A DNA stretch of 53,102 bases from Bacteroidales bacterium. GTDB taxonomy: Bacteria; Bacteroidota; Bacteroidia; Bacteroidales; FEN-979. Each line of letters opens with the position of its first letter. Positions within the stretch are counted from its first letter, which is position 1. The position numbers and the translations under genes are program-made. The stretch lies in contig JADGPR010000014.1 of NCBI GenBank assembly GCA_017882335.1, forward strand, positions 1-53,102, written 5' to 3'. Below the pieces are notes generated by a model, which worked only from the letters and a program-made list of their open reading frames with translations, searched no databases and was not told where the DNA came from. Of this stretch, positions 1 through 53,102 are shown piece after piece.

Positions 1-1
1 C

Positions 2-1786
2 GATGAAGCGCTTTTTTTCAATAATAAAAGTCAAGGAGGCTCTTTTTTTATTCTCGATGTACGGGAAACATCTGGTTTCTGTATGAGTTTTATAGGTGAA
101 GTATGTTCAGCTACCAAAACAGAGAAAATTGAAGATGCAGATAATCAGTGGATATCAGATTGCCAGGATGCCCAGTCTGCCTGGCAGGGCTTGTGTTTAA
201 ATCTGTCTCTGAAAGGAGATCAGAAAGACACCGCAGCCATTCAGGAGATCCTGCCATGGTATGGAATGAATGCACTTACTCATTTTTTAACACCTTATGG
301 GCTAGAACAATTCAGCGGAGCTGCCTGGGGTACGCGAGATATAGCGCAGGGACCGTTTGACTTACTATTGTGTATGGAAAAATATGATGAAGCAAAACAA
401 GTACTGCGTATCATTTTCTCAAATCAGAACCCAGATGGTGGATGGCCGCAATGGTGGATGTTCGACAGCTACTTAAATATTCGGGCCAATAGCTCTCATG
501 GAGATGTTTTTTACTGGTGTATGATTGCTCTCAGTAATTATATCAAAGTTACCGGCGATCTGAAACTCCTCGACGAGATTTTACCTTACTATCATGAAAA
601 TGGAGTTGCCAATGCTGAAAAAACCCCACTTAGCGAACACGTTGACAGGTTGATTAATATGATAGTTTATTCATTTATTCCAGGCACTGCGTTAGTACCC
701 TTTGGCGGCGGTGACTGGAATGATTCCCTGCAGCCTATAAGCAAGGAACTGGCGCAACGTATGATTTCAAGCTGGACAGTTGAAATGAATTATCAGGCCT
801 TTTCTCAATACCGGGTGGTATATGAACAGATCGGTAATACAAGAAAAGCTAAAGAATTAAATGAAATCTGTGAGCAGATTAAATCAGATTTTAACAAATA
901 TTTAATAAGGGATAGAGTAGTTGCAGGTTACGGCCTGGTTGAAGAAGATCGCAGTATCAGTTTGCTGCTTCATCCAAGTGATAATAAAACCAATATCCAG
1001 TATAGTATATTGCCGATGAATCGTGGTATTATTAGTGAAATTTTTACAAAAGAACAGGCTCATCACCACCAGGATCTTATTGAGCAACACCTGAAAGGTC
1101 CTGATGGCGCTCGTTTAATGAACCGTCCTCTCAAATACAAAGGTGGTATTCAAACACTTTTTCAAAGAGCCGAAAGTAGTACATTCTTTGGTCGTGAGAT
1201 TGGCCTTATGTACGTGCATGAACATATTCGCTATGCAGAATCACAAGCTCGTACAGGCAGGGCAGATGCTTTTCTGAGAGCGCTTCGTCAGGCAAATCCG
1301 GTTGCATACAGAGATATTGTGCCCTGTGGCGATATTCGCCAGTCAAATTGTTATTATAGCAGTTCAGATGTCACATTGAAGAATCGTTATGAAGCCGATG
1401 AACGATACGAAGAAATAAAAACGGGAGAAATTACTCTTAAAGGCGGATGGCGGGTTTATTCCAGCGGGCCGGGGATTTATATTGCACTGGTTGTTTCACG
1501 ATTGCTTGGTTTGCGTAGTGAATTTGGAAATATAATTGTTGATCCGGTAATGCCGCATTCTTTAGATGGTTTATCTGCTTCAATTGATTTTATGGGTCAT
1601 TCGGTGACATTCATATATGAAATAAAGGAATGTTGTTTTGGTCCCAAAGCTATTTCCATTAATGGTAAACCTATTAAGTTCAAGTATGAAGATAACAAAT
1701 ATCGCCAGGGTGGGGCAGTTATTCCAACTGATCAATTTAAAGCAATGTTGAATCAGCAGGATAATACTATTGAGATACAGCTGTAG
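2..1786 (+). CDS. GH94-type glycoside phosphorylase (C-terminal part, 5' end outside window)
   Basis: The reading frame is open to the window edge, so the ATG at 83 is internal and the N-terminal beta-sandwich lies outside. About 594 residues remain of a family that usually exceeds 750. The (alpha/alpha)6-barrel signature is clear: GAAWGTRDIAQGP at about nt 319-357, SHGDVFYWCMIALSNY followed by TGD, and FGGGDWND at 701-724. The last Asp of that motif (722-724) corresponds to the general acid of GH94 phosphorylases. A jelly-roll-like C-terminal domain closes the protein. GH94 enzymes phosphorolyse beta-linked glucosides (cellobiose, laminaribiose, beta-1,2-glucans) to glucose 1-phosphate. There is no export signal in view because the N terminus is missing. 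The neighbouring glycoamylase pseudogene hints at beta-1,2-glucan as substrate, but the sequence does not settle specificity. Seen: motifs. Inferred: substrate. Confidence 0.85.
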   Translation, partial: DEALFFNNKSQGGSFFILDVRETSGFCMSFIGEVCSATKTEKIEDADNQWISDCQDAQSAWQGLCLNLSLKGDQKDTAAIQEILPWYGMNALTHFLTPYGLEQFSGAAWGTRDIAQGPFDLLLCMEKYDEAKQVLRIIFSNQNPDGGWPQWWMFDSYLNIRANSSHGDVFYWCMIALSNYIKVTGDLKLLDEILPYYHENGVANAEKTPLSEHVDRLINMIVYSFIPGTALVPFGGGDWNDSLQPISKELAQRMISSWTVEMNYQAFSQYRVVYEQIGNTRKAKELNEICEQIKSDFNKYLIRDRVVAGYGLVEEDRSISLLLHPSDNKTNIQYSILPMNRGIISEIFTKEQAHHHQDLIEQHLKGPDGARLMNRPLKYKGGIQTLFQRAESSTFFGREIGLMYVHEHIRYAESQARTGRADAFLRALRQANPVAYRDIVPCGDIRQSNCYYSSSDVTLKNRYEADERYEEIKTGEITLKGGWRVYSSGPGIYIALVVSRLLGLRSEFGNIIVDPVMPHSLDGLSASIDFMGHSVTFIYEIKECCFGPKAISINGKPIKFKYEDNKYRQGGAVIPTDQFKAMLNQQDNTIEIQL

Positions 1787-1894
1787 TGCAGCTCTCGGAT
1801 ATAAAACCCCCGCTTTCATGGGTTCGGTTCTTGACGATAAAAATTCTATTTTTGAATAGTCCGAAAATTAGCGGGACTAACTACTCCCGGTATG

Positions 1895-2255
1895 TCATCC
1901 CAAGTTGGGGATGTCCTTGCTATTGAGCGCCCAGTCTCATTGGACGCGCCGGAACAGCTCACCGGCAAGATCACGAATAGCTTTTTCCGTTTCATTATTT
2001 CCATCGAAATAGCTTTCACAAAGAAGGATCCCGGCCATGAGTAACACTGTAACGATTGGGAATCAACCCGGTAAGGGTGTCGGCAAGTTCCTGAAAATAG
2101 CAGAAAGTACGATGTTCAAAACCGTCAAGTGAAAATTGCTACTGGATATTCTCGTTTTGACTACTTGTTCCCTGAGAGTAATTGCAGCCTGTTGAAGATG
2201 GTAACAGAATCAGGAAAATATAAACGACAAACATTGAAAACGAATGGTTGATCAT
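1895..2255 (-). pseudogene. Decayed glycoamylase-like (PF10091, GH144-type) lipoprotein gene
   Basis: Read on the minus strand from an ATG at 2255, this starts with a lipoprotein signal peptide (MINHSFSMFVV..., lipobox SSTGC). An in-frame TAG follows, then FEHRTFCYFQELADTLTGLI and PNRYSVT, the start of a glycoamylase domain (family pattern ERTFxFFW..ADPxTGLIPDRYPT). The frame then breaks near 2040. It resumes in another frame with MAGILLCESYFDGNNETEKA, IRDLAGELFRRVQ, a TGA where the family has Trp, and DWALNSKDIPNLG before a final stop at 1895 (family pattern YFDGDxPEExxIRxLADxLYRRVDWNWAL). A large internal segment and the C-terminal half are gone. It lies 10 bp downstream of the MFS gene on the same strand and beside a GH94 enzyme. 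Such glycosidases and GH94 phosphorylases occur together in beta-glucan loci. Family recalled from motif memory, not from a search. Confidence 0.75.
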
Positions 2256-2265
2256 TTATATCTGG

Positions 2266-3513
2266 TTAAGCTGATGGATGAATATGAGTGGTTTCAACTG
2301 GTTTTTCTTTTGTGAGCAAGGTCGATTCTTTGAGCCTTGTGGCCAGAAAAAAACTCATAATCAGCAGCCCGGTCAGGATCAGAAGAGAATAGGTCATAGA
2401 CCCGGTACCAGGAGTTTTAAAAAAATCCATTCCGAAAATAAAAGCGATGCCGGAGATTTGTCCCATAAGCATTAAGAGCCCGTTAGAAGTACCTTCAGGT
2501 GCCGGGAATGCGATCTCGGCGCCATATTGGAAGCCGATCGGACCGGCGCTTAACAGGAAGAAACCCATAATAAAAGCGGAAATAAGCAGAAGGACATAGC
2601 TTGTAGCAAAAGTGATTCCCAAAAGTCCCAGGCTGGAAATCGCCAATGCCACCATTATAAAAGGAACCCTTCTTCGGTAGCGGTCAGAAAGCCAGGAAAT
2701 TATTGCGGCGCCTGCCAATCCTCCGAAGATCATCATTCCGCCTGTCATTCCTGCTTCGGTGATGGAGAATCCTCTCGGTCTTACGATCTCTTCGATCCAG
2801 GTGGCGACAGCATTGAAAATACCAAGACCAAAAAAGAAAATAACCAGTAGCAGAATGTAATTCTTTCGATGCAACATGTTTTTCATTCCATCGAAAACCA
2901 GGGACCTTTCTTCCTGACCGGCCGGAGTAGGAGGACGTTCCTTAACCAGTGCAAGGAAAACAATAGCCGCGATTCCCGAAACGATTCCATAGATGATTAA
3001 CATGAAACCCATGCCGGAATGGATAACCAGGTAAGGAGTAAGCGCCATGCCAAGGATAATGCCAAAATACATGGCCAGGGACCCAAGTCCGGATGCAGTA
3101 GCACGCTCTCTCATCGGGAACCACCGGGCAGCTACTGTCGTCATCGCGTTCACAAGAAAAGGCTGACCGATTGCGATGCCTATCTGGGCAACAATTACCC
3201 AAGTATAATAGGATCCCATAATTCCCCGCATCAATCCAAAAATACCCGTCAGAACCGCCCCGATACCGACGGCAATTCGGATCCCATAGATATCAATAAT
3301 CGCAGACGCAGGAATGGAAACCAGAATATACACGACCATAAATACCATGGATAGAAGGCCGATGGAAAGATCAGAAACATGGTAAAAAGAAGCTGCAGTG
3401 CCTGTTATCGGGGCAAAGGTGATCCACATCAGTTGGTTTACTGATACAACAAGCATGAATATTGCCAGGATTACCCAGCGGTAAGGGTAAATTTTAATAT
3501 TTTCTCCGGACAT
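2266..3513 (-). CDS. Major facilitator superfamily transporter (FLVCR/DIRC2-like)
   Basis: A 415-residue protein with twelve predicted membrane helices split into two six-helix halves by a charged loop (KERPPTPAGQEERS, about residues 190-205). The first half carries an MFS motif A-like stretch between helices 2 and 3 (IIDIYGIRIA) and a conserved NAMTTVAARWFPMRERATAS loop between helices 4 and 5. The second half repeats this as WLSDRYRRR. The N-terminal pattern RWVIL...N...W..FAPI...FYHVS..SIGLLSMVFM resembles the FLVCR/DIRC2 branch, whose members move haem, choline or organic acids; the substrate here is unknown. The gene is followed within 10 bp by the glycoamylase pseudogene on the same strand, so it may have imported the products of that enzyme. 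It lies 39 bp downstream of the protease gene. Confidence 0.85.
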   Translation of the reverse strand: MSGENIKIYPYRWVILAIFMLVVSVNQLMWITFAPITGTAASFYHVSDLSIGLLSMVFMVVYILVSIPASAIIDIYGIRIAVGIGAVLTGIFGLMRGIMGSYYTWVIVAQIGIAIGQPFLVNAMTTVAARWFPMRERATASGLGSLAMYFGIILGMALTPYLVIHSGMGFMLIIYGIVSGIAAIVFLALVKERPPTPAGQEERSLVFDGMKNMLHRKNYILLLVIFFFGLGIFNAVATWIEEIVRPRGFSITEAGMTGGMMIFGGLAGAAIISWLSDRYRRRVPFIMVALAISSLGLLGITFATSYVLLLISAFIMGFFLLSAGPIGFQYGAEIAFPAPEGTSNGLLMLMGQISGIAFIFGMDFFKTPGTGSMTYSLLILTGLLIMSFFLATRLKESTLLTKEKPVETTHIHPSA

Positions 3514-3552
3514 GGTTACTTCTTATGGATCTTTTGGATCCAGGATGATGGT

Positions 3553-6243
3553 TTATTTGATGATCACCAGTTTGCGGATAATCGTTTCGTTGTCAGTTTT
3601 AAGGATGATGTTATATGTGCCTTGAGGCGACTGTGACAGGTCGATCATGTATTCTTTTTCTCCCCGACAAGCTTTCTTCAGGATGACGATACCGCTGAGG
3701 TTTTCAACTGTAACATCCAGGTTTCCGTTACTACCCTTTGCAGGAACAATGCGGAAGACTCCTTTTGTCGGGTTCGGGTAGATTTTCAATTCCTGTGAAT
3801 TCTGCTCACCAATTCCGATAGTTGATTTTGCCTGGGTCACCGTCACATTTTGCTGTATGATGTATGGAGGAACTTGGGGAGAGATGATCTGGATGTGGGC
3901 GGTGCGTGGCTGATGGTCAACGTTTTCGGTGAAATTCGCGACGATAGTGCCATCTCCGTTTCCGGAAGCAGTAACCGTACACCAGGAAGTATCTGATGAA
4001 GCTTCCCAACTAAGGTTGGAAGTTATGGTGAAACTTGTGTTGCCGGACAGTGCAGAAACATCCTGGTTTTGCGGGGTTGCCAAAAGTATGGGAACCACCC
4101 CATCCTGGGTTACGGTAACCATTTGAGATGCAACGCCTGTGGCAGAAACGATAATGGTATCAATGCGTGGGATATATAACCCGTTCGGCTCAAAGGTGGC
4201 AATTATGCTATCGTTTCCCGTTCCGGAAAGTGTTACGGTGCACCAGGAAGAATTACTGGTAACACTCCAACTTGTATTGGATGTTACATAGAAACTTGTG
4301 TTCCCGGATGAAAGTAACACATTCCTGTTTGGCGGGATGACTGAAAGTATTACAGGTACCCCGTCCTGGGACACAGTAACAACCTGGGTTGCGACGCCTG
4401 TACCGCTGACGGTGATTTGTGCAACGCGGGGGGTGACCGATGTGTTTTCGGTAAAGGTCGCGACAATCGTATCGTTGCCGGTCCCGGAGGGGGTTACCGT
4501 GCACCACCCTGAATCGCTGGTGACGCTCCAGTTGATATTGGATGTAACGATGAACTGTGTATTACCGGAAGGTGTTCCCACGTTCTGATTTGACGGAGAC
4601 ACCGCGAGAATGGGTACCGCATTGGTCACAAAACTTAATGTGTCGCCTATATAGGTGCCTGATGTACTTGTACCAACGACCCTGAAGAAATATTGAGTTT
4701 CTGGTGTCAGAATAGTAAGATTGGCATTGACAGCTACAGGTGTGAATCCCGAGCCTGCAGACTGTGGGGTGGTTGTATTACCAAAGCTTACAGATGTTCC
4801 CCAGTCGAAATGGTACATGGTGGCCCAACCGTTGGGATTGACCGTTGCATTTAATGTTGCTGAGGTTACAGATACATCCGTTGCAGGAAGTGTCTGAACA
4901 ACCGGGATCTGATTCGGATCAAAACCGCCCAACGTATCCCCTGCAATGTTTGTTGGATCCAACCAGTCTTTCAGCCGGGTAGCAGGAGTCGATCCATGTT
5001 CCCAGGACATGGCAAACTTTCCATAAAAATCCCAGAGTTGAGAGGCATTGCATGCAGACGGACCACCATGAAGCTGGCCCACGACATGATGGTACTGATC
5101 AAACATCGGGGAACCGGATGAACCGGGTTCCGTCACGCCGTCGCTCCAGTTTACCTTCCAGTGTGAATTAGCAGGTGTGCCACTCCATGTATCTGAAGTA
5201 AATGGTGTATTAGAATATGATATTTTTTTTATGTCACCGGAAGGATGATGGATGCAAGCGCCAGATGATGCAGCACTATCTTTTTTGTTCCAGCCGGCAT
5301 AGTAAACGGTATAGCTGGCCGGAGGTATAGAGCTCATTTGCACCAGACAAAAATCAGAATCGGAATATCTTGCTTTCAGTGATGCTCCTGATATTGAATT
5401 ATAAGGCGGCGAAGATGGAGGGTTTGGACATGTCGGACTCTCCCAGTTGAACCAGAAAACCCAGGTAGCGGGGTTACTGTAACAATGGTTTGCAGTAAGG
5501 ATATATGGGATTCCATCCTGGCTCGTATTATTTACAAGAGCCCCGGAACAAAAACCATTCCCGCCGCTAACCAGCATACAGGCGGACCTGACCTGATTTT
5601 GCCATCCTGCCGCCTCGGGACAGTGAACATTGTTGTTGCAGGAACCCGACTGACCGAAGGACTTGATATAGGCGAAGGCATCCCGGTAACCATGCGTTAC
5701 CCGGTTTAAATGAAGTTTCCCCGAAAAAGCAGTACCCGCGGGTTCATAATATTCAATGACAATCTCCTCGCCCGTCACCAGGGTTGTTGCAAATACACTG
5801 TCCTCCCTGTTGTTAAAATCAGTGAATGCACCGATAACATGCGTCTTATCAATATTGTATACGAACAACGTTGCCCCTGGTGGCAAATGATAATTGTCAA
5901 AGGTGAGGTTTATCGTATAGGCACCCGGACACCTTATTCCAAGCCGCCAGATCCTGTCTCCCTTAGGGAAAACATTCCAAATACCAGAATTATTCAGGTC
6001 ATAACTGACAGGGATATTCTCGCCAAATCTCCAGGGAACATCCTTATAGATCTCATTGAGTGAATCTTCAGCCAGCAATTGTTCTACATCAACTTTTGGC
6101 ATGATCTCAACGGGCACGTTACCAATAATAAGCGGAGATTTTTGAAAACTTAACGGCAACCCTCCCTGGCTGATCTGTGAAAAGCCGACCAGATTAATGA
6201 ACGAAAAGGAAATCATTAATAAAACAACATAAAAATTTTTCAT
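3553..6243 (-). CDS. Secreted trypsin-like serine protease with three BACON repeats and a T9SS sorting tail
   Basis: 896 residues: signal peptide (1-22), an N-terminal propeptide/beta-sandwich region, then a lysyl-endopeptidase-like chymotrypsin-fold domain (about 200-440). The triad is visible as His253 in LTANHC, Asp297 in SDSDFCLVQM and Ser376 in GSSGSP. A fibronectin III-like domain follows (about 455-545), then three BACON-type repeats (about 545-805), each with a NTxFxxTSNxxW...WCTVT..GxG...I.A.F core. Residues from about 810 form a type IX secretion tail (LKIYPNPTKGVF ... IRKLVIIK). Paired cysteines in the catalytic domain suggest disulfides. The product should cross the outer membrane by T9SS and be released or attached to the surface, where it degrades proteins. 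It appears to be transcribed alone or with the downstream MFS gene. The domain calls are strong; the cleavage specificity is not determined. Confidence 0.92.
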   Translation of the reverse strand: MKNFYVVLLMISFSFINLVGFSQISQGGLPLSFQKSPLIIGNVPVEIMPKVDVEQLLAEDSLNEIYKDVPWRFGENIPVSYDLNNSGIWNVFPKGDRIWRLGIRCPGAYTINLTFDNYHLPPGATLFVYNIDKTHVIGAFTDFNNREDSVFATTLVTGEEIVIEYYEPAGTAFSGKLHLNRVTHGYRDAFAYIKSFGQSGSCNNNVHCPEAAGWQNQVRSACMLVSGGNGFCSGALVNNTSQDGIPYILTANHCYSNPATWVFWFNWESPTCPNPPSSPPYNSISGASLKARYSDSDFCLVQMSSIPPASYTVYYAGWNKKDSAASSGACIHHPSGDIKKISYSNTPFTSDTWSGTPANSHWKVNWSDGVTEPGSSGSPMFDQYHHVVGQLHGGPSACNASQLWDFYGKFAMSWEHGSTPATRLKDWLDPTNIAGDTLGGFDPNQIPVVQTLPATDVSVTSATLNATVNPNGWATMYHFDWGTSVSFGNTTTPQSAGSGFTPVAVNANLTILTPETQYFFRVVGTSTSGTYIGDTLSFVTNAVPILAVSPSNQNVGTPSGNTQFIVTSNINWSVTSDSGWCTVTPSGTGNDTIVATFTENTSVTPRVAQITVSGTGVATQVVTVSQDGVPVILSVIPPNRNVLLSSGNTSFYVTSNTSWSVTSNSSWCTVTLSGTGNDSIIATFEPNGLYIPRIDTIIVSATGVASQMVTVTQDGVVPILLATPQNQDVSALSGNTSFTITSNLSWEASSDTSWCTVTASGNGDGTIVANFTENVDHQPRTAHIQIISPQVPPYIIQQNVTVTQAKSTIGIGEQNSQELKIYPNPTKGVFRIVPAKGSNGNLDVTVENLSGIVILKKACRGEKEYMIDLSQSPQGTYNIILKTDNETIIRKLVIIK

Positions 6244-6320
6244 AACACGAGGTTTTACAGGTTATTTAGTTTGCTAATCCAGTTGATATCTAGGTAGTAG
6301 TAACTAAAGGAATACAGCCA

Positions 6321-6352
6321 CAAAAATAAATAATTTTTCACTAGTCAGCCAA
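6321..6352 (-). promoter_or_regulatory. Candidate Bacteroidota promoter for the protease gene
   Basis: On the minus strand TATTTTTG (6328-6321) fits the TAnnTTTG -7 consensus, with TTGG (6352-6349) 20 bp upstream in place of the usual TTTG -33 box. It is 78 bp before the start codon at 6243. No ribosome binding site is evident, as is common in this phylum. Confidence 0.45.
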
Positions 6353-6373
6353 CCAACCGGTTATTAATTTCCA

Positions 6374-6949
6374 TTATGAATGATCGATCCAGTTATCTAT
6401 CATTTTCTGGCCATTGACAGTAATAATCGATTCGGGGTGAAACTGGAGGCCGCAGATATCATAGGTTTTATGTGCGATGGCCATGATCAGTCCTTCTTCC
6501 GATATAGCAAGAATTTGCAGCTCCTCCGGGAATTTTTCTTTTCCTACTACCCAGGAATGGTAAAGGCCAACAACGGTATTGCCTTCCACCCCATGGAATA
6601 AATAATGACCCGGATCGACAAAAGAAAGCTTCCGTTGTTGCCCGTGAATGACCTGGTCAAGGTTTTCAATAACTGCGCCGAAAAACGCTCCGATCGCCTG
6701 GTGGCCTAAACAAATTCCCAGGATGGGTTTTGTCCTGTGAAAGAGTTCCAACAGGCGGTTCATGGCAGGATGCTCATCAGGTATCCCGGGGCCCGGAGAG
6801 AAAAGGATCTTGTCGAAATACTGAACCTCCTCAAAAATCAGATTTTCAGGCCGAATAATATTAAAAGTAACTTTGCCATGGTTTCGCAGCAGCCCGGCGA
6901 GGTTATATGTGAATGAATCATGGTTGTCGAGCAGCAGTATTTTTTTCAT
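6374..6949 (-). CDS. pabA: Aminodeoxychorismate/anthranilate synthase glutamine amidotransferase component
   Basis: 191 residues, full length for the class I glutamine amidotransferase subunit. The nucleophile is Cys80 in GICLGHQAIG, the oxyanion strand is SPGPGIPDEHP, and His171 and Glu173 in FHPES complete the triad. It releases ammonia from glutamine for the partner PabB, which aminates chorismate. Pairing with pabB and pabC, and the absence of any trp gene nearby, points to folate (p-aminobenzoate) rather than tryptophan synthesis; many organisms use one subunit for both. The start MKKILLLDNHDSFTYN is the standard N terminus of the family. It is divergent from pabB with only 3 bp between the start codons, so its promoter must lie inside pabB. 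Confidence 0.92.
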   Translation of the reverse strand: MKKILLLDNHDSFTYNLAGLLRNHGKVTFNIIRPENLIFEEVQYFDKILFSPGPGIPDEHPAMNRLLELFHRTKPILGICLGHQAIGAFFGAVIENLDQVIHGQQRKLSFVDPGHYLFHGVEGNTVVGLYHSWVVGKEKFPEELQILAISEEGLIMAIAHKTYDICGLQFHPESIITVNGQKMIDNWIDHS

Positions 6950-6952
6950 GGT

Positions 6953-7933
6953 ATGCAGTTACTGAACAGACAGGAATCGGAAGATAAAATTACACAATAT
7001 GCACGGGAAGGGCGTCCTTTCCTTTTTGCTATTAATTTTCTGGGAACAGGTGCCTTCATCCTGACCCCGGAGGAGGCCCGTGAAAATAACATCTTTTTTA
7101 ATATCAACGGAATTACCAATTATCCTCTCAGGAAAGAGAGTTTACGTCACTTCTCTTTCGCTGCAAAACCGGTAACCCTTGCGGTTTACCAGGAAGCATT
7201 TGAGAAGGTGATCGCTGCGTTGAACCATGGAGATACCTACCTGCTGAACCTCACTTTCCCAACGGAAATTGAAACAGACTTATCACCCGAAGAGATTTTC
7301 CTTTATAGCCAGGCTAATTATAAGCTGCTGGCCGGTGGGGAATTTGTTGTTTTTTCACCGGAGACCTTTATCCGGATTCATCACAACATAATCTCTTCAT
7401 TTCCCATGAAAGGAACCATCAGCGCGACGGTACCGGATGCAGCAGAAACAATCCTCGCCGACCGAAAAGAACTTTATGAACACAATACGATTGTTGATTT
7501 GATAAGGAATGACCTTGGTATGGTCTCCACCAATGTTAAGGTTGTCAGGTTTCGTTATATAGAAAGGATAAAATCCCTGGATGGGGATCTTCTCCAGGTG
7601 AGTTCAGAGATTTCCGGGGAATTGCCCGATGATTATCTTTCCCGCCTGGGAAACATCTTGTTTACCCTCTTGCCGGCAGGTTCTGTTACCGGCGCCCCCA
7701 AGAAAAGGACAGTGGAAATTATCCTGGAGGCCGAATCCTATGAACGGGGATTTTATACTGGCATTTTTGGTTATTTTGACGGGAGATCCCTCGATTCGGC
7801 CGTGATGATCAGGTTTATTGAGTTTACCGCTGGTGGACCTGTGTATAAAAGCGGGGGAGGGATTACAGCCTTAAGCGACCCGAAAAGCGAATATGAAGAA
7901 ATGATCCAGAAAGTATATGTCCCTGTTGTTTGA
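6953..7933 (+). CDS. pabB: Aminodeoxychorismate synthase component I
   Basis: A chorismate-binding enzyme of the anthranilate synthase I/PabB fold. The C-terminal catalytic core is clear: FPMKGTI, a RNDLGMV motif following the DLI strand, LLPAGSVTGAPKK and GFYTGIFGYFDG, then SGGGIT...SDPKSEYEEMIQK. At about 326 residues it is a short form, lacking the long N-terminal domain of E. coli PabB, which is common in Bacteroidota. The frame is open from an ATG at 6920, but that would overlap the pabA coding start; MQLLNRQESEDK at 6953 is preferred because it clears pabA and gives a normal short N terminus. It converts chorismate and ammonia from PabA into 4-amino-4-deoxychorismate. pabC overlaps its last 17 bases. 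Confidence 0.9.
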   Translation: MQLLNRQESEDKITQYAREGRPFLFAINFLGTGAFILTPEEARENNIFFNINGITNYPLRKESLRHFSFAAKPVTLAVYQEAFEKVIAALNHGDTYLLNLTFPTEIETDLSPEEIFLYSQANYKLLAGGEFVVFSPETFIRIHHNIISSFPMKGTISATVPDAAETILADRKELYEHNTIVDLIRNDLGMVSTNVKVVRFRYIERIKSLDGDLLQVSSEISGELPDDYLSRLGNILFTLLPAGSVTGAPKKRTVEIILEAESYERGFYTGIFGYFDGRSLDSAVMIRFIEFTAGGPVYKSGGGITALSDPKSEYEEMIQKVYVPVV

Positions 7934-8522
7934 AACCATCCGGATTGAAAACGGGATCTTCATGCATCCCGAAGATCATGAAAGGAGAATGTTACATTCG
8001 CGCTCTGCCCTTCTTGGAGCGAAGGACCCATTCTTCCTTCATCAGGTTGTCACGATTCCCAGGGAATTTTCATCCGGGATTGTACGTTGCCGGGTCGACT
8101 ACGGGATAAAGATTGATGCGGTGAAGTTCACACCTTATAGATTAAGGCCACTCAAAAAATTCCAGGTTGTAGTAAATGAGGAGATTAAATATCCATTTAA
8201 ATTTTCAGACCGTTCAGCACTGGAATCATTGTTAATGGGAAAGAATACTGCTGATGAGATCATCCTTGTGCAGCGCGGCCTGATCACCGACACCTCATTT
8301 TCGAACCTTATTTTTTATAACGGCAGGAACTGGATCACACCTTCCACGCCATTGCTGAATGGTACCTGTCGTCAGCGTTTGATCCGGGAAAGAAAAATAA
8401 TGGAAAGAAAGATATTCTTCAATAAACTTGATTCCTTCCTGGGATTTAAAATCATCAATGCCATGATCTATCCGGAAGACATGGAAATGATCCCGATAGA
8501 AGCCTGCATCCGGCCTTTTTGA
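7917..8522 (+). CDS. pabC: Aminotransferase class IV, probable aminodeoxychorismate lyase
   Basis: 201 residues, at the short end of the fold-type IV PLP family. Recognisable elements are FETIRIENG at the N terminus, a lysine in YPFKFSDRSALESLL at the position expected for the PLP Schiff base, ADEIILVQRGLITDTSFSNLIF (the family's E..N..DTS.SN.F pattern) and TPSTPLLNGTCRQRLI, where branched-chain aminotransferases have the LPG(I/V)TR region. Overlap with the end of pabB and the role of the neighbours make 4-amino-4-deoxychorismate lyase, the last step to p-aminobenzoate, the best call. An amino-acid aminotransferase is the alternative but less likely. Confidence 0.85.
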   Translation: MSLLFETIRIENGIFMHPEDHERRMLHSRSALLGAKDPFFLHQVVTIPREFSSGIVRCRVDYGIKIDAVKFTPYRLRPLKKFQVVVNEEIKYPFKFSDRSALESLLMGKNTADEIILVQRGLITDTSFSNLIFYNGRNWITPSTPLLNGTCRQRLIRERKIMERKIFFNKLDSFLGFKIINAMIYPEDMEMIPIEACIRPF

Positions 8523-8549
8523 AAGTGCTTATTCTTTGTAAAAAAAAAA

Positions 8550-8569
8550 CCGGACGAGTTATCGTCCGG
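8550..8569 (-). terminator. Intrinsic terminator (perfect 8-bp stem)
   Basis: CCGGACGA-GTTA-TCGTCCGG forms a perfect 8-bp stem with a 4-base loop. On the minus strand it is followed by nine or more T residues, a textbook terminator for the gene at 8593-9009. On the plus strand the hairpin follows pabC but is trailed only by CTTTCCTT, so termination in that direction would be weaker. Confidence 0.85.
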
Positions 8570-8592
8570 CTTTCCTTGGAAAAAACGGAGGA

Positions 8593-9009
8593 TCATTTTT
8601 CTACGCTACTTAATACCGGATTCAGAAATATAACATACAAGTTGAACAGGTAGGTATCGCAGATAGCGAATTTACCTTTCTGAACATCCGGATTACTGCG
8701 GAACAATTCAGTTGTATTTCCATTGGCATAGATCAACTGAGCCACCCGGGTTCCAATTACAGTTTTGGATTCGTAAAAATTGTAGAAAATCTTTCCGTAA
8801 AGGAGCAATTGGGGAGGAGCGACCGGGATGTTTCTTTCATCGGTCATCACAACAAAAATATTCCTTGTATTGAACGGAATGTCTTTTGGCATGTGAATCT
8901 GTACCTTATAATGTACTTTACCGGTTATGGTCTGGTCGTTTCCGGCAATTACTTGTAAAGAAATCATCAGAACACTGATGGCGATGATGGTTTTTGCAAT
9001 TGTTTTCAT
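8593..9009 (-). CDS. Small secreted protein of unknown function
   Basis: A 138-residue protein starting MKTIAKTIIAISVLMISL, a clear signal peptide ending near VIAGN. The frame stays open upstream to 9237, but that part is basic and Cys-rich, without family character, and overlaps the promoter-like sequence at 9039-9046, so the start at 9009 is chosen. The mature part is beta-rich (GKVHYKVQIHMPKDIPFN, RNIFVVMTDERNIPVAPP, GTRVAQLIYANGNTTELF). I do not recognise the family. It is predicted to be periplasmic or surface-exposed. It is a single-gene unit with a strong terminator immediately after it. Confidence 0.7.
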   Translation of the reverse strand: MKTIAKTIIAISVLMISLQVIAGNDQTITGKVHYKVQIHMPKDIPFNTRNIFVVMTDERNIPVAPPQLLLYGKIFYNFYESKTVIGTRVAQLIYANGNTTELFRSNPDVQKGKFAICDTYLFNLYVIFLNPVLSSVEK

Positions 9010-9038
9010 GGCGTTTGTTTTTAGGGGTTTTGTACGAA

Positions 9039-9046
9039 CAAAATTA
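9039..9046 (-). promoter_or_regulatory. Candidate -7 box for the secreted protein gene
   Basis: On the minus strand TAATTTTG fits TAnnTTTG exactly, 30 bp before the start codon at 9009. TTTC about 20 bp further upstream is a weak -33 element. Its position supports the short form of the downstream gene. Confidence 0.45.
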
Positions 9047-9298
9047 TACCCGAACCCGGCGTCGGAGAAATTGATTCCTGCGGAGGACGAGACTCGTTTT
9101 GCGGAAAATCCGGAAAATACCCCGCAAAAAATGACACACAAACCCATACGTCTTGATTTTTTGCGGAGACATGTATAAAAAAGTAAGTTTCTCCTGAAAA
9201 AATGCAAAACGGAATATTGAAAATAGGATAAATTCACTAAATTTTAATCTGTTTCACACATTTTTTTCAAAAATATTCAGACCGGATTATTTTCTTAC

Positions 9299-9306
9299 TA
9301 CTTTTG
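9299..9306 (+). promoter_or_regulatory. Candidate -7 box for the lipoprotein/outer membrane gene pair
   Basis: TACTTTTG matches TAnnTTTG, 75 bp before the ATG at 9382. No clear -33 TTTG is visible at the usual 19-21 bp distance, so support is partial. Confidence 0.35.
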
Positions 9307-9381
9307 TAACCTGGCAGGAACTGAAAAGTTCTTATCTTAACAAAATGAATCTTATTTGAGTGTATCTTAAATATCCCCGAA

Positions 9382-9726
9382 ATGAAGCAGTTTTTACTCT
9401 TTTCCGGAGTGGTACTTATAATGGCCCTTGCTGCCTGCCACAAAAGTTCACCAACCCCAGATAATTCCTCAGGTTCTTTCAAATTCACCAGCCTCGTGAC
9501 AAAAGACACGGTGATAAAAATTAATGACCTAACCACTATTAATGCTACAGCTAGCGGAGAAGGATTGACTTATACCTGGACAGCTGATTTTGGCACCTTC
9601 ATCGGTTCGGGTAGCACCGTTCAATGGACTGTATGTCATGCGGATAAATTCACGATCAACTGCACGGTTAAGGATAAAAACAATAACTCCGATACCAGGA
9701 ATGTCACCATCAGGTCCCATGAATAA
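9382..9726 (+). CDS. Small lipoprotein with a PKD/Ig-like domain
   Basis: 114 residues. MKQFLLFSGVVLIMALAAC is a lipoprotein signal peptide with lipobox LAAC (acylated Cys19). The rest is a single beta-sandwich: TINATASGEGLTYTWTADFG and GSTVQWTVCHADKFTINCTV, then KDKNNNSDTRNVTI. This is the pattern of PKD-type domains (xYxWxxxxG ... YTVxxTVxDxxG). It is probably anchored on the outer membrane, facing the periplasm or the surface. Its stop codon overlaps the start of the next gene by 8 bp, so the two products are probably made together. Function unknown. Confidence 0.8.
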   Translation: MKQFLLFSGVVLIMALAACHKSSPTPDNSSGSFKFTSLVTKDTVIKINDLTTINATASGEGLTYTWTADFGTFIGSGSTVQWTVCHADKFTINCTVKDKNNNSDTRNVTIRSHE

Positions 9727-10732
9727 ATTCGCCGGAGCCCTGTTTCTTATCTTCTTCTGTCTTTTACTCCCCGATATTGCTGATTCACAGTGCTGTTCTA
9801 CGGGCAGTCCTTCCGGGGCCTCAGAATACATGGGCGTTCTGGGAAAGAATTATTTTCGCCTGGCTACCTTTTACCGTCACAGTTATTCGGATACCTACTA
9901 CGAAAGCGACAGCCATGCCGATAACAACCCCCTGAAATCGGCCAATTACAATTTTGGTGGATTGACACTCGGATATGGAATCACCAGGCGGCTCACTGTT
10001 GAGATCGACTTCGGTTACTTCATGAACAAGACGCAGTTATATCTTAACACCAATATACCCAAACAAACTGGTTTCGGGTTTTCAAACAGTGGAGTCACCC
10101 TGAAGTATGGTCTTTTCGTCAAACCTACTAAACAAATCGAACTGACAGCCGGCGCAGGCTTCCGTTACCCTTTTACCAGAGATCCTCAAATGGTTGATAA
10201 CGTTCAACTGAACCGTGACATACAGCCATCCACCAATGCATTTGGCATTAATGGCATGCTGTTCTTCAGCATCGGGTTCCCGTCTGTAACCATGCGGGTA
10301 TTTTCTATCAACAGGTACGACTACAATTTTTTCGATAAGACCGATCCTTCGTATCCCACTTTGTATGATTACAAATATGGCAATATCCTTTTGAATTCAG
10401 TTTTTGTATCAAAAAAAATCATGAAGTACCTTTTTGCAATTGTACAATTCCGGAATGAATATAAAACCAATGATAATAGAAGACTCAAAGAGACAGGTGA
10501 AGTGAGCAACCAAGTGAATACCGGCTATGATATTTTTTATGTTTCCCCCCAACTCAGTTACTCAATTGTTGGTAAGTGGAACGTATCCGTGGGTTTTGAC
10601 CAGCCGCTTTACAAGAATTACAAAGGTCACCAGCTTACGCCGGCATATTCCTATGCCATAAGCCTTACACGCGATTTCAACCTTGGCCATAAAGCTCCGA
10701 AAGTTGAGCCTGCAAGAGTGGATTCACAATGA
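9719..10732 (+). CDS. Predicted outer membrane beta-barrel protein
   Basis: The start at 9719 gives MNKFAGALFLIFFCLLLPDI, a signal peptide ending after ADSQ. The frame extends back to 9590, but that would overlap the upstream lipoprotein gene by more than 130 bp. The roughly 337-residue product has alternating hydrophobic beta-strands (RLTVEIDFGYF, QIELTAGAGFRYPF, SVTMRVFSINRYDYNFF, WNVSVGFDQPLYKNY) typical of a barrel. A Cys-Cys pair sits just after the cleavage site (SQCCSTG). It is translationally coupled to the lipoprotein at 9382. I recognise no named family; it could be a transporter-like channel or structural porin. Confidence 0.75.
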   Translation: MNKFAGALFLIFFCLLLPDIADSQCCSTGSPSGASEYMGVLGKNYFRLATFYRHSYSDTYYESDSHADNNPLKSANYNFGGLTLGYGITRRLTVEIDFGYFMNKTQLYLNTNIPKQTGFGFSNSGVTLKYGLFVKPTKQIELTAGAGFRYPFTRDPQMVDNVQLNRDIQPSTNAFGINGMLFFSIGFPSVTMRVFSINRYDYNFFDKTDPSYPTLYDYKYGNILLNSVFVSKKIMKYLFAIVQFRNEYKTNDNRRLKETGEVSNQVNTGYDIFYVSPQLSYSIVGKWNVSVGFDQPLYKNYKGHQLTPAYSYAISLTRDFNLGHKAPKVEPARVDSQ

Positions 10733-10758
10733 CATCCTGCAATCCTGCAAGACGGATA

Positions 10759-13428
10759 TCAGATGGACTGCCGATAGGGTAATTCAACGCTTTCAGCTAT
10801 ACAGATGGATTGCAGTTTCCCCAATGACCATGGCAGATTATAATTATAAAGATCTCCGTAGGGTCGTTTCAAAAGCGTGATCAGGTAACGGGTATCTTTA
10901 TCGTGTTCTGATTGTATCCGGGATTCAATTTCCTCCCAGTCGGGGGAACATAATTTTAAAGTGATAAATAATTCGGTTTCCATCGACGACAGCGTGATCG
11001 TGTTCAGGTCGTCCGTTAGCAGTTTGTTTTTTGTACGGTTGAGGTGGCGTTCGCCGAATTCGGAAAGTACCTGCATATATTTCCCGAACAGGATGTGTTC
11101 ATTGAGAAGAAATACGATGCCGGATGAATCAAAAGCCCTCCAGAAGGCAAGGGGGTGAGGTTGGCATAAAAACCTGCCAAGCATAAAAGCCCCGGCAGAA
11201 AACCCACTGAGCATATCTTTTTGGCAAAGCCGGATCATGCTTCTGAAAAACAAAATCTTCCTTTCGGTTGAAAGCAAACTATAGATTTTATGCTGGTCCA
11301 GGTGCGATCCGATCCCGCTTTTCAGAATTTCCGTACAATAATAATCCATGTGGACATCAAACCAGCCGTTCACGAATTCAACTGCTTTCTGAGGTTGTTG
11401 GTCATAATCATTGCGAATCAGTTTGACCAGGTCCGGCAGTGTCATTGCCTCTTCGGTCTTCAGCGTGTCAAGGATCTCCTGGTAAGAACCATAGGCTTTG
11501 GCCATATTGATGAATACCTTTTCTTCCTTTTCTTCCATTTTTAGGGATTTGCCTTCCAGGTATTTCTGAAATCGAGCAGGTTTATAATTGGCTTTACCGA
11601 TATAGATGCAGTGATGCTTACTCGACACCGTGATCCATTCACCCTCCTGGATGATCATCCCGGTATCATTAGTGATGGCATTTTCAGCAAGGCTCATATG
11701 ATGGTTTTTCAGGTTGATGAAAGCAGGTATGCCATATCCCAGGCAGGCCGTCACCACGTGAATGGCCAATGGGTTCATGCTTAGTATGGCATCCAGTTCA
11801 CCCATGAAGATGGTTTCCGAGGGAATAAAATTTTCCTTGCAGAGGCAGACCTTCTCTCCTTTTTTTTTCACTTCCAGGGCTTTTGCCATGGAGAAATAGA
11901 TTTTTGTCGATACCGCGGACCTGGGAAGTACCGAAACACCATAACCGAAAAGTGTCAGGGATTTTAACGAGAGATCATCTATCCGCTCGGAGAAGATCTG
12001 GCGCAGATGGTAAGGTCGGATCAGTTGGATCACTCTCTTTTTTGAGATGATTTTTTTTTGGTAAAGGTCGATGGCTGTCAGAAGCGTTGACCTGCCAGTG
12101 AGTTCAGACATGTTCAGCTGGAGAATGGCAAAAAGCGAAATCCCTTCAAAGGATTCCACAGCAAACTCAATGGTTGCCGGTGATCTGAGTTTCACTTCCA
12201 GTTTTGGCAACATGGGTGTGAAATGATAGATGGCTGGAAATTCCTCCATTATTTCATTACGGTCAAAGTACTCTCTTTGCTCCGCGTGAATGGTCCCGGT
12301 CATGATCTCCTCACCGAAAATTTCCCGGACGCTTTCGATCTGTATCCCAAGCCCGGTGCGGGGATGACGGCTGTACAGGACCCCTGGATAAGAATCCTGG
12401 TTCCGAACCGTCCATACCATTTTTTGCAGTATCAATGCAGGAAAAGTAACATGTCCCCGCTGAAAAGTATAGATCAGGTCCTGGTTCCGCGTGTAAAAGC
12501 TATGCGAAACACCCATAAACCTCTTCACCTGGTAATGTGCATCATGTAAGATCCGTTCGTCGATGTGTTCGATTTTTTTGAAAAGAAAAGCGATCTGTTC
12601 TTCTATATCTTCCACAACCGGAACGCAGTTATCTTTCTTTTTACGAAAGAATTCCTGCTCCGAACCCAGGATTTGGCACAAGGACTGAAGATTATTCAGG
12701 TAGATTTTATTTGCCACGGGGAGCCCATATTGACGCTCAAGCGACTGAAAGCTGAGCTTTGTAACCCCGACATTAAGGTAGGTCGGCATCAGTCCAGGGA
12801 TGTAATGTGGAGTTGCCGACCGCATCGCAAAAACCAGGGCATGATCAGGATCTCCCAGCTTTTCGCCCGTCATCTTTTCCAGGTTGGATATGGCAGCCTG
12901 GAGACAGGCTTCTCTCACCCGTGCATTTAACTGGTATGATTGTGAAGTCAGCACGCAGAAATCCGGCACAGGATAGCCTTCCTGGTAAAGGTCGAGCAGC
13001 ACTTTCCCTTTCTGGCTCAAGAGAAGTTCGTCGTAGGGATACGTTGTGGCTGCCGGGACGACCGAATCGTTTTCGATAAAATGCAGCGACCCGAATTTTG
13101 ATTGCAGCGACTTCAGATATTGGTTCGAGAGGGATTCTCTTTTTTTCCGGGCAATGGCATTATTGTTTAAAGAGGCAATGAGGATATCCAGGTACTGTAA
13201 TGCCTGTTCCCGGTCGGACTGGCATAGGATTGAGACATCGATATTTCTTAACGGAAACGATCGAAATGTCTGCTCTCCTAGGTTTTTAAATTCCAATTCA
13301 GGCATCAGAAAACCGGGAGAACCTCCCGCCACCCCTTCATCAAACGGATGCGAAAGTACCTGCTGAACTGAATAATAATTCGGGTAATAAGCCCTCAGGC
13401 GGAATTCTGTTTTAGGTTTTCGGGACAT
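10759..13428 (-). CDS. PPDK-like protein: ATP-grasp and phospho-His domains without the PEP barrel
   Basis: 889 residues. An N-terminal region of about 130 residues has no assignment. Residues 138-161 (LSQKGKVLLDLYQEGYPVPD) match the 'KGxxLAEM...G.PVP' start of PEP synthase/PPDK ATP-binding domains. AMRSATPHYIPGLMPTYLNV (201-220) matches the 'VRSGAxxSMPGMMDTILN' ATP loop with its Arg (Arg203), and VLYSRHPRTG is at 350-359. The swivelling phospho-His domain follows; His557 in LAIHVVTACLGYGIPAF aligns with the catalytic His of TSHAAVVARGMGKP, but the preceding Thr-Ser is lost. After about residue 640 there is no PEP/pyruvate TIM barrel, only a helical region of about 250 residues. It may transfer phosphate from ATP to an unknown acceptor or be regulatory. 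It is a single gene, convergent with the outer membrane gene. Frame and domains are clear, function is not. Confidence 0.85.
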   Translation of the reverse strand: MSRKPKTEFRLRAYYPNYYSVQQVLSHPFDEGVAGGSPGFLMPELEFKNLGEQTFRSFPLRNIDVSILCQSDREQALQYLDILIASLNNNAIARKKRESLSNQYLKSLQSKFGSLHFIENDSVVPAATTYPYDELLLSQKGKVLLDLYQEGYPVPDFCVLTSQSYQLNARVREACLQAAISNLEKMTGEKLGDPDHALVFAMRSATPHYIPGLMPTYLNVGVTKLSFQSLERQYGLPVANKIYLNNLQSLCQILGSEQEFFRKKKDNCVPVVEDIEEQIAFLFKKIEHIDERILHDAHYQVKRFMGVSHSFYTRNQDLIYTFQRGHVTFPALILQKMVWTVRNQDSYPGVLYSRHPRTGLGIQIESVREIFGEEIMTGTIHAEQREYFDRNEIMEEFPAIYHFTPMLPKLEVKLRSPATIEFAVESFEGISLFAILQLNMSELTGRSTLLTAIDLYQKKIISKKRVIQLIRPYHLRQIFSERIDDLSLKSLTLFGYGVSVLPRSAVSTKIYFSMAKALEVKKKGEKVCLCKENFIPSETIFMGELDAILSMNPLAIHVVTACLGYGIPAFINLKNHHMSLAENAITNDTGMIIQEGEWITVSSKHHCIYIGKANYKPARFQKYLEGKSLKMEEKEEKVFINMAKAYGSYQEILDTLKTEEAMTLPDLVKLIRNDYDQQPQKAVEFVNGWFDVHMDYYCTEILKSGIGSHLDQHKIYSLLSTERKILFFRSMIRLCQKDMLSGFSAGAFMLGRFLCQPHPLAFWRAFDSSGIVFLLNEHILFGKYMQVLSEFGERHLNRTKNKLLTDDLNTITLSSMETELFITLKLCSPDWEEIESRIQSEHDKDTRYLITLLKRPYGDLYNYNLPWSLGKLQSICIAESVELPYRQSI

Positions 13429-13541
13429 ATCCTGAATTGTGGTGAGATGACAGGTATCTTTTTCAAATTTCCGAAAAATTTTGGATCATCCTTCCAAGAT
13501 ATGATATTAATTATTTCTTACTCCCTAAGGACCGGAATAGA

Positions 13542-13583
13542 AAAATGGCAAAATCATTTTTCTATTTCAGGTTTTGCCATTTT
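13542..13583 (-). terminator. Hairpin terminator with perfect 12-bp stem
   Basis: AAAATGGCAAAA (13542-13553) pairs with TTTTGCCATTTT (13572-13583) across an 18-base loop. On the minus strand the stem ends in TTTTTC just beyond the stop of the gene at 13606-13917, as expected of a terminator. The loop is longer than usual. Confidence 0.65.
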
Positions 13584-13605
13584 CTCATATTACCAATTTA
13601 ACAGG

Positions 13606-13917
13606 TTATCCCCACTTTTTCACAGCTGCACCGATTGCAGGACCTGCTTTCGCAAGATCTTCCGGTTTCATCACCGGCTGGAAATCAATATCTGCATTCA
13701 ACCATATAAAAAATGGTTCTGCTATCGCAGGAATTTCAGATGCATCGTTCATATTTACGATGATATATGCGCCTCTCTGTCCGTCAATTGTTGTAAAATA
13801 GGCCGCTTCTGCCTTTATTTCGGTGAGCAGTTCATTCATCTTTTGTCCAAATTGCGGATTGCTGGTTGCTTCATTACCTTTGTCCACAGGCATCCTGATT
13901 TTCATTATATATCTCAT
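13606..13917 (-). CDS. DUF3303-like small protein
   Basis: 103 residues with the family's overall pattern: MRYIMKIRMPVDKGNEA at the start, IKAEAAYFTTIDGQRGAYII in the middle, VNMNDASEIPAIAEPFF and INFQPVM-like strands followed by MKPEDLAKAGPAIGAAVKKW at the end. It is a ferredoxin-like alpha-beta protein with no signal peptide, so cytoplasmic. The biochemical role of the family is unknown. The start is supported by a good AAAGGAG ribosome binding site 6 bases before the ATG, unusual in this window, and by a TAACTTTG promoter box at 13994-14001. It is a single-gene unit ended by the hairpin at 13542-13583. Confidence 0.8.
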   Translation of the reverse strand: MRYIMKIRMPVDKGNEATSNPQFGQKMNELLTEIKAEAAYFTTIDGQRGAYIIVNMNDASEIPAIAEPFFIWLNADIDFQPVMKPEDLAKAGPAIGAAVKKWG

Positions 13918-13993
13918 ATGATTTCTCCTTTTTATTTAGTAACATAATTTTGAATTCATTTATTCTCAAAAGACAATTTCCTAATTAATTCCA

Positions 13994-14001
13994 CAAAGTT
14001 A
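13994..14001 (-). promoter_or_regulatory. Candidate -7 box for the DUF3303-like gene
   Basis: On the minus strand TAACTTTG matches TAnnTTTG exactly, 77 bp before the start codon at 13917. No convincing -33 box is seen. Confidence 0.4.
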
Positions 14002-14210
14002 ATTCAGAAATAGTCTAAATAAAATTTTTATTTATTTTTTTTTACTCGTACAATCCTCCTTTCAAATCCCGCAGACATCCTTGTCAAATATCCATCCCCT
14101 CATTCTTCATTTTGTCATCAGAATTGTGGGCATGGCTCACCCGGGGGGTGAATTCATTACCGGAACATTTCATAAAGTTGTAGAAAAATAAAATTGCCGA
14201 CAGCGTGAAA

Positions 14211-14238
14211 GAAACTGCCCCAAACATGGGCCAGTTTC
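14211..14238 (-). terminator. Hairpin downstream of the outer membrane gene
   Basis: GAAACTG and CAGTTTC form a 7-bp outer stem around CCC/GGG with one C-C mismatch. It lies 32 bp beyond the stop of the gene at 14270-14842. The minus-strand trailer is only TTTC, so this is a plausible but not ideal intrinsic terminator. Confidence 0.5.
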
Positions 14239-14269
14239 TTCATGATTTGTTCTTCGTCAGCAAAGAGGA

Positions 14270-14842
14270 CTATTTTGAAAGCCTGAAATTAAGGCCTATA
14301 GTAGCATAAGCAAAATTATAGCCGAATTCAGCATTCACCCCAATAAGATTGTTGAAGAAATAGGATCCACCAAAGAAAACGGTAGGTAGAAAGCCCAAAT
14401 GTGAGGATTTTCTTCCTGAGTCATATCCACCATTATTATACATGCTGAACCATGTACCTGCTCCGAAGCCAGCGTAAGTATCCAAACCGGGGACATTCCA
14501 TCCAAAATGATAAGCCCCTCTGAATACAAAACCCAGGTTTGTCCAACTGTATCTGTATTGGACATCCTTGTTTGATAAATGATACCAGAAGAAGGAGGTG
14601 CCAATCTGTCCGCCCAGGCTGATGGTTCCCGGGCCTGCTTTCCAGATGCCGTGATCATAATGAACTACAATGGCCGGTCCAAAGCCGCTGCCACCATAAT
14701 AGGGAACGCCTGGACCAAATCCGAATCCTAATATGCCGTTGCCTTTGCCTGCAGGATCTAAGGGCCCATTACCACTGAAAGACGGAACAGAAAATCCAGC
14801 CATAAGAGCGAGGAAGAGAAAAATTGTTATGCGGTTTTTCAT
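14270..14842 (-). CDS. Small predicted outer membrane beta-barrel protein
   Basis: 190 residues. MKNRITIFLFLALMAGFSVP with cleavage near FSG is a signal peptide. The mature part is Gly- and aromatic-rich with short alternating strands (GPGTISLGGQIGTSFFWYHL, LGFVFRGAYHFGWN, LDTYAGFGAGTWFSMYN) and ends in FAYATIGLNFRLSK, a typical last strand for BAM-dependent insertion. It is probably an eight-stranded barrel, similar in style to many Bacteroidota outer membrane beta-barrel proteins. No operon partner. The specific function is not recognisable. Confidence 0.75.
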   Translation of the reverse strand: MKNRITIFLFLALMAGFSVPSFSGNGPLDPAGKGNGILGFGFGPGVPYYGGSGFGPAIVVHYDHGIWKAGPGTISLGGQIGTSFFWYHLSNKDVQYRYSWTNLGFVFRGAYHFGWNVPGLDTYAGFGAGTWFSMYNNGGYDSGRKSSHLGFLPTVFFGGSYFFNNLIGVNAEFGYNFAYATIGLNFRLSK

Positions 14843-15096
14843 TTTTTTGTTTTTGTTTTTAATTTTAAGTTTAGGAGGAAATTATTGCATTTACGAAAGT
14901 ATGTCTCTTTATTCCGTGACCAGTTACATCATTTTGGGAATAAGTTATATCATTCACACATTTGAGCGATACCAAGTCGGAACAGGCTTGCAACGCATAG
15001 CTTTCTGTTCCGTGTAATTGTTCCGTGTTATTGCTAACTTTACCGGGATTCGTGGGGCTTGGGTCCATACCAACAGAGATGCTACTATCGAATAAA

Positions 15097-15741
15097 ATGA
15101 AGATGAAAAAAATTGTGATGCATTACCTGATCGCCTGTTCTCTCCTGGTTTTCTCCTGCACCTCTTCACTCAAATCCTATAATAAAGCGATTAAAAAAGC
15201 TCCGTTTGACGTCATCATCGTTCCGGGCATCCCTTACCAGGACCAAAACTGGGCGAGCAATATCATGAAGGACCGGGTGCTTTGGTCCTTTTATCTTTAT
15301 TCAAAAGGGATCACCCGTAATGTGATCTATTCGGGCAATTCTGTCTATTCACCTTATGTGGAAGGCAAGATTATGGCGATGCATGCCATAGCGCTGGGGA
15401 TACCACTGGAACACGTTTTCTCTGAAACGAAAGCCGAACACAGCACCGAAAACCTGGTCTATTCATACCGTATGGCAAAGAAAATGGGGTTTGAAAAGAT
15501 CGCTGTCGCAACCGACCTGTTTCAGTCAACCACGCTTAAAACCTATGCCTGGGACCGTAGCATGCCGGTGGTTTTTATTCCGATTGTTTATGATTCCCTG
15601 AATACCTTGAACGTGAATTCCTCTTTATATATTGATCCTTCTTCGGCTTTCGTTGGCGATTTCGTCCCGCTGCCTCAACGAGAGAATATCCTGAAAAGGG
15701 TATTGGGAACCCTGGGTCTGGAAATGCGAAAGGCTGAATGA
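15097..15741 (+). CDS. DUF218 (YdcF/SanA-like) lipoprotein
   Basis: The chosen start at 15097 (MKMKKIVMHYLIACSLLVFSC) gives a lipoprotein signal with acylated Cys21; the frame is open back to 15025 but adds only a hydrophilic stretch. The domain matches PF02698: FDVIIVPGIPYQDQNW, a SKGITRNVIYSGNS strand, YVEGKIMAMHAIALGIPLEH, AEHSTENLVYSYRMAKKMGF and IAVATDLFQSTT, where the conserved E, T/S and N residues line the presumed active site. YdcF binds S-adenosylmethionine and SanA affects envelope permeability, but no reaction is established for most members. Here the domain is periplasmic and lipid-anchored. It stands alone, convergent with the Fnr-like gene. Confidence 0.85.
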   Translation: MKMKKIVMHYLIACSLLVFSCTSSLKSYNKAIKKAPFDVIIVPGIPYQDQNWASNIMKDRVLWSFYLYSKGITRNVIYSGNSVYSPYVEGKIMAMHAIALGIPLEHVFSETKAEHSTENLVYSYRMAKKMGFEKIAVATDLFQSTTLKTYAWDRSMPVVFIPIVYDSLNTLNVNSSLYIDPSSAFVGDFVPLPQRENILKRVLGTLGLEMRKAE

Positions 15742-15778
15742 TCACAGATTGATCTTATCGATGTGACAGTAATTCGGC

Positions 15779-16480
15779 CTATCCTATTCTACTGATCTTT
15801 TTCAAGGCAACGGAATCAAGGAGCTCCATTTCATTGTCTGTGATCCTGATGATTCCGTCATTCTGAAATTCCCTGAGGACTTTCACAGCACTGTCCTTTG
15901 ACATAGCAGAAAGATCAGCCAGATCCTGCTTTGAGATCAGCATAGGGAATTTATTACTTTGAAAAATGTCGTTAAAAAGATAAAGAAGCGTATCAGACAA
16001 ACGGCCGGGCATTTGTTTCTGGGTAAGATTAATTAACCGGTTGTAAGCCGAAAGCGTGTTCCTGCTGAAATCCTTTATGAATTCCTCGGCAAACAGGCTG
16101 TTCTGTTTGATGATCTTTTTAAATACATGAATATCAATAAAGCAAACCGATGATTCCATCAGCGCGGTCACAGTATAGTGGTGCATCAGGTCTAAATAGA
16201 TTCCCGGACCACCGATAAAGTTTGTTGGTTTGACAAGCCTTAGGATAGCATTCCGCTGCTCTATCCCTTCCAGGTATAATTTTGCAAGACCGGAGTTCAC
16301 AGAAATTACATGTGTCATTACCGTTCCTTGCTTGCGAATGGTCTCCCCGGGCTTAAAGACCACATTGATCCGGTTTTTCTGGACTTGTTCCAACTCCTCA
16401 TCGGAAAGTAACCGGAATAAGGATGACTTGCACTCACAAGAAATGCAATTCATTTGTGTTTTCTCTAAATAATCTGGCAT
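15779..16480 (-). CDS. Crp/Fnr-family transcription regulator with N-terminal cysteine cluster
   Basis: 233 residues from the ATG at 16480; the longer frame to 16636 adds an unrelated stretch overlapping promoter elements. Residues 12-17 are CISCEC, and Cys113 lies in ALMESSVCFID, the position of Cys122 in E. coli FNR (SMVCEI). These four cysteines could hold an oxygen- or redox-sensitive Fe-S cluster, though the spacing C-x2-C-x-C differs from FNR. A cyclic-nucleotide-type beta-roll (about 38-115), a dimerisation helix and a winged helix follow. Its recognition helix (MSKDSAVKVL, 194-203) has Asp, Val and Lys where FNR has Glu, Ser and Arg, so its DNA site may differ from TTGAT-N4-ATCAA. It is divergent from the respiratory operon at 16791, the obvious candidate target. 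Confidence 0.9.
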   Translation of the reverse strand: MPDYLEKTQMNCISCECKSSLFRLLSDEELEQVQKNRINVVFKPGETIRKQGTVMTHVISVNSGLAKLYLEGIEQRNAILRLVKPTNFIGGPGIYLDLMHHYTVTALMESSVCFIDIHVFKKIIKQNSLFAEEFIKDFSRNTLSAYNRLINLTQKQMPGRLSDTLLYLFNDIFQSNKFPMLISKQDLADLSAMSKDSAVKVLREFQNDGIIRITDNEMELLDSVALKKISRIG

Positions 16481-16510
16481 TTCTTCCCTGTTTTGGTATT
16501 TTTGTGAATC

Positions 16511-16537
16511 ATCAGGTATATCTGGTTTATACCTGAT
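16511..16537. promoter_or_regulatory. Perfect 10-bp inverted repeat, probable operator or leader hairpin
   Basis: ATCAGGTATA (16511-16520) and TATACCTGAT (16528-16537) are exact reverse complements separated by 7 bp. It lies immediately downstream of a possible minus-strand -7 box (16546-16539), covering the likely transcription start of the Fnr-like gene, where a bound protein would repress. Confidence 0.55.
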
Positions 16538-16553
16538 GTAAAGGTAAAAAAAA

Positions 16554-16567
16554 ATGATATATATCAA
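16554..16567. promoter_or_regulatory. FNR-box-like palindrome
   Basis: ATGATATATATCAA differs from the FNR consensus TTGATnnnnATCAA by one base, and its core TGATATATATCA is a perfect 12-bp palindrome. Position and dyad suggest a site for the adjacent Fnr-like protein, but AT-rich palindromes arise easily and the protein's recognition helix is not FNR-like. Confidence 0.4.
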
Positions 16568-16638
16568 TTTTAATACGTTTTCTTTCCTTGTCGGAGAGGA
16601 ATAATTTCCTGAAAATCGGAGCAATATTCCTAACACTC

Positions 16639-16673
16639 TTTGGGTAATGCCAATGTGTTAAAATGTAGTTTTG
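16639..16673 (+). promoter_or_regulatory. Candidate promoter of respiratory module 1
   Basis: TTTG (16639-16642) and TAGTTTTG (16666-16673) fit the -33 and -7 elements of Bacteroidota promoters with a 23-bp spacer, at the long end of the usual range. It is 118 bp upstream of the ATG at 16791. Confidence 0.45.
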
Positions 16674-16790
16674 ATAACCTGAAAAGGATAATAAATCCCC
16701 CTTGAAGATATATGCCTAAATTGTTGATTATAAGTCAGATAAACCTGTGGTTATAATTGTTAACAAGTAAACAAGTAAAATTTACCAGGT

Positions 16791-17738
16791 ATGAAGAATA
16801 AATTACCTTCCCGCAGAAAGTTTTTGAAATTGGGTGTTGCCGCCGGGGCCAGTGCCCTGTTTGTTGGAGGAAGTAACATGTTATCCGCATTAACGAATAA
16901 TGACCCCAAAGAGACCGGAGAGAAAGTCAAAGTCCTTACACAGGATGGAAAGCTGGTTGATGTTGACAAGGGGCACCTCTGCTGCCCGCCGGTGTCAAAC
17001 AAGGAAGCCCGGCAAGGGATACCGGATAAAAAGATGGTCATGGTCATTGACTTGGCAAAATGCAGGAATGCAAGGAAATGTCTTCAGGGCTGCCAGAGCA
17101 TGCACATGCTGCCTCCGCACATGGAATGGATCAAATTTTACCTGATGCGCGACACCGAAGATCAGGCACCCTACTGGTTCCCTAAACCCTGTCTGCATTG
17201 CAACAATCCTCCCTGCGTAAAAGTGTGCCCGGTAGGGGCTACTTTCAAACGCACTGACGGGATTGTCCTGATCGACAACGATCGTTGCATCGGTTGTAAA
17301 TTCTGCATGGCTGCATGCCCTTATTCATCGAGGGTTTTCAATTGGGAAGAACCGAAGCTCCCCAAAGTCGCTCACAAGCAACCCTATTCTCCTGAGACGA
17401 GCACACCCCCAAAAATCGGAACAGTGAGCAAATGTGATTTTTGTCCCGATATGGTCAGAAAAGGGGAATTACCTGCCTGTGTCAAATCCTGCCCCAACGG
17501 TGTTTTTTATTATGGTGATAAAAATGAGGATGCAGTCACCAACGGAACCGACACGGTACTATTCAGCGAATTGCTCGAAAGCAGGGCTGCTTACCGGTTC
17601 ATGGAAGAGCTGGGTACCGAACCCAGTGTTTATTACCTCCCAGCCGTCGACCGTGCCTTTGATTATAAAACCGGATTTGAAGGATTAAGTGAGGATGAGA
17701 TCGCCTTATATAAAAAGGAAGCTAAGATTACAGAATAA
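16791..17738 (+). CDS. Tat-exported ferredoxin-type subunit, respiratory module 1
   Basis: 315 residues of the DmsB/NrfC/PsrB type. A twin-arginine signal (SRRKFLKLG, residues 7-15) directs export of the folded protein. Ligand groups: Cys91, Cys97 and Cys101 (CRNARKCLQGC; Ala94 sits where the second ligand of a CxxCxxCxxxC motif belongs); Cys134, 137, 142, 146; Cys166, 169, 172, 176; and Cys215, 218, 230, 234. So one cluster lacks a cysteine and may be [3Fe-4S]. A Cys64-Cys65 pair before the clusters (GHLCCPP) is shared with the paralogue at 22500. It should carry electrons at the periplasmic face, next to the NrfD-type protein encoded 12 bp downstream. No catalytic molybdopterin subunit is encoded here. 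Confidence 0.92.
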   Translation: MKNKLPSRRKFLKLGVAAGASALFVGGSNMLSALTNNDPKETGEKVKVLTQDGKLVDVDKGHLCCPPVSNKEARQGIPDKKMVMVIDLAKCRNARKCLQGCQSMHMLPPHMEWIKFYLMRDTEDQAPYWFPKPCLHCNNPPCVKVCPVGATFKRTDGIVLIDNDRCIGCKFCMAACPYSSRVFNWEEPKLPKVAHKQPYSPETSTPPKIGTVSKCDFCPDMVRKGELPACVKSCPNGVFYYGDKNEDAVTNGTDTVLFSELLESRAAYRFMEELGTEPSVYYLPAVDRAFDYKTGFEGLSEDEIALYKKEAKITE

Positions 17739-17750
17739 ATTAAGAAAACA

Positions 17751-19973
17751 ATGAACGAAGACGAAAAAACTCAGCAAAACCTGATTGCTTTTAAACCCCA
17801 ATTGGAAAAGATTAGTAAAAAAGGGATCGCATTGATCGTTTTTCTCTCACTGGTCATTCTGTTTGGCCTTTATTGCCTTTACATACAGGACACCAAAGGT
17901 CATATTGTGACCGGTATGCGCGACAATGTAGTCTGGGGGTTATACATCGTTAATTTTATCTTTTTTATAGGGATCAGTTATGCAGGCGCCCTCATCTCCG
18001 GTATCCTGCATTTGTTAAGAGTTCCCTGGCGAACACCCATCATCCGGATGGCCGAGATGATCACCGTGATATCTACCCTGATCGGACCTGGATATATTTT
18101 ATTGTGTATCGGGCGGCTCGACCGGTTACCTAATTTATTACTTTTCGGCAGGATCCAGTCTCCGATCATCTGGGATGTCATTGCCATCACAACCTATTTA
18201 TCCGGGAGTATCATCTTTCTTTATCTTGCCACGATCCGCGACCTTGCCATACTCCGCGATAACCCGGTAAAGGTTGCAAAGTGGCGCAATCCCATTTATC
18301 GTTTTATGTCGGTCAGGTATAAAGATACAACAAAGCAAAAGGAATTGCTGAATGTAGTAACAGACCTGTTATCGATCGTCATCATCCCCCTGGCAATCCT
18401 TGTGCACTCCGTCCTTGCCTGGATATTTGGAATGACATTGCGGCCAGGCTGGCACAGTACAATTTTTGCTCCTTACTTTGTGATTGCTGCTGTCTATTCA
18501 GGAACCGGGGTATTGATCATGGTAATGTGGGTATTCCGCAAGGTTTATCACCTGGAATCCCATATCACCAAAATCCATTTCAATTACCTGGCAATCATCA
18601 TGATCGTTTTAGGTGCGCTATACGGGTACTTTACCTTCAGTGAATACCTGACCAGCTGGTACGGTTCGATTAAATGGGATATGGAGGTCCTTTACAGGTT
18701 ATTCAATCCGGATCAGTATTTTCTTCAGTTTGTATTTGCAGTTTTTATCGGAGTAATGGTCCCGATTATCATTGTTACCGTTCCAAGGTTCAGGAACATC
18801 AATTCCATCGCATTTGCTGCTGTCATTGCGGTATTTGCCCTCTGGGTGAAACGCTACCTGATCATCATTCCTACCCTGGAATCCCCTTTGTTACCTATTC
18901 ACGATCTTCGGCCTGAATTCGTTCACTATTCGGCGACATGGGTTGAATGGTCCCTTACCTTTGCCGGTATTGCCCTTTTTGTGCTGCTGTTCTACCTCTT
19001 TTCAAAATTCGTCCCGATAATTCCGATAGTCAGAACCGGTGAAGAAAAGGACTATTCAAGGTTGAGGAAAGTCGTTTTTGAAAACCAGATGAAAAAAGTC
19101 ATCAAAAAGAATAAAAAAAGCGATATGATTTCAACAGGAATCATCCTATTGCTGATGCTGGTATCTGTGCCCTGTGCCATGGCGCAGGATGAAACCAGAA
19201 TTAAAACGGTGCTCAAGCTGGAGTATTTCCATGTTGATTCGGCTCAAAACCTCACCGCTACCTTGCAGGCTAAGGTAGAAGGAAGATACCTGCCCCTTCA
19301 GGGAATGGAAATTGGTTTTAAATTTCTCCAGGGCAGTACAGAAAAATCTATGGGAACCGCCATGACCAATGAGCAAGGCAATGTGACCTTCTCATTTCCT
19401 GATGATATCTTAGCCACCAAAGGAGATAAAGGGGTTTATTCGTTTACAGCATCATTTTCCGGCAAAGACAATTACGACAAAGCTTCGGCAAGCGCTACAA
19501 TGAAACCGTTGCGGATGGAGATTTCATTTTCTCAGAAGGGCCAGGACAAAATGATTGACCTGAAAGCTTTTGAACCTGGCAAAAAAGTTGACGAATGGGT
19601 GCCGGTCGACAAACTCGACATCCAGTTTTATGTTCCACGGACTTTCAGTTTGCTAAAAGTCGGAAAAGGAACAATAACTAATGGTACGACCAGCCTGGAG
19701 TTTCCCACTTCAATCCCCGGGAATCAACTGGGGTATCTCACCATCGTGGCGAAAGTTGAAGAAAATGAGATCTACGGGAATGTTGAAGTAAGCGGTACCA
19801 TCAACTGGGGAAAACCATTACCTTTGACAAAGATCATCAAACGCGGATTGGGCGATACCGATGCCCCGCTATGGATGGTGTACACCCTCATCGTGTTACT
19901 TTCCGTTGTGTGGTTTCATTACATGTATGTTATTTTCACTGTTTTCAGGATACGTCATTTAGGTAAATCATAA
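17751..19973 (+). CDS. NrfD/PsrC-type quinone subunit fused to an Ig-like periplasmic domain
   Basis: 740 residues. Residues 1-445 have ten membrane helices of the NrfD/PsrC/ActC superfamily, with the hallmark RPGWHSTIFAPYFV loop, TGMRDNVVWGLYIVNFIFF, YGYFTFSEYL and KRYLIIIPTLESPLLP; this family exchanges electrons or protons with the quinone pool. Residues 459-481 (MISTGIILLLMLVSVPCAMA then Q) look exactly like a signal peptide placed inside the protein. About 220 residues of two Ig-like beta-sandwiches follow, and a last helix after RGLGDTDAPLWMVYTL. The second half is a paralogue of the separate protein at 24810-25697, so this is a gene fusion, or a polyprotein cut by signal peptidase. An internal ATG at 19125 could also start a separate product. 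Confidence 0.9.
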   Translation: MNEDEKTQQNLIAFKPQLEKISKKGIALIVFLSLVILFGLYCLYIQDTKGHIVTGMRDNVVWGLYIVNFIFFIGISYAGALISGILHLLRVPWRTPIIRMAEMITVISTLIGPGYILLCIGRLDRLPNLLLFGRIQSPIIWDVIAITTYLSGSIIFLYLATIRDLAILRDNPVKVAKWRNPIYRFMSVRYKDTTKQKELLNVVTDLLSIVIIPLAILVHSVLAWIFGMTLRPGWHSTIFAPYFVIAAVYSGTGVLIMVMWVFRKVYHLESHITKIHFNYLAIIMIVLGALYGYFTFSEYLTSWYGSIKWDMEVLYRLFNPDQYFLQFVFAVFIGVMVPIIIVTVPRFRNINSIAFAAVIAVFALWVKRYLIIIPTLESPLLPIHDLRPEFVHYSATWVEWSLTFAGIALFVLLFYLFSKFVPIIPIVRTGEEKDYSRLRKVVFENQMKKVIKKNKKSDMISTGIILLLMLVSVPCAMAQDETRIKTVLKLEYFHVDSAQNLTATLQAKVEGRYLPLQGMEIGFKFLQGSTEKSMGTAMTNEQGNVTFSFPDDILATKGDKGVYSFTASFSGKDNYDKASASATMKPLRMEISFSQKGQDKMIDLKAFEPGKKVDEWVPVDKLDIQFYVPRTFSLLKVGKGTITNGTTSLEFPTSIPGNQLGYLTIVAKVEENEIYGNVEVSGTINWGKPLPLTKIIKRGLGDTDAPLWMVYTLIVLLSVVWFHYMYVIFTVFRIRHLGKS

Positions 19974-20003
19974 TTATTCACAACAACTAAAAATGGAGGT
20001 TTT

Positions 20004-20423
20004 ATGAAATTATTTCAAATCAGGTTAATGACCATTTCAATGGGGATGCTCCTCGTGTTTTCTTTCAGTACCATTATTCAGGCACAAACTGCTGGTGTAT
20101 GGAATATCCCGGCAAAATATAAACCCATGAAAAATCCGGTATCGAAAAGTAAAGAAAGCGTGGCCAACGGGAAAGACCTTTATGCAAAACACTGCAAGTC
20201 ATGTCATGGTACTGCCGGATTGGGCGATGGCCCCAAGGCAGCAAGTCTGGATGTAACCTGCAGTGACTTTTCATCCAAAAAATTCCAAGCTCTGGCAGAT
20301 GGGGAAATTTTCTTTCAGATGTCCGAAGGAAAAGGGAAGATGCCTTCGTTTAAAAAACTGATACCGGAGGATAATGACCGTTGGGGTCTGATACATTACC
20401 TCAGGACAATGGCAGCAAAATAA
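20004..20423 (+). CDS. Monohaem cytochrome c, respiratory module 1
   Basis: 139 residues. A signal peptide ends near IIQAQ (about residue 28). One CXXCH haem site (CKSCH, 64-68) sits in a cytochrome c fold (ANGKDLYAKHCKSCHG, GLGDGPKAASLDV) with Met113 in GKGKMPSF as the likely sixth ligand, and RWGLIHYLRTMA as the C-terminal helix. It resembles the small cytochrome subunits of alternative complex III-like systems, though those are often lipoproteins and this one lacks a lipobox. It lies 30 bp after the NrfD-Ig gene, with a GGAGG Shine-Dalgarno sequence only 4 bases from its ATG. It probably accepts or donates electrons in the periplasm for the module. Confidence 0.9.
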   Translation: MKLFQIRLMTISMGMLLVFSFSTIIQAQTAGVWNIPAKYKPMKNPVSKSKESVANGKDLYAKHCKSCHGTAGLGDGPKAASLDVTCSDFSSKKFQALADGEIFFQMSEGKGKMPSFKKLIPEDNDRWGLIHYLRTMAAK

Positions 20424-20434
20424 GAAGATTCATA

Positions 20435-22108
20435 ATGTTGCAGGAAAATCAAGATCAACCGGCCACGATCAGTGAATTGCTTGAAAAAGTGAATTCGCTT
20501 GAAATGAGAATTGGCAGGATTGAAGAACAATTGGATGCTGCAGTTCAGGGAATGGGAATAATTCGTTCGGAGCGGAACCGACCCGAACAGGGTGACCACA
20601 CAGAATTTGAAGAGCGTGTGGTGGATAAAAATCTGATCGAATCGAACATTTTCGAATATGGAATGACTTGGTTCGGAAGCCTTGTATTATTATGCGGGAT
20701 CTGTTTTCTGTCGAACTTTGCTAAAAATTACATGAATGGCACGTTAGCCAGTCTTGTTGGTTATTTGGCGGTGGCCGGTGTGTTTTTCCTTGCATGGTAT
20801 ATCAGGAATTCCTATTCCCATCTCTCTTTCATGCTGAATCTCTGCGCACATCTTCTTGTCTATTACATCACATTGCGTTTATATTTTTTCACAGGAAACC
20901 CTGTGATCCCGGTAAAAGGAGTAGTTGTAGCGCTACTCCTTGTTGCCATTGCTGTACAATGCTATTTTGCCATCAAACGTAATTCGGAATTGATGGCAGT
21001 CATTGCAATACTGCTGACCTTTGCCACAGCACTTTTCACAGATAGCACCGTAGTTGCTCTGCCCCTGATGATCCTGACTTCCGCATTTTCGGTTTTCTTT
21101 CTCATCCGATATGGCTGGTGGCGGTTGATGTTGACATCAATGATTTTTGTATACTTATCACAAATAATCTGGCTGCTGAACAACCCGATCATGGGTCATG
21201 TTTTCGGAACTCCTTCCGTGGATTCCTACAACCTAGTATCGTTATTTGCCTATGGGTTGATCTATTCACTTATTCCCATGATAAAGCAAAAAGGAAAGTT
21301 TCCTGATAGTGTTTATTCCACCACCATCCTGATGAATGGCATAAGCTTTACAGTGGTTCTTTCCCTGGTGATCATTTCCTGCTACTTGAACAGCTATGTC
21401 TGGATTTTTGCTGTAATCTCGATGCTCTGCCTATTCTATTCCATTGTTCTTAAATACAGGATCACCAGGATATTCGATCCGGCCTTTTATGCGATTTACA
21501 GCTTTATGGCATTGAGTGTCGCAGTTTATGACTATTCAAAACTACCGGATGCCTACTGGTTGCTGGCATTGCAAAGTCTCCTCGTACTCTCATGGGCATT
21601 GTGGTTCCGTTCAAAAATCATCGTGGTTATGAATACGATCCTATTCTCCGGTATCCTGGGCGTCTACCTGGCTTTTTACCCTTCAGTCGACAAAGTGAAT
21701 ATTGCATTTGTGATTACAGCCTTTATCAGTGCAAGAATAATAAACTGGAAGAAAGAACGGCTTACGCTGCAAACAGAGATGATTCGGAATACCTACCTGA
21801 TCGCCCTCTTTTTTATTATGTTGTTTGCATTGTACCATCTAGTACCGCCACAATATGTCGCCCTTTCGTGGACAGCCGCAGCCGTTTTTTATTTTATCAT
21901 GAGCCTGACCCTGAAGCTCATCAAATACCGGTGGATGGCCATTGCCACGGTATTGGTCACGGGGTTCTACCTCTTCTTTGTTGACTTATCACATCTTGAA
22001 ACGGGTTACAGGGTGCTGGCATTTCTTTTCCTGGCAGTGATTTCCCTCGGGGCATCCATGTATTTCACAAAAAAGGTACGAAAAAAATTACATCCGGGAA
22101 ACGAGTGA
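20435..22108 (+). CDS. DUF2339-like polytopic membrane protein
   Basis: 557 residues from the ATG at 20435; the frame is open to 20381, but that start would overlap the cytochrome gene. Residues 1-60 are a cytoplasmic coiled coil (ISELLEKVNSLEMRIGRIEE). About fourteen hydrophobic helices follow, and HLETGYRVLAFLFLAVISLG near the end matches the DUF2339 closing pattern. Such proteins are of unknown function. It starts 11 bp after the cytochrome gene and is probably the last gene of the module 1 operon, so a role in assembly or stability of the complex is possible, though unproven. Confidence 0.75.
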   Translation: MLQENQDQPATISELLEKVNSLEMRIGRIEEQLDAAVQGMGIIRSERNRPEQGDHTEFEERVVDKNLIESNIFEYGMTWFGSLVLLCGICFLSNFAKNYMNGTLASLVGYLAVAGVFFLAWYIRNSYSHLSFMLNLCAHLLVYYITLRLYFFTGNPVIPVKGVVVALLLVAIAVQCYFAIKRNSELMAVIAILLTFATALFTDSTVVALPLMILTSAFSVFFLIRYGWWRLMLTSMIFVYLSQIIWLLNNPIMGHVFGTPSVDSYNLVSLFAYGLIYSLIPMIKQKGKFPDSVYSTTILMNGISFTVVLSLVIISCYLNSYVWIFAVISMLCLFYSIVLKYRITRIFDPAFYAIYSFMALSVAVYDYSKLPDAYWLLALQSLLVLSWALWFRSKIIVVMNTILFSGILGVYLAFYPSVDKVNIAFVITAFISARIINWKKERLTLQTEMIRNTYLIALFFIMLFALYHLVPPQYVALSWTAAAVFYFIMSLTLKLIKYRWMAIATVLVTGFYLFFVDLSHLETGYRVLAFLFLAVISLGASMYFTKKVRKKLHPGNE

Positions 22109-22328
22109 AATTGAACACCAATCCCACTAAATCATTCTTATTACGCCACCGATCAGCAACTTTAAACCTTGCTTTCGGTTTATATTCGAACCGGTTATGG
22201 ATAGGGTTAATGGGTGGACTGGTTATCATAGTCTTGCAATGTCATAGGTTCGCTTCCGGCATTCGTTATTCGGTCTACTTATGCATAAGCTAAAGTGTAC
22301 AAATTTATATTGTTTTGAACTCAATTAT

Positions 22329-22360
22329 TTTGAAATTTTAAATCATTTTTATTACTTTTG
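22329..22360 (+). promoter_or_regulatory. Promoter of respiratory module 2
   Basis: TTTG (22329-22332), a 20-bp spacer and TACTTTTG (22353-22360) match the Bacteroidota -33/-7 consensus in both elements and spacing. It is the best promoter in the window. Transcription should begin near 22367, leaving a leader of about 130 nt. Confidence 0.65.
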
Positions 22361-22371
22361 TGAATTATTAC

Positions 22372-22453
22372 ACAAGTTTTATTAATCATTTTCAAATAGA
22401 TGTAGCGGGTTCATTAATTACCGGTTTACATCTATTTACTAATTAAAACTTGT
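22372..22453 (+). promoter_or_regulatory. Long imperfect stem-loop in the module 2 leader
   Basis: Outer arms ACAAGTTTTA (22372-22381) and TAAAACTTGT (22444-22453) are exact complements. Inner arms AAATAGATGTA (22394-22404) and TACATCTATTT (22427-22437) are also exact, enclosing a 22-nt loop. The structure starts about 5 nt after the predicted transcription start and ends 46 nt before the ATG at 22500. It could protect the mRNA, act as an operator or be an RNA switch; no T tract follows, so it is not a standard terminator. Confidence 0.55.
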
Positions 22454-22499
22454 CATTCTAAAATTGTTTTTATTTCTCCTAATAAATCTACACAATCAT

Positions 22500-23459
22500 A
22501 TGCCAAAGAAAAATAAAAAAGATCCATCACGCCGTGATTTCCTTATCAAAGGACTCAATATTGCTGCTGGGACTCTTCTGGGAGGTGGAATCCTGGCTTC
22601 CTGTACGAAAGAACCGGAACCCCAGGGAACGGGTGAAAAAATAAAAGTTCTCACCGCTGACGGACAACTTATGGAGGTTGACAGGGGACATGCCCTATGC
22701 TGTAATGCGCCTACTTCAAAAGAAGTGAGAAAAGGAATCTCGGGACGCCATTTTGTGATGGTTATTGACCTTTCACGATGCAGGAATGCAAGGGCCTGTG
22801 TCAATGCATGCAACAAAATGCATTTTTTACAACCCGGGCATGAATGGATAAAGGTCTTTCTAATGCAGGATTCAGATGACACATCACCTTACTGGATGCC
22901 CAAGCCCTGTTTTCATTGCGATGCCCCTCCCTGTGTGAATGTTTGCCCGGTGGGTGCATCTTTTAAACGTGAAGACGGAGTTGTTCTTATCGATAACATG
23001 CGCTGCATCGGGTGTAAATTTTGTATGGCAGCCTGTCCATATTCATCCCGCGTTTTTAACTGGGAATCTCCTCCTGTTAAAGTGAGTGCAAAATTTTCTC
23101 CTGAAACAGGTGTTCCCCAAAGAAAAGGAACTGTCGGGAAATGTGATTTCTGCCCCGATTCATTTGCTAACGGGATATTACCGGATTGTGTTACGGCTTG
23201 TCCGAATGGGGTTTATTTTTTCGGTGATAAAAATGAAGATGTAGTCACCAATGGACAAGAGTCTGTCCGTTTCAGCGAGCTGGTAAAAGATAAAGCTGCT
23301 TACCGGTATATGGAAGAACTCGGTACACGGCCAAATGTCTATTATCTGCCTCCTGTCGACAGAAGGTTCCCTGTCCAGGAAGGATTTGAGGATATACCCG
23401 AAAATGTTAAAAAAGGCTACGAGGTTAAAAGAGCTCATCTGAAAAAGTTTAAATTCTAA
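22500..23459 (+). CDS. Tat-exported ferredoxin-type subunit, respiratory module 2
   Basis: 319 residues from ATG 22500 (MPKKNKKDPSRRDFLIKG); the frame extends to 22464 but the twin-arginine signal fixes the later start. It is a close paralogue of the protein at 16791, with the same four cluster motifs and the same lost ligand: Cys94, Ala97, Cys100, Cys104 (CRNARACVNAC). The Cys-Cys pair is at 67-68 (GHALCCN). Unlike module 1, the signal ends in a lipobox (ILASC, Cys35), so this copy may be a Tat-exported lipoprotein anchored in a membrane. It is followed 11 bp later by the NrfD-type gene. The catalytic partner is not encoded in the window. Confidence 0.92.
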   Translation: MPKKNKKDPSRRDFLIKGLNIAAGTLLGGGILASCTKEPEPQGTGEKIKVLTADGQLMEVDRGHALCCNAPTSKEVRKGISGRHFVMVIDLSRCRNARACVNACNKMHFLQPGHEWIKVFLMQDSDDTSPYWMPKPCFHCDAPPCVNVCPVGASFKREDGVVLIDNMRCIGCKFCMAACPYSSRVFNWESPPVKVSAKFSPETGVPQRKGTVGKCDFCPDSFANGILPDCVTACPNGVYFFGDKNEDVVTNGQESVRFSELVKDKAAYRYMEELGTRPNVYYLPPVDRRFPVQEGFEDIPENVKKGYEVKRAHLKKFKF

Positions 23460-23470
23460 ATTATCTGATT

Positions 23471-24805
23471 ATGAATTCACCAGAACTTGCGCAGAAAAAA
23501 CTTGTAGAAGTCATATCCCGATATGATAAACCTACCGTATTGGGTAAAATTATGTTCATCTTTTTTTTCCTGGTGCTGCTATTTGCAATTTATGCATTTA
23601 TTACCCAGACGATCAAAGGTCAGATTGTAACAGGCATGAGGGATTATGTTGTTTGGGGTATCTATGATGTAAATTTTATCTTTTTCATCGGGATCAGTTA
23701 TGCCGGGGCCATGATATCAGGAATACTTCATCTGCTGCATGTGGAATGGAGAAAGCCCATTATCAGGATCGCAGAAATGATCACGGTCATTTCTGTCATT
23801 ATCGGCCCGGTCTTCATTTTGGTTGAGATGGGACGGCTGGACCGCATTTTTAATATTTTCACTCATGGAAGAATCCAGTCTCCTATCCTTTGGGATGTCG
23901 TGGCAATTCTGACCTATCTTTCCTGCAGTATCCTCTTCCTTTATCTTGCGTTAATAAGGGATTATGCGCTGCTCAGGGACAATACCGTATTGAAGATTTC
24001 AAAATTTCGCCGGTATTTTTACAAGAAACTTGCCGCGACTTATATTGACCTGCCTCAACAGAAAAAATTCCTGAACCGGGCGCTTACCATAATGTCGGCG
24101 CTAATTATTCCCCTGGCGGTTCTGGTCCACTCTGTATTAGCCTGGATTTTCGGCATGACGATACGCCCCGGCTGGCATAGCACCATTTTTGCTCCTTATT
24201 TCGTTGTTGCCGCAGTCTTTTCTGGTACTGCAGTATTAATTATTGCCATGTGGTTTTTCAGGAAATTTTATCATCTTGAAGAATATATCCTGGAAAAACA
24301 TTTTAAGTATATCGGAACGATTCTTCTTGTACTCGCCGCCTTATACGGGTATTTCACATTCAGTGAGTATCTGACGGTCTGGTACGGGTCGGAGACCTGG
24401 GAACTGGAAGTCGTTTACAAATTGTTCGATTTTAGCGCCTATGGAGCATGGTTCTACCTTGCTGCTTTTGTTGGCGTATTGGTCCCCATGATCTTTACAG
24501 GTTTACCCTTCCTGCGAAACATCAATACAATTACGATAGGTTCTGTTGTGGCCGTAATCTGTATGTGGATCAAACGTTACCTGATCATCGTCCCTACCCT
24601 TGAAACGCCCTTGCTGCCCTTACAGGACATCCGGCCTGAGTATGCTCATTATACTGCTTCCTGGGTTGAATGGACATTAACCGCGGGAGGTATAGCGACA
24701 TTTTGCATGTTCTTCATGATCTTTATCAAGTTCATGCCAATCATCCCGGTTGCTGATATTGCAGAGGTATCTGAGAAAAAAGAATTTATTTCTGAAAAAC
24801 TTTAA
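23471..24805 (+). CDS. NrfD/PsrC-type quinone subunit, respiratory module 2
   Basis: 444 residues with ten membrane helices, closely similar to residues 1-445 of the fusion protein at 17751. Shared motifs are TGMRDYVVWGIYDVNFIFF, RPGWHSTIFAPYFV, LYGYFTFSEYL, KRYLIIVPTLETPLLP and YTASWVEWTLT. Ten helices is the number in alternative complex III ActC rather than the eight of PsrC. The role is likely quinol oxidation or quinone reduction coupled to the ferredoxin subunit. Here the protein stops soon after the tenth helix, and the Ig-like protein begins 4 bp later as its own gene, the unfused state of module 1. Confidence 0.92.
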   Translation: MNSPELAQKKLVEVISRYDKPTVLGKIMFIFFFLVLLFAIYAFITQTIKGQIVTGMRDYVVWGIYDVNFIFFIGISYAGAMISGILHLLHVEWRKPIIRIAEMITVISVIIGPVFILVEMGRLDRIFNIFTHGRIQSPILWDVVAILTYLSCSILFLYLALIRDYALLRDNTVLKISKFRRYFYKKLAATYIDLPQQKKFLNRALTIMSALIIPLAVLVHSVLAWIFGMTIRPGWHSTIFAPYFVVAAVFSGTAVLIIAMWFFRKFYHLEEYILEKHFKYIGTILLVLAALYGYFTFSEYLTVWYGSETWELEVVYKLFDFSAYGAWFYLAAFVGVLVPMIFTGLPFLRNINTITIGSVVAVICMWIKRYLIIVPTLETPLLPLQDIRPEYAHYTASWVEWTLTAGGIATFCMFFMIFIKFMPIIPVADIAEVSEKKEFISEKL

Positions 24806-24809
24806 TTTC

Positions 24810-25697
24810 ATGAGACAAAAGAAGATAGTTCCGGTCCTAATCATTTTAACACTAATTACAGGTTTCATCCAGACAGCTTTTGCAGGAGATTTAGTTACCC
24901 CAAGGCTTGATGGGACCTATGAAAAAATGCCTGATGGTACAAAAAAGATTTCCGTGTCCCTCTCGGCCAGTATAGATGACAAACGCGTATATATTGAAAA
25001 TGCACCGCTGCAGGTCAGTGCAGAAAATGAAACTGGGAAAACGCTCCTTGGTTCTGCCGTTACCAACCTGAAAGGAAAGGCATTCTTTGAAATCAGTCCC
25101 GGAAAATCCATTCCTGAGGACAAGGAGGGTTATTATACGTTTGTTATCCAGTATGAAGGAAATCAAAAGTTTAACATTACCTCCAAAACGATACGGGTCA
25201 AGGAGTTATTCATGGAGATCTCCTTTCCCAAAAGTGATTCTATAATTAATGTACAGGTAAGTGTATCTGCAAAAAATGACAAAGGGGTGAAGGAAACAGT
25301 TCAGGATATCCCGGTTGAATTTTATGTAAAACGGTTATTCGGCTTGTTCAAATTCGGAAGTGAGAAAACGGATGCATCAGGTTTATGCACTGCTGAATTT
25401 CCCAAAAGTTTACCGGGAGATACCACAGGAAAAGCGATAATTGTCGCTAAAGTTCTTGACAATGAATTCTATGGAACTGTTGGTGCATCAGTGGATTTTA
25501 AAAAGGCAACCCCATTGATTCTTGAGCCGAAACAAAAGCGGGGACTTGGCGATACCGATGCACCTCTTTGGATGGTCTATACACTGCTTGTCCTGTTGAC
25601 AGGAGTGTGGTTCCATGTCATATATGTCATCGGACTCGTCATCAGGATTAATATAAAGGGAAAGAAAGCGCTTAAAAAAACAATCATGACAGAATAA
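24810..25697 (+). CDS. Signal-peptide, Ig-like, membrane-anchored subunit of respiratory module 2
   Basis: 295 residues from ATG 24810 (MRQKKIVPVLIILTLITGF), signal peptide ending at TAFAG. Two beta-sandwich segments follow (about 30-130 and 130-250), each with a 'TDASGLCTAEFP'-type turn as in Ig-like or transthyretin-like domains. A C-terminal helix after RGLGDTDAPLWMVYTLLVLL keeps it in the membrane. It is homologous to the C-terminal half of the protein at 17751; the near-identical RGLGDTDAPLWMVYTL segment suggests a conserved contact with the NrfD subunit. No metal or haem motif is visible, so a structural or partner-docking role is more likely than electron transfer. I know of no named family. 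Confidence 0.85.
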   Translation: MRQKKIVPVLIILTLITGFIQTAFAGDLVTPRLDGTYEKMPDGTKKISVSLSASIDDKRVYIENAPLQVSAENETGKTLLGSAVTNLKGKAFFEISPGKSIPEDKEGYYTFVIQYEGNQKFNITSKTIRVKELFMEISFPKSDSIINVQVSVSAKNDKGVKETVQDIPVEFYVKRLFGLFKFGSEKTDASGLCTAEFPKSLPGDTTGKAIIVAKVLDNEFYGTVGASVDFKKATPLILEPKQKRGLGDTDAPLWMVYTLLVLLTGVWFHVIYVIGLVIRINIKGKKALKKTIMTE

Positions 25698-25824
25698 ATT
25701 TGCTTGCTTTGTCAATACGAAGGCTATTTTGCTTATCTTTCTCCCGGCGAATTACTCTATTGGGTTTGTTATTTTGATGTTTCAACTTTTTTCTGTTGTT
25801 TTTAAACTACTTAAAACTTAACCC

Positions 25825-26493
25825 ATGAAAAAAACTAATTACTTTTTCCTGTCTGCAGTCATTGTACTGTTAGCATTTACTTACACCGGTTGCAAAAAGA
25901 GTTCAAGTACAGATACAACTACCGGTGGTAATCCTACTCCAATGGGAGATGTTGGTAATACCTTTATGGGTTCAATTACCGGAATGACCAATTTCAGCGC
26001 ACTTATTAAAAGCAACACGAACGGAATCTCGACTATCGGGTGTACCGGCACGATTACTGATCCTGCAATGAAAACCGTTGTAGGCATGCTCAATTCTAAT
26101 TCATTGATGAACATTAACTCTTCAACTGGTGTTTTCACTGTTGATCTGAAGGTAAAATTCACGGATACTGGTATTGTGGAATATTTTTCGAAGGATGGAA
26201 GCGGGTCAACAGTGAGCAGTTTCAGCGAAGTAGTCGGTGCTAAATATACTTGCAAGAGCGCCGAGGGCCTTACTTACACCAGGGAAGTTACCGCCAAGTC
26301 CACAATCGATGATTTTCCGTATAATTCTATGTATATAAAAACCACGACAATCAAGGAGTTGAGCACATATCGTGGAATTGATAGAATTGAGTACAGGACC
26401 AATCATAAATTCGGGCTTGTGAATATTACTGTTTATTTGCAGGATGGTTCCTATTATAGTTTCCCCATCTATAGCACGAAGCTGAACCAATAG
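25825..26493 (+). CDS. Lipoprotein of unknown function
   Basis: 222 residues. MKKTNYFFLSAVIVLLAFTY then TGC is a lipoprotein signal (Cys23), followed by a Ser/Thr/Gly-rich linker. The remainder is beta-rich (STGVFTVDLKVKFTDTG, FSEVVGAKYTCKSAEGLTYT, FGLVNITVYLQDGSYYSFPI). I do not recognise the family. It lies 127 bp downstream of module 2, too far to assume one operon, and 5 bp before the membrane protein gene. Confidence 0.75.
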   Translation: MKKTNYFFLSAVIVLLAFTYTGCKKSSSTDTTTGGNPTPMGDVGNTFMGSITGMTNFSALIKSNTNGISTIGCTGTITDPAMKTVVGMLNSNSLMNINSSTGVFTVDLKVKFTDTGIVEYFSKDGSGSTVSSFSEVVGAKYTCKSAEGLTYTREVTAKSTIDDFPYNSMYIKTTTIKELSTYRGIDRIEYRTNHKFGLVNITVYLQDGSYYSFPIYSTKLNQ

Positions 26494-26498
26494 ACCGG

Positions 26499-26945
26499 AT
26501 GAAATTCCCATGTTTTCCGTATTCATTAAGATGGATCGGTTATATTTTGATTGTACCCGGCTTGGCCTTTGGTTACTTATGGAGTTTTTCCGGGTTTAAA
26601 CCTGAATGGCTGAGTGTTCCGGTTTTCGCTGTTTATTCTTCCTATATTAAAACCGTGACATTCAATATGACAAGGACAAACCTGACAGATGAGCTGGCAG
26701 CGGTCCTATTGTTAACAGGGGCTTTATGGCTGGTATGTTCTAAAGAAAAAACGGAAAGCCCGGAAATAGATTTACTTCGTTATAAAGCATTCTTCTTTTC
26801 TGTTTTGCTGAATTCGGGGTTTCTTCTTTTCAGCATTCTATTCATTTTCGGGATCGGATTCATTAATATAATGATCATTAATCTGTTTTCACAACTTGCA
26901 TTTTACCTTCTGATTTTCCGGTTCCTAATGAAACGGCAGGACTGA
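26499..26945 (+). CDS. Small integral membrane protein of unknown function
   Basis: 148 residues with about four hydrophobic helices (WIGYILIVPGLAFGYLWSF, ELAAVLLLTGALWLVC, AFFFSVLLNSGFLLFSILF, FINIMIINLFSQLAFYLLIF) and a short charged C terminus. No family motif is recognised. It begins 5 bp after the lipoprotein at 25825, so the two are probably co-transcribed. The next gene is convergent, with 231 bp between them lacking a convincing terminator. Confidence 0.65.
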   Translation: MKFPCFPYSLRWIGYILIVPGLAFGYLWSFSGFKPEWLSVPVFAVYSSYIKTVTFNMTRTNLTDELAAVLLLTGALWLVCSKEKTESPEIDLLRYKAFFFSVLLNSGFLLFSILFIFGIGFINIMIINLFSQLAFYLLIFRFLMKRQD

Positions 26946-27176
26946 ATAATCTGCTAGTCGAACAATCCCGTCTCAAGTAATAGTGATGCCCGGGGTTCAT
27001 ACCGGTAATTGAAGAAATGGTGCCATTTCCTGATCCTTCAGGCGCCTTAGTTGGAAAGTTACATTTACTTCAAAAAATCACATTGATAAAAAGCTTTCAT
27101 TCTTCATTTTTCATTAAAAAACTGCTCATATAAACGAAGAACCAGATGCGGCAAGTGACCTTAGGCTGATCAGAAA

Positions 27177-29009
27177 TTATAAAGAATGTCTCCACACACC
27201 TTGCCCATTCGTTCCGGCGAACAACCACGGACCATTTACAGCAACACAATATACCCATAATTTGGCTGGCAACCCGTCATTGATCGTGAACCATGAGTTT
27301 CCCTGATCTCTCGACATATAAACGCCATTCTCGGCTGTGGCAGCAAAAAGGTCGTTTCCATGTGCTGCCAGGCCATAAATCACTTTGCCATTGAGTTCAC
27401 TGCCCGCAATTCCCCATGTATGGCCATCATCTCCTGAAACATATACCCCTCCCGAAGAGGCTACGTAAAGCCGAGATCCGGACTGAACAATAGAAGTATA
27501 TGCCGTGAGTTCAGGTAGGCCGGCACTCATGGAGGTCCATGTCTGCCCATTATCTGAAGAAAATAAAACACCCCCGAAGAATGTTCCCGCATAAATGCCA
27601 TTATCATTGATATAAAAACACATTGCATAGAAGTGGTCCTGAACGGGCAGGGTTGCATGTGTCCAGCTTTCACCCCCATCATGGGAAACAAATATCCCGT
27701 AGGAATATGTTCCTGCATATAAATTGGTTCCGTTTCCGGCGACACATGTTACTGTGCTATATTCATCTACAGGGATTCCGTGGCTTTTTTTTGTCCAGGT
27801 CCACCCACGATCGGCAGAAACATATACACCGCTATCGGTTGCTGCCAGCATATCTGCTCCATTCCAGGCTATCGAGCCAACGTTATTGGTTGGAATACCG
27901 CCGAACAGAAAATTCCAGTTCTGTCCGTAATCGGAAGTCGTGAAAATTCCGCCGGTCATATAGGATGCGCAGGCAAACACATCGGATCCGTTAGCGCAGA
28001 GAGAATGGATATAAGTTATGGGCAAGCCTATTGCCGACCAGTTTTGACCGCTGTTCACTGACATATATACTCCACTCGGTGTTCCTGCAAGGAAAGTTGT
28101 CCCGCTCACAGCCACGGATTCAATTCTTGGATCCGCCAGTCCGGCAATAGCCTCTGTCCAGCTGGCTCCGTTATCTTTGGAATAAAATAACCCGGAATAA
28201 CCTCCAGCCAGGATGGTTATTCCATCAAATGACAGATGACTGATGGCATGGTTATTTAGAACGGCAGTGCTAGTAATCGACCAGGTATTGCCATGATCAG
28301 AAGAAACGAATATCCCATCACCTGTACCTGCATAAATCCTTGTATCGTTGGTCGCAATTGAGTAAACGTGAAGATTTGTCAATCCATTAATCGAAAGGGT
28401 GTAGGTCTGTCCGTTGTCTGTTGATTTATAAACCCCATTGTTATCAGTTGCAACAAATATATCACCACCCAGGAATGTTGCTGCCTTGATACCCCAACCG
28501 GGAATATCTCCTCCACTCTCTTTCCATGTCAGGCCGTTATCGTTTGAAATGAAAATGGGACCATAATTATAGGTGCAAAGAATAATCGTTTGCCCACTCC
28601 ATGCCATAGTAAGTATACAACAGGTGAGCAAATCTGATCCCAGCTGGGTCCAGGTTTGTCCGTTATTCGTTGAACGGTATACACCAGCTCCTGCTGCCAT
28701 TATTGTATCATTATGGATGAGGGTAGCTGTCATTGATCCATAGATTGATATGCTATTGCTTGAGACCGACCAACTATGCCCCAGGTCAGGAGAAATATAC
28801 ATGCCGCCCTGGGAATTCCCGGCAAAAATCGTGGACCCAGTGATGGCAATACTTTCGATCAATCCATTACACGGCCCGTTCGTTTGTTGCCAGCTTCCCG
28901 CAAGGTTACCTGAATTACCATTGCCGGTATTGTTTTTCTTGCAGGAAGTGAAACAAAAAAATGAACAAACAAGAAAGACTCCTAAAGTATAAAATATGAA
29001 TTTCATCAT
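27177..29009 (-). CDS. Lipoprotein made of about 13 Asp-box (BNR) beta-propeller repeats
   Basis: 610 residues. MMKFIFYTLGVFLVCSFFCF then TSC is a lipoprotein signal (Cys23). The rest is a continuous series of roughly 45-residue repeats ending in Asp-box-like motifs such as VYRSTNNGQTWT, IFISNDNGLTWK, VLFSSDNGQTWT, VYVSADRGWTWT and VYMSRDQGNSWF; I count 13. This is the architecture of sortilin/Ycf48/sialidase-like propellers, probably two consecutive propellers. There is no sialidase RIP motif or visible catalytic Asp/Tyr set, so binding rather than hydrolysis is likely. It is anchored to the outer membrane or the surface. Internal repetition also creates spurious long open frames on the other strand. 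Confidence 0.88.
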   Translation of the reverse strand: MMKFIFYTLGVFLVCSFFCFTSCKKNNTGNGNSGNLAGSWQQTNGPCNGLIESIAITGSTIFAGNSQGGMYISPDLGHSWSVSSNSISIYGSMTATLIHNDTIMAAGAGVYRSTNNGQTWTQLGSDLLTCCILTMAWSGQTIILCTYNYGPIFISNDNGLTWKESGGDIPGWGIKAATFLGGDIFVATDNNGVYKSTDNGQTYTLSINGLTNLHVYSIATNDTRIYAGTGDGIFVSSDHGNTWSITSTAVLNNHAISHLSFDGITILAGGYSGLFYSKDNGASWTEAIAGLADPRIESVAVSGTTFLAGTPSGVYMSVNSGQNWSAIGLPITYIHSLCANGSDVFACASYMTGGIFTTSDYGQNWNFLFGGIPTNNVGSIAWNGADMLAATDSGVYVSADRGWTWTKKSHGIPVDEYSTVTCVAGNGTNLYAGTYSYGIFVSHDGGESWTHATLPVQDHFYAMCFYINDNGIYAGTFFGGVLFSSDNGQTWTSMSAGLPELTAYTSIVQSGSRLYVASSGGVYVSGDDGHTWGIAGSELNGKVIYGLAAHGNDLFAATAENGVYMSRDQGNSWFTINDGLPAKLWVYCVAVNGPWLFAGTNGQGVWRHSL

Positions 29010-29025
29010 GTATGAGTGTATTAAG

Positions 29026-29033
29026 CAAATATA
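29026..29033 (-). promoter_or_regulatory. Candidate -7 box for the BNR lipoprotein gene
   Basis: On the minus strand TATATTTG matches TAnnTTTG, only 17 bp before the ATG at 29009, which would give a very short leader. No -33 TTTG is visible at the expected distance. Confidence 0.3.
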
Positions 29034-29078
29034 AATAAAGATAAGTTACACCCTGTCCTTCCTTGTTCATTTATGTGG

Positions 29079-29645
29079 TCAACATTTAATGATAAATTTC
29101 TGCAGCTCTTCTGTCTGAGCCGTCAGAATGACCTGCATCGACTCAGGATTCCTCTGGTCAGGGTCATATGGCACCCGCTCATGGGCAATACGAATCTTGT
29201 TGTTATTGAACAACCCGATCAGCCATTCCTCGTTGTACCAGCGAATAATGATCTTCCCGCCCGAAAGATCAACCTGGGCCAGAGAATGCGTGGCTACAAG
29301 ATGTAACCCGGCAAGATCGTTCTGGCAGGAAATATCCATAGGAAGAAAATCCAGGTAGAGCTGATCCTCAAGCCGGAAAAGGTGAGCGATATAATGGGAA
29401 GTCCCTTTGTTATCAGTCAATGAAATGTCATAGGATTTATCAGGAGCATTTGGTTTTAACAAGCCTGTTATCCGCATATGCTGCCGGATCTCCCAGGCTG
29501 CTGAATCCTTGTCTGTCCAGTTGCCTAAAAGCTCCTTATTAAAAAGAATATCTTGTTCTGTGAAGAACGGATGAAGGGATTTTACAAGACAGCCCTGGAG
29601 AAAGAAAATCAACAGGAGCGATAACAGGATGATACGTGTTTTCAT
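29079..29645 (-). CDS. Lipoprotein of unknown function
   Basis: 188 residues from ATG 29645: MKTRIILLSLLLIFFLQGC has a lipobox LQGC (Cys19). The frame continues to 29786 but that part is low-complexity (a GTGTGG-type repeat at about 29742-29764), so the later start is taken. The mature protein begins SLHPFFTEQDILFNKELLGN, a pattern common in Bacteroidota lipoproteins, and has a beta-rich body (KIIIRWYNEEWLIGLF). No function recognised. It precedes the BNR lipoprotein on the same strand by about 70 bp. Confidence 0.7.
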   Translation of the reverse strand: MKTRIILLSLLLIFFLQGCLVKSLHPFFTEQDILFNKELLGNWTDKDSAAWEIRQHMRITGLLKPNAPDKSYDISLTDNKGTSHYIAHLFRLEDQLYLDFLPMDISCQNDLAGLHLVATHSLAQVDLSGGKIIIRWYNEEWLIGLFNNNKIRIAHERVPYDPDQRNPESMQVILTAQTEELQKFIIKC

Positions 29646-29839
29646 TTTAATTGTTTTTGGTTTCGGATACAAAGAAATCATGATTCTCAGCCCTGGACAA
29701 GTTTTTTCGTTAAGTAACATCCCATCTTCAATGAACGGCGGAGTAGGTGTGGGTGTGGGTGTGTGATTTTTTAAATTTTTACACAAATTAATCGGAACTT
29801 TGCAGTTAACCGCTATGAAGCACTAAATGAGTTTATCCT

Positions 29840-30751
29840 ATGATAGAAACGATCAAACTCGGAACCCTTCGCTGGTCGCATCTTTTCCGGCCTACCGAAG
29901 AAGAATTACAGGGATTGCAGGATTACTATCACTTTCATCCCCTCGATATTGAAGACTGCAAAAGCCCGATAAACCTGAGGCCAAAGATCGACATCTACCT
30001 TGATTATCATTTCCTGATCCTCCACTTTCCATCCATGGAAATACAGGGTGAATTTATTGAACCCAAAGAGATCAAGGTGTTTTGGGGGAAGGATTTCCTG
30101 ATCACAATAGGCAAATCGCACTGGCTGGTCAAGGAAATGTTCAAGCAGGAGCAGAATGAAGCGCTTGACGGACAAAAGATGGCGATTGGATCCAGTGACG
30201 CATTGTTGTACAATATCATTGAATACCTAATGGAAGATACGCAGAAATTGGTAGCATTGGTCGATAAGTCAGTGGATGAATGCGGGAAAGAACTGTTCAG
30301 CAGGAAACCGGAAAAGACCATTGAAAAGATATCAATCACCCGGAAAAATGTCATCCTTCTCAATACGATCTTCAAGCCCCAGATGAGCCTCTTCAACAAA
30401 CTGCAAAGCGGCACCATCAAGGGGTTTGCCGACAACATGGAAGATTACTGGGGAAATATCATGGACTCATATCAGCGTGCGTGGGACATCATCGAGGACG
30501 ACCGTGAACTGATCAGCGGGTATTCGAAAACCTTTGATTCCCTGCAGGTCAACAAGACCAATGAAGTTATAAAGATCCTGACCTTGATCTCTTCTATTCT
30601 CCTTCCCCTGACCTTTATTGCCAGCCTTTATGGGATGAATATAAAACTGCCGATCCAGGATCACCCGGAATCTTTTTTGATCGTTGCAGGAGTAATGATC
30701 GGGATCGCCCTTTTAATGCTGATCTATTTCAAACTCAGGAAATGGATGTAA
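29840..30751 (+). CDS. corA: CorA-like divalent cation transporter
   Basis: 303 residues, normal for the CorA family. The N-terminal cytoplasmic alpha-beta domain is followed by long helices (ALVDKSVDECGKELFSRKPE, ISITRKNVILLNTIFKPQ). Two C-terminal membrane helices carry the selectivity signature YGMN at residues 264-267 (SLYGMNIKLPIQDHPES). It forms a pentameric channel for Mg2+, possibly Co2+ or Ni2+. Transcribed alone; its stop is one base from the stop of the convergent DAHP synthase gene. The family call is firm, the ion preference unproven. Confidence 0.92.
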   Translation: MIETIKLGTLRWSHLFRPTEEELQGLQDYYHFHPLDIEDCKSPINLRPKIDIYLDYHFLILHFPSMEIQGEFIEPKEIKVFWGKDFLITIGKSHWLVKEMFKQEQNEALDGQKMAIGSSDALLYNIIEYLMEDTQKLVALVDKSVDECGKELFSRKPEKTIEKISITRKNVILLNTIFKPQMSLFNKLQSGTIKGFADNMEDYWGNIMDSYQRAWDIIEDDRELISGYSKTFDSLQVNKTNEVIKILTLISSILLPLTFIASLYGMNIKLPIQDHPESFLIVAGVMIGIALLMLIYFKLRKWM

Positions 30752-30752
30752 A

Positions 30753-31844
30753 TCAATGATTCCTGTTCATGACTTCCGTCTGGCGTTGGATGGATTCTTC
30801 GTGCAGCGTTTCCAGCAGTTTTAACAGGAATTCCCTTGACAAACCTATTCGTACGCCCGTATCCACGCGGTCGCGAATGATCTGGCTCCAGCGTTTCAAC
30901 TGGAGAATAGTGATGTTGTTTTCTTTCTTGTATTTCCCGATATCTTCCACGATCTTCATTCGCCGGCCGAGAATGTCGATCAGTTCTTCGTCCAGTTTGT
31001 CGATCTCCGAACGAAGTTCCTCCAATTTATTTTCAAATTCGATAGTCCCATATTCCTCGCGGATGACCAGGCTTGAAATCAACATTTTCAGGTTCTCAGG
31101 AGTGATCTGCTGCTCTTTATCCGTGAGTGCCTCTTCCGGCCGGATATGGGCTTCAATCATCAGTCCGTCCATTTCAAGGTCGAGCGCTTTCTGTGCCACA
31201 GGGAACAGCAGACTGGTTTCCCCGCAGATATGGCTGGGGTCAACCAAGACAGGAAGTTCGGGATACAATCGTTTAAGTTCGATTGGGATCTCCCACATGG
31301 GGGAATTCCGGTAAGGGGTGTGGGCAAAAAATGAAAATCCGCGATGAACGGCAATAAGTTTCCGGATACCGGCTTGGTTAAGCCTTTCCAGAGCCCCGAT
31401 CCAGATCTTGATGTCGGGGTTCAGTGGGTTTTTGACCATTACAGCAATATCGACTCCCTGCAGGACTTCACTGATCTCCTGGATCGAAAAGGGGTTTACA
31501 ACAGTGCGGGCTCCAATCCACAAGATATCGATCCCGTGGCTGAGGGCTTCTTCTACATGCCGGGGATTGGCAACTTCTACCGTGGTGAGAAGGCCGGTTT
31601 CGGCCTTCACCTTCGCCAGCCATTGAAGTCCGCGCTTGCCCACGCCTTCGAAGGAACTCGGTCGTGTGCGCGGTTTCCAGAGCCCAGCCCGGAAAACCCT
31701 GACCTGTGGGATCTTTGCCAGTTCCCTTGCCGTGGATAATACCTGTTCTTCCGATTCGGCGCTGCAGGGACCGGCGATGACGAAGGGAGGCGATACCACC
31801 GGTAACCAGCTACTCATGGGAAGTATGTCAGGGAAAACATTCAT
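30753..31844 (-). CDS. Bifunctional DAHP synthase (type I beta) / chorismate mutase (type II)
   Basis: 363 residues. Residues about 15-265 are a KDPG/DAHP-type TIM barrel: FVIAGPCSAES, FRAGLWKPRTRPSSFEGVG, WIGARTVVNPF, VMVKNPLNPD, AVHRGFSF and VLVDPSHICGE. It condenses PEP and erythrose 4-phosphate in the first step of the shikimate pathway. Residues about 275-355 form an all-helical AroQ-type chorismate mutase domain (LEELRSEIDKLDEELIDILG RRMKIVEDIGKYK, ILQLKRWSQIIRDR), which likely gives feedback control by prephenate or serves phenylalanine/tyrosine synthesis. The fusion is usual in Bacteroidota. It supplies the chorismate used by PabB and the futalosine pathway encoded in this window. Confidence 0.93.
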   Translation of the reverse strand: MNVFPDILPMSSWLPVVSPPFVIAGPCSAESEEQVLSTARELAKIPQVRVFRAGLWKPRTRPSSFEGVGKRGLQWLAKVKAETGLLTTVEVANPRHVEEALSHGIDILWIGARTVVNPFSIQEISEVLQGVDIAVMVKNPLNPDIKIWIGALERLNQAGIRKLIAVHRGFSFFAHTPYRNSPMWEIPIELKRLYPELPVLVDPSHICGETSLLFPVAQKALDLEMDGLMIEAHIRPEEALTDKEQQITPENLKMLISSLVIREEYGTIEFENKLEELRSEIDKLDEELIDILGRRMKIVEDIGKYKKENNITILQLKRWSQIIRDRVDTGVRIGLSREFLLKLLETLHEESIQRQTEVMNRNH

Positions 31845-31975
31845 AGTACAGGTGTTCTGCAGATTTGCTCTTCGGATCTCTTTCAGGTTGAATTCAGTTG
31901 TAAAAGTAACAAAAAAAACCCTTTGCCAGGAACCGGTATTTCCCGTAATTTTACACGATCAACAACGATGTTCAA

Positions 31976-33373
31976 ATGGAAAAGATGCAACAGGCAAAAA
32001 TACGGGATCTGCTAAAGACAAAGGAAACAGGAAAAGAATGTTTGGTCAGGGGATGGGTCAGGACGAAAAGGGGGAATAAGAACATCAACTTTATTGCCCT
32101 CAACGACGGTTCGGTCATTCATTCTATTCAGGTTGTGGTTGAAGTTGCACAGTTCAGCGAAGAGTTGCTGAAACAGATCACTACCGGCGCCTGTATTGAA
32201 GTAAAAGGAACACTTGTTGATTCACCTGCATCGGGACAACCTGTCGAGATCCAGGCAAAAGAGATCATCGTCTTCGGAACTTCTGATCCGGAAACCTACC
32301 CCTTGCAGAAAAAAGGACATTCCCTGGAATTTCTACGCGAGATTGCCCACCTGCGGCCGCGTACCAATACCTTTGGCGCCATTTTACGGATCCGCCATGC
32401 GATGGCATTTGCCATTCATAAATATTTTAATGATAACGGATTTTATTATCTCCATGCACCCATCATCACCGGATCGGATGCAGAAGGTGCAGGGGCACTG
32501 TTCCGCGTTTCCATCCTCGATCCGAAAAACCCTCCTTTGAAACCCGATGGTTCAGTAGATTTTAGTGAAGATTTTTTCGGTAAAGAAACCAAGCTGACGG
32601 TCTCAGGGCAACTCCAGGCAGAACTTGGTGCGCTGGCCTTGTCGCTGGTATATACATTCGGTCCTACTTTCCGTGCCGAAAATTCGAATACACCCCGCCA
32701 CCTGGCCGAATTCTGGATGATCGAACCGGAAATGGCGTTCTACGATATCGTGGATAACATGGACCTGGCGGAAGATTTCCTGAAATATCTCATCCGGTAT
32801 GCCCTTGAAAATTGCATGGACGACCTGGAGTTCCTCAACAAAATGTACGATATTGAACTTATTGAAAGGCTGAAGTTTATCACGGAAAACGACTTCATTC
32901 GCCTGGGTTATACCGAAGCGGTGGATATCCTTAAAGCCTCCGGACAGCAATGGGAATTCCCGGTTGACTGGGGAACCGACCTGCAGGCGGAACACGAACG
33001 CTACCTGGTTGAACAGCATTTTCACAAACCGGTGATCCTGACCGATTATCCGAAGGAGATCAAGGCGTTCTACATGAAGATGAATGAAGATAACAAGACC
33101 GTTCGTGCCATGGATGTGCTGTTTCCAAAGATCGGGGAAATCATAGGTGGTTCCCAGCGTGAAGAAAATCTGGAAAGGCTTAAAAACCGTATTCATGAAC
33201 TCGGCATTCCCGAGAAGGATATTTGGTGGTACCTGGATACACGGAAGTTTGGCACCGCGCCACACAGCGGTTTCGGGCTTGGATTTGAAAGGCTGATTCT
33301 TTTTGTAACCGGGATGAGCAATATCCGTGATGTGATCCCGTTTCCGCGCACGCCAAAGAATGCGGAATTTTAA
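31976..33373 (+). CDS. asnS: Asparaginyl-tRNA synthetase
   Basis: 465 residues, full length. The N-terminal OB-fold anticodon-binding domain begins [17 protein letters not shown]. The class II core follows with motif 2 ([20 protein letters not shown]) and motif 3 ([20 protein letters not shown]), and the protein ends [14 protein letters not shown] as AsnRS proteins do. It charges tRNA-Asn with asparagine. Its presence suggests direct charging rather than only transamidation. An alternative Met three codons downstream is equally possible. Probably a single-gene unit; the upstream gene is divergent with 131 bp between. Confidence 0.96.
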
Positions 33374-33561
33374 TCTATAAAGACCATCGATTTCCCAAAA
33401 TATTCTAAATTTTTTTTAAATAATCCTATTACCTTTTCGAATAAAACCGATTAAGGGGAAATACAACCTTTGTGTGCATTGTGGTTAAATTATTGTCAAT
33501 CAATTTCCGAAAAATTGAAAATCCCCTCATCAGTATTTTGTTTTATCTTTACAATGAAAAT

Positions 33562-35313
33562 ATGACGATGGAAAAACGCTGGGTACTCAAGGAATCAAGT
33601 GACCGGGAAGTCGTGAAAACCCTTGCCCAGGAACTGAACATCGACCTGAACCTGGCGAATCTGTTAGTACAGAGGGGAATCACCACTTTCGAAGAAGCCA
33701 GGTCGTTTTTCCGGCCATCCCTTTCAAATCTTCATGATCCTTTTGAGATGAAGGATATGTCGGCTGCCATCGACCGGATCGAAACAGCCATCCGGGGGAA
33801 TCAGAAAATCCTGGTATACGGGGATTATGATGTTGACGGTACTACGGCAGTTGCGCTGGTGTATACGTTCTTCCATAAGTTTTATGATCAGCTGGATTTT
33901 TACATCCCCGACCGTTATTTTGAAGGGTACGGTGTTTCGTTCAAGGCAATCGACTTTGCCGCCGAAAACCGGTTTTCTCTTATCATTGCCCTGGATTGCG
34001 GCATAAAAGCAGTTGAAAAAGTAAAGTATGCAAATGAAAAGGGAATTGACTTTATCATCTGCGACCATCACCGCCCGGGAAGTGAACTTCCTCCTGCTTG
34101 CGCCGTGCTGGATCCCAAACGTGCAGATTGCACCTATCCTTACAAGGAATTATCGGGTTGCGGTATCGGTTTCAAACTGATCCAGGGCTATGCACAACAC
34201 AACAACATCCCTTTCGATGACCTCTCGCAATACCTCGATCTGGTTGTTGTGAGCATAGCTTCCGATATTGTCGATATCACAGGCGAAAACCGTATCCTTG
34301 CATATTATGGGTTAAAACTGATGAATATTCAGCCGCGTCCCGGACTGGAAGCCATCCTCCGGTACAGTAATGTTCAGAAAAAGACTAACGGGAACGGTGA
34401 AGCATTTTTCAATAAAGAGTTAACGATCACCGACCTGGTGTTCCTGGTTGGCCCCAGGATCAATGCTGCAGGACGGATCGAAAGCGGACGGAATTCCGTC
34501 CGCTTACTTATTTGCGAGAATCTTGAGGAAGCCTTACACCTGGGTGAAAAGATCGATAATTACAATACCGAGCGGAAAAACCTGGATATGCTGGCCACAC
34601 AGCAGGCCATCGAGATGATCGAACTGGATGAACGACTGAAAACTTCAAAGAGCACGGTCATCTTCAACCGCGACTGGCACAAAGGGGTTATCGGGATCGT
34701 TGCTTCCCGGCTCACAGAACATTACTACCGGCCTACTATCGTTCTTACGCTGTCGGGTGAACTGATCACCGGGTCCGCTCGCTCTGTAAAAGATTTTGAT
34801 GTGTATGATGCGATCGATTCCTGCAGCGACCTCCTGGAACATTTCGGAGGGCACAAATATGCGGCAGGATTATCCCTGAAGCCGGAGAATTTACAGGCGT
34901 TCACCGACCGTTTTGAGCGCGCCGTTACAGAGAAATTAAACGGGAAAGAATTGATTCCCGAGATTGAGATCGATACCGACCTTCCCCTCAGCAACATCAA
35001 TTCGAGGTTTTATAACATCCTGCGACAGTTTTCCCCATTTGGACCGGGCAATTTGTCACCGCTGTTCCGGACCGATGGAATCATTGATGCGGGCGGATCA
35101 CGGATTGTAGGGAAGAACCACCTGAAGTTGTATATCGTTCATCCCGAAATTTCCGGCGGGCCTTTTTCTGCAATCGCATTCCAGCAGGGAAATAACTTCG
35201 ACAAGATCGAAAAGGGAATCCCTTTCAACATTTGTTATCATGTGGAAGAAAATGAATGGAACGGAAACGTGTCCCTTCAGCTGAATGTCAAGGATATTAA
35301 ATTCGGGGATTAA
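33562..35313 (+). CDS. recJ: Single-stranded-DNA-specific exonuclease RecJ
   Basis: 583 residues from ATG 33562 (MTMEKRWVLKES); the frame is open to 33472 but the standard RecJ N terminus (W.L......V..L...L......A.LL..RGI....EA..F..P) begins here. The DHH core is complete: YGDYDVDGTTAVAL, IIALDCGIKA, FIICDHHRPG and SIASDIVDITGENR. The DHHA1 domain has ITGSARS and FGGHKYAAGLSL, followed by an OB-fold. It degrades single-stranded DNA 5' to 3' in recombination and mismatch repair using Mn2+ or Mg2+. Its stop overlaps that of pfkA by 4 bp, tail to tail. Confidence 0.95.
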   Translation: MTMEKRWVLKESSDREVVKTLAQELNIDLNLANLLVQRGITTFEEARSFFRPSLSNLHDPFEMKDMSAAIDRIETAIRGNQKILVYGDYDVDGTTAVALVYTFFHKFYDQLDFYIPDRYFEGYGVSFKAIDFAAENRFSLIIALDCGIKAVEKVKYANEKGIDFIICDHHRPGSELPPACAVLDPKRADCTYPYKELSGCGIGFKLIQGYAQHNNIPFDDLSQYLDLVVVSIASDIVDITGENRILAYYGLKLMNIQPRPGLEAILRYSNVQKKTNGNGEAFFNKELTITDLVFLVGPRINAAGRIESGRNSVRLLICENLEEALHLGEKIDNYNTERKNLDMLATQQAIEMIELDERLKTSKSTVIFNRDWHKGVIGIVASRLTEHYYRPTIVLTLSGELITGSARSVKDFDVYDAIDSCSDLLEHFGGHKYAAGLSLKPENLQAFTDRFERAVTEKLNGKELIPEIEIDTDLPLSNINSRFYNILRQFSPFGPGNLSPLFRTDGIIDAGGSRIVGKNHLKLYIVHPEISGGPFSAIAFQQGNNFDKIEKGIPFNICYHVEENEWNGNVSLQLNVKDIKFGD

Positions 35314-36353
35314 ACTTTACAATTTCCAAAACAAACACCCATCCGGTTTGCTTTCTCGATCAGGGTATGATCGAGGGGCACTGTGCGTAATTTTCCACCC
35401 ACTTCTTTCAGGGGAACCGCCATGATGCTGTCGTTGCGTGAGGAGACCATCATCCCAAACCTGCCTTCTGCAATGAGTTCAACGGCATATGCGCCATATC
35501 GTGTTGCCAGGACACGGTCCATGGGAGAGGGACTTCCTCCGCGCTGGATATATCCCAGGATGGTTTCACGGGTCTCCAGGCCGGTACGGTTATTGATCTC
35601 CTGCGCAATGTAATGGCCAGGTTTCTGTCCTTTTGGGCAGGAGATTCCTTCAGCGATCACCACGATGGAATAAGGCTTCTTATTCACCGCCCTTTTCTTC
35701 AGATATTTGGCAACAACATCAATATCATATTCAATTTCCGGCATCAGAATCACATCTCCTCCACCGGCCATCCCTGAATATAAAGCGAGCCATCCTGCGT
35801 GGTGTCCCATCACTTCGATCACCATGATGCGCTTGTGGCTGTTGGCAGTGGTGTGAAGCCTGTCGATGGCCTCCACAGCTATCCAGAGCGCGGAATCAAA
35901 CCCAAAGGTGACATCCGTTCCCCACACATCATTGTCGATGGTTTTCGGGATCCCGATGATGTTCAGTCCTTCTTCCGCCAGGAGGCTGGCCGTGCGTTGT
36001 GTTCCGTTACCCCCGATGCAAACCAGGGCATCCAGCCCCATTTCTTCGTAATGCTTTTTGATCAGCTTTGGCTTATCAATGCTGTTGAATGCGGCACTTT
36101 TTTTAAATGGATTTTCTCTCGATGTCCCGAGGATGGTCCCTCCCAGGGTCAGGATTCCGGAAAGCTGGTTCTCATCTAATTGTACATATTCCTGGTTGAT
36201 CAGCCCGAGGAACCCGGATGAGATGCCAATGACCTCCATTCCGTATTCGAGGATGGCCGTTTTGCCAACTCCCCGGATGGCTGCATTGATCCCGGGGCAG
36301 TCACCTCCTGCTGTCAGGATCCCGATGCGTTTTGGTTTTCCTGGAGTGGCCAT
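35310..36353 (-). CDS. pfkA: 6-phosphofructokinase
   Basis: 347 residues of the PfkA superfamily. ILTAGGDCPGINAA and SRENPF form the phosphoryl-donor region, PKTIDND (136-142) holds the catalytic Asp140, and MGHHAGW, GYIQRGGSPSPMDRV are substrate-binding. At the donor-selecting positions it has GGNG (Asn116-Gly117) and Lys137, where E. coli ATP-PFK has GGDG and Gly124. Gly with Lys is found in some ATP-dependent enzymes such as trypanosomal PFK as well as in pyrophosphate-leaning groups, so the donor (ATP or PPi) cannot be decided from sequence alone. It phosphorylates fructose 6-phosphate in glycolysis. One base separates it from the coiled-coil gene upstream, indicating an operon. Confidence 0.94.
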   Translation of the reverse strand: MATPGKPKRIGILTAGGDCPGINAAIRGVGKTAILEYGMEVIGISSGFLGLINQEYVQLDENQLSGILTLGGTILGTSRENPFKKSAAFNSIDKPKLIKKHYEEMGLDALVCIGGNGTQRTASLLAEEGLNIIGIPKTIDNDVWGTDVTFGFDSALWIAVEAIDRLHTTANSHKRIMVIEVMGHHAGWLALYSGMAGGGDVILMPEIEYDIDVVAKYLKKRAVNKKPYSIVVIAEGISCPKGQKPGHYIAQEINNRTGLETRETILGYIQRGGSPSPMDRVLATRYGAYAVELIAEGRFGMMVSSRNDSIMAVPLKEVGGKLRTVPLDHTLIEKANRMGVCFGNCKV

Positions 36354-36354
36354 A

Positions 36355-37251
36355 CTATTTTAACTGAAATGTTCCTGAACCAATCTCTTTGTCATCGGTA
36401 TACACTGTAACGGTATATGTACCTTTCATGGCCGGCTTGTCATTGTCTTTCTTTGTCCATTTAACACAAAGATTTATCGATTTTCCTTCATACGAAATAT
36501 CTTCGCGAATAGAATAAGGAAGGGTTTGTCCGTTAAATGTAAATGTATCGTATTTTGTCTTTGTTACAACAACTTTATCGGGCCGGCAGATACAAATGTA
36601 GAGGTTTTTCTTACCTGGTTTTACCAAAGGATTTTCACCAATGGTGAAGCAAACTTTAACCCGGTCGGTGCGGCTGGCTTTATCGGTGGAACTTTCTTTA
36701 TCCCCGCCTTTCAGTTTAAGCGCCGTTGCACTTACATCGTAGGCCTTGAGGATAGCAGCATTGTTTACCCTGGCTGTCAGTTCTTCTTTGTCTTTGACCA
36801 GCGATTGTGACTTGGTTTGTTCATTCCTGAAATCTTGCCGGATCTTTTCGTTTTCGGCGTGCAATTCCTGGTTCATGGTATAGAGTGAATCCATCTGCCG
36901 TACATATCCCTGAGCTATGATCTGCAGCCGGGCAAGTTTTTTACTGACCTTTTGGTATTCCCATTTAGTGCCAAGGAGGTTTCGGATCTCAACAGCATTG
37001 GCCTGTATCACACTGTCTTTTGCTTTCAGCGAATCGGAAAGTGCCCCGTAGGCCTGTTTGGTTTTATTGTGTTCGAGGATGACAGAATCCAATTCTTTCT
37101 GAAGATCTGTTTTCTCTAATTCTTTTTCCTGAATGAGTGATGTTAACTGCGTTCTTTGTCTGAATGTCCAGATGAACAGGATGAGAAGTGCGAGGATTAA
37201 AATACCGATGATGATCTTAAATGTCCGGCTATTTGAGTTTTGTTCCTCCAT
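36355..37251 (-). CDS. Single-helix membrane protein with long coiled coil and C-terminal beta domain
   Basis: 298 residues: a membrane helix at 11-29 (IIIGILILALLILFIWTF), a coiled coil from about 35 to 165 rich in Lys/Glu/Gln, a short Ser/Thr/Asp-rich linker, then a beta-domain of about 100 residues (TDRVKVCFTIGENPLVKPGK, LYICICRPDKVV, TYTVTVYTDDKEIGSGTF). With a short N-terminal tail, the coiled coil probably faces the periplasm. Proteins of this layout are frequent in Bacteroidota and have no assigned function. It lies directly upstream of pfkA (1 bp gap), but a functional link to glycolysis is not evident. Confidence 0.8.
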   Translation of the reverse strand: MEEQNSNSRTFKIIIGILILALLILFIWTFRQRTQLTSLIQEKELEKTDLQKELDSVILEHNKTKQAYGALSDSLKAKDSVIQANAVEIRNLLGTKWEYQKVSKKLARLQIIAQGYVRQMDSLYTMNQELHAENEKIRQDFRNEQTKSQSLVKDKEELTARVNNAAILKAYDVSATALKLKGGDKESSTDKASRTDRVKVCFTIGENPLVKPGKKNLYICICRPDKVVVTKTKYDTFTFNGQTLPYSIREDISYEGKSINLCVKWTKKDNDKPAMKGTYTVTVYTDDKEIGSGTFQLK

Positions 37252-37274
37252 AGTAAGATATTTTTTGGATGATG

Positions 37275-37282
37275 CAAATATA
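37275..37282 (-). promoter_or_regulatory. Candidate -7 box for the coiled-coil/pfkA operon
   Basis: On the minus strand TATATTTG matches TAnnTTTG, 23 bp before the ATG at 37251 and just after the terminator at 37289-37322, which would insulate it from the upstream gene. No clear -33 element. Confidence 0.4.
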
Positions 37283-37288
37283 GAATAA

Positions 37289-37322
37289 AAAAACAGGATG
37301 CCGGCTGTGGTATCCTGTTTTT
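37289..37322 (-). terminator. Intrinsic terminator of the C69 peptidase gene
   Basis: AAAAACAGGAT and ATCCTGTTTTT form a perfect 11-bp stem around a 12-base loop, 18 bp beyond the stop at 37340. On the minus strand the right arm runs into TTTTTTTATT, a good T tract. Confidence 0.85.
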
Positions 37323-37339
37323 AGGCTTCACTGAAGTGA

Positions 37340-39022
37340 TTATTTTACTTTAATTTCTTTAACCACATCGCCATGCTCCCTTACGATCTCATTCAGCCAC
37401 CATTTGGGATATCCCGGCTGATTTGGCATGACACCCTGACCGGTTCCGTTGGTCTGGAATTTACCATCCTTCTCTTTCTTGATGTTGCCGTCGATGTATT
37501 TCACGAGGAGGTATTCTCCAAGTTGTTTCCAGCGTGTAACAGTGCCATCACCGGTTTTTACCGAATAATTCGTGAGGAAAGCCCTTGCTCCGGCAGGATT
37601 TGTTTTGTACATCCCAGCAGCCTTCTGATCAATCTTCGCAGTCTGATCGATAAATCCCAGTTCGAGTTCACGCTGTACCTTCTGAATATCGACGATCATG
37701 GAATTATATCGTGTATAAGCCCAATTGGCAACCCAGTTGAATGTCCAGAAAGCGGAGGTTGGCGAATACTCCACCATGCTTCCGTTGCCTTCCGCGTAGG
37801 AATGGGGAACTTTCAGGATTCCGCAATACATGGGTGAGAATACGGTTGTGAAGGTGTCGTCGACGCCAAACCAGAAGATACCCCCGATCGGGTCAGGCAG
37901 CCAGGAACGGCTTTGAGCTACAAAAACAAAACCGGTTTGCTGGGTTGAGACAGCTCTTTCATTCACAAAATAATTGACACTGTCGGTAGTCCAGTACATC
38001 GGACGCCAAAGATAAGGACAGTTGAAAGGTCCAGCACTGAAGGTATTGTTCATGTCCATTTTGGTTCCTTCAAAATGATCACGCATCAGTTCCATGACAT
38101 CATGAACAGAAACCTTCTTATCGGGCTTAATCCATAGTGGCATGCGGTTGATAGCATAGCCCCATTTCCCCTTGGTTACATTTCCCATGGCATAAGCCTC
38201 ATACTGACCCATGCTGTTGTTAACGCGGTTGAACATTGCCCAGACCCTGCCTTCGCAAGCCCTTGCGCCACTGAATGTGACCGGAGCATAAGTATCGGAA
38301 AAACTGAATTCTTCATCTTTGCCGTCAAACCAACCCTTTGCACGGGCAAAAGTGATGACGTCTTTTGAATAGATGCAATTTTCAGGATCGTTCAGAGGGA
38401 ACTGGGTGATACGTGCCTGGTTGGCATGAGCACAGATATACCCGTCGGGAATACGGCGTGCCACCCATACGGCGCCTTTTTCCTTTTCACCTTTGCTGAT
38501 GATCTCAAAGATCCAGGCTTCATTTTTATCCGAAACTGATATGGATTCACCTTCACTGTAATAACCGTACTTTTCAACGAGGTCGGTCATTACCTGTAAA
38601 GCTTCACGTGCGGTTTTTGCGCGCTGCATTGCAAGATACATCATGGATCCATAGTCAATGATGGCTCCTGCCTGATGTTGCAGTTCTTCACGTCCTCCGT
38701 ACGTAGTCTCTCCCAAGGCAACCTGGTATTCATTCATGTTTCCTACCACAGAGTAAGTACGACGAACCTGCGGGATCTTTCCAAGAAGCTTGCCGGTATC
38801 CCATTCATAAACATTTACCCAGGCTCCTGCAGGATAATCTTTGGCCGGCTTGTAATACAACTCCCCATAAAGGGTATGCGAATCGGCCGAATAGGTGATC
38901 ATCACCGATCCGTCGGTCGTCGCCCCCTTCGTAAATAGAAAATTTGTACATGCTGACAATCGCAGCCCGGAACCTGCGATCATGAATAGCATCATTCCTG
39001 TTATTAATAATTGTTTTCTCAT
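37340..39022 (-). CDS. Secreted C69-family dipeptidase
   Basis: 560 residues. The signal peptide (MRKQLLITGMMLFMIAGSGL) is cleaved before CTNFLFTKGATTDGS, which exposes the N-terminal nucleophile cysteine (Cys25) of the PepD/C69 (Ntn-hydrolase) family. Further family motifs are YGELYYKPAKDYPAG, VVGNMNEYQVALGETTYGGR, the YGYYSEGESISVSDKNEAW strand and AHANQARITQFPLND. C69 enzymes cleave dipeptides with broad specificity; export suggests a role in periplasmic peptide use. It is a single-gene unit with its own terminator and a candidate promoter at 39067-39074. About 75-100 residues longer than cytoplasmic PepD proteins, as usual for Bacteroidota secreted forms. Confidence 0.9.
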   Translation of the reverse strand: MRKQLLITGMMLFMIAGSGLRLSACTNFLFTKGATTDGSVMITYSADSHTLYGELYYKPAKDYPAGAWVNVYEWDTGKLLGKIPQVRRTYSVVGNMNEYQVALGETTYGGREELQHQAGAIIDYGSMMYLAMQRAKTAREALQVMTDLVEKYGYYSEGESISVSDKNEAWIFEIISKGEKEKGAVWVARRIPDGYICAHANQARITQFPLNDPENCIYSKDVITFARAKGWFDGKDEEFSFSDTYAPVTFSGARACEGRVWAMFNRVNNSMGQYEAYAMGNVTKGKWGYAINRMPLWIKPDKKVSVHDVMELMRDHFEGTKMDMNNTFSAGPFNCPYLWRPMYWTTDSVNYFVNERAVSTQQTGFVFVAQSRSWLPDPIGGIFWFGVDDTFTTVFSPMYCGILKVPHSYAEGNGSMVEYSPTSAFWTFNWVANWAYTRYNSMIVDIQKVQRELELGFIDQTAKIDQKAAGMYKTNPAGARAFLTNYSVKTGDGTVTRWKQLGEYLLVKYIDGNIKKEKDGKFQTNGTGQGVMPNQPGYPKWWLNEIVREHGDVVKEIKVK

Positions 39023-39066
39023 AATTTGATGATTTTATTGTTATGATTGGTTATGATTCATAAACA

Positions 39067-39074
39067 CAAAGGTA
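39067..39074 (-). promoter_or_regulatory. Candidate -7 box for the C69 peptidase gene
   Basis: On the minus strand TACCTTTG matches TAnnTTTG, 45 bp before the ATG at 39022. The -33 region is AT-rich without a clear TTTG. Confidence 0.4.
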
Positions 39075-39167
39075 AAAAAAAATATAAACCTGATCAAGGA
39101 ACCTGTAACCCGGAAATCCGGAAATTAATTGATTTTTTCTGTTGGCAGTTTAAATGGGAAAAACGTT

Positions 39168-39175
39168 TAATTTTG
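39168..39175 (+). promoter_or_regulatory. Candidate -7 box for the outer membrane gene at 39195
   Basis: TAATTTTG matches TAnnTTTG exactly, with TTGG (39142-39145) 22 bp upstream as a weak -33 element. It is 19 bp before the ATG. Confidence 0.45.
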
Positions 39176-39194
39176 TAAATCAGAATGCCATTTT

Positions 39195-39929
39195 ATGACA
39201 AAAATATTACTACTGACTGGACTTCTTTTCCTGCCAGTTCTGATCTTTTCACAGGAGAAAGTGAAAAAAGCAAAAGCTGACACAACCGGAAGGATCTATC
39301 TGGATGCATCCGGGGGCATATCCATTCCCCTTGGATCCTATGCCAGTGGCGATCTGAACAATTCCGGTTCCGGGTTTGCTACCCTGGGTTTCCTGGGACA
39401 GGTCAACCTTGACTGGATCGGTAAAGACAATTATGGGTTAGGGCTACAGTATACCTTTCAGCACAACGTCCTGAAAAGTTTTGTGAAGGGTGAAAAACAG
39501 AAAGGATTAGATCAGCCTTTGGAGACAGGCTCATGGTCAAATCATTACATCATGGCTGGCCTCGTGGTTTTAAAGTTTTTTCATAAGGTTTATTTTGAAG
39601 GAAAAATCCTGGCGGGAGTCATTTTCTCCTCCAGTCCGATATTTAAAACGGTTGATCCTGAAACTCACAATCCTTCAAATAATACCGGAACCGGCTTTGC
39701 CTGGGGTATACAGGCGGGTGTGGGGTATGCGGTCTCTCCCCGTGTGACTGTGAAGGCGAGCCTTGAATACCTTGCAGGAAATCCCAAAATTCATCATCAG
39801 TCCGTCCAGCAAACCCTGGATACAGTAACTGGAACCATCATTTATTTCGCTCCGATCAACGCAGACACGAAAAGATCCATTTCATCGTTTCTTATTAAAA
39901 CTGGCGTCGTGGTCAGACTTTCAAAATAA
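39195..39929 (+). CDS. Predicted outer membrane beta-barrel protein
   Basis: 244 residues. A signal peptide (MTKILLLTGLLFLPVLIFSQ) is followed by strands alternating polar and hydrophobic residues: RIYLDASGGISIPLGSYASG, YGLGLQYTFQHNVL, HYIMAGLVVLKFF, VYFEGKILAGVIF, GFAWGIQAGVGYAVSPRVTV and SFLIKTGVVVRLSK at the C terminus. The IPLGSYASGD start is widespread in Bacteroidota beta-barrels related to the OmpW/OmpA-like barrel fold. It may be a small porin or adhesion-related barrel. Followed 44 bp later by another barrel gene, probably co-transcribed. Confidence 0.75.
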   Translation: MTKILLLTGLLFLPVLIFSQEKVKKAKADTTGRIYLDASGGISIPLGSYASGDLNNSGSGFATLGFLGQVNLDWIGKDNYGLGLQYTFQHNVLKSFVKGEKQKGLDQPLETGSWSNHYIMAGLVVLKFFHKVYFEGKILAGVIFSSSPIFKTVDPETHNPSNNTGTGFAWGIQAGVGYAVSPRVTVKASLEYLAGNPKIHHQSVQQTLDTVTGTIIYFAPINADTKRSISSFLIKTGVVVRLSK

Positions 39930-39973
39930 GTCTTATGAATTAGTTTCAAGCAATTCCTTTACTTCTTTATCTC

Positions 39974-40735
39974 ATGTTCAGTAAAATTTTATTCTCCCTT
40001 ATAATCCTGCAGTTTATTGTTCATCAGGCATTTTCCCAGGTGAGTGTCAAAGATTCCTCCATCGTTGCCCCGATGATTTATGCAACCTATGCTTATCAGT
40101 TACCGGGAGGTGATCTGGCAAAGCGGTTTGGAGGCAACTCCTCCATCGGGGGCGGATTTATGATAAAAACACGGTCGAACTGGCTGTTTGCTGCTGAAGG
40201 AAATTATCTCTTCGGGGGAACTGTAAAAAACGGCGACTCCCTATTGAAAAATATTGCGACACCCGAAGGCTTTGTTATTAATGCCAATGGCTTTTTTTCC
40301 GAAATCGGTTTCGCCGAAACCGGTTATAATGTTCTGGGAAAATTTGGTAAACTTTTCCCGGTGCTTTCCCCAAATCCAAACTCCGGCCCACTGGTCATGG
40401 TTGGAGGAGGTTACCTGCAGGACAAGATAAAGATCCACGATGGAGACAATACCGCACCGCAGCTTCAGGGAGATTATAAAAAGGGATATGACAGGTTGAA
40501 CACCGGTTTTGTCTTATCCGGAACCGTCGGGTACCTTTACCTGAGTGATTCGCGGCTGATCAACTTCTTTGTCGGCTTTGAATTTATGCAGTCGTGGACC
40601 AAATACCGCCGGGCCAGGAATTTTGATACCGGGAAACAGGACAACAGTTCACTTTCCAGCCAGTTTTACGGGATCAAAGTAAAATGGATCATTCCGCTTT
40701 ATAAAAGAAAACCGAAGGATTATTATCTTTATTAA
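39974..40735 (+). CDS. Predicted outer membrane protein
   Basis: 253 residues. The signal peptide (MFSKILFSLIILQFIVHQAF) ends after SQ. The mature chain starts like a small barrel (YATYAYQLPGGDLAKRFGGN, SIGGGFMIKTRSNWLFAAEG) and has later strands GPLVMVGGGYLQDKIKIHD, GFVLSGTVGYLYL and NFFVGFEFMQSW, ending in GIKVKWIIPLYKRKPKDYYL. No family is recognised with certainty; many Bacteroidota genomes carry a similar conserved barrel upstream of waaA. The palindromic repeat at 40737-40792 begins right after its stop codon and may terminate transcription. Confidence 0.75.
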   Translation: MFSKILFSLIILQFIVHQAFSQVSVKDSSIVAPMIYATYAYQLPGGDLAKRFGGNSSIGGGFMIKTRSNWLFAAEGNYLFGGTVKNGDSLLKNIATPEGFVINANGFFSEIGFAETGYNVLGKFGKLFPVLSPNPNSGPLVMVGGGYLQDKIKIHDGDNTAPQLQGDYKKGYDRLNTGFVLSGTVGYLYLSDSRLINFFVGFEFMQSWTKYRRARNFDTGKQDNSSLSSQFYGIKVKWIIPLYKRKPKDYYLY

Positions 40736-40736
40736 C

Positions 40737-40792
40737 CCCATCCCAGCCCCTCCCCATTTGTGGAGGGGAGTAAGGGGAGGGGCTGGGATGGG
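40737..40792. repeat. Perfect 19-bp-arm palindromic repeat
   Basis: CCCATCCCAGCCCCTCCCC (40737-40755) and GGGGAGGGGCTGGGATGGG (40774-40792) are exact reverse complements around an 18-base loop that itself contains TGGAGGGGAG. G+C is far above the surroundings, and on the plus strand it is followed by TAAAAAAATTT. It resembles dispersed palindromic intergenic elements of Bacteroidota and may act as a terminator or mRNA stabiliser between 39974 and waaA. Confidence 0.8.
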
Positions 40793-40829
40793 TAAAAAAA
40801 TTTAATGTTTAACTCAACCGCTGTTTATC

Positions 40830-42068
40830 TTGTTTTTTCTCTACAACATATTCATTTTTTTATTTGTTTTGGGGATCCGGGTTGCTTCCCTTGTTAATGA
40901 AAAGGCAAAATTATGGGTGAACGGAAGGAAAGGCATTCTCGGAAAAATAGAAGAAGTACTCGCCGGTAACCATGACAAGAAAAAGATCGTCTGGTTTCAT
41001 TGTGCCAGCCTCGGCGAATTTGAACAAGGCCGGCCGGTAATGGAGGCATTCCGGGAAACCATGCCGGATCACCGGATTTTTTTGACCTTCTTTTCTCCTT
41101 CCGGATACGAGATCCGGAAAAATTATCCCGGTGCGGATCATGTTTTCTATCTTCCGGCGGATACCGTAAGGATGGCAGCAAAATTTATTAAAGTCCTTTC
41201 TCCCGATATCGCCTTCTTCATAAAATATGAATACTGGTACAACTACCTGGCTGTTTTAAAGCAGCGCGGAATTCCCACATATATGGTCTCTGCCATCTTC
41301 CGGCCAACGCAGCCTTTTTTCAGATGGTATGGTTCCTGGTTCAGGAAGCAACTGAACAACCTGACCTGGTTTTTTGTGCAGGATGAAGATTCGGAAACCC
41401 TGCTCCGGAAGATCGGTATCCAACAGGTATCTGTTTCAGGAGATACACGATTTGACCGGGTAAGTGCCATCGCAATGCAGAAAAAACCGGTTGAAGGGAT
41501 CGAAGAATTCTGTAAGGATTCCCTGGTAATACTTACAGGGAGTACCTGGCCGGAAGATGAAAAAATCCTCCTTCCATTCATTCTGGAAAACAAGGTGAAA
41601 TTTAAATTCATCATTACCCCTCACGAGGTACATAAAGAAAGGGTTGACCTGTTGATGTCACGCCTGGGGCCTGGTGGTTTGCGCTTTTCACAGGAGAACG
41701 AAACAAATATCCGGGAAGCCCGCATTCTTGTGATCGATAGCATCGGGATCCTTGCCTCACTTTACCGGTATGCATTTATTTCCTTCGTTGGCGGTGGTTT
41801 TGGGGTGGGCATACACAACATCCTTGAACCGGCAGCCTTCGGTGTTCCCGTGATCTTCGGCCCCAACTATAAACGGTTCCGGGAGGCCCGGGATCTGATT
41901 TGTGAAGGTGGGGCGTACAGCATAAAAAGCGAAGAAGATTTCCGAACGGCGTTCGGTCGTATCACGGATATACCCGGTGAACGGGATCGTGCTTCCGGGA
42001 TCTGCTCCGCATATGTCACCAGCCACAAAGGAGCTACCGCCCATATATTGAAACACTTCCATGGCTGA
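40830..42068 (+). CDS. waaA: 3-deoxy-D-manno-octulosonic acid (Kdo) transferase
   Basis: 412 residues. An N-terminal membrane anchor (FFLYNIFIFLFVLGIRVASL) precedes the GT30 GT-B fold: IVWFHCASLGEFEQGRPVME (with the catalytic-site Glu), FSPSGYEI, YEYWYNYLAVLKQRGIPTYM, GSTWPEDE, ITPHEVHKERV and GGGFGVGIHNILEPAAFGVP. It adds Kdo to lipid A precursor at the inner membrane. There is no ATG: an in-frame TAA at 40803 leaves TTG at 40830 as the best start, matching the usual Bacteroidota N terminus. An ATG at 40805 lies one base out of frame, and losing one T of the run at about 40831-40836 would join it. It overlaps the phosphatase gene by 8 bp. Confidence 0.9.
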   Translation: MFFLYNIFIFLFVLGIRVASLVNEKAKLWVNGRKGILGKIEEVLAGNHDKKKIVWFHCASLGEFEQGRPVMEAFRETMPDHRIFLTFFSPSGYEIRKNYPGADHVFYLPADTVRMAAKFIKVLSPDIAFFIKYEYWYNYLAVLKQRGIPTYMVSAIFRPTQPFFRWYGSWFRKQLNNLTWFFVQDEDSETLLRKIGIQQVSVSGDTRFDRVSAIAMQKKPVEGIEEFCKDSLVILTGSTWPEDEKILLPFILENKVKFKFIITPHEVHKERVDLLMSRLGPGGLRFSQENETNIREARILVIDSIGILASLYRYAFISFVGGGFGVGIHNILEPAAFGVPVIFGPNYKRFREARDLICEGGAYSIKSEEDFRTAFGRITDIPGERDRASGICSAYVTSHKGATAHILKHFHG

Positions 42069-42762
42069 ACACCGCAGGTTCGTTATCGGGGATATACACG
42101 GTTGCGTCCAAACCTTTCGATATCTTGTTGAGGAAGTGCTACAGCTGGGGCCTACTGACACCCTGTTCCTTCTTGGCGATATCATCGATCGCGGGCCAGG
42201 CAGTAAAGCGGTGATCGATTATATCATGGAACTTTCAGTTTCTTTAACCGTGCGACCGGTCATGGGAAATCATGAGTTCATGATGCTCCGGTCGCTGGAA
42301 GATGAAGATTTTTTCAGGAGATGGATCCAGAATGGTTGTGCGGAAACGCTGATCAGTTTTGGAGTGGATCCGTCCAGGATAAATGAGCGGGATTCTGTCT
42401 ACCAGATACCCAGGGCTTACTTTGATTTCTTCAGGGATTGGCCGCTGTATGAAGAAACTAATGATTTTTTGTTCGTTCATGCAGGATTAGATGCCTTCAG
42501 CAAAGATCCCCTCGGCGATTTGCAAAGCCTGCTGTGGACACGCAAAGAGGATACGCCAGAGGATATTCTTAAAGGCAGGAAATTGATTCATGGCCATACC
42601 CCGGTAGCGTTATCCCAAATCCAGGAACGATTGCGGGATCCCGAAGCTAAAGTTTTAAATCTCGATGGAGGATGTGTTTATAACAAATACCGGGGACTGG
42701 GTAACCTGGTTGCTCTTGACCTTGATCAGATGAAGCTGCATTCAGTCAAAAACCGGGACTGA
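42061..42762 (+). CDS. Serine/threonine (PPP-family) protein phosphatase
   Basis: 233 residues with the PPP metal-binding signatures GDIHG (10-14), GDIIDRGPGS and GNHEFMM, then a FLFVHAGL strand with His and a LIHGHTP motif; together these bind two metal ions (Mn2+/Fe2+ in relatives). It resembles lambda phosphatase/PrpA-type enzymes that dephosphorylate proteins or diadenosine tetraphosphate. No signal peptide, so cytoplasmic. Its start overlaps the end of waaA by 8 bp, so the two are co-transcribed and possibly coupled in translation. The physiological substrate is not evident. Confidence 0.9.
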   Translation: MAEHRRFVIGDIHGCVQTFRYLVEEVLQLGPTDTLFLLGDIIDRGPGSKAVIDYIMELSVSLTVRPVMGNHEFMMLRSLEDEDFFRRWIQNGCAETLISFGVDPSRINERDSVYQIPRAYFDFFRDWPLYEETNDFLFVHAGLDAFSKDPLGDLQSLLWTRKEDTPEDILKGRKLIHGHTPVALSQIQERLRDPEAKVLNLDGGCVYNKYRGLGNLVALDLDQMKLHSVKNRD

Positions 42763-42763
42763 T

Positions 42764-43849
42764 CTAAACAGGTTCAAATTCCTGGTTCCTCCGCATGGGC
42801 TGAAAGCCTGCTTCGCGGATGGCCTGTTGAATACCTTCCACGTCAAATTTATGAGTGGCACCGGCAACGGATACCACATTTTCCTCGATCATTATGGAGC
42901 CGAAATCGTTGGCGCCCGCATGCAGGCACAACTGCGCGGTTTCCTTTCCCACCGTCAGCCAGGAAGCCTGTATGTTCGGGATATTTGGAAGCATGATCCG
43001 GCTGATGGCGATCATCCGGATGTATTCTTCAGGTGTCACTTTATTCCGTATCCCAGATTTTTTCGCAAGCACGGTATCTTTATCCTGGAACGGCCATGGA
43101 ATAAAAGAAATGAACCCTTTAACGGCGGCAGGTTTTTTTGCCTGTGTTTCCCGGATATGCACAAGGTGCGTCATCCGTTCGTACACCGTTTCGATGTGGC
43201 CGAACATCATGGTGGCAGAAGTGGTCAACCCCAGTTTGTGCGCCGACTTCATCACATCCAGCCATTCTCTGACAGTACACTTTACCGGGGATAAGATCTT
43301 CCTCACACGGTCGGAAAGAATTTCAGCGCCGGCTCCCGGCAGGCTGCTGAGCCCTGCCTCCATCAGTCTTTTCAATACCCCGGTATAACTAATAGAATCC
43401 ATTTTTGCAAGATGAACGATCTCAGGAGGCCCCAGGGCATGGAGCCGTAGCCCAGGGAACATCTGTTTCAGGTTTTTGAACAGGTCGACATACCAATCGA
43501 GCCTCAGTTCAGGATGCAATCCTCCCTGCAGCAATAACTGGTCGCCGCCAATGCATTTCATCTCTTCGATCTTGGCTGCATATTCGTCGAGGGTGGTGAT
43601 GTAAACCTGCTTGTTGCTGACGGGGCGGTAGAAGTTGCAGAATTTGCATCCCGAGATACAGGCATTGGTGATGTTTACATTCCGGTCGATGATCCAGGTG
43701 ACTTTGTTTTCAGGATGATGGATCTTCCGCAGTTCATTGGCTGCATAAATCAGTTCCCCCAGTGGAAGGCGATGATACAATTCAAGCGCCTGGGCGGTAT
43801 TCAGGAATTCCAGTCGCAGGGCTTTCTTGATCAGAAGATTCAGGTTCAT
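42764..43849 (-). CDS. mqnC: Dehypoxanthine futalosine cyclase (radical SAM)
   Basis: 361 residues. The radical SAM cluster site is Cys64, Cys68, Cys71 in CISGCKFC, followed by the GGDQLLLQGGLHPEL and LHALGPPEIVHLAKM strands shared by MqnC/MqnE. SLPGAGAEIL, TTSATMMFGHIE and GFISFIPWPFQ are typical MqnC segments. It cyclises dehypoxanthine futalosine in the futalosine route to menaquinone, which is consistent with an organism that uses menaquinone in anaerobic or microaerobic respiration and would supply the quinone for the NrfD proteins. It is convergent with the phosphatase and divergent from pepA. The choice of MqnC over MqnE rests on remembered motif patterns. Confidence 0.9.
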   Translation of the reverse strand: MNLNLLIKKALRLEFLNTAQALELYHRLPLGELIYAANELRKIHHPENKVTWIIDRNVNITNACISGCKFCNFYRPVSNKQVYITTLDEYAAKIEEMKCIGGDQLLLQGGLHPELRLDWYVDLFKNLKQMFPGLRLHALGPPEIVHLAKMDSISYTGVLKRLMEAGLSSLPGAGAEILSDRVRKILSPVKCTVREWLDVMKSAHKLGLTTSATMMFGHIETVYERMTHLVHIRETQAKKPAAVKGFISFIPWPFQDKDTVLAKKSGIRNKVTPEEYIRMIAISRIMLPNIPNIQASWLTVGKETAQLCLHAGANDFGSIMIEENVVSVAGATHKFDVEGIQQAIREAGFQPMRRNQEFEPV

Positions 43850-43912
43850 TTTTCAGGGTTCGTGGCCGTATGGAAGATAAAAACGAAAAGGGCAATTTTT
43901 ATTACCTTTGCG

Positions 43913-43920
43913 TGTAAATA
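43913..43920 (+). promoter_or_regulatory. Candidate -7 box for pepA
   Basis: TACCTTTG matches TAnnTTTG, 24 bp before the ATG at 43945. The expected -33 position lacks TTTG. Confidence 0.4.
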
Positions 43921-43944
43921 CAATCCCAAAAATACGAAAAAATC

Positions 43945-45393
43945 ATGCATCCCGAAGTCGTAAAAATTTTCAGGATCCCGCCGAAGGCGAATATCATTTT
44001 CCTCACCCCGGCATCTGCAAATTTGCCCAAAGAATTTTTCAGCAAGGACGAGCTTTCTTATATTTCCCTTCAGCAGAAGAAAGAAAAACAGGATTTTTTC
44101 TCTTTCAACCGACTGGATTACTGGCTTTTTATCCAGGTGATCAAAGAAGAAGACAATCCACACAAGGGGAAAGAAAATTTGCGAAAATCGGGTGACAAGC
44201 TGGGATCATTGCTGAATGAGTTGAAACAACAGCAGATCATCCTCTATGATACGGCAAACCTGACTCATGAGACCCTGGCCTTTGCCGAAGGGCTGTTACT
44301 CGGACAATACCAATTTCTGAAATACAAGGGTAAAAAGGAGAAAGCAAACACGCTGGAAAAGATCCAAATCTTTTCCGGAAAGATAGAGAATCCGGAGATC
44401 CATGATCTGACGGCGGTCACAGATGCTGTATTTCGCTGCCGTACACTGATCAACGAGCCGAATTCTTTTCTCACGGCAAAAACCTTTGCCCGTGAAGTTG
44501 AAAAAATGGCAAAAGTCTGCGGCGCCAAGGTTGAAGTGCTCAATAAAAACAAGATCGAAGCGCTCCAGATGGGCGGTTTACTTGCGGTAAACAAAGGAAG
44601 TGAAGTGCCGCCCACGTTTACCATTATGGAGTGGAAACCGAAACAACCGGTGAATAAAAAACCTTTTGTATTTGTAGGAAAGGGCGTTGTTTTTGATTCC
44701 GGTGGAATGAACCTGAAACCTGGTGATTCGATGAGTACGATGAAAGAGGACATGTCGGGCGCTGCTGCCGTAGCTTCAGCCATCTACGCAATTGCCACTG
44801 CAGGCTTACCTGTACATGTCATCGGGTTGATGCCGGCAACTGACAACCGGCCGGGGCCAAAAGCCATTGTTCCCGGCGATATCATACACATGCAAAACGG
44901 GATGACCGTCGAAGTCCTGAACACCGATGCAGAAGGACGACTAATCCTGGCTGATGCACTACACCATGCCACGAAGTATCATCCTTCGCTGGTGATCGAC
45001 TTAGCAACGCTTACAGGATCCGCCATCCGTGCAGTCGCCAGATATGGCATCGTAGCCATGCAGACGACAGCAGAGAAAGAGCTGGCATTGCTTAAAGAGT
45101 CAGGATGGGAAACCTATGAACGTCTTGTCGAATTTCCAAGTTGGGAAGAATATGGGGATGGGTTGAAATCGGATCTTGCCGACATGAAAAATATTGGCCC
45201 GGCGGAGGCCGGCGCGATCACTGCGGGGAAATTCCTGGAGAAATTTACAGGGTATCCCTATATCCATCTCGATATCGCAGGCCCGGCATTCCTTGATAAA
45301 CGGGATTCTTACCGCGGACAGGGAGGAACAGGTGTCGGGGTAAGGTTGTTATTCGATTTTATCCGGAAAATTGCAAGACAAAAGATAAACTGA
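43945..45393 (+). CDS. pepA: Leucyl aminopeptidase (M17)
   Basis: 482 residues. A divergent N-terminal macro-like domain precedes the catalytic domain with the metal ligands in GKGVVFDSGGMNLKPGDSMS (Lys and Asp), KEDMSGAAAV, and NTDAEGRLILADAL, the M17 signature. The C-terminal part (GWETYERLVEFPSW, SDLADMKNIG, AGAITAGKFLEKF) is standard. It removes N-terminal residues from peptides as a hexameric cytoplasmic two-metal enzyme. It stands alone after its promoter candidate; the tandem repeat at 45397 begins 3 bp after its stop. pepA homologues can also act as DNA-binding factors, with no evidence of that here. Confidence 0.93.
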   Translation: MHPEVVKIFRIPPKANIIFLTPASANLPKEFFSKDELSYISLQQKKEKQDFFSFNRLDYWLFIQVIKEEDNPHKGKENLRKSGDKLGSLLNELKQQQIILYDTANLTHETLAFAEGLLLGQYQFLKYKGKKEKANTLEKIQIFSGKIENPEIHDLTAVTDAVFRCRTLINEPNSFLTAKTFAREVEKMAKVCGAKVEVLNKNKIEALQMGGLLAVNKGSEVPPTFTIMEWKPKQPVNKKPFVFVGKGVVFDSGGMNLKPGDSMSTMKEDMSGAAAVASAIYAIATAGLPVHVIGLMPATDNRPGPKAIVPGDIIHMQNGMTVEVLNTDAEGRLILADALHHATKYHPSLVIDLATLTGSAIRAVARYGIVAMQTTAEKELALLKESGWETYERLVEFPSWEEYGDGLKSDLADMKNIGPAEAGAITAGKFLEKFTGYPYIHLDIAGPAFLDKRDSYRGQGGTGVGVRLLFDFIRKIARQKIN

Positions 45394-45396
45394 TAC

Positions 45397-45437
45397 GCAC
45401 CATTGCACCACTGCACCACTGCACCATTGCACCACTG
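45397..45437. repeat. Tandem repeat of five 8-bp units (GCACCAYT)
   Basis: The units read GCACCATT, GCACCACT, GCACCACT, GCACCATT, GCACCACT plus one G. They lie between the pepA stop and the pdxA start (33 bp before it). On the minus strand they read as GTGGTGCA/ATGGTGCA, a kind of short intergenic repeat found in some Bacteroidota genomes. The function is unknown; copy number could vary by slippage. Confidence 0.8.
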
Positions 45438-45469
45438 AAATTAGATATATATTTGCAAAAAGCAGAAAA

Positions 45470-46549
45470 ATGAACCAACCCCCTGAAAAAGAACAAAGGA
45501 TCAGAGTAGGCATTACGCATGGAGATATGAATGGCATAGGCTATGAGGTTATTATCAAAACACTGCAGGATCAGCGACTGATGGAAACCTATACCATGAT
45601 CGTTTATGGATCCTCGAAAGTTGCATCTTACCATAGGAAAACCTTAAATATCAACGATTTTAATTTCAACCTTGTAAAAAAAGCCGACCTGGCGCATCCC
45701 CGGCGTCCCAACATCGTGAACATCGTGGAAGATGAGGTCAAGATCGACCTTGGAAAATCAACACCCATTGCGGGAGAACTTTCATTACTCTCACTGGAAA
45801 TGGCCATCAACGATCTGCTGAGCCATAATATTGACCTGATCGTGACGGCTCCAATCAATAAACAGAACATCCAATCCCCCGGTTTTTCTTTTCCCGGCCA
45901 CACCGAATATCTGGCACAAAAAGCGGGTGTATCCGATTATCTAATGCTCATGGTCAGCAATACTGTGCGCATCGGAGTGATCACCGGGCACATTCCACTC
46001 GACAAGGTCACCTCATCTTTGACGGAAGACTTGGTCATGCGTAAGATTAACATCATGAACCATTCACTGATGCGTGATTTCGGCATTCAGAAACCACGGA
46101 TTGCGGTACTTGCTTTGAACCCGCATGCCGGTGATAACGGACTGATCGGGAATGAAGATAATACCATCCTGAAACCGGCAATTGAAAAAGCCTATCAACA
46201 GCAAACTCTGGTATTTGGACCTTATCCGGCAGACGGATTTTTTGGTTCGGGGACCTTCCACCATTTTGATGGTATTCTTGCAGTTTACCATGACCAGGGA
46301 ATGGTTCCATTTAAACTGCTTTCCTTTGATGAAGGTGTCAATTTTACTGCTGGTTTGCCTTTCGTCAGGACATCTCCGGCGCATGGAACTGCGTATGAAC
46401 TTGCCGGGAAAAATGAAGCAAGCCCCGAAGCCTTCCGCAATGCCGTTTACCTGGCAGGTACGATCTACAACAACCGCCTTGCATACGATGAGCTGCAGGC
46501 GAATGCTTTAAATCCAAAACCGGTTGAACCCGAAAGCCCCCAGCAATAA
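45470..46549 (+). CDS. pdxA: 4-hydroxythreonine-4-phosphate dehydrogenase
   Basis: 359 residues. VGITHGDMNGIGYEVIIKTL is the family N terminus (usual GDPxGIGPE). TAPINKQ, FPGHTEYLA (His for the metal), VITGHIPL, LNPHAGDNGLIG, FHHFDGILAVYHDQGMVPFK (second metal His) and GLPFVRTSPAHGTAYELAG are diagnostic. It oxidises 4-phosphohydroxy-L-threonine with NAD in the DXP-dependent pyridoxal phosphate pathway. The GDMNGIG in place of GDPAGIG is common in Bacteroidota. Its stop overlaps the murF-alr start (TAATG). PLP made by this pathway is the cofactor of the alanine racemase next door and of PabC. Confidence 0.95.
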   Translation: MNQPPEKEQRIRVGITHGDMNGIGYEVIIKTLQDQRLMETYTMIVYGSSKVASYHRKTLNINDFNFNLVKKADLAHPRRPNIVNIVEDEVKIDLGKSTPIAGELSLLSLEMAINDLLSHNIDLIVTAPINKQNIQSPGFSFPGHTEYLAQKAGVSDYLMLMVSNTVRIGVITGHIPLDKVTSSLTEDLVMRKINIMNHSLMRDFGIQKPRIAVLALNPHAGDNGLIGNEDNTILKPAIEKAYQQQTLVFGPYPADGFFGSGTFHHFDGILAVYHDQGMVPFKLLSFDEGVNFTAGLPFVRTSPAHGTAYELAGKNEASPEAFRNAVYLAGTIYNNRLAYDELQANALNPKPVEPESPQQ

Positions 46550-49095
46550 TGGATCTTTCGTATTCCCTTTCTGATGTTGCATTCCACACGAATGGAACCC
46601 TTTTCACAGCAAGGGAAGAACCTGTTTACATTAAGGAGATCCTCATCGACAGCCGGCACCTCGTTCACCCGGAGTCGACGCTCTTCGTTGCAATAGTTTC
46701 CGGAAGGAATGACGGGCACCGGTACATCGCTGAACTATATGAGAAAGGCGTCAGGAACTTCCTGGTTTCTGCCTTGCCTGATCAACCCAAAGCCCATTCC
46801 GGGAAAAGAAATAATTCGAAAAATATCGTTTCCCTGGCCAACTTTATCCTCGTCGACAATACGCTGGAAGCCCTTCAGAAGCTGGGCACTTCTCACCGTT
46901 CCCGCTTCAGTATTCCTGTCATCGGCATCACCGGCAGCAACGGAAAAACCATTGTGAAAGAATGGTTGTTTCAACTGATGAACCGGGATAAGAAAATTGT
47001 CAGAAGTCCTAAAAGTTACAATTCCCAGATTGGCGTCCCGCTCTCGGTCTGGAAAATGGAACCTGATAACGACCTTGCATTATTTGAAGCCGGGATCTCC
47101 CTGCCGGGTGAGATGGAAAAACTGGAACCCATCATCCGTCCAACCATCGGGATCTTCACCAATATAGGGCATGCCCATGATGAAGGTTTCCGGGATCTCA
47201 ACCAGAAAGTGGAAGAAAAACTCAAACTTTTTGTTAACTCCGGCACGCTGGTCTTTTGCAGGGATCATGAGTTGATTCACGACAAAGTGATGCAGGAGGC
47301 TTCATTGGAACAGGTAACAAAATTCACCTGGAGCCGGAAACAGGAATCCGACCTGCAGATCATACGGATCTCCTCCGGCAAATCATCGGAAACCACAATC
47401 ACTGGAATTTTCAAAAACAAGGAACAATCTATTACCATTCCCTTTATCGATGAAGCCTCCATCGAAAATGCAATTCATTGCTGGGCGCTGATGCTCTTCC
47501 TGGGATATGAGGCTGATATTATCTCCACCCGGATGAAAGCACTGGTTCCCATTGCCATGCGCCTGGAGCTCAAAGAGGCCATCAACCATTGTTCACTGGT
47601 CAACGACAGTTACAATTCCGATATCAACTCACTGGGAATCGCCCTTGATTTCCTGAACCAGCAGACCCAGCACACGAAGAAAACCGTCATCCTTTCGGAT
47701 ATCCTTCAGAGTGGCCGCGACCCGGATAGCCTTTACCGGGAAATCTCCGGTATCCTCATGGGCAAAGGTATTTCCAGGATCATCGGCATCGGGAATGAGA
47801 TTAGCCGGCAGTCAGGCCAATTCCCCATGGAAAAAACGTTTTATGCCACCACAAGCGATTTTTTTGATCGTTTTCCCTTTTCTTCTTTACGGGATGAGTC
47901 GATCCTGCTGAAAGGCGCCCGTATCTTCGAGTTTGAACGGATCGGCTATGCCCTTCAACAAAAGTCGCACGAAACAATCCTCGAGATCCATCTCGATGCC
48001 CTGGTTCACAATCTCAACTATTACCGTTCAAAGCTGAAACCGGGAACCAGGACCATGGCCATGGTGAAGGCTTTCTCTTACGGCAGCGGCAGTTTTGAAA
48101 TCGCCAACCTGTTGCAGTTCCATCACGTGGATTACCTTGCCGTAGCCTATGCCGATGAGGGTGTCGAACTTCGCAAAACCGGTATTACATTACCTATCAT
48201 GGTAATGAACCCGGAAGAACAGAGTTTTGACTTGCTCTTACAGTACAACCTGGAACCTGAAATTTATAACTTCCGTGTATTGGAGATGCTCGAACGGGCG
48301 ATCCCTGAGAACCAGGGAGAATCGAAGATCCCGGTACCGGTTCACCTGAAAATAGATACCGGTATGCACCGGCTGGGATTTGACCCTTCAGAAGTTGACA
48401 GTTTGGTCCAACGGTTGAAAAAAAATCCAGAAATTCGGGTGCAATCTGTATTTTCACATCTTGCTGCGAGTGAAGACCCGGCTGAAGATGATTTTACCAG
48501 GAGCCAGATCGACTGTTTAAAAGCAACTGCTGAAAAAATTCAAACCAGCCTGGGCTATTCTTTTCTAATGCACATCCTGAATTCTGCCGGTATCAGCCGG
48601 TTCCCTGATGCCCAGATGGGGATGGTCCGGCTTGGGATCGGGTTGTATGGAGTTGGGTTCAACGAGGAAGAACAACACAACCTGAGCAACGTCAGTACAC
48701 TCAAAACCATCATTTCTCAGATCAAGAATGTAAAAGCAGGAAATACCATCGGGTATAACCGGAAAGGAGTAGCACTGGAAGACCGGGTAATCGCCATTCT
48801 TCCCATCGGGTATGCCGACGGATTCAGCCGAAGGCTTGGCAATGGCGCCGGAAAAGTGATGATCAAAGGATTTCCCGCAAAAACCATTGGAAATATCAGC
48901 ATGGATACTTGTATGGTAGATATCACAGAACTGTCTTCCTCACCGGATTCTTTTGATATCCGGGAAGGGGATGAGGTGATCGTTTTCGGAGATGCCTATC
49001 CTATTGCACAACTGGCCCGTGACCTTGACACCATTCCATATGAGATCCTGACCAGTATTTCGCGAAGGGTGAAAAGGGTTTATTTCTTTGAATGA
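46549..49095 (+). CDS. murF-alr: Fusion of UDP-MurNAc-tripeptide:D-Ala-D-Ala ligase and alanine racemase
   Basis: 848 residues. The N-terminal ~455 residues are MurF-like: the P-loop GITGSNGKT (126-134), an ALFEAGISLPGEME stretch, IFTNIGHAH and VNDSYNSDINSL. The C-terminal ~385 residues are a PLP-dependent alanine racemase starting ILEIHLDALVHNLNYYRSKL, with the Schiff-base Lys507 in MAMVKAFSYGSG, LKIDTGMHRLGF, the NSAGISRFPDAQMGMVRLGI region and IGYADGFSRRLGNGAG. It makes D-alanine and adds D-Ala-D-Ala to the peptidoglycan stem. The fusion is a known Bacteroidota trait. It is translationally coupled to pdxA. Both active sites look intact. Confidence 0.95.
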   Translation: MDLSYSLSDVAFHTNGTLFTAREEPVYIKEILIDSRHLVHPESTLFVAIVSGRNDGHRYIAELYEKGVRNFLVSALPDQPKAHSGKRNNSKNIVSLANFILVDNTLEALQKLGTSHRSRFSIPVIGITGSNGKTIVKEWLFQLMNRDKKIVRSPKSYNSQIGVPLSVWKMEPDNDLALFEAGISLPGEMEKLEPIIRPTIGIFTNIGHAHDEGFRDLNQKVEEKLKLFVNSGTLVFCRDHELIHDKVMQEASLEQVTKFTWSRKQESDLQIIRISSGKSSETTITGIFKNKEQSITIPFIDEASIENAIHCWALMLFLGYEADIISTRMKALVPIAMRLELKEAINHCSLVNDSYNSDINSLGIALDFLNQQTQHTKKTVILSDILQSGRDPDSLYREISGILMGKGISRIIGIGNEISRQSGQFPMEKTFYATTSDFFDRFPFSSLRDESILLKGARIFEFERIGYALQQKSHETILEIHLDALVHNLNYYRSKLKPGTRTMAMVKAFSYGSGSFEIANLLQFHHVDYLAVAYADEGVELRKTGITLPIMVMNPEEQSFDLLLQYNLEPEIYNFRVLEMLERAIPENQGESKIPVPVHLKIDTGMHRLGFDPSEVDSLVQRLKKNPEIRVQSVFSHLAASEDPAEDDFTRSQIDCLKATAEKIQTSLGYSFLMHILNSAGISRFPDAQMGMVRLGIGLYGVGFNEEEQHNLSNVSTLKTIISQIKNVKAGNTIGYNRKGVALEDRVIAILPIGYADGFSRRLGNGAGKVMIKGFPAKTIGNISMDTCMVDITELSSSPDSFDIREGDEVIVFGDAYPIAQLARDLDTIPYEILTSISRRVKRVYFFE

Positions 49096-49146
49096 CCTTC
49101 CTCTATAGGAAAATTCTTACTTTTGAAAAGGTAATATTCTCGAACT

Positions 49147-49881
49147 ATGAGTGCTCAAAAGCTGTCGGTACTGATTCCTGCATACAATGAAGCCCGGACC
49201 ATTCACCTGATCCTTGATAAGATACTGGACGTGAAGCTGGATGGCGATATAACCAAGGAATTGATCATCGTGAATGACCATAGCAGTGATGAAACGGAAC
49301 AGGTTATTACTGAATATATCCGCCAACATCCCGAAGCTGATATCCGGTTGTTTAATCAGCCGGTCAACATGGGCAAAGGCGCAGCGCTTCATAAAGGAAT
49401 TGAGCTTGCTACCGGCGATTTCATCATCATCCAGGATGCCGACCTTGAATACGACCCGCAGGAATACAATATTCTCCTTAAACCTATGCTGGACGGCGTT
49501 GCAGATGTTGTTTACGGATCCCGATTCATAGGCGGTAACCCGCATCGGATCCTGTTTTTCTGGCATTCTGTCGGAAACCGGATCCTGACTTTTCTCTCCA
49601 ATATGTTCACAAACTTGAACCTTACGGATATGGAGACCTGCTATAAACTCTTCCGGGCTGAAATCATCAAGAAAATTTATTTTAAAGAAAACAGATTCGG
49701 TTTCGAACCGGAAGTCACTTCCAAGATCTCACGCTTTAAGGGAATCCGAATTTATGAAGTGGGGATTTCCTATTACGGAAGAACCTATAATGAAGGGAAG
49801 AAAATCGGAATGAAAGATGCAATTCGAGCTGTATACTGTTTGTTAAAGTATAACATCTTCCAAAAAAGGCACCTCAGGTAA
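49147..49881 (+). CDS. Glycosyltransferase family 2
   Basis: 244 residues of the dolichyl-phosphate mannose synthase type. [20 protein letters not shown] is the GT-A nucleotide-binding start, [20 protein letters not shown] precedes QDADLEYDP (the DXD-like metal site), and [29 protein letters not shown] and [14 protein letters not shown] are typical of GT2 members that charge polyprenyl phosphate with a sugar. There is no membrane helix at the C terminus, so it acts at the cytoplasmic face. The next two genes encode polytopic proteins that could use the lipid-linked sugar as donor. GTs with this layout also act in O-antigen or lipoprotein glycosylation. Confidence 0.9.
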
Positions 49882-49885
49882 TCAG

Positions 49886-51661
49886 ATGAAAACAAATGTC
49901 AGGAAGGCCGGTACACGAGAATTACTGTTTTTTTTGAGTTTGTTTCTCTTTTCATCTGTCGTGACCCTGATAGCAAACCAGGGTCGCGGAATCCTGAACA
50001 GTCAAAGTGAGATCTTTGCTGACAGGGCCGGGTACTATATTTACCTTCCCGCTACATTTTTTTATCATTTTGATGCCAATAAGAGTCCACAGGGAATTGA
50101 TGAAAAAACCGGATACGGGTTTAATATAGATCGTAACCATAATAAAATTACGACCCAATATTTTTATGGAGTTTCATTCCTGGTCTCTCCCTTTTTTATG
50201 ATCGCCCATGCTGTTTCTGCAGTAACTGGTGATGATGAACTCGGTGGCTTTTCCTGGATCTATAATAAGATCTTAAATTTGGCTGCGGTTTTTTACCTTG
50301 TTCTTGGCTTGTTTTTTCTAAAGAGATTCCTGAAAAACTATTTCCCGGAACACCTTCAGTATATCCTTGTTCTATTGACATTCCTGGGAACCAACCTCTT
50401 CTTTTACTCCATCATAGATACCCTGATGTCGCACGTTTATTCCTTTTTTGCCATCTCCGTTTTTCTTTATGCGATGAAAGAGTTTCTGATTGATACATCA
50501 AGGTACCGGTATTTTCTGCTGATGGCATTTGCCTTTGCTCTGATGTTCATTATCCGTCCTACCAATTGCCTGATCGGTGTGATTTTTCCATTCTGGGATA
50601 CCATGAACAGGAAAGAAATAGCGGACAGGTTAAAACTGATCTTTTACCCGAAATATATTCTTCCGTTTCTGTTGATCATAGTTCTAATGTTCATTCCACA
50701 ATTGATCTTCTGGAAAATAATGCGCGGGTCTTTCCTTTATCTTAAATACGGGGAAGGGTTTCCTTTCTGGAACCATCCGAGATTCATCGAAGTATGGTTC
50801 TCAACCCTCAATGGTCTTGTCCCCTGGAGTCCGCTTATCTTGTTGTTCATCGTCGGCATGTTCTTCATGATCTTTACGAGGATTAATAATGGGATATTGA
50901 TTCTAATCTTTTTTCTGTTGGTTTCTTATATGGCTGCATCCTATAAATTCTGGTTCTATGGATGTGGTTACGGACATCGAGCTTTTGTGGAGTTCTACCC
51001 GGTTTTTTGTATTCCTTTCGGATTCCTGACGGGAAAGATCCTGGATTCAAAAAAAAGAATTTTAAAGATTTCATTTGTGCTGGTGGTAATTTGTATGACT
51101 TCTTTCAATTTCAGTTTATCCCTCGTTGCAAACAGATGTAATTTCAGTTCAACCTGGGATTGGGATTATTACGTCTGGCAGTTAAACAGGATTTACATCA
51201 TTCCGGAATCAATCTTATCTTACACTTTCAGGAATGATTTTGAAAATACAGCTATTAACAATTACAATGGAACCACTGTAACGGATTCTATTAGTAATTC
51301 AGGCTTATGGAGCGCTGTACTCGATAAAAATCATGAAATTTGTTGCAAACATTCGGCTTTTGTGCGGGATTTCAAAGGGGAATTTCTCAAATCCATAACG
51401 GTTCAGCTTATGGTGAAAAAGGTGAAGCCCGGCCCAGTCAATGCGTTACTGGTCTGTTCCTTTGAAAAGAACGATACAGTGTATAACACGCAGTCACAGC
51501 CGTTGGAACCGTTTATCGGGTACACGCGTTCCTGGCTTACTGTTTTCAAAACATTCCGGGTTCCGGATGGATTATCTGGAGATACACAGATAAGTATCTA
51601 TGTGTGGAACAAGGAAAGGAACTCTTTTTTTGTGGATGATTTTAGGATCACATATGAATAA
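49886..51661 (+). CDS. Polytopic membrane protein, possible GT-C glycosyltransferase, with C-terminal beta domain
   Basis: 591 residues, starting 4 bp after the GT2 stop. About eleven membrane helices lie in residues 12-420; the first periplasmic loop carries FADRAGYYIYLPATFFYHFD, with an acidic residue as in GT-C transferases, and GLVPWSPLILLFIVGMFF lies further on. The C-terminal ~160 residues are a soluble beta-rich domain (FENTAINNYNGTTVTDSISN, GPVNALLVCSFEKNDTVY, NSFFVDDFRITY), resembling carbohydrate-binding jelly rolls. It may transfer a lipid-linked sugar made with the preceding GT2, but the acceptor is unknown. The following gene encodes a protein of the same layout. Confidence 0.75.
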   Translation: MKTNVRKAGTRELLFFLSLFLFSSVVTLIANQGRGILNSQSEIFADRAGYYIYLPATFFYHFDANKSPQGIDEKTGYGFNIDRNHNKITTQYFYGVSFLVSPFFMIAHAVSAVTGDDELGGFSWIYNKILNLAAVFYLVLGLFFLKRFLKNYFPEHLQYILVLLTFLGTNLFFYSIIDTLMSHVYSFFAISVFLYAMKEFLIDTSRYRYFLLMAFAFALMFIIRPTNCLIGVIFPFWDTMNRKEIADRLKLIFYPKYILPFLLIIVLMFIPQLIFWKIMRGSFLYLKYGEGFPFWNHPRFIEVWFSTLNGLVPWSPLILLFIVGMFFMIFTRINNGILILIFFLLVSYMAASYKFWFYGCGYGHRAFVEFYPVFCIPFGFLTGKILDSKKRILKISFVLVVICMTSFNFSLSLVANRCNFSSTWDWDYYVWQLNRIYIIPESILSYTFRNDFENTAINNYNGTTVTDSISNSGLWSAVLDKNHEICCKHSAFVRDFKGEFLKSITVQLMVKKVKPGPVNALLVCSFEKNDTVYNTQSQPLEPFIGYTRSWLTVFKTFRVPDGLSGDTQISIYVWNKERNSFFVDDFRITYE

Positions 51662-51665
51662 CTAT

Positions 51666-53102
51666 ATGAGTTTGAAAATGAAGTTATCAATATTCTTTCG
51701 AAAAAACTTTAGGTATAAAAGCGCCTTCCTGACTTTTTTTCTGATCTTTTTCATTCTGTTCCTTGTTCATTGTTTCGCTACCTCCGGGAAATTTCATGTC
51801 TTTGAATATTTGGTTTATCTTGGGATTTTTGGTGCCGGACTATGGTTCATCCGGGCGACCCTCCTGTTTTTTGTTTCGGAAAATGTTACATCAGGAACAC
51901 TTATTCTCATTGTTTTCGGCTCAAATCTTTTTTACCTGGCCGGAGTAGAGCATCTCCTGCAGCCAATTCTGCTTTTCTCTTTGTACGCAGGTGTCATCTA
52001 TATTACGGCTTCCGCATACCGGTCACCCCGGATTTTAAAAATAATATTACTGGGAGTGATTTCCGGGCTTGTCATCCTGACGCAGCCAATGGGGTATGTT
52101 GTTCTTCTTATTCCGCTTTTATGGGGTATTCATGATAAAAAGAGTGTTCTCGAAAATTGTTCGGGAATCCGGAAAAACGACCGGAATATTTTAATCTTTG
52201 TAAACATCCTCCTTCTCATGATCTTCATTGCGGTTGTTTTTCTGAAGATCAGTCCGGGTGAAATCGGATTCTTGGATTTCCGGATTCCCGGAGTGTTCTA
52301 TTTAAATTTCCGGTACCTGTGGAATAATTTGTTTTCTTTTGATCATGGCTGGCTGATCTATTCCCCGGCGATGCTGTTTGCTGCAATTGGCTTTTATTTC
52401 CTGGCAGAGCGCAAAAGGGAAATCTTCCTTTCAATTTTTGTCGTCTGTGTCGTGGAGATCCTGGCAGAATCGTGCTGGACTAAATTAGGGAAAACAGAGG
52501 TATTCGGACAGATCGCCTTTGTCCAGCTGATCGCTTTACTTTCACTTCCAACTGCTTTTTTTCTGAAAGTTATTGCTGAAAAGAAGGGAATCACACCTTT
52601 TTTTATCGCTATAATTTGCGCCTTTTTTATCGTACTGAATCTTTTTCAAACCTGGCAATACGATACGGGGATCATCCTGAAATCTGATATGACTCCTGAT
52701 ATTTATTGCAATGTATTCGGACGTACCGATGTCAAGGAAATTGAAAAACTGCGGATGGCGGAAAATCAGCCTGATTTATCATTGACCCTGAATGAAAAAT
52801 CTAAATTCACCAGCACAGTTCTGGCTTTTTATGATTTTGAAGATACCACAATGAGTTATAAAAACCAACTTGAATCAACCTATTCAAAAAGCGGTAAACA
52901 TGCCTTTAAGTTGGAGAAAACCGGGCCGTTCTCTCCGGCTTTGAAGAGGCCATATGCTGAACTTACGACGAAAGAAAATGTCATAGCAAGGATCACCGTG
53001 TCGGTTTTTTCTCCTGTTGACGATGCGTTTAAAGATGGATACCTTGTGTTTTCTTCAATTCACGACGGAGTTACTTTTCGATATCAGAATTTAATCATGA
53101 GA
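51666..53102 (+). CDS. Polytopic membrane protein related to the preceding gene (3' end outside window)
   Basis: The frame is open from 51654/51666 to the last base, so the C terminus lies beyond the window. The start is taken as ATG 51666 (MSLKMKLSIFFRKNFRYKSA); ATG 51654, overlapping the previous stop, is an alternative. About ten membrane helices fill residues 20-355. Motifs parallel those of the upstream protein: TQPMGYVVLLIPLLWG against RPTNCLIGVIFPFW, and FDHGWLIYSPAMLFAAIGFY against LNGLVPWSPLILLF. A soluble region begins after about residue 360 (VLAFYDFEDTTMSYKNQLES, HAFKLEKTG), like the C-terminal domain of the neighbour. The pair probably arose by duplication. Function as a GT-C enzyme is inference. 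Confidence 0.75.
   Translation, partial: MSLKMKLSIFFRKNFRYKSAFLTFFLIFFILFLVHCFATSGKFHVFEYLVYLGIFGAGLWFIRATLLFFVSENVTSGTLILIVFGSNLFYLAGVEHLLQPILLFSLYAGVIYITASAYRSPRILKIILLGVISGLVILTQPMGYVVLLIPLLWGIHDKKSVLENCSGIRKNDRNILIFVNILLLMIFIAVVFLKISPGEIGFLDFRIPGVFYLNFRYLWNNLFSFDHGWLIYSPAMLFAAIGFYFLAERKREIFLSIFVVCVVEILAESCWTKLGKTEVFGQIAFVQLIALLSLPTAFFLKVIAEKKGITPFFIAIICAFFIVLNLFQTWQYDTGIILKSDMTPDIYCNVFGRTDVKEIEKLRMAENQPDLSLTLNEKSKFTSTVLAFYDFEDTTMSYKNQLESTYSKSGKHAFKLEKTGPFSPALKRPYAELTTKENVIARITVSVFSPVDDAFKDGYLVFSSIHDGVTFRYQNLIMR

Follow-up and report, generated by a model that had tools for sequence, protein, structure and literature searches.

What two adjacent respiratory gene modules accomplish with a ferredoxin, an NrfD-type membrane subunit and an Ig-like protein, and with no catalytic subunit beside them, is the question raised by the window, by which we mean the whole 53,102-nucleotide contig analysed here, from a Bacteroidales genome of 3.13 Mb (123 contigs, 96.68% complete). 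A sequence-only reading had proposed an undescribed electron conduit between quinone and periplasm, ending in cytochrome c in module 1, and the checks that it named support this core proposal. The extent and gene content that it gave for both modules are right, as judged by open reading frames (ORFs) and domain scans, and the features are as follows.

15779 to 16480, minus strand: regulator of the CRP/FNR family, divergent from module 1 (PF00027 and PF13545)
16554 to 16567, no strand assigned: FNR-box-like palindrome ATGATATATATCAA, with one mismatch to TTGAYNNNNRTCAA
16791 to 17738, plus strand: module 1 Tat-exported ferredoxin (FeS; PF13247, 77.4 bits; DsrO-like, 176.6 bits, cut-off 200)
17751 to 19973, plus strand: module 1 NrfD-Ig fusion (PF03916, 112.8 bits; ActC fold in the AlphaFold model)
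20004 to 20423, plus strand: module 1 periplasmic monohaem cytochrome c with a CxxCH motif (PF13442, 44.7 bits)
20435 to 22108, plus strand: module 1 DUF2339-like multi-helix membrane protein (PF10101, 31.4 bits, cut-off 33.6)
22500 to 23459, plus strand: module 2 Tat-exported ferredoxin (PF13247, 69.2 bits)
23471 to 24805, plus strand: module 2 NrfD, ActC-like and a separate protein (PF03916, 115.0 bits; grouped in a tree with L049-L051)
24810 to 25697, plus strand: module 2 Ig-like protein with a signal peptide, two Ig-like domains and a C-terminal helix (Big_1, 20.6 bits, sub-threshold)

The cut-off for PF03916 (NrfD) is 25.8 bits. The regulator ORF as listed extends to 16636, and homologues of about 233 amino acids make the ATG at 16480 the likelier start; for the DUF2339-like gene the ATG was taken at 20435, a longer ORF being listed from 20381. 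Both window ferredoxins (315 and 319 amino acids) carry SRRxFL Tat motifs. With identities of 59% for FeS, 59% for NrfD and 34% for Ig, modules 1 and 2 are paralogues. The two extra genes ascribed to module 1, for cytochrome c and a DUF2339-like protein, were both found, the latter with a match just under the cut-off. The cytochrome aligns with those of three other contigs of this genome (C85, C22 and C58), and a conserved Met is likely to be its second haem ligand.

Ferredoxin, NrfD and Ig-like parts are present in both modules, as had been described, but module 1 has no separate Ig gene: its NrfD and Ig parts form one uninterrupted ORF of 740 residues. A frameshift artefact was considered as the cause of this fusion and rejected, because the same fusion occurs in 14 relative loci, most of which keep a signal-peptide-like helix at the fusion point. 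Within the fusion, NrfD occupies about 17751-19040, the linker and former signal helix 19041-19154, the two Ig domains about 19200-19412 and about 19434-19802, and the C-terminal helix 19869-19967. The module 2 Ig protein aligns with the Ig part of this fusion. Pfam scores for Ig (25.4 and 20.6 bits) lie under the gathering score, and the Ig label therefore rests on fold matches and on the AlphaFold model, which has the two beta domains and the C-terminal helix that the sequence-only reading described, as well as its ten NrfD membrane helices. The Ig part resembles common beta-sandwich domains, including Nir2 (Z 11.1 over 97 residues) and macroglobulin domains; such matches, obtained with the 740-residue fusion as the only query rather than with Ig domains folded alone, indicate fold and not function.

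The FeS-NrfD-Ig arrangement is a conserved Bacteroidota cassette, and the modules are not orphans. An alignment search for Ig in a phylum sample of 395 genomes found the gene in 11, own genome included, and in nine besides our own and G039 it follows NrfD; the weak matches in G039, with no NrfD in the 8-kb stretch read, were left out of the cassette counts. An alignment search for NrfD, which followed up the suggestion to look for Ig beside NrfD across Bacteroidota, was evaluated at the best 80 of 585 confirmed loci, a set that consequently leans to the nearest kin of the window. These loci hold 96 NrfD genes, among which 94 have FeS directly upstream, 87 have Ig adjacent or fused, and 70 have a module-type cytochrome c within six ORFs. 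The nine NrfDs without Ig are those at the ends of L063, L072 and L124 (last ORF or cut) and of L125, the ActC of an alternative complex III (ACIII) operon in L063, the second NrfDs of L115 and L116, and those of L107 and L127. In about 12 of the best 80 loci the cassettes stand in tandem. Of the 14 fused loci, 11 have a labelled cytochrome c and 12 a labelled DUF2339-like gene, the two loci cut by contig ends (L059 and L061) both being without the latter label; the flanking-gene labels do not cover every NrfD family, and absence from them is uninformative.

Neighbours differ among the more distant cassettes. The nine phylum-sample genomes carry theirs mostly beside DUF5777-like genes and small lipoprotein-like proteins. 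Loci L036-L044, from other Bacteroidota, have cassettes beside DUF5777-like barrels and EB_dh-domain proteins (three were scanned, and all match), and several of them also encode a Tat-type protein that is small (about 88 residues) and resembles the ferredoxin N terminus. At L115 (6848-9025) and L116 (12675-14877), FeS and a very divergent NrfD accompany a 4-haem protein and face an Ig cassette in convergent orientation. L095, titled Alphaproteobacteria, is a typical Bacteroidales cassette and probably a mislabelled metagenome-assembled genome.

The claim that no catalytic subunit is encoded in the span holds, since ORFs and domain scans revealed no molybdopterin or multihaem gene there. A search of the whole genome gave three PF00384 matches, none on the window contig. 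One, on a short contig that encodes NarG-like and NarH-like proteins, is presumably NarG; the other two we take to lie in a complex I gene run and beside a hydrogenase/formate-dehydrogenase-like gene. A Mo subunit displaced elsewhere on the window contig was also rejected, as none was found among the 38 ORFs outside the modules that were scanned or listed. No catalytic subunit is labelled beside module 1 orthologues at the 14 fused loci (by labels, not by a full family scan). Across 29 genomes, within the limits that contig ends set to such counts, PF00384 matches lie within 20 kb of 0/16 NrfDs of an oxidase-linked type described below, 2/50 other cassette NrfDs and 3/3 NrfDs of NarGHI clusters. 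Both exceptions are in one genome (G404), where the match is weak and lies in a 1027-residue frame next to ActC in an ACIII operon, so that it is probably ActB.

By sequence and by fold, the best solved matches of the window NrfD are ActC subunits, and it is ActC-like. Its profile matched the ActC chains 6f0k_C, 6lod_C, 6btm_C and 8k9e_C with E values of 1.2e-81 to 1.7e-75 and ActF with 2.2e-12 to 2.5e-6, and no other solved structure at 0.001. The AlphaFold model of the fusion (pLDDT 80.6, pTM 0.64) aligned with the four ActC chains at Z 36.1-36.8 over 420-427 residues and with ActF at Z 26.1; the next fold was PsrC (Z 17.5 over 240 residues). A tree placed true ActC in its own supported group (100/99), the module 1 NrfD with the fusions and the module 2 NrfD with L049-L051; its deeper nodes do not settle how the ActC, oxidase-linked, C22 and remaining cassette groups branch, and the root may be disturbed by ActF and by the long-branch second NrfD of L116.

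Four residues of the ActC quinone site (Ser164, Asp169, His139 and Asp253) were taken from the available parts of PMC5928083 and PMC8076601. Equivalents of Ser164 and Asp169 are present in both modules, while module 1 has Cys and module 2 has Glu at the His139 position, and both have Ile at the Asp253 position; the quinone site of the modules thus differs from that of ActC. At the His139 position, Asp occurs in 15/15 readable oxidase-linked NrfDs and His in 6/6 ActC. Cys at this position, which is said to matter for quinol protonation, is found in module 1, C85, 71/83 other cassette NrfDs and 11/14 fusions.

The genome has six NrfD genes (PF03916), two of them in the window, and four further FeS/NrfD loci on contigs C58, C85, C22 and C51. 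The sequence-only reading had missed these four loci, with the caa3/cbb3-linked branch and the multihaem cassette of C85 among them, as well as the NrfD-Ig fusion and the kinship with ActC. On C58 the order is FeS, NrfD and a cytochrome c-Ig protein, followed by DoxX-like, SCO-like and cytochrome oxidase genes (CoxII: CoxB 164.5 bits, cut-off 147.7; CtaD 663, just under 670.75). The fusion protein, also found in relatives, joins a monohaem cytochrome c to a single Ig-like domain and carries a helix at its C terminus, and its Ig part was recovered at E 1.2e-32 with a profile that excluded this very protein. At L246, next to a caa3 operon, a single protein of 762 residues is a further fusion, of NrfD with cytochrome c and Ig. 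The three fusion types tie NrfD, Ig and cytochrome c together, and FeS is tied to them by gene order.

The remaining loci are more varied. On C85, the FeS, NrfD and Ig genes lie among those for a DUF5777 barrel, a b561 cytochrome and cytochromes with 5, 7 and 6 haems. The run, at 2176-13055 of locus L008, includes an FNR-type regulator, the 5-haem lipoprotein-like cytochrome, the barrel, a monohaem cytochrome, the 7-haem and b561 cytochromes, FeS-NrfD-Ig and the 6-haem NapC-like cytochrome, and is a candidate extracellular electron transfer cluster. C22 (L009) encodes NrfD, Ig, cytochrome c and a dihaem cytochrome, and the contig stops short of the ferredoxin, which the near-identical locus L176 of genome G396 does have. 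In this type the dihaem cytochrome lies between NrfD and Ig, with a porin-like protein downstream, and the L176 ferredoxin keeps all 16 Cys, the only cassette type to do so among those examined. The FeS/NrfD pair of C51 (L010, 9324-13169) is unrelated and goes unmatched by the cassette NrfD profile; its neighbours are a two-component system and a substrate-binding-like protein. L047 and L048, on C85 and C112, are homologues of haem-copper subunit I, about 750 residues long and presumably quinol-NO-reductase-like; an NCBIfam scan of one of them named no family.

The genome has no match to cytochrome b (PF00033) or to ActD (PF11821), no ActF was assigned among its six NrfD matches, and neither ActA nor ActF was seen in the module span. 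A search of the genome for two acceptor candidates, NosZ proper and NirS, was negative, a weak NosZ match on C58 being the CuA part of CoxII.

The arrangement on C58 recurs widely. The C58-type NrfD is present in 16 of 29 genomes tested (E below 1e-140), and in 15 of 15 further genomes the cytochrome-Ig protein is followed by an oxidase (14 caa3 and one cbb3, L173). The oxidase-linked type occurs in 80/393 genomes and 57/206 genera of the order. Forty regions were hand-picked from 86 listed places as an order sample, and seven without the complete FeS and cytochrome-Ig set were left out. The 33 complete cassettes comprise 25 beside an oxidase (18 caa3, 7 cbb3), one beside NarGHI (L261) and seven without an oxidase or Nar neighbour, one of which (L262) adjoins an apparent ACIII operon, judged by gene sizes. 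ActD was detected in 7/29 genomes, i.e., in 0/16 with the oxidase-linked NrfD versus 7/13 without it (Fisher p 0.0011, which overstates the case because the 29 genomes are kin and their completeness is not known). Cytochrome b matches occur in 7/16 oxidase-linked genomes, one of them weak, and cytochrome b is thus no general substitute. Oxidase-branch NrfDs were also seen in NarGHJI-NarK clusters (L172 and L175, of G405 and G401, and contig C49 of G399), about 7 kb from narG; no Ig gene was present in the two stretches read.

From the gene content, conservation, natural fusions, operon links and kinship with ActC, and from the lack of a Mo subunit, we consider it probable (about 0.63) that the modules belong to an undescribed family of ACIII-like quinol/cytochrome c oxidoreductases of Bacteroidota that lack a Mo domain and act as a pared-down ACIII. 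An ActC-type ten-helix NrfD would oxidise quinol, presumably menaquinol, at the periplasmic face and pass the electrons into the Tat-exported ferredoxin. The Ig-like subunit, with its membrane helix, would hold the periplasmic side and dock the monohaem cytochrome c, which would carry electrons to a periplasmic acceptor. Module 1 has all four parts, with NrfD and Ig joined; module 2 lacks a cytochrome and may use the one encoded in module 1, or the two modules may pair in the manner of ActC and ActF. The function is assigned to the family because of the caa3/cbb3-linked branch, in which the acceptor would be cytochrome c oxidase, making this branch a substitute for complex III. That link belongs to paralogues whose NrfDs are 35-36% identical to those of the window, and for modules 1 and 2 themselves we infer the direction, partner and acceptor.

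We lean slightly towards a broader view, that the cassette is a third complex III architecture besides bc1 and ACIII. It would consist of three or four parts (FeS, ActC-like NrfD, Ig with helix, and cytochrome c), would be distributed across Bacteroidales, would feed caa3 or cbb3 oxidases in organisms without ACIII, and would have been copied within genomes (here at five loci) for other periplasmic acceptors, including those of modules 1 and 2. For Bacteroidales equipped with a cytochrome c oxidase but lacking both bc1 and ACIII, no path by which quinol could reduce cytochrome c has been described; if the proposal is true, the family fills this gap in 57 of the 206 genera sampled. The parts are old, and their assembly, the Ig subunit and the place in oxidase operons appear to be new.

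The ferredoxins bear on how such a route would run. They had been described as Tat-exported four-cluster proteins; export and the four motifs stand, but one motif has three Cys only, there being 15 cluster Cys instead of 16. Motifs II-IV of the module 1 protein are complete, the second Cys of motif I is Ala94, and module 2 carries the same Ala. This position is non-Cys in 152/154 sequences and Ala in 143 (the tally runs window 2, C85 1, C58 1, then 88/90, 14/14, 34/36 and 4/9, and C22 0/1); Cys is present in one order-sample protein and in the C22 type. In oxidase-linked ferredoxins the second Cys of motif IV is, in addition, replaced by Ser (own 1/1, 14/14, 34/36). Motifs I and IV of such ferredoxins are usually assigned the clusters furthest from the membrane. 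We infer that, with no Mo enzyme left to serve, the outer half of the FeS wire has been altered. The cysteine missing from ActB is in motif III (Thr in 6f0k_B), and that missing from the cassette FeS is in motif I; according to the available part of PMC5928083, the ACIII cluster without one Cys is the quinol-side one. No ActA haem branch was seen beside the cassette, and electrons would therefore have to leave through the ferredoxin, which makes the cassette a natural test of an open question, the role of the FeS wire in ACIII. The AlphaFold model of FeS (pLDDT 55.9) is too poor to inform cluster geometry.

Three other explanations were weighed. Flow in the reverse direction, from periplasmic cytochrome c to quinone as in Qrc or nine-haem (Nhc) complexes, is unlikely: quinol oxidation is the only role that makes sense for the oxidase-linked branch, module 1 has a small cytochrome of monohaem type that aligns with the cytochrome of the caa3-linked fusion, and the NCBIfam scores of the two modules are far under the cut-offs (127.2 and 121.9 versus 400 for QrcC; 35.1 and 39.7 versus 570 for QrcD). 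It has a precedent nonetheless in Qrc, in which an FeS and NrfD pair serves cytochrome c3:menaquinone reduction (in the available part of PMC13059093). The Cys that replaces His139 in module 1 and most other cassette NrfDs is likewise unlike quinol-oxidising ActC, and C85-type multihaem cytochromes with a DUF5777 barrel could bring electrons inward. The same C85 locus invites the thought that modules 1 and 2 are the inner-membrane half of an extracellular electron transfer route to outer-membrane cytochromes such as those of C85, where a related FeS-NrfD-Ig set is joined to multihaem and b561-type cytochromes and a barrel, and where two FNR-box matches (a number reached in 5/200 shuffles) hint at control shared with module 1. 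The neighbours of most of the nine phylum-sample cassettes, DUF5777-like, lipoprotein-like and (where scanned) EB_dh genes, point the same way. We regard this as quite unlikely, because module 1 and its 14 fused relatives are without a barrel and a multihaem protein is labelled beside only one of them (L062); DUF5777 is not known to form a conductive outer-membrane complex, and no open-access paper naming DUF5777 was found.

That the modules are instead a remnant of a Psr- or Ttr-like Mo enzyme, minus its catalytic subunit and with little or no present function, is highly improbable. FeS and NrfD do resemble the electron-transfer pair of Psr and Ttr, PsrB is the best single match of FeS in the PDB, and motif I is short of one Cys. 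However, the cassette is conserved across many genera, the 15 Cys are kept in 90/90 cassette FeS proteins of the 80 loci, NrfD is ActC-like rather than PsrC-like, and fusions recur.

The preferred reading, a family of quinol/cytochrome c oxidoreductases, sets the cassette closest to ACIII (ActABCDEF), with which it shares the ActC-type ten-helix NrfD, a Tat-exported four-motif FeS, a monohaem cytochrome c and, in the caa3-linked branch, adjacency to a cytochrome c oxidase; ACIII feeds aa3/caa3 oxidases (available parts of PMC8552683 and PMC5928083). Unlike ACIII, the cassette is without the Mo-like ActB1 domain and ActD, shows neither pentahaem ActA nor ActF in the span, and has a helix-anchored Ig-like subunit instead. 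Among NCBIfam models, DsrO and DsrP fit the window proteins best, and the DsrJOP part of DsrMKJOP likewise combines FeS (DsrO), NrfD (DsrP) and a small c-type cytochrome (DsrJ) without a Mo subunit. However, scores fall short (176.6 and 171.4 versus 200 for DsrO; 80.5 and 92.4 versus 350 for DsrP), the span has no dsrMKJ genes, and the modules have an Ig subunit and a monohaem His/Met-type rather than trihaem cytochrome. The DsrP1 quinone-site residues Asp106, Ser124 and Asp129 (available part of PMC8076601) parallel the Asp, Ser and Asp of oxidase-linked NrfDs. QrcABCD similarly places an FeS and NrfD pair between menaquinone and a periplasmic cytochrome, but the modules are without hexahaem QrcA and Mo-like QrcB. 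PsrABC and NrfABCD share with the modules a PsrB-type ferredoxin and, in PsrC, the fold that follows ActC and ActF; the modules differ in the lack of PsrA, NrfA and NrfB and in their ActC-like NrfD. Unlike the Psr, Dms and Ttr Mo enzymes, they have no molybdopterin subunit beside FeS and NrfD. Known NrfD systems are reviewed in PMC8076601, available in part, and neither a description of the FeS-NrfD-Ig cassette nor a characterised cluster with these subunits was found in the open-access literature.

Regulation may be linked to oxygen. The divergent CRP/FNR-type regulator has an N-terminal Cys motif, and a divergent CRP-labelled gene adjoins the fused cassette in 10/14 fused loci. The window has no exact FNR-box match, ATGATATATATCAA having one mismatch; among 10 fused-type loci whose upstream regions were aligned with it, the corresponding site fits the pattern exactly in eight and with one mismatch in two. 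The FNR-like box and the divergent regulator together suggest control of module 1 by oxygen or NO, and the regulator makes it probable that module 1 is used at low oxygen. C85 has two identical FNR-box matches around its regulator, and these suggest that it may share control with module 1.
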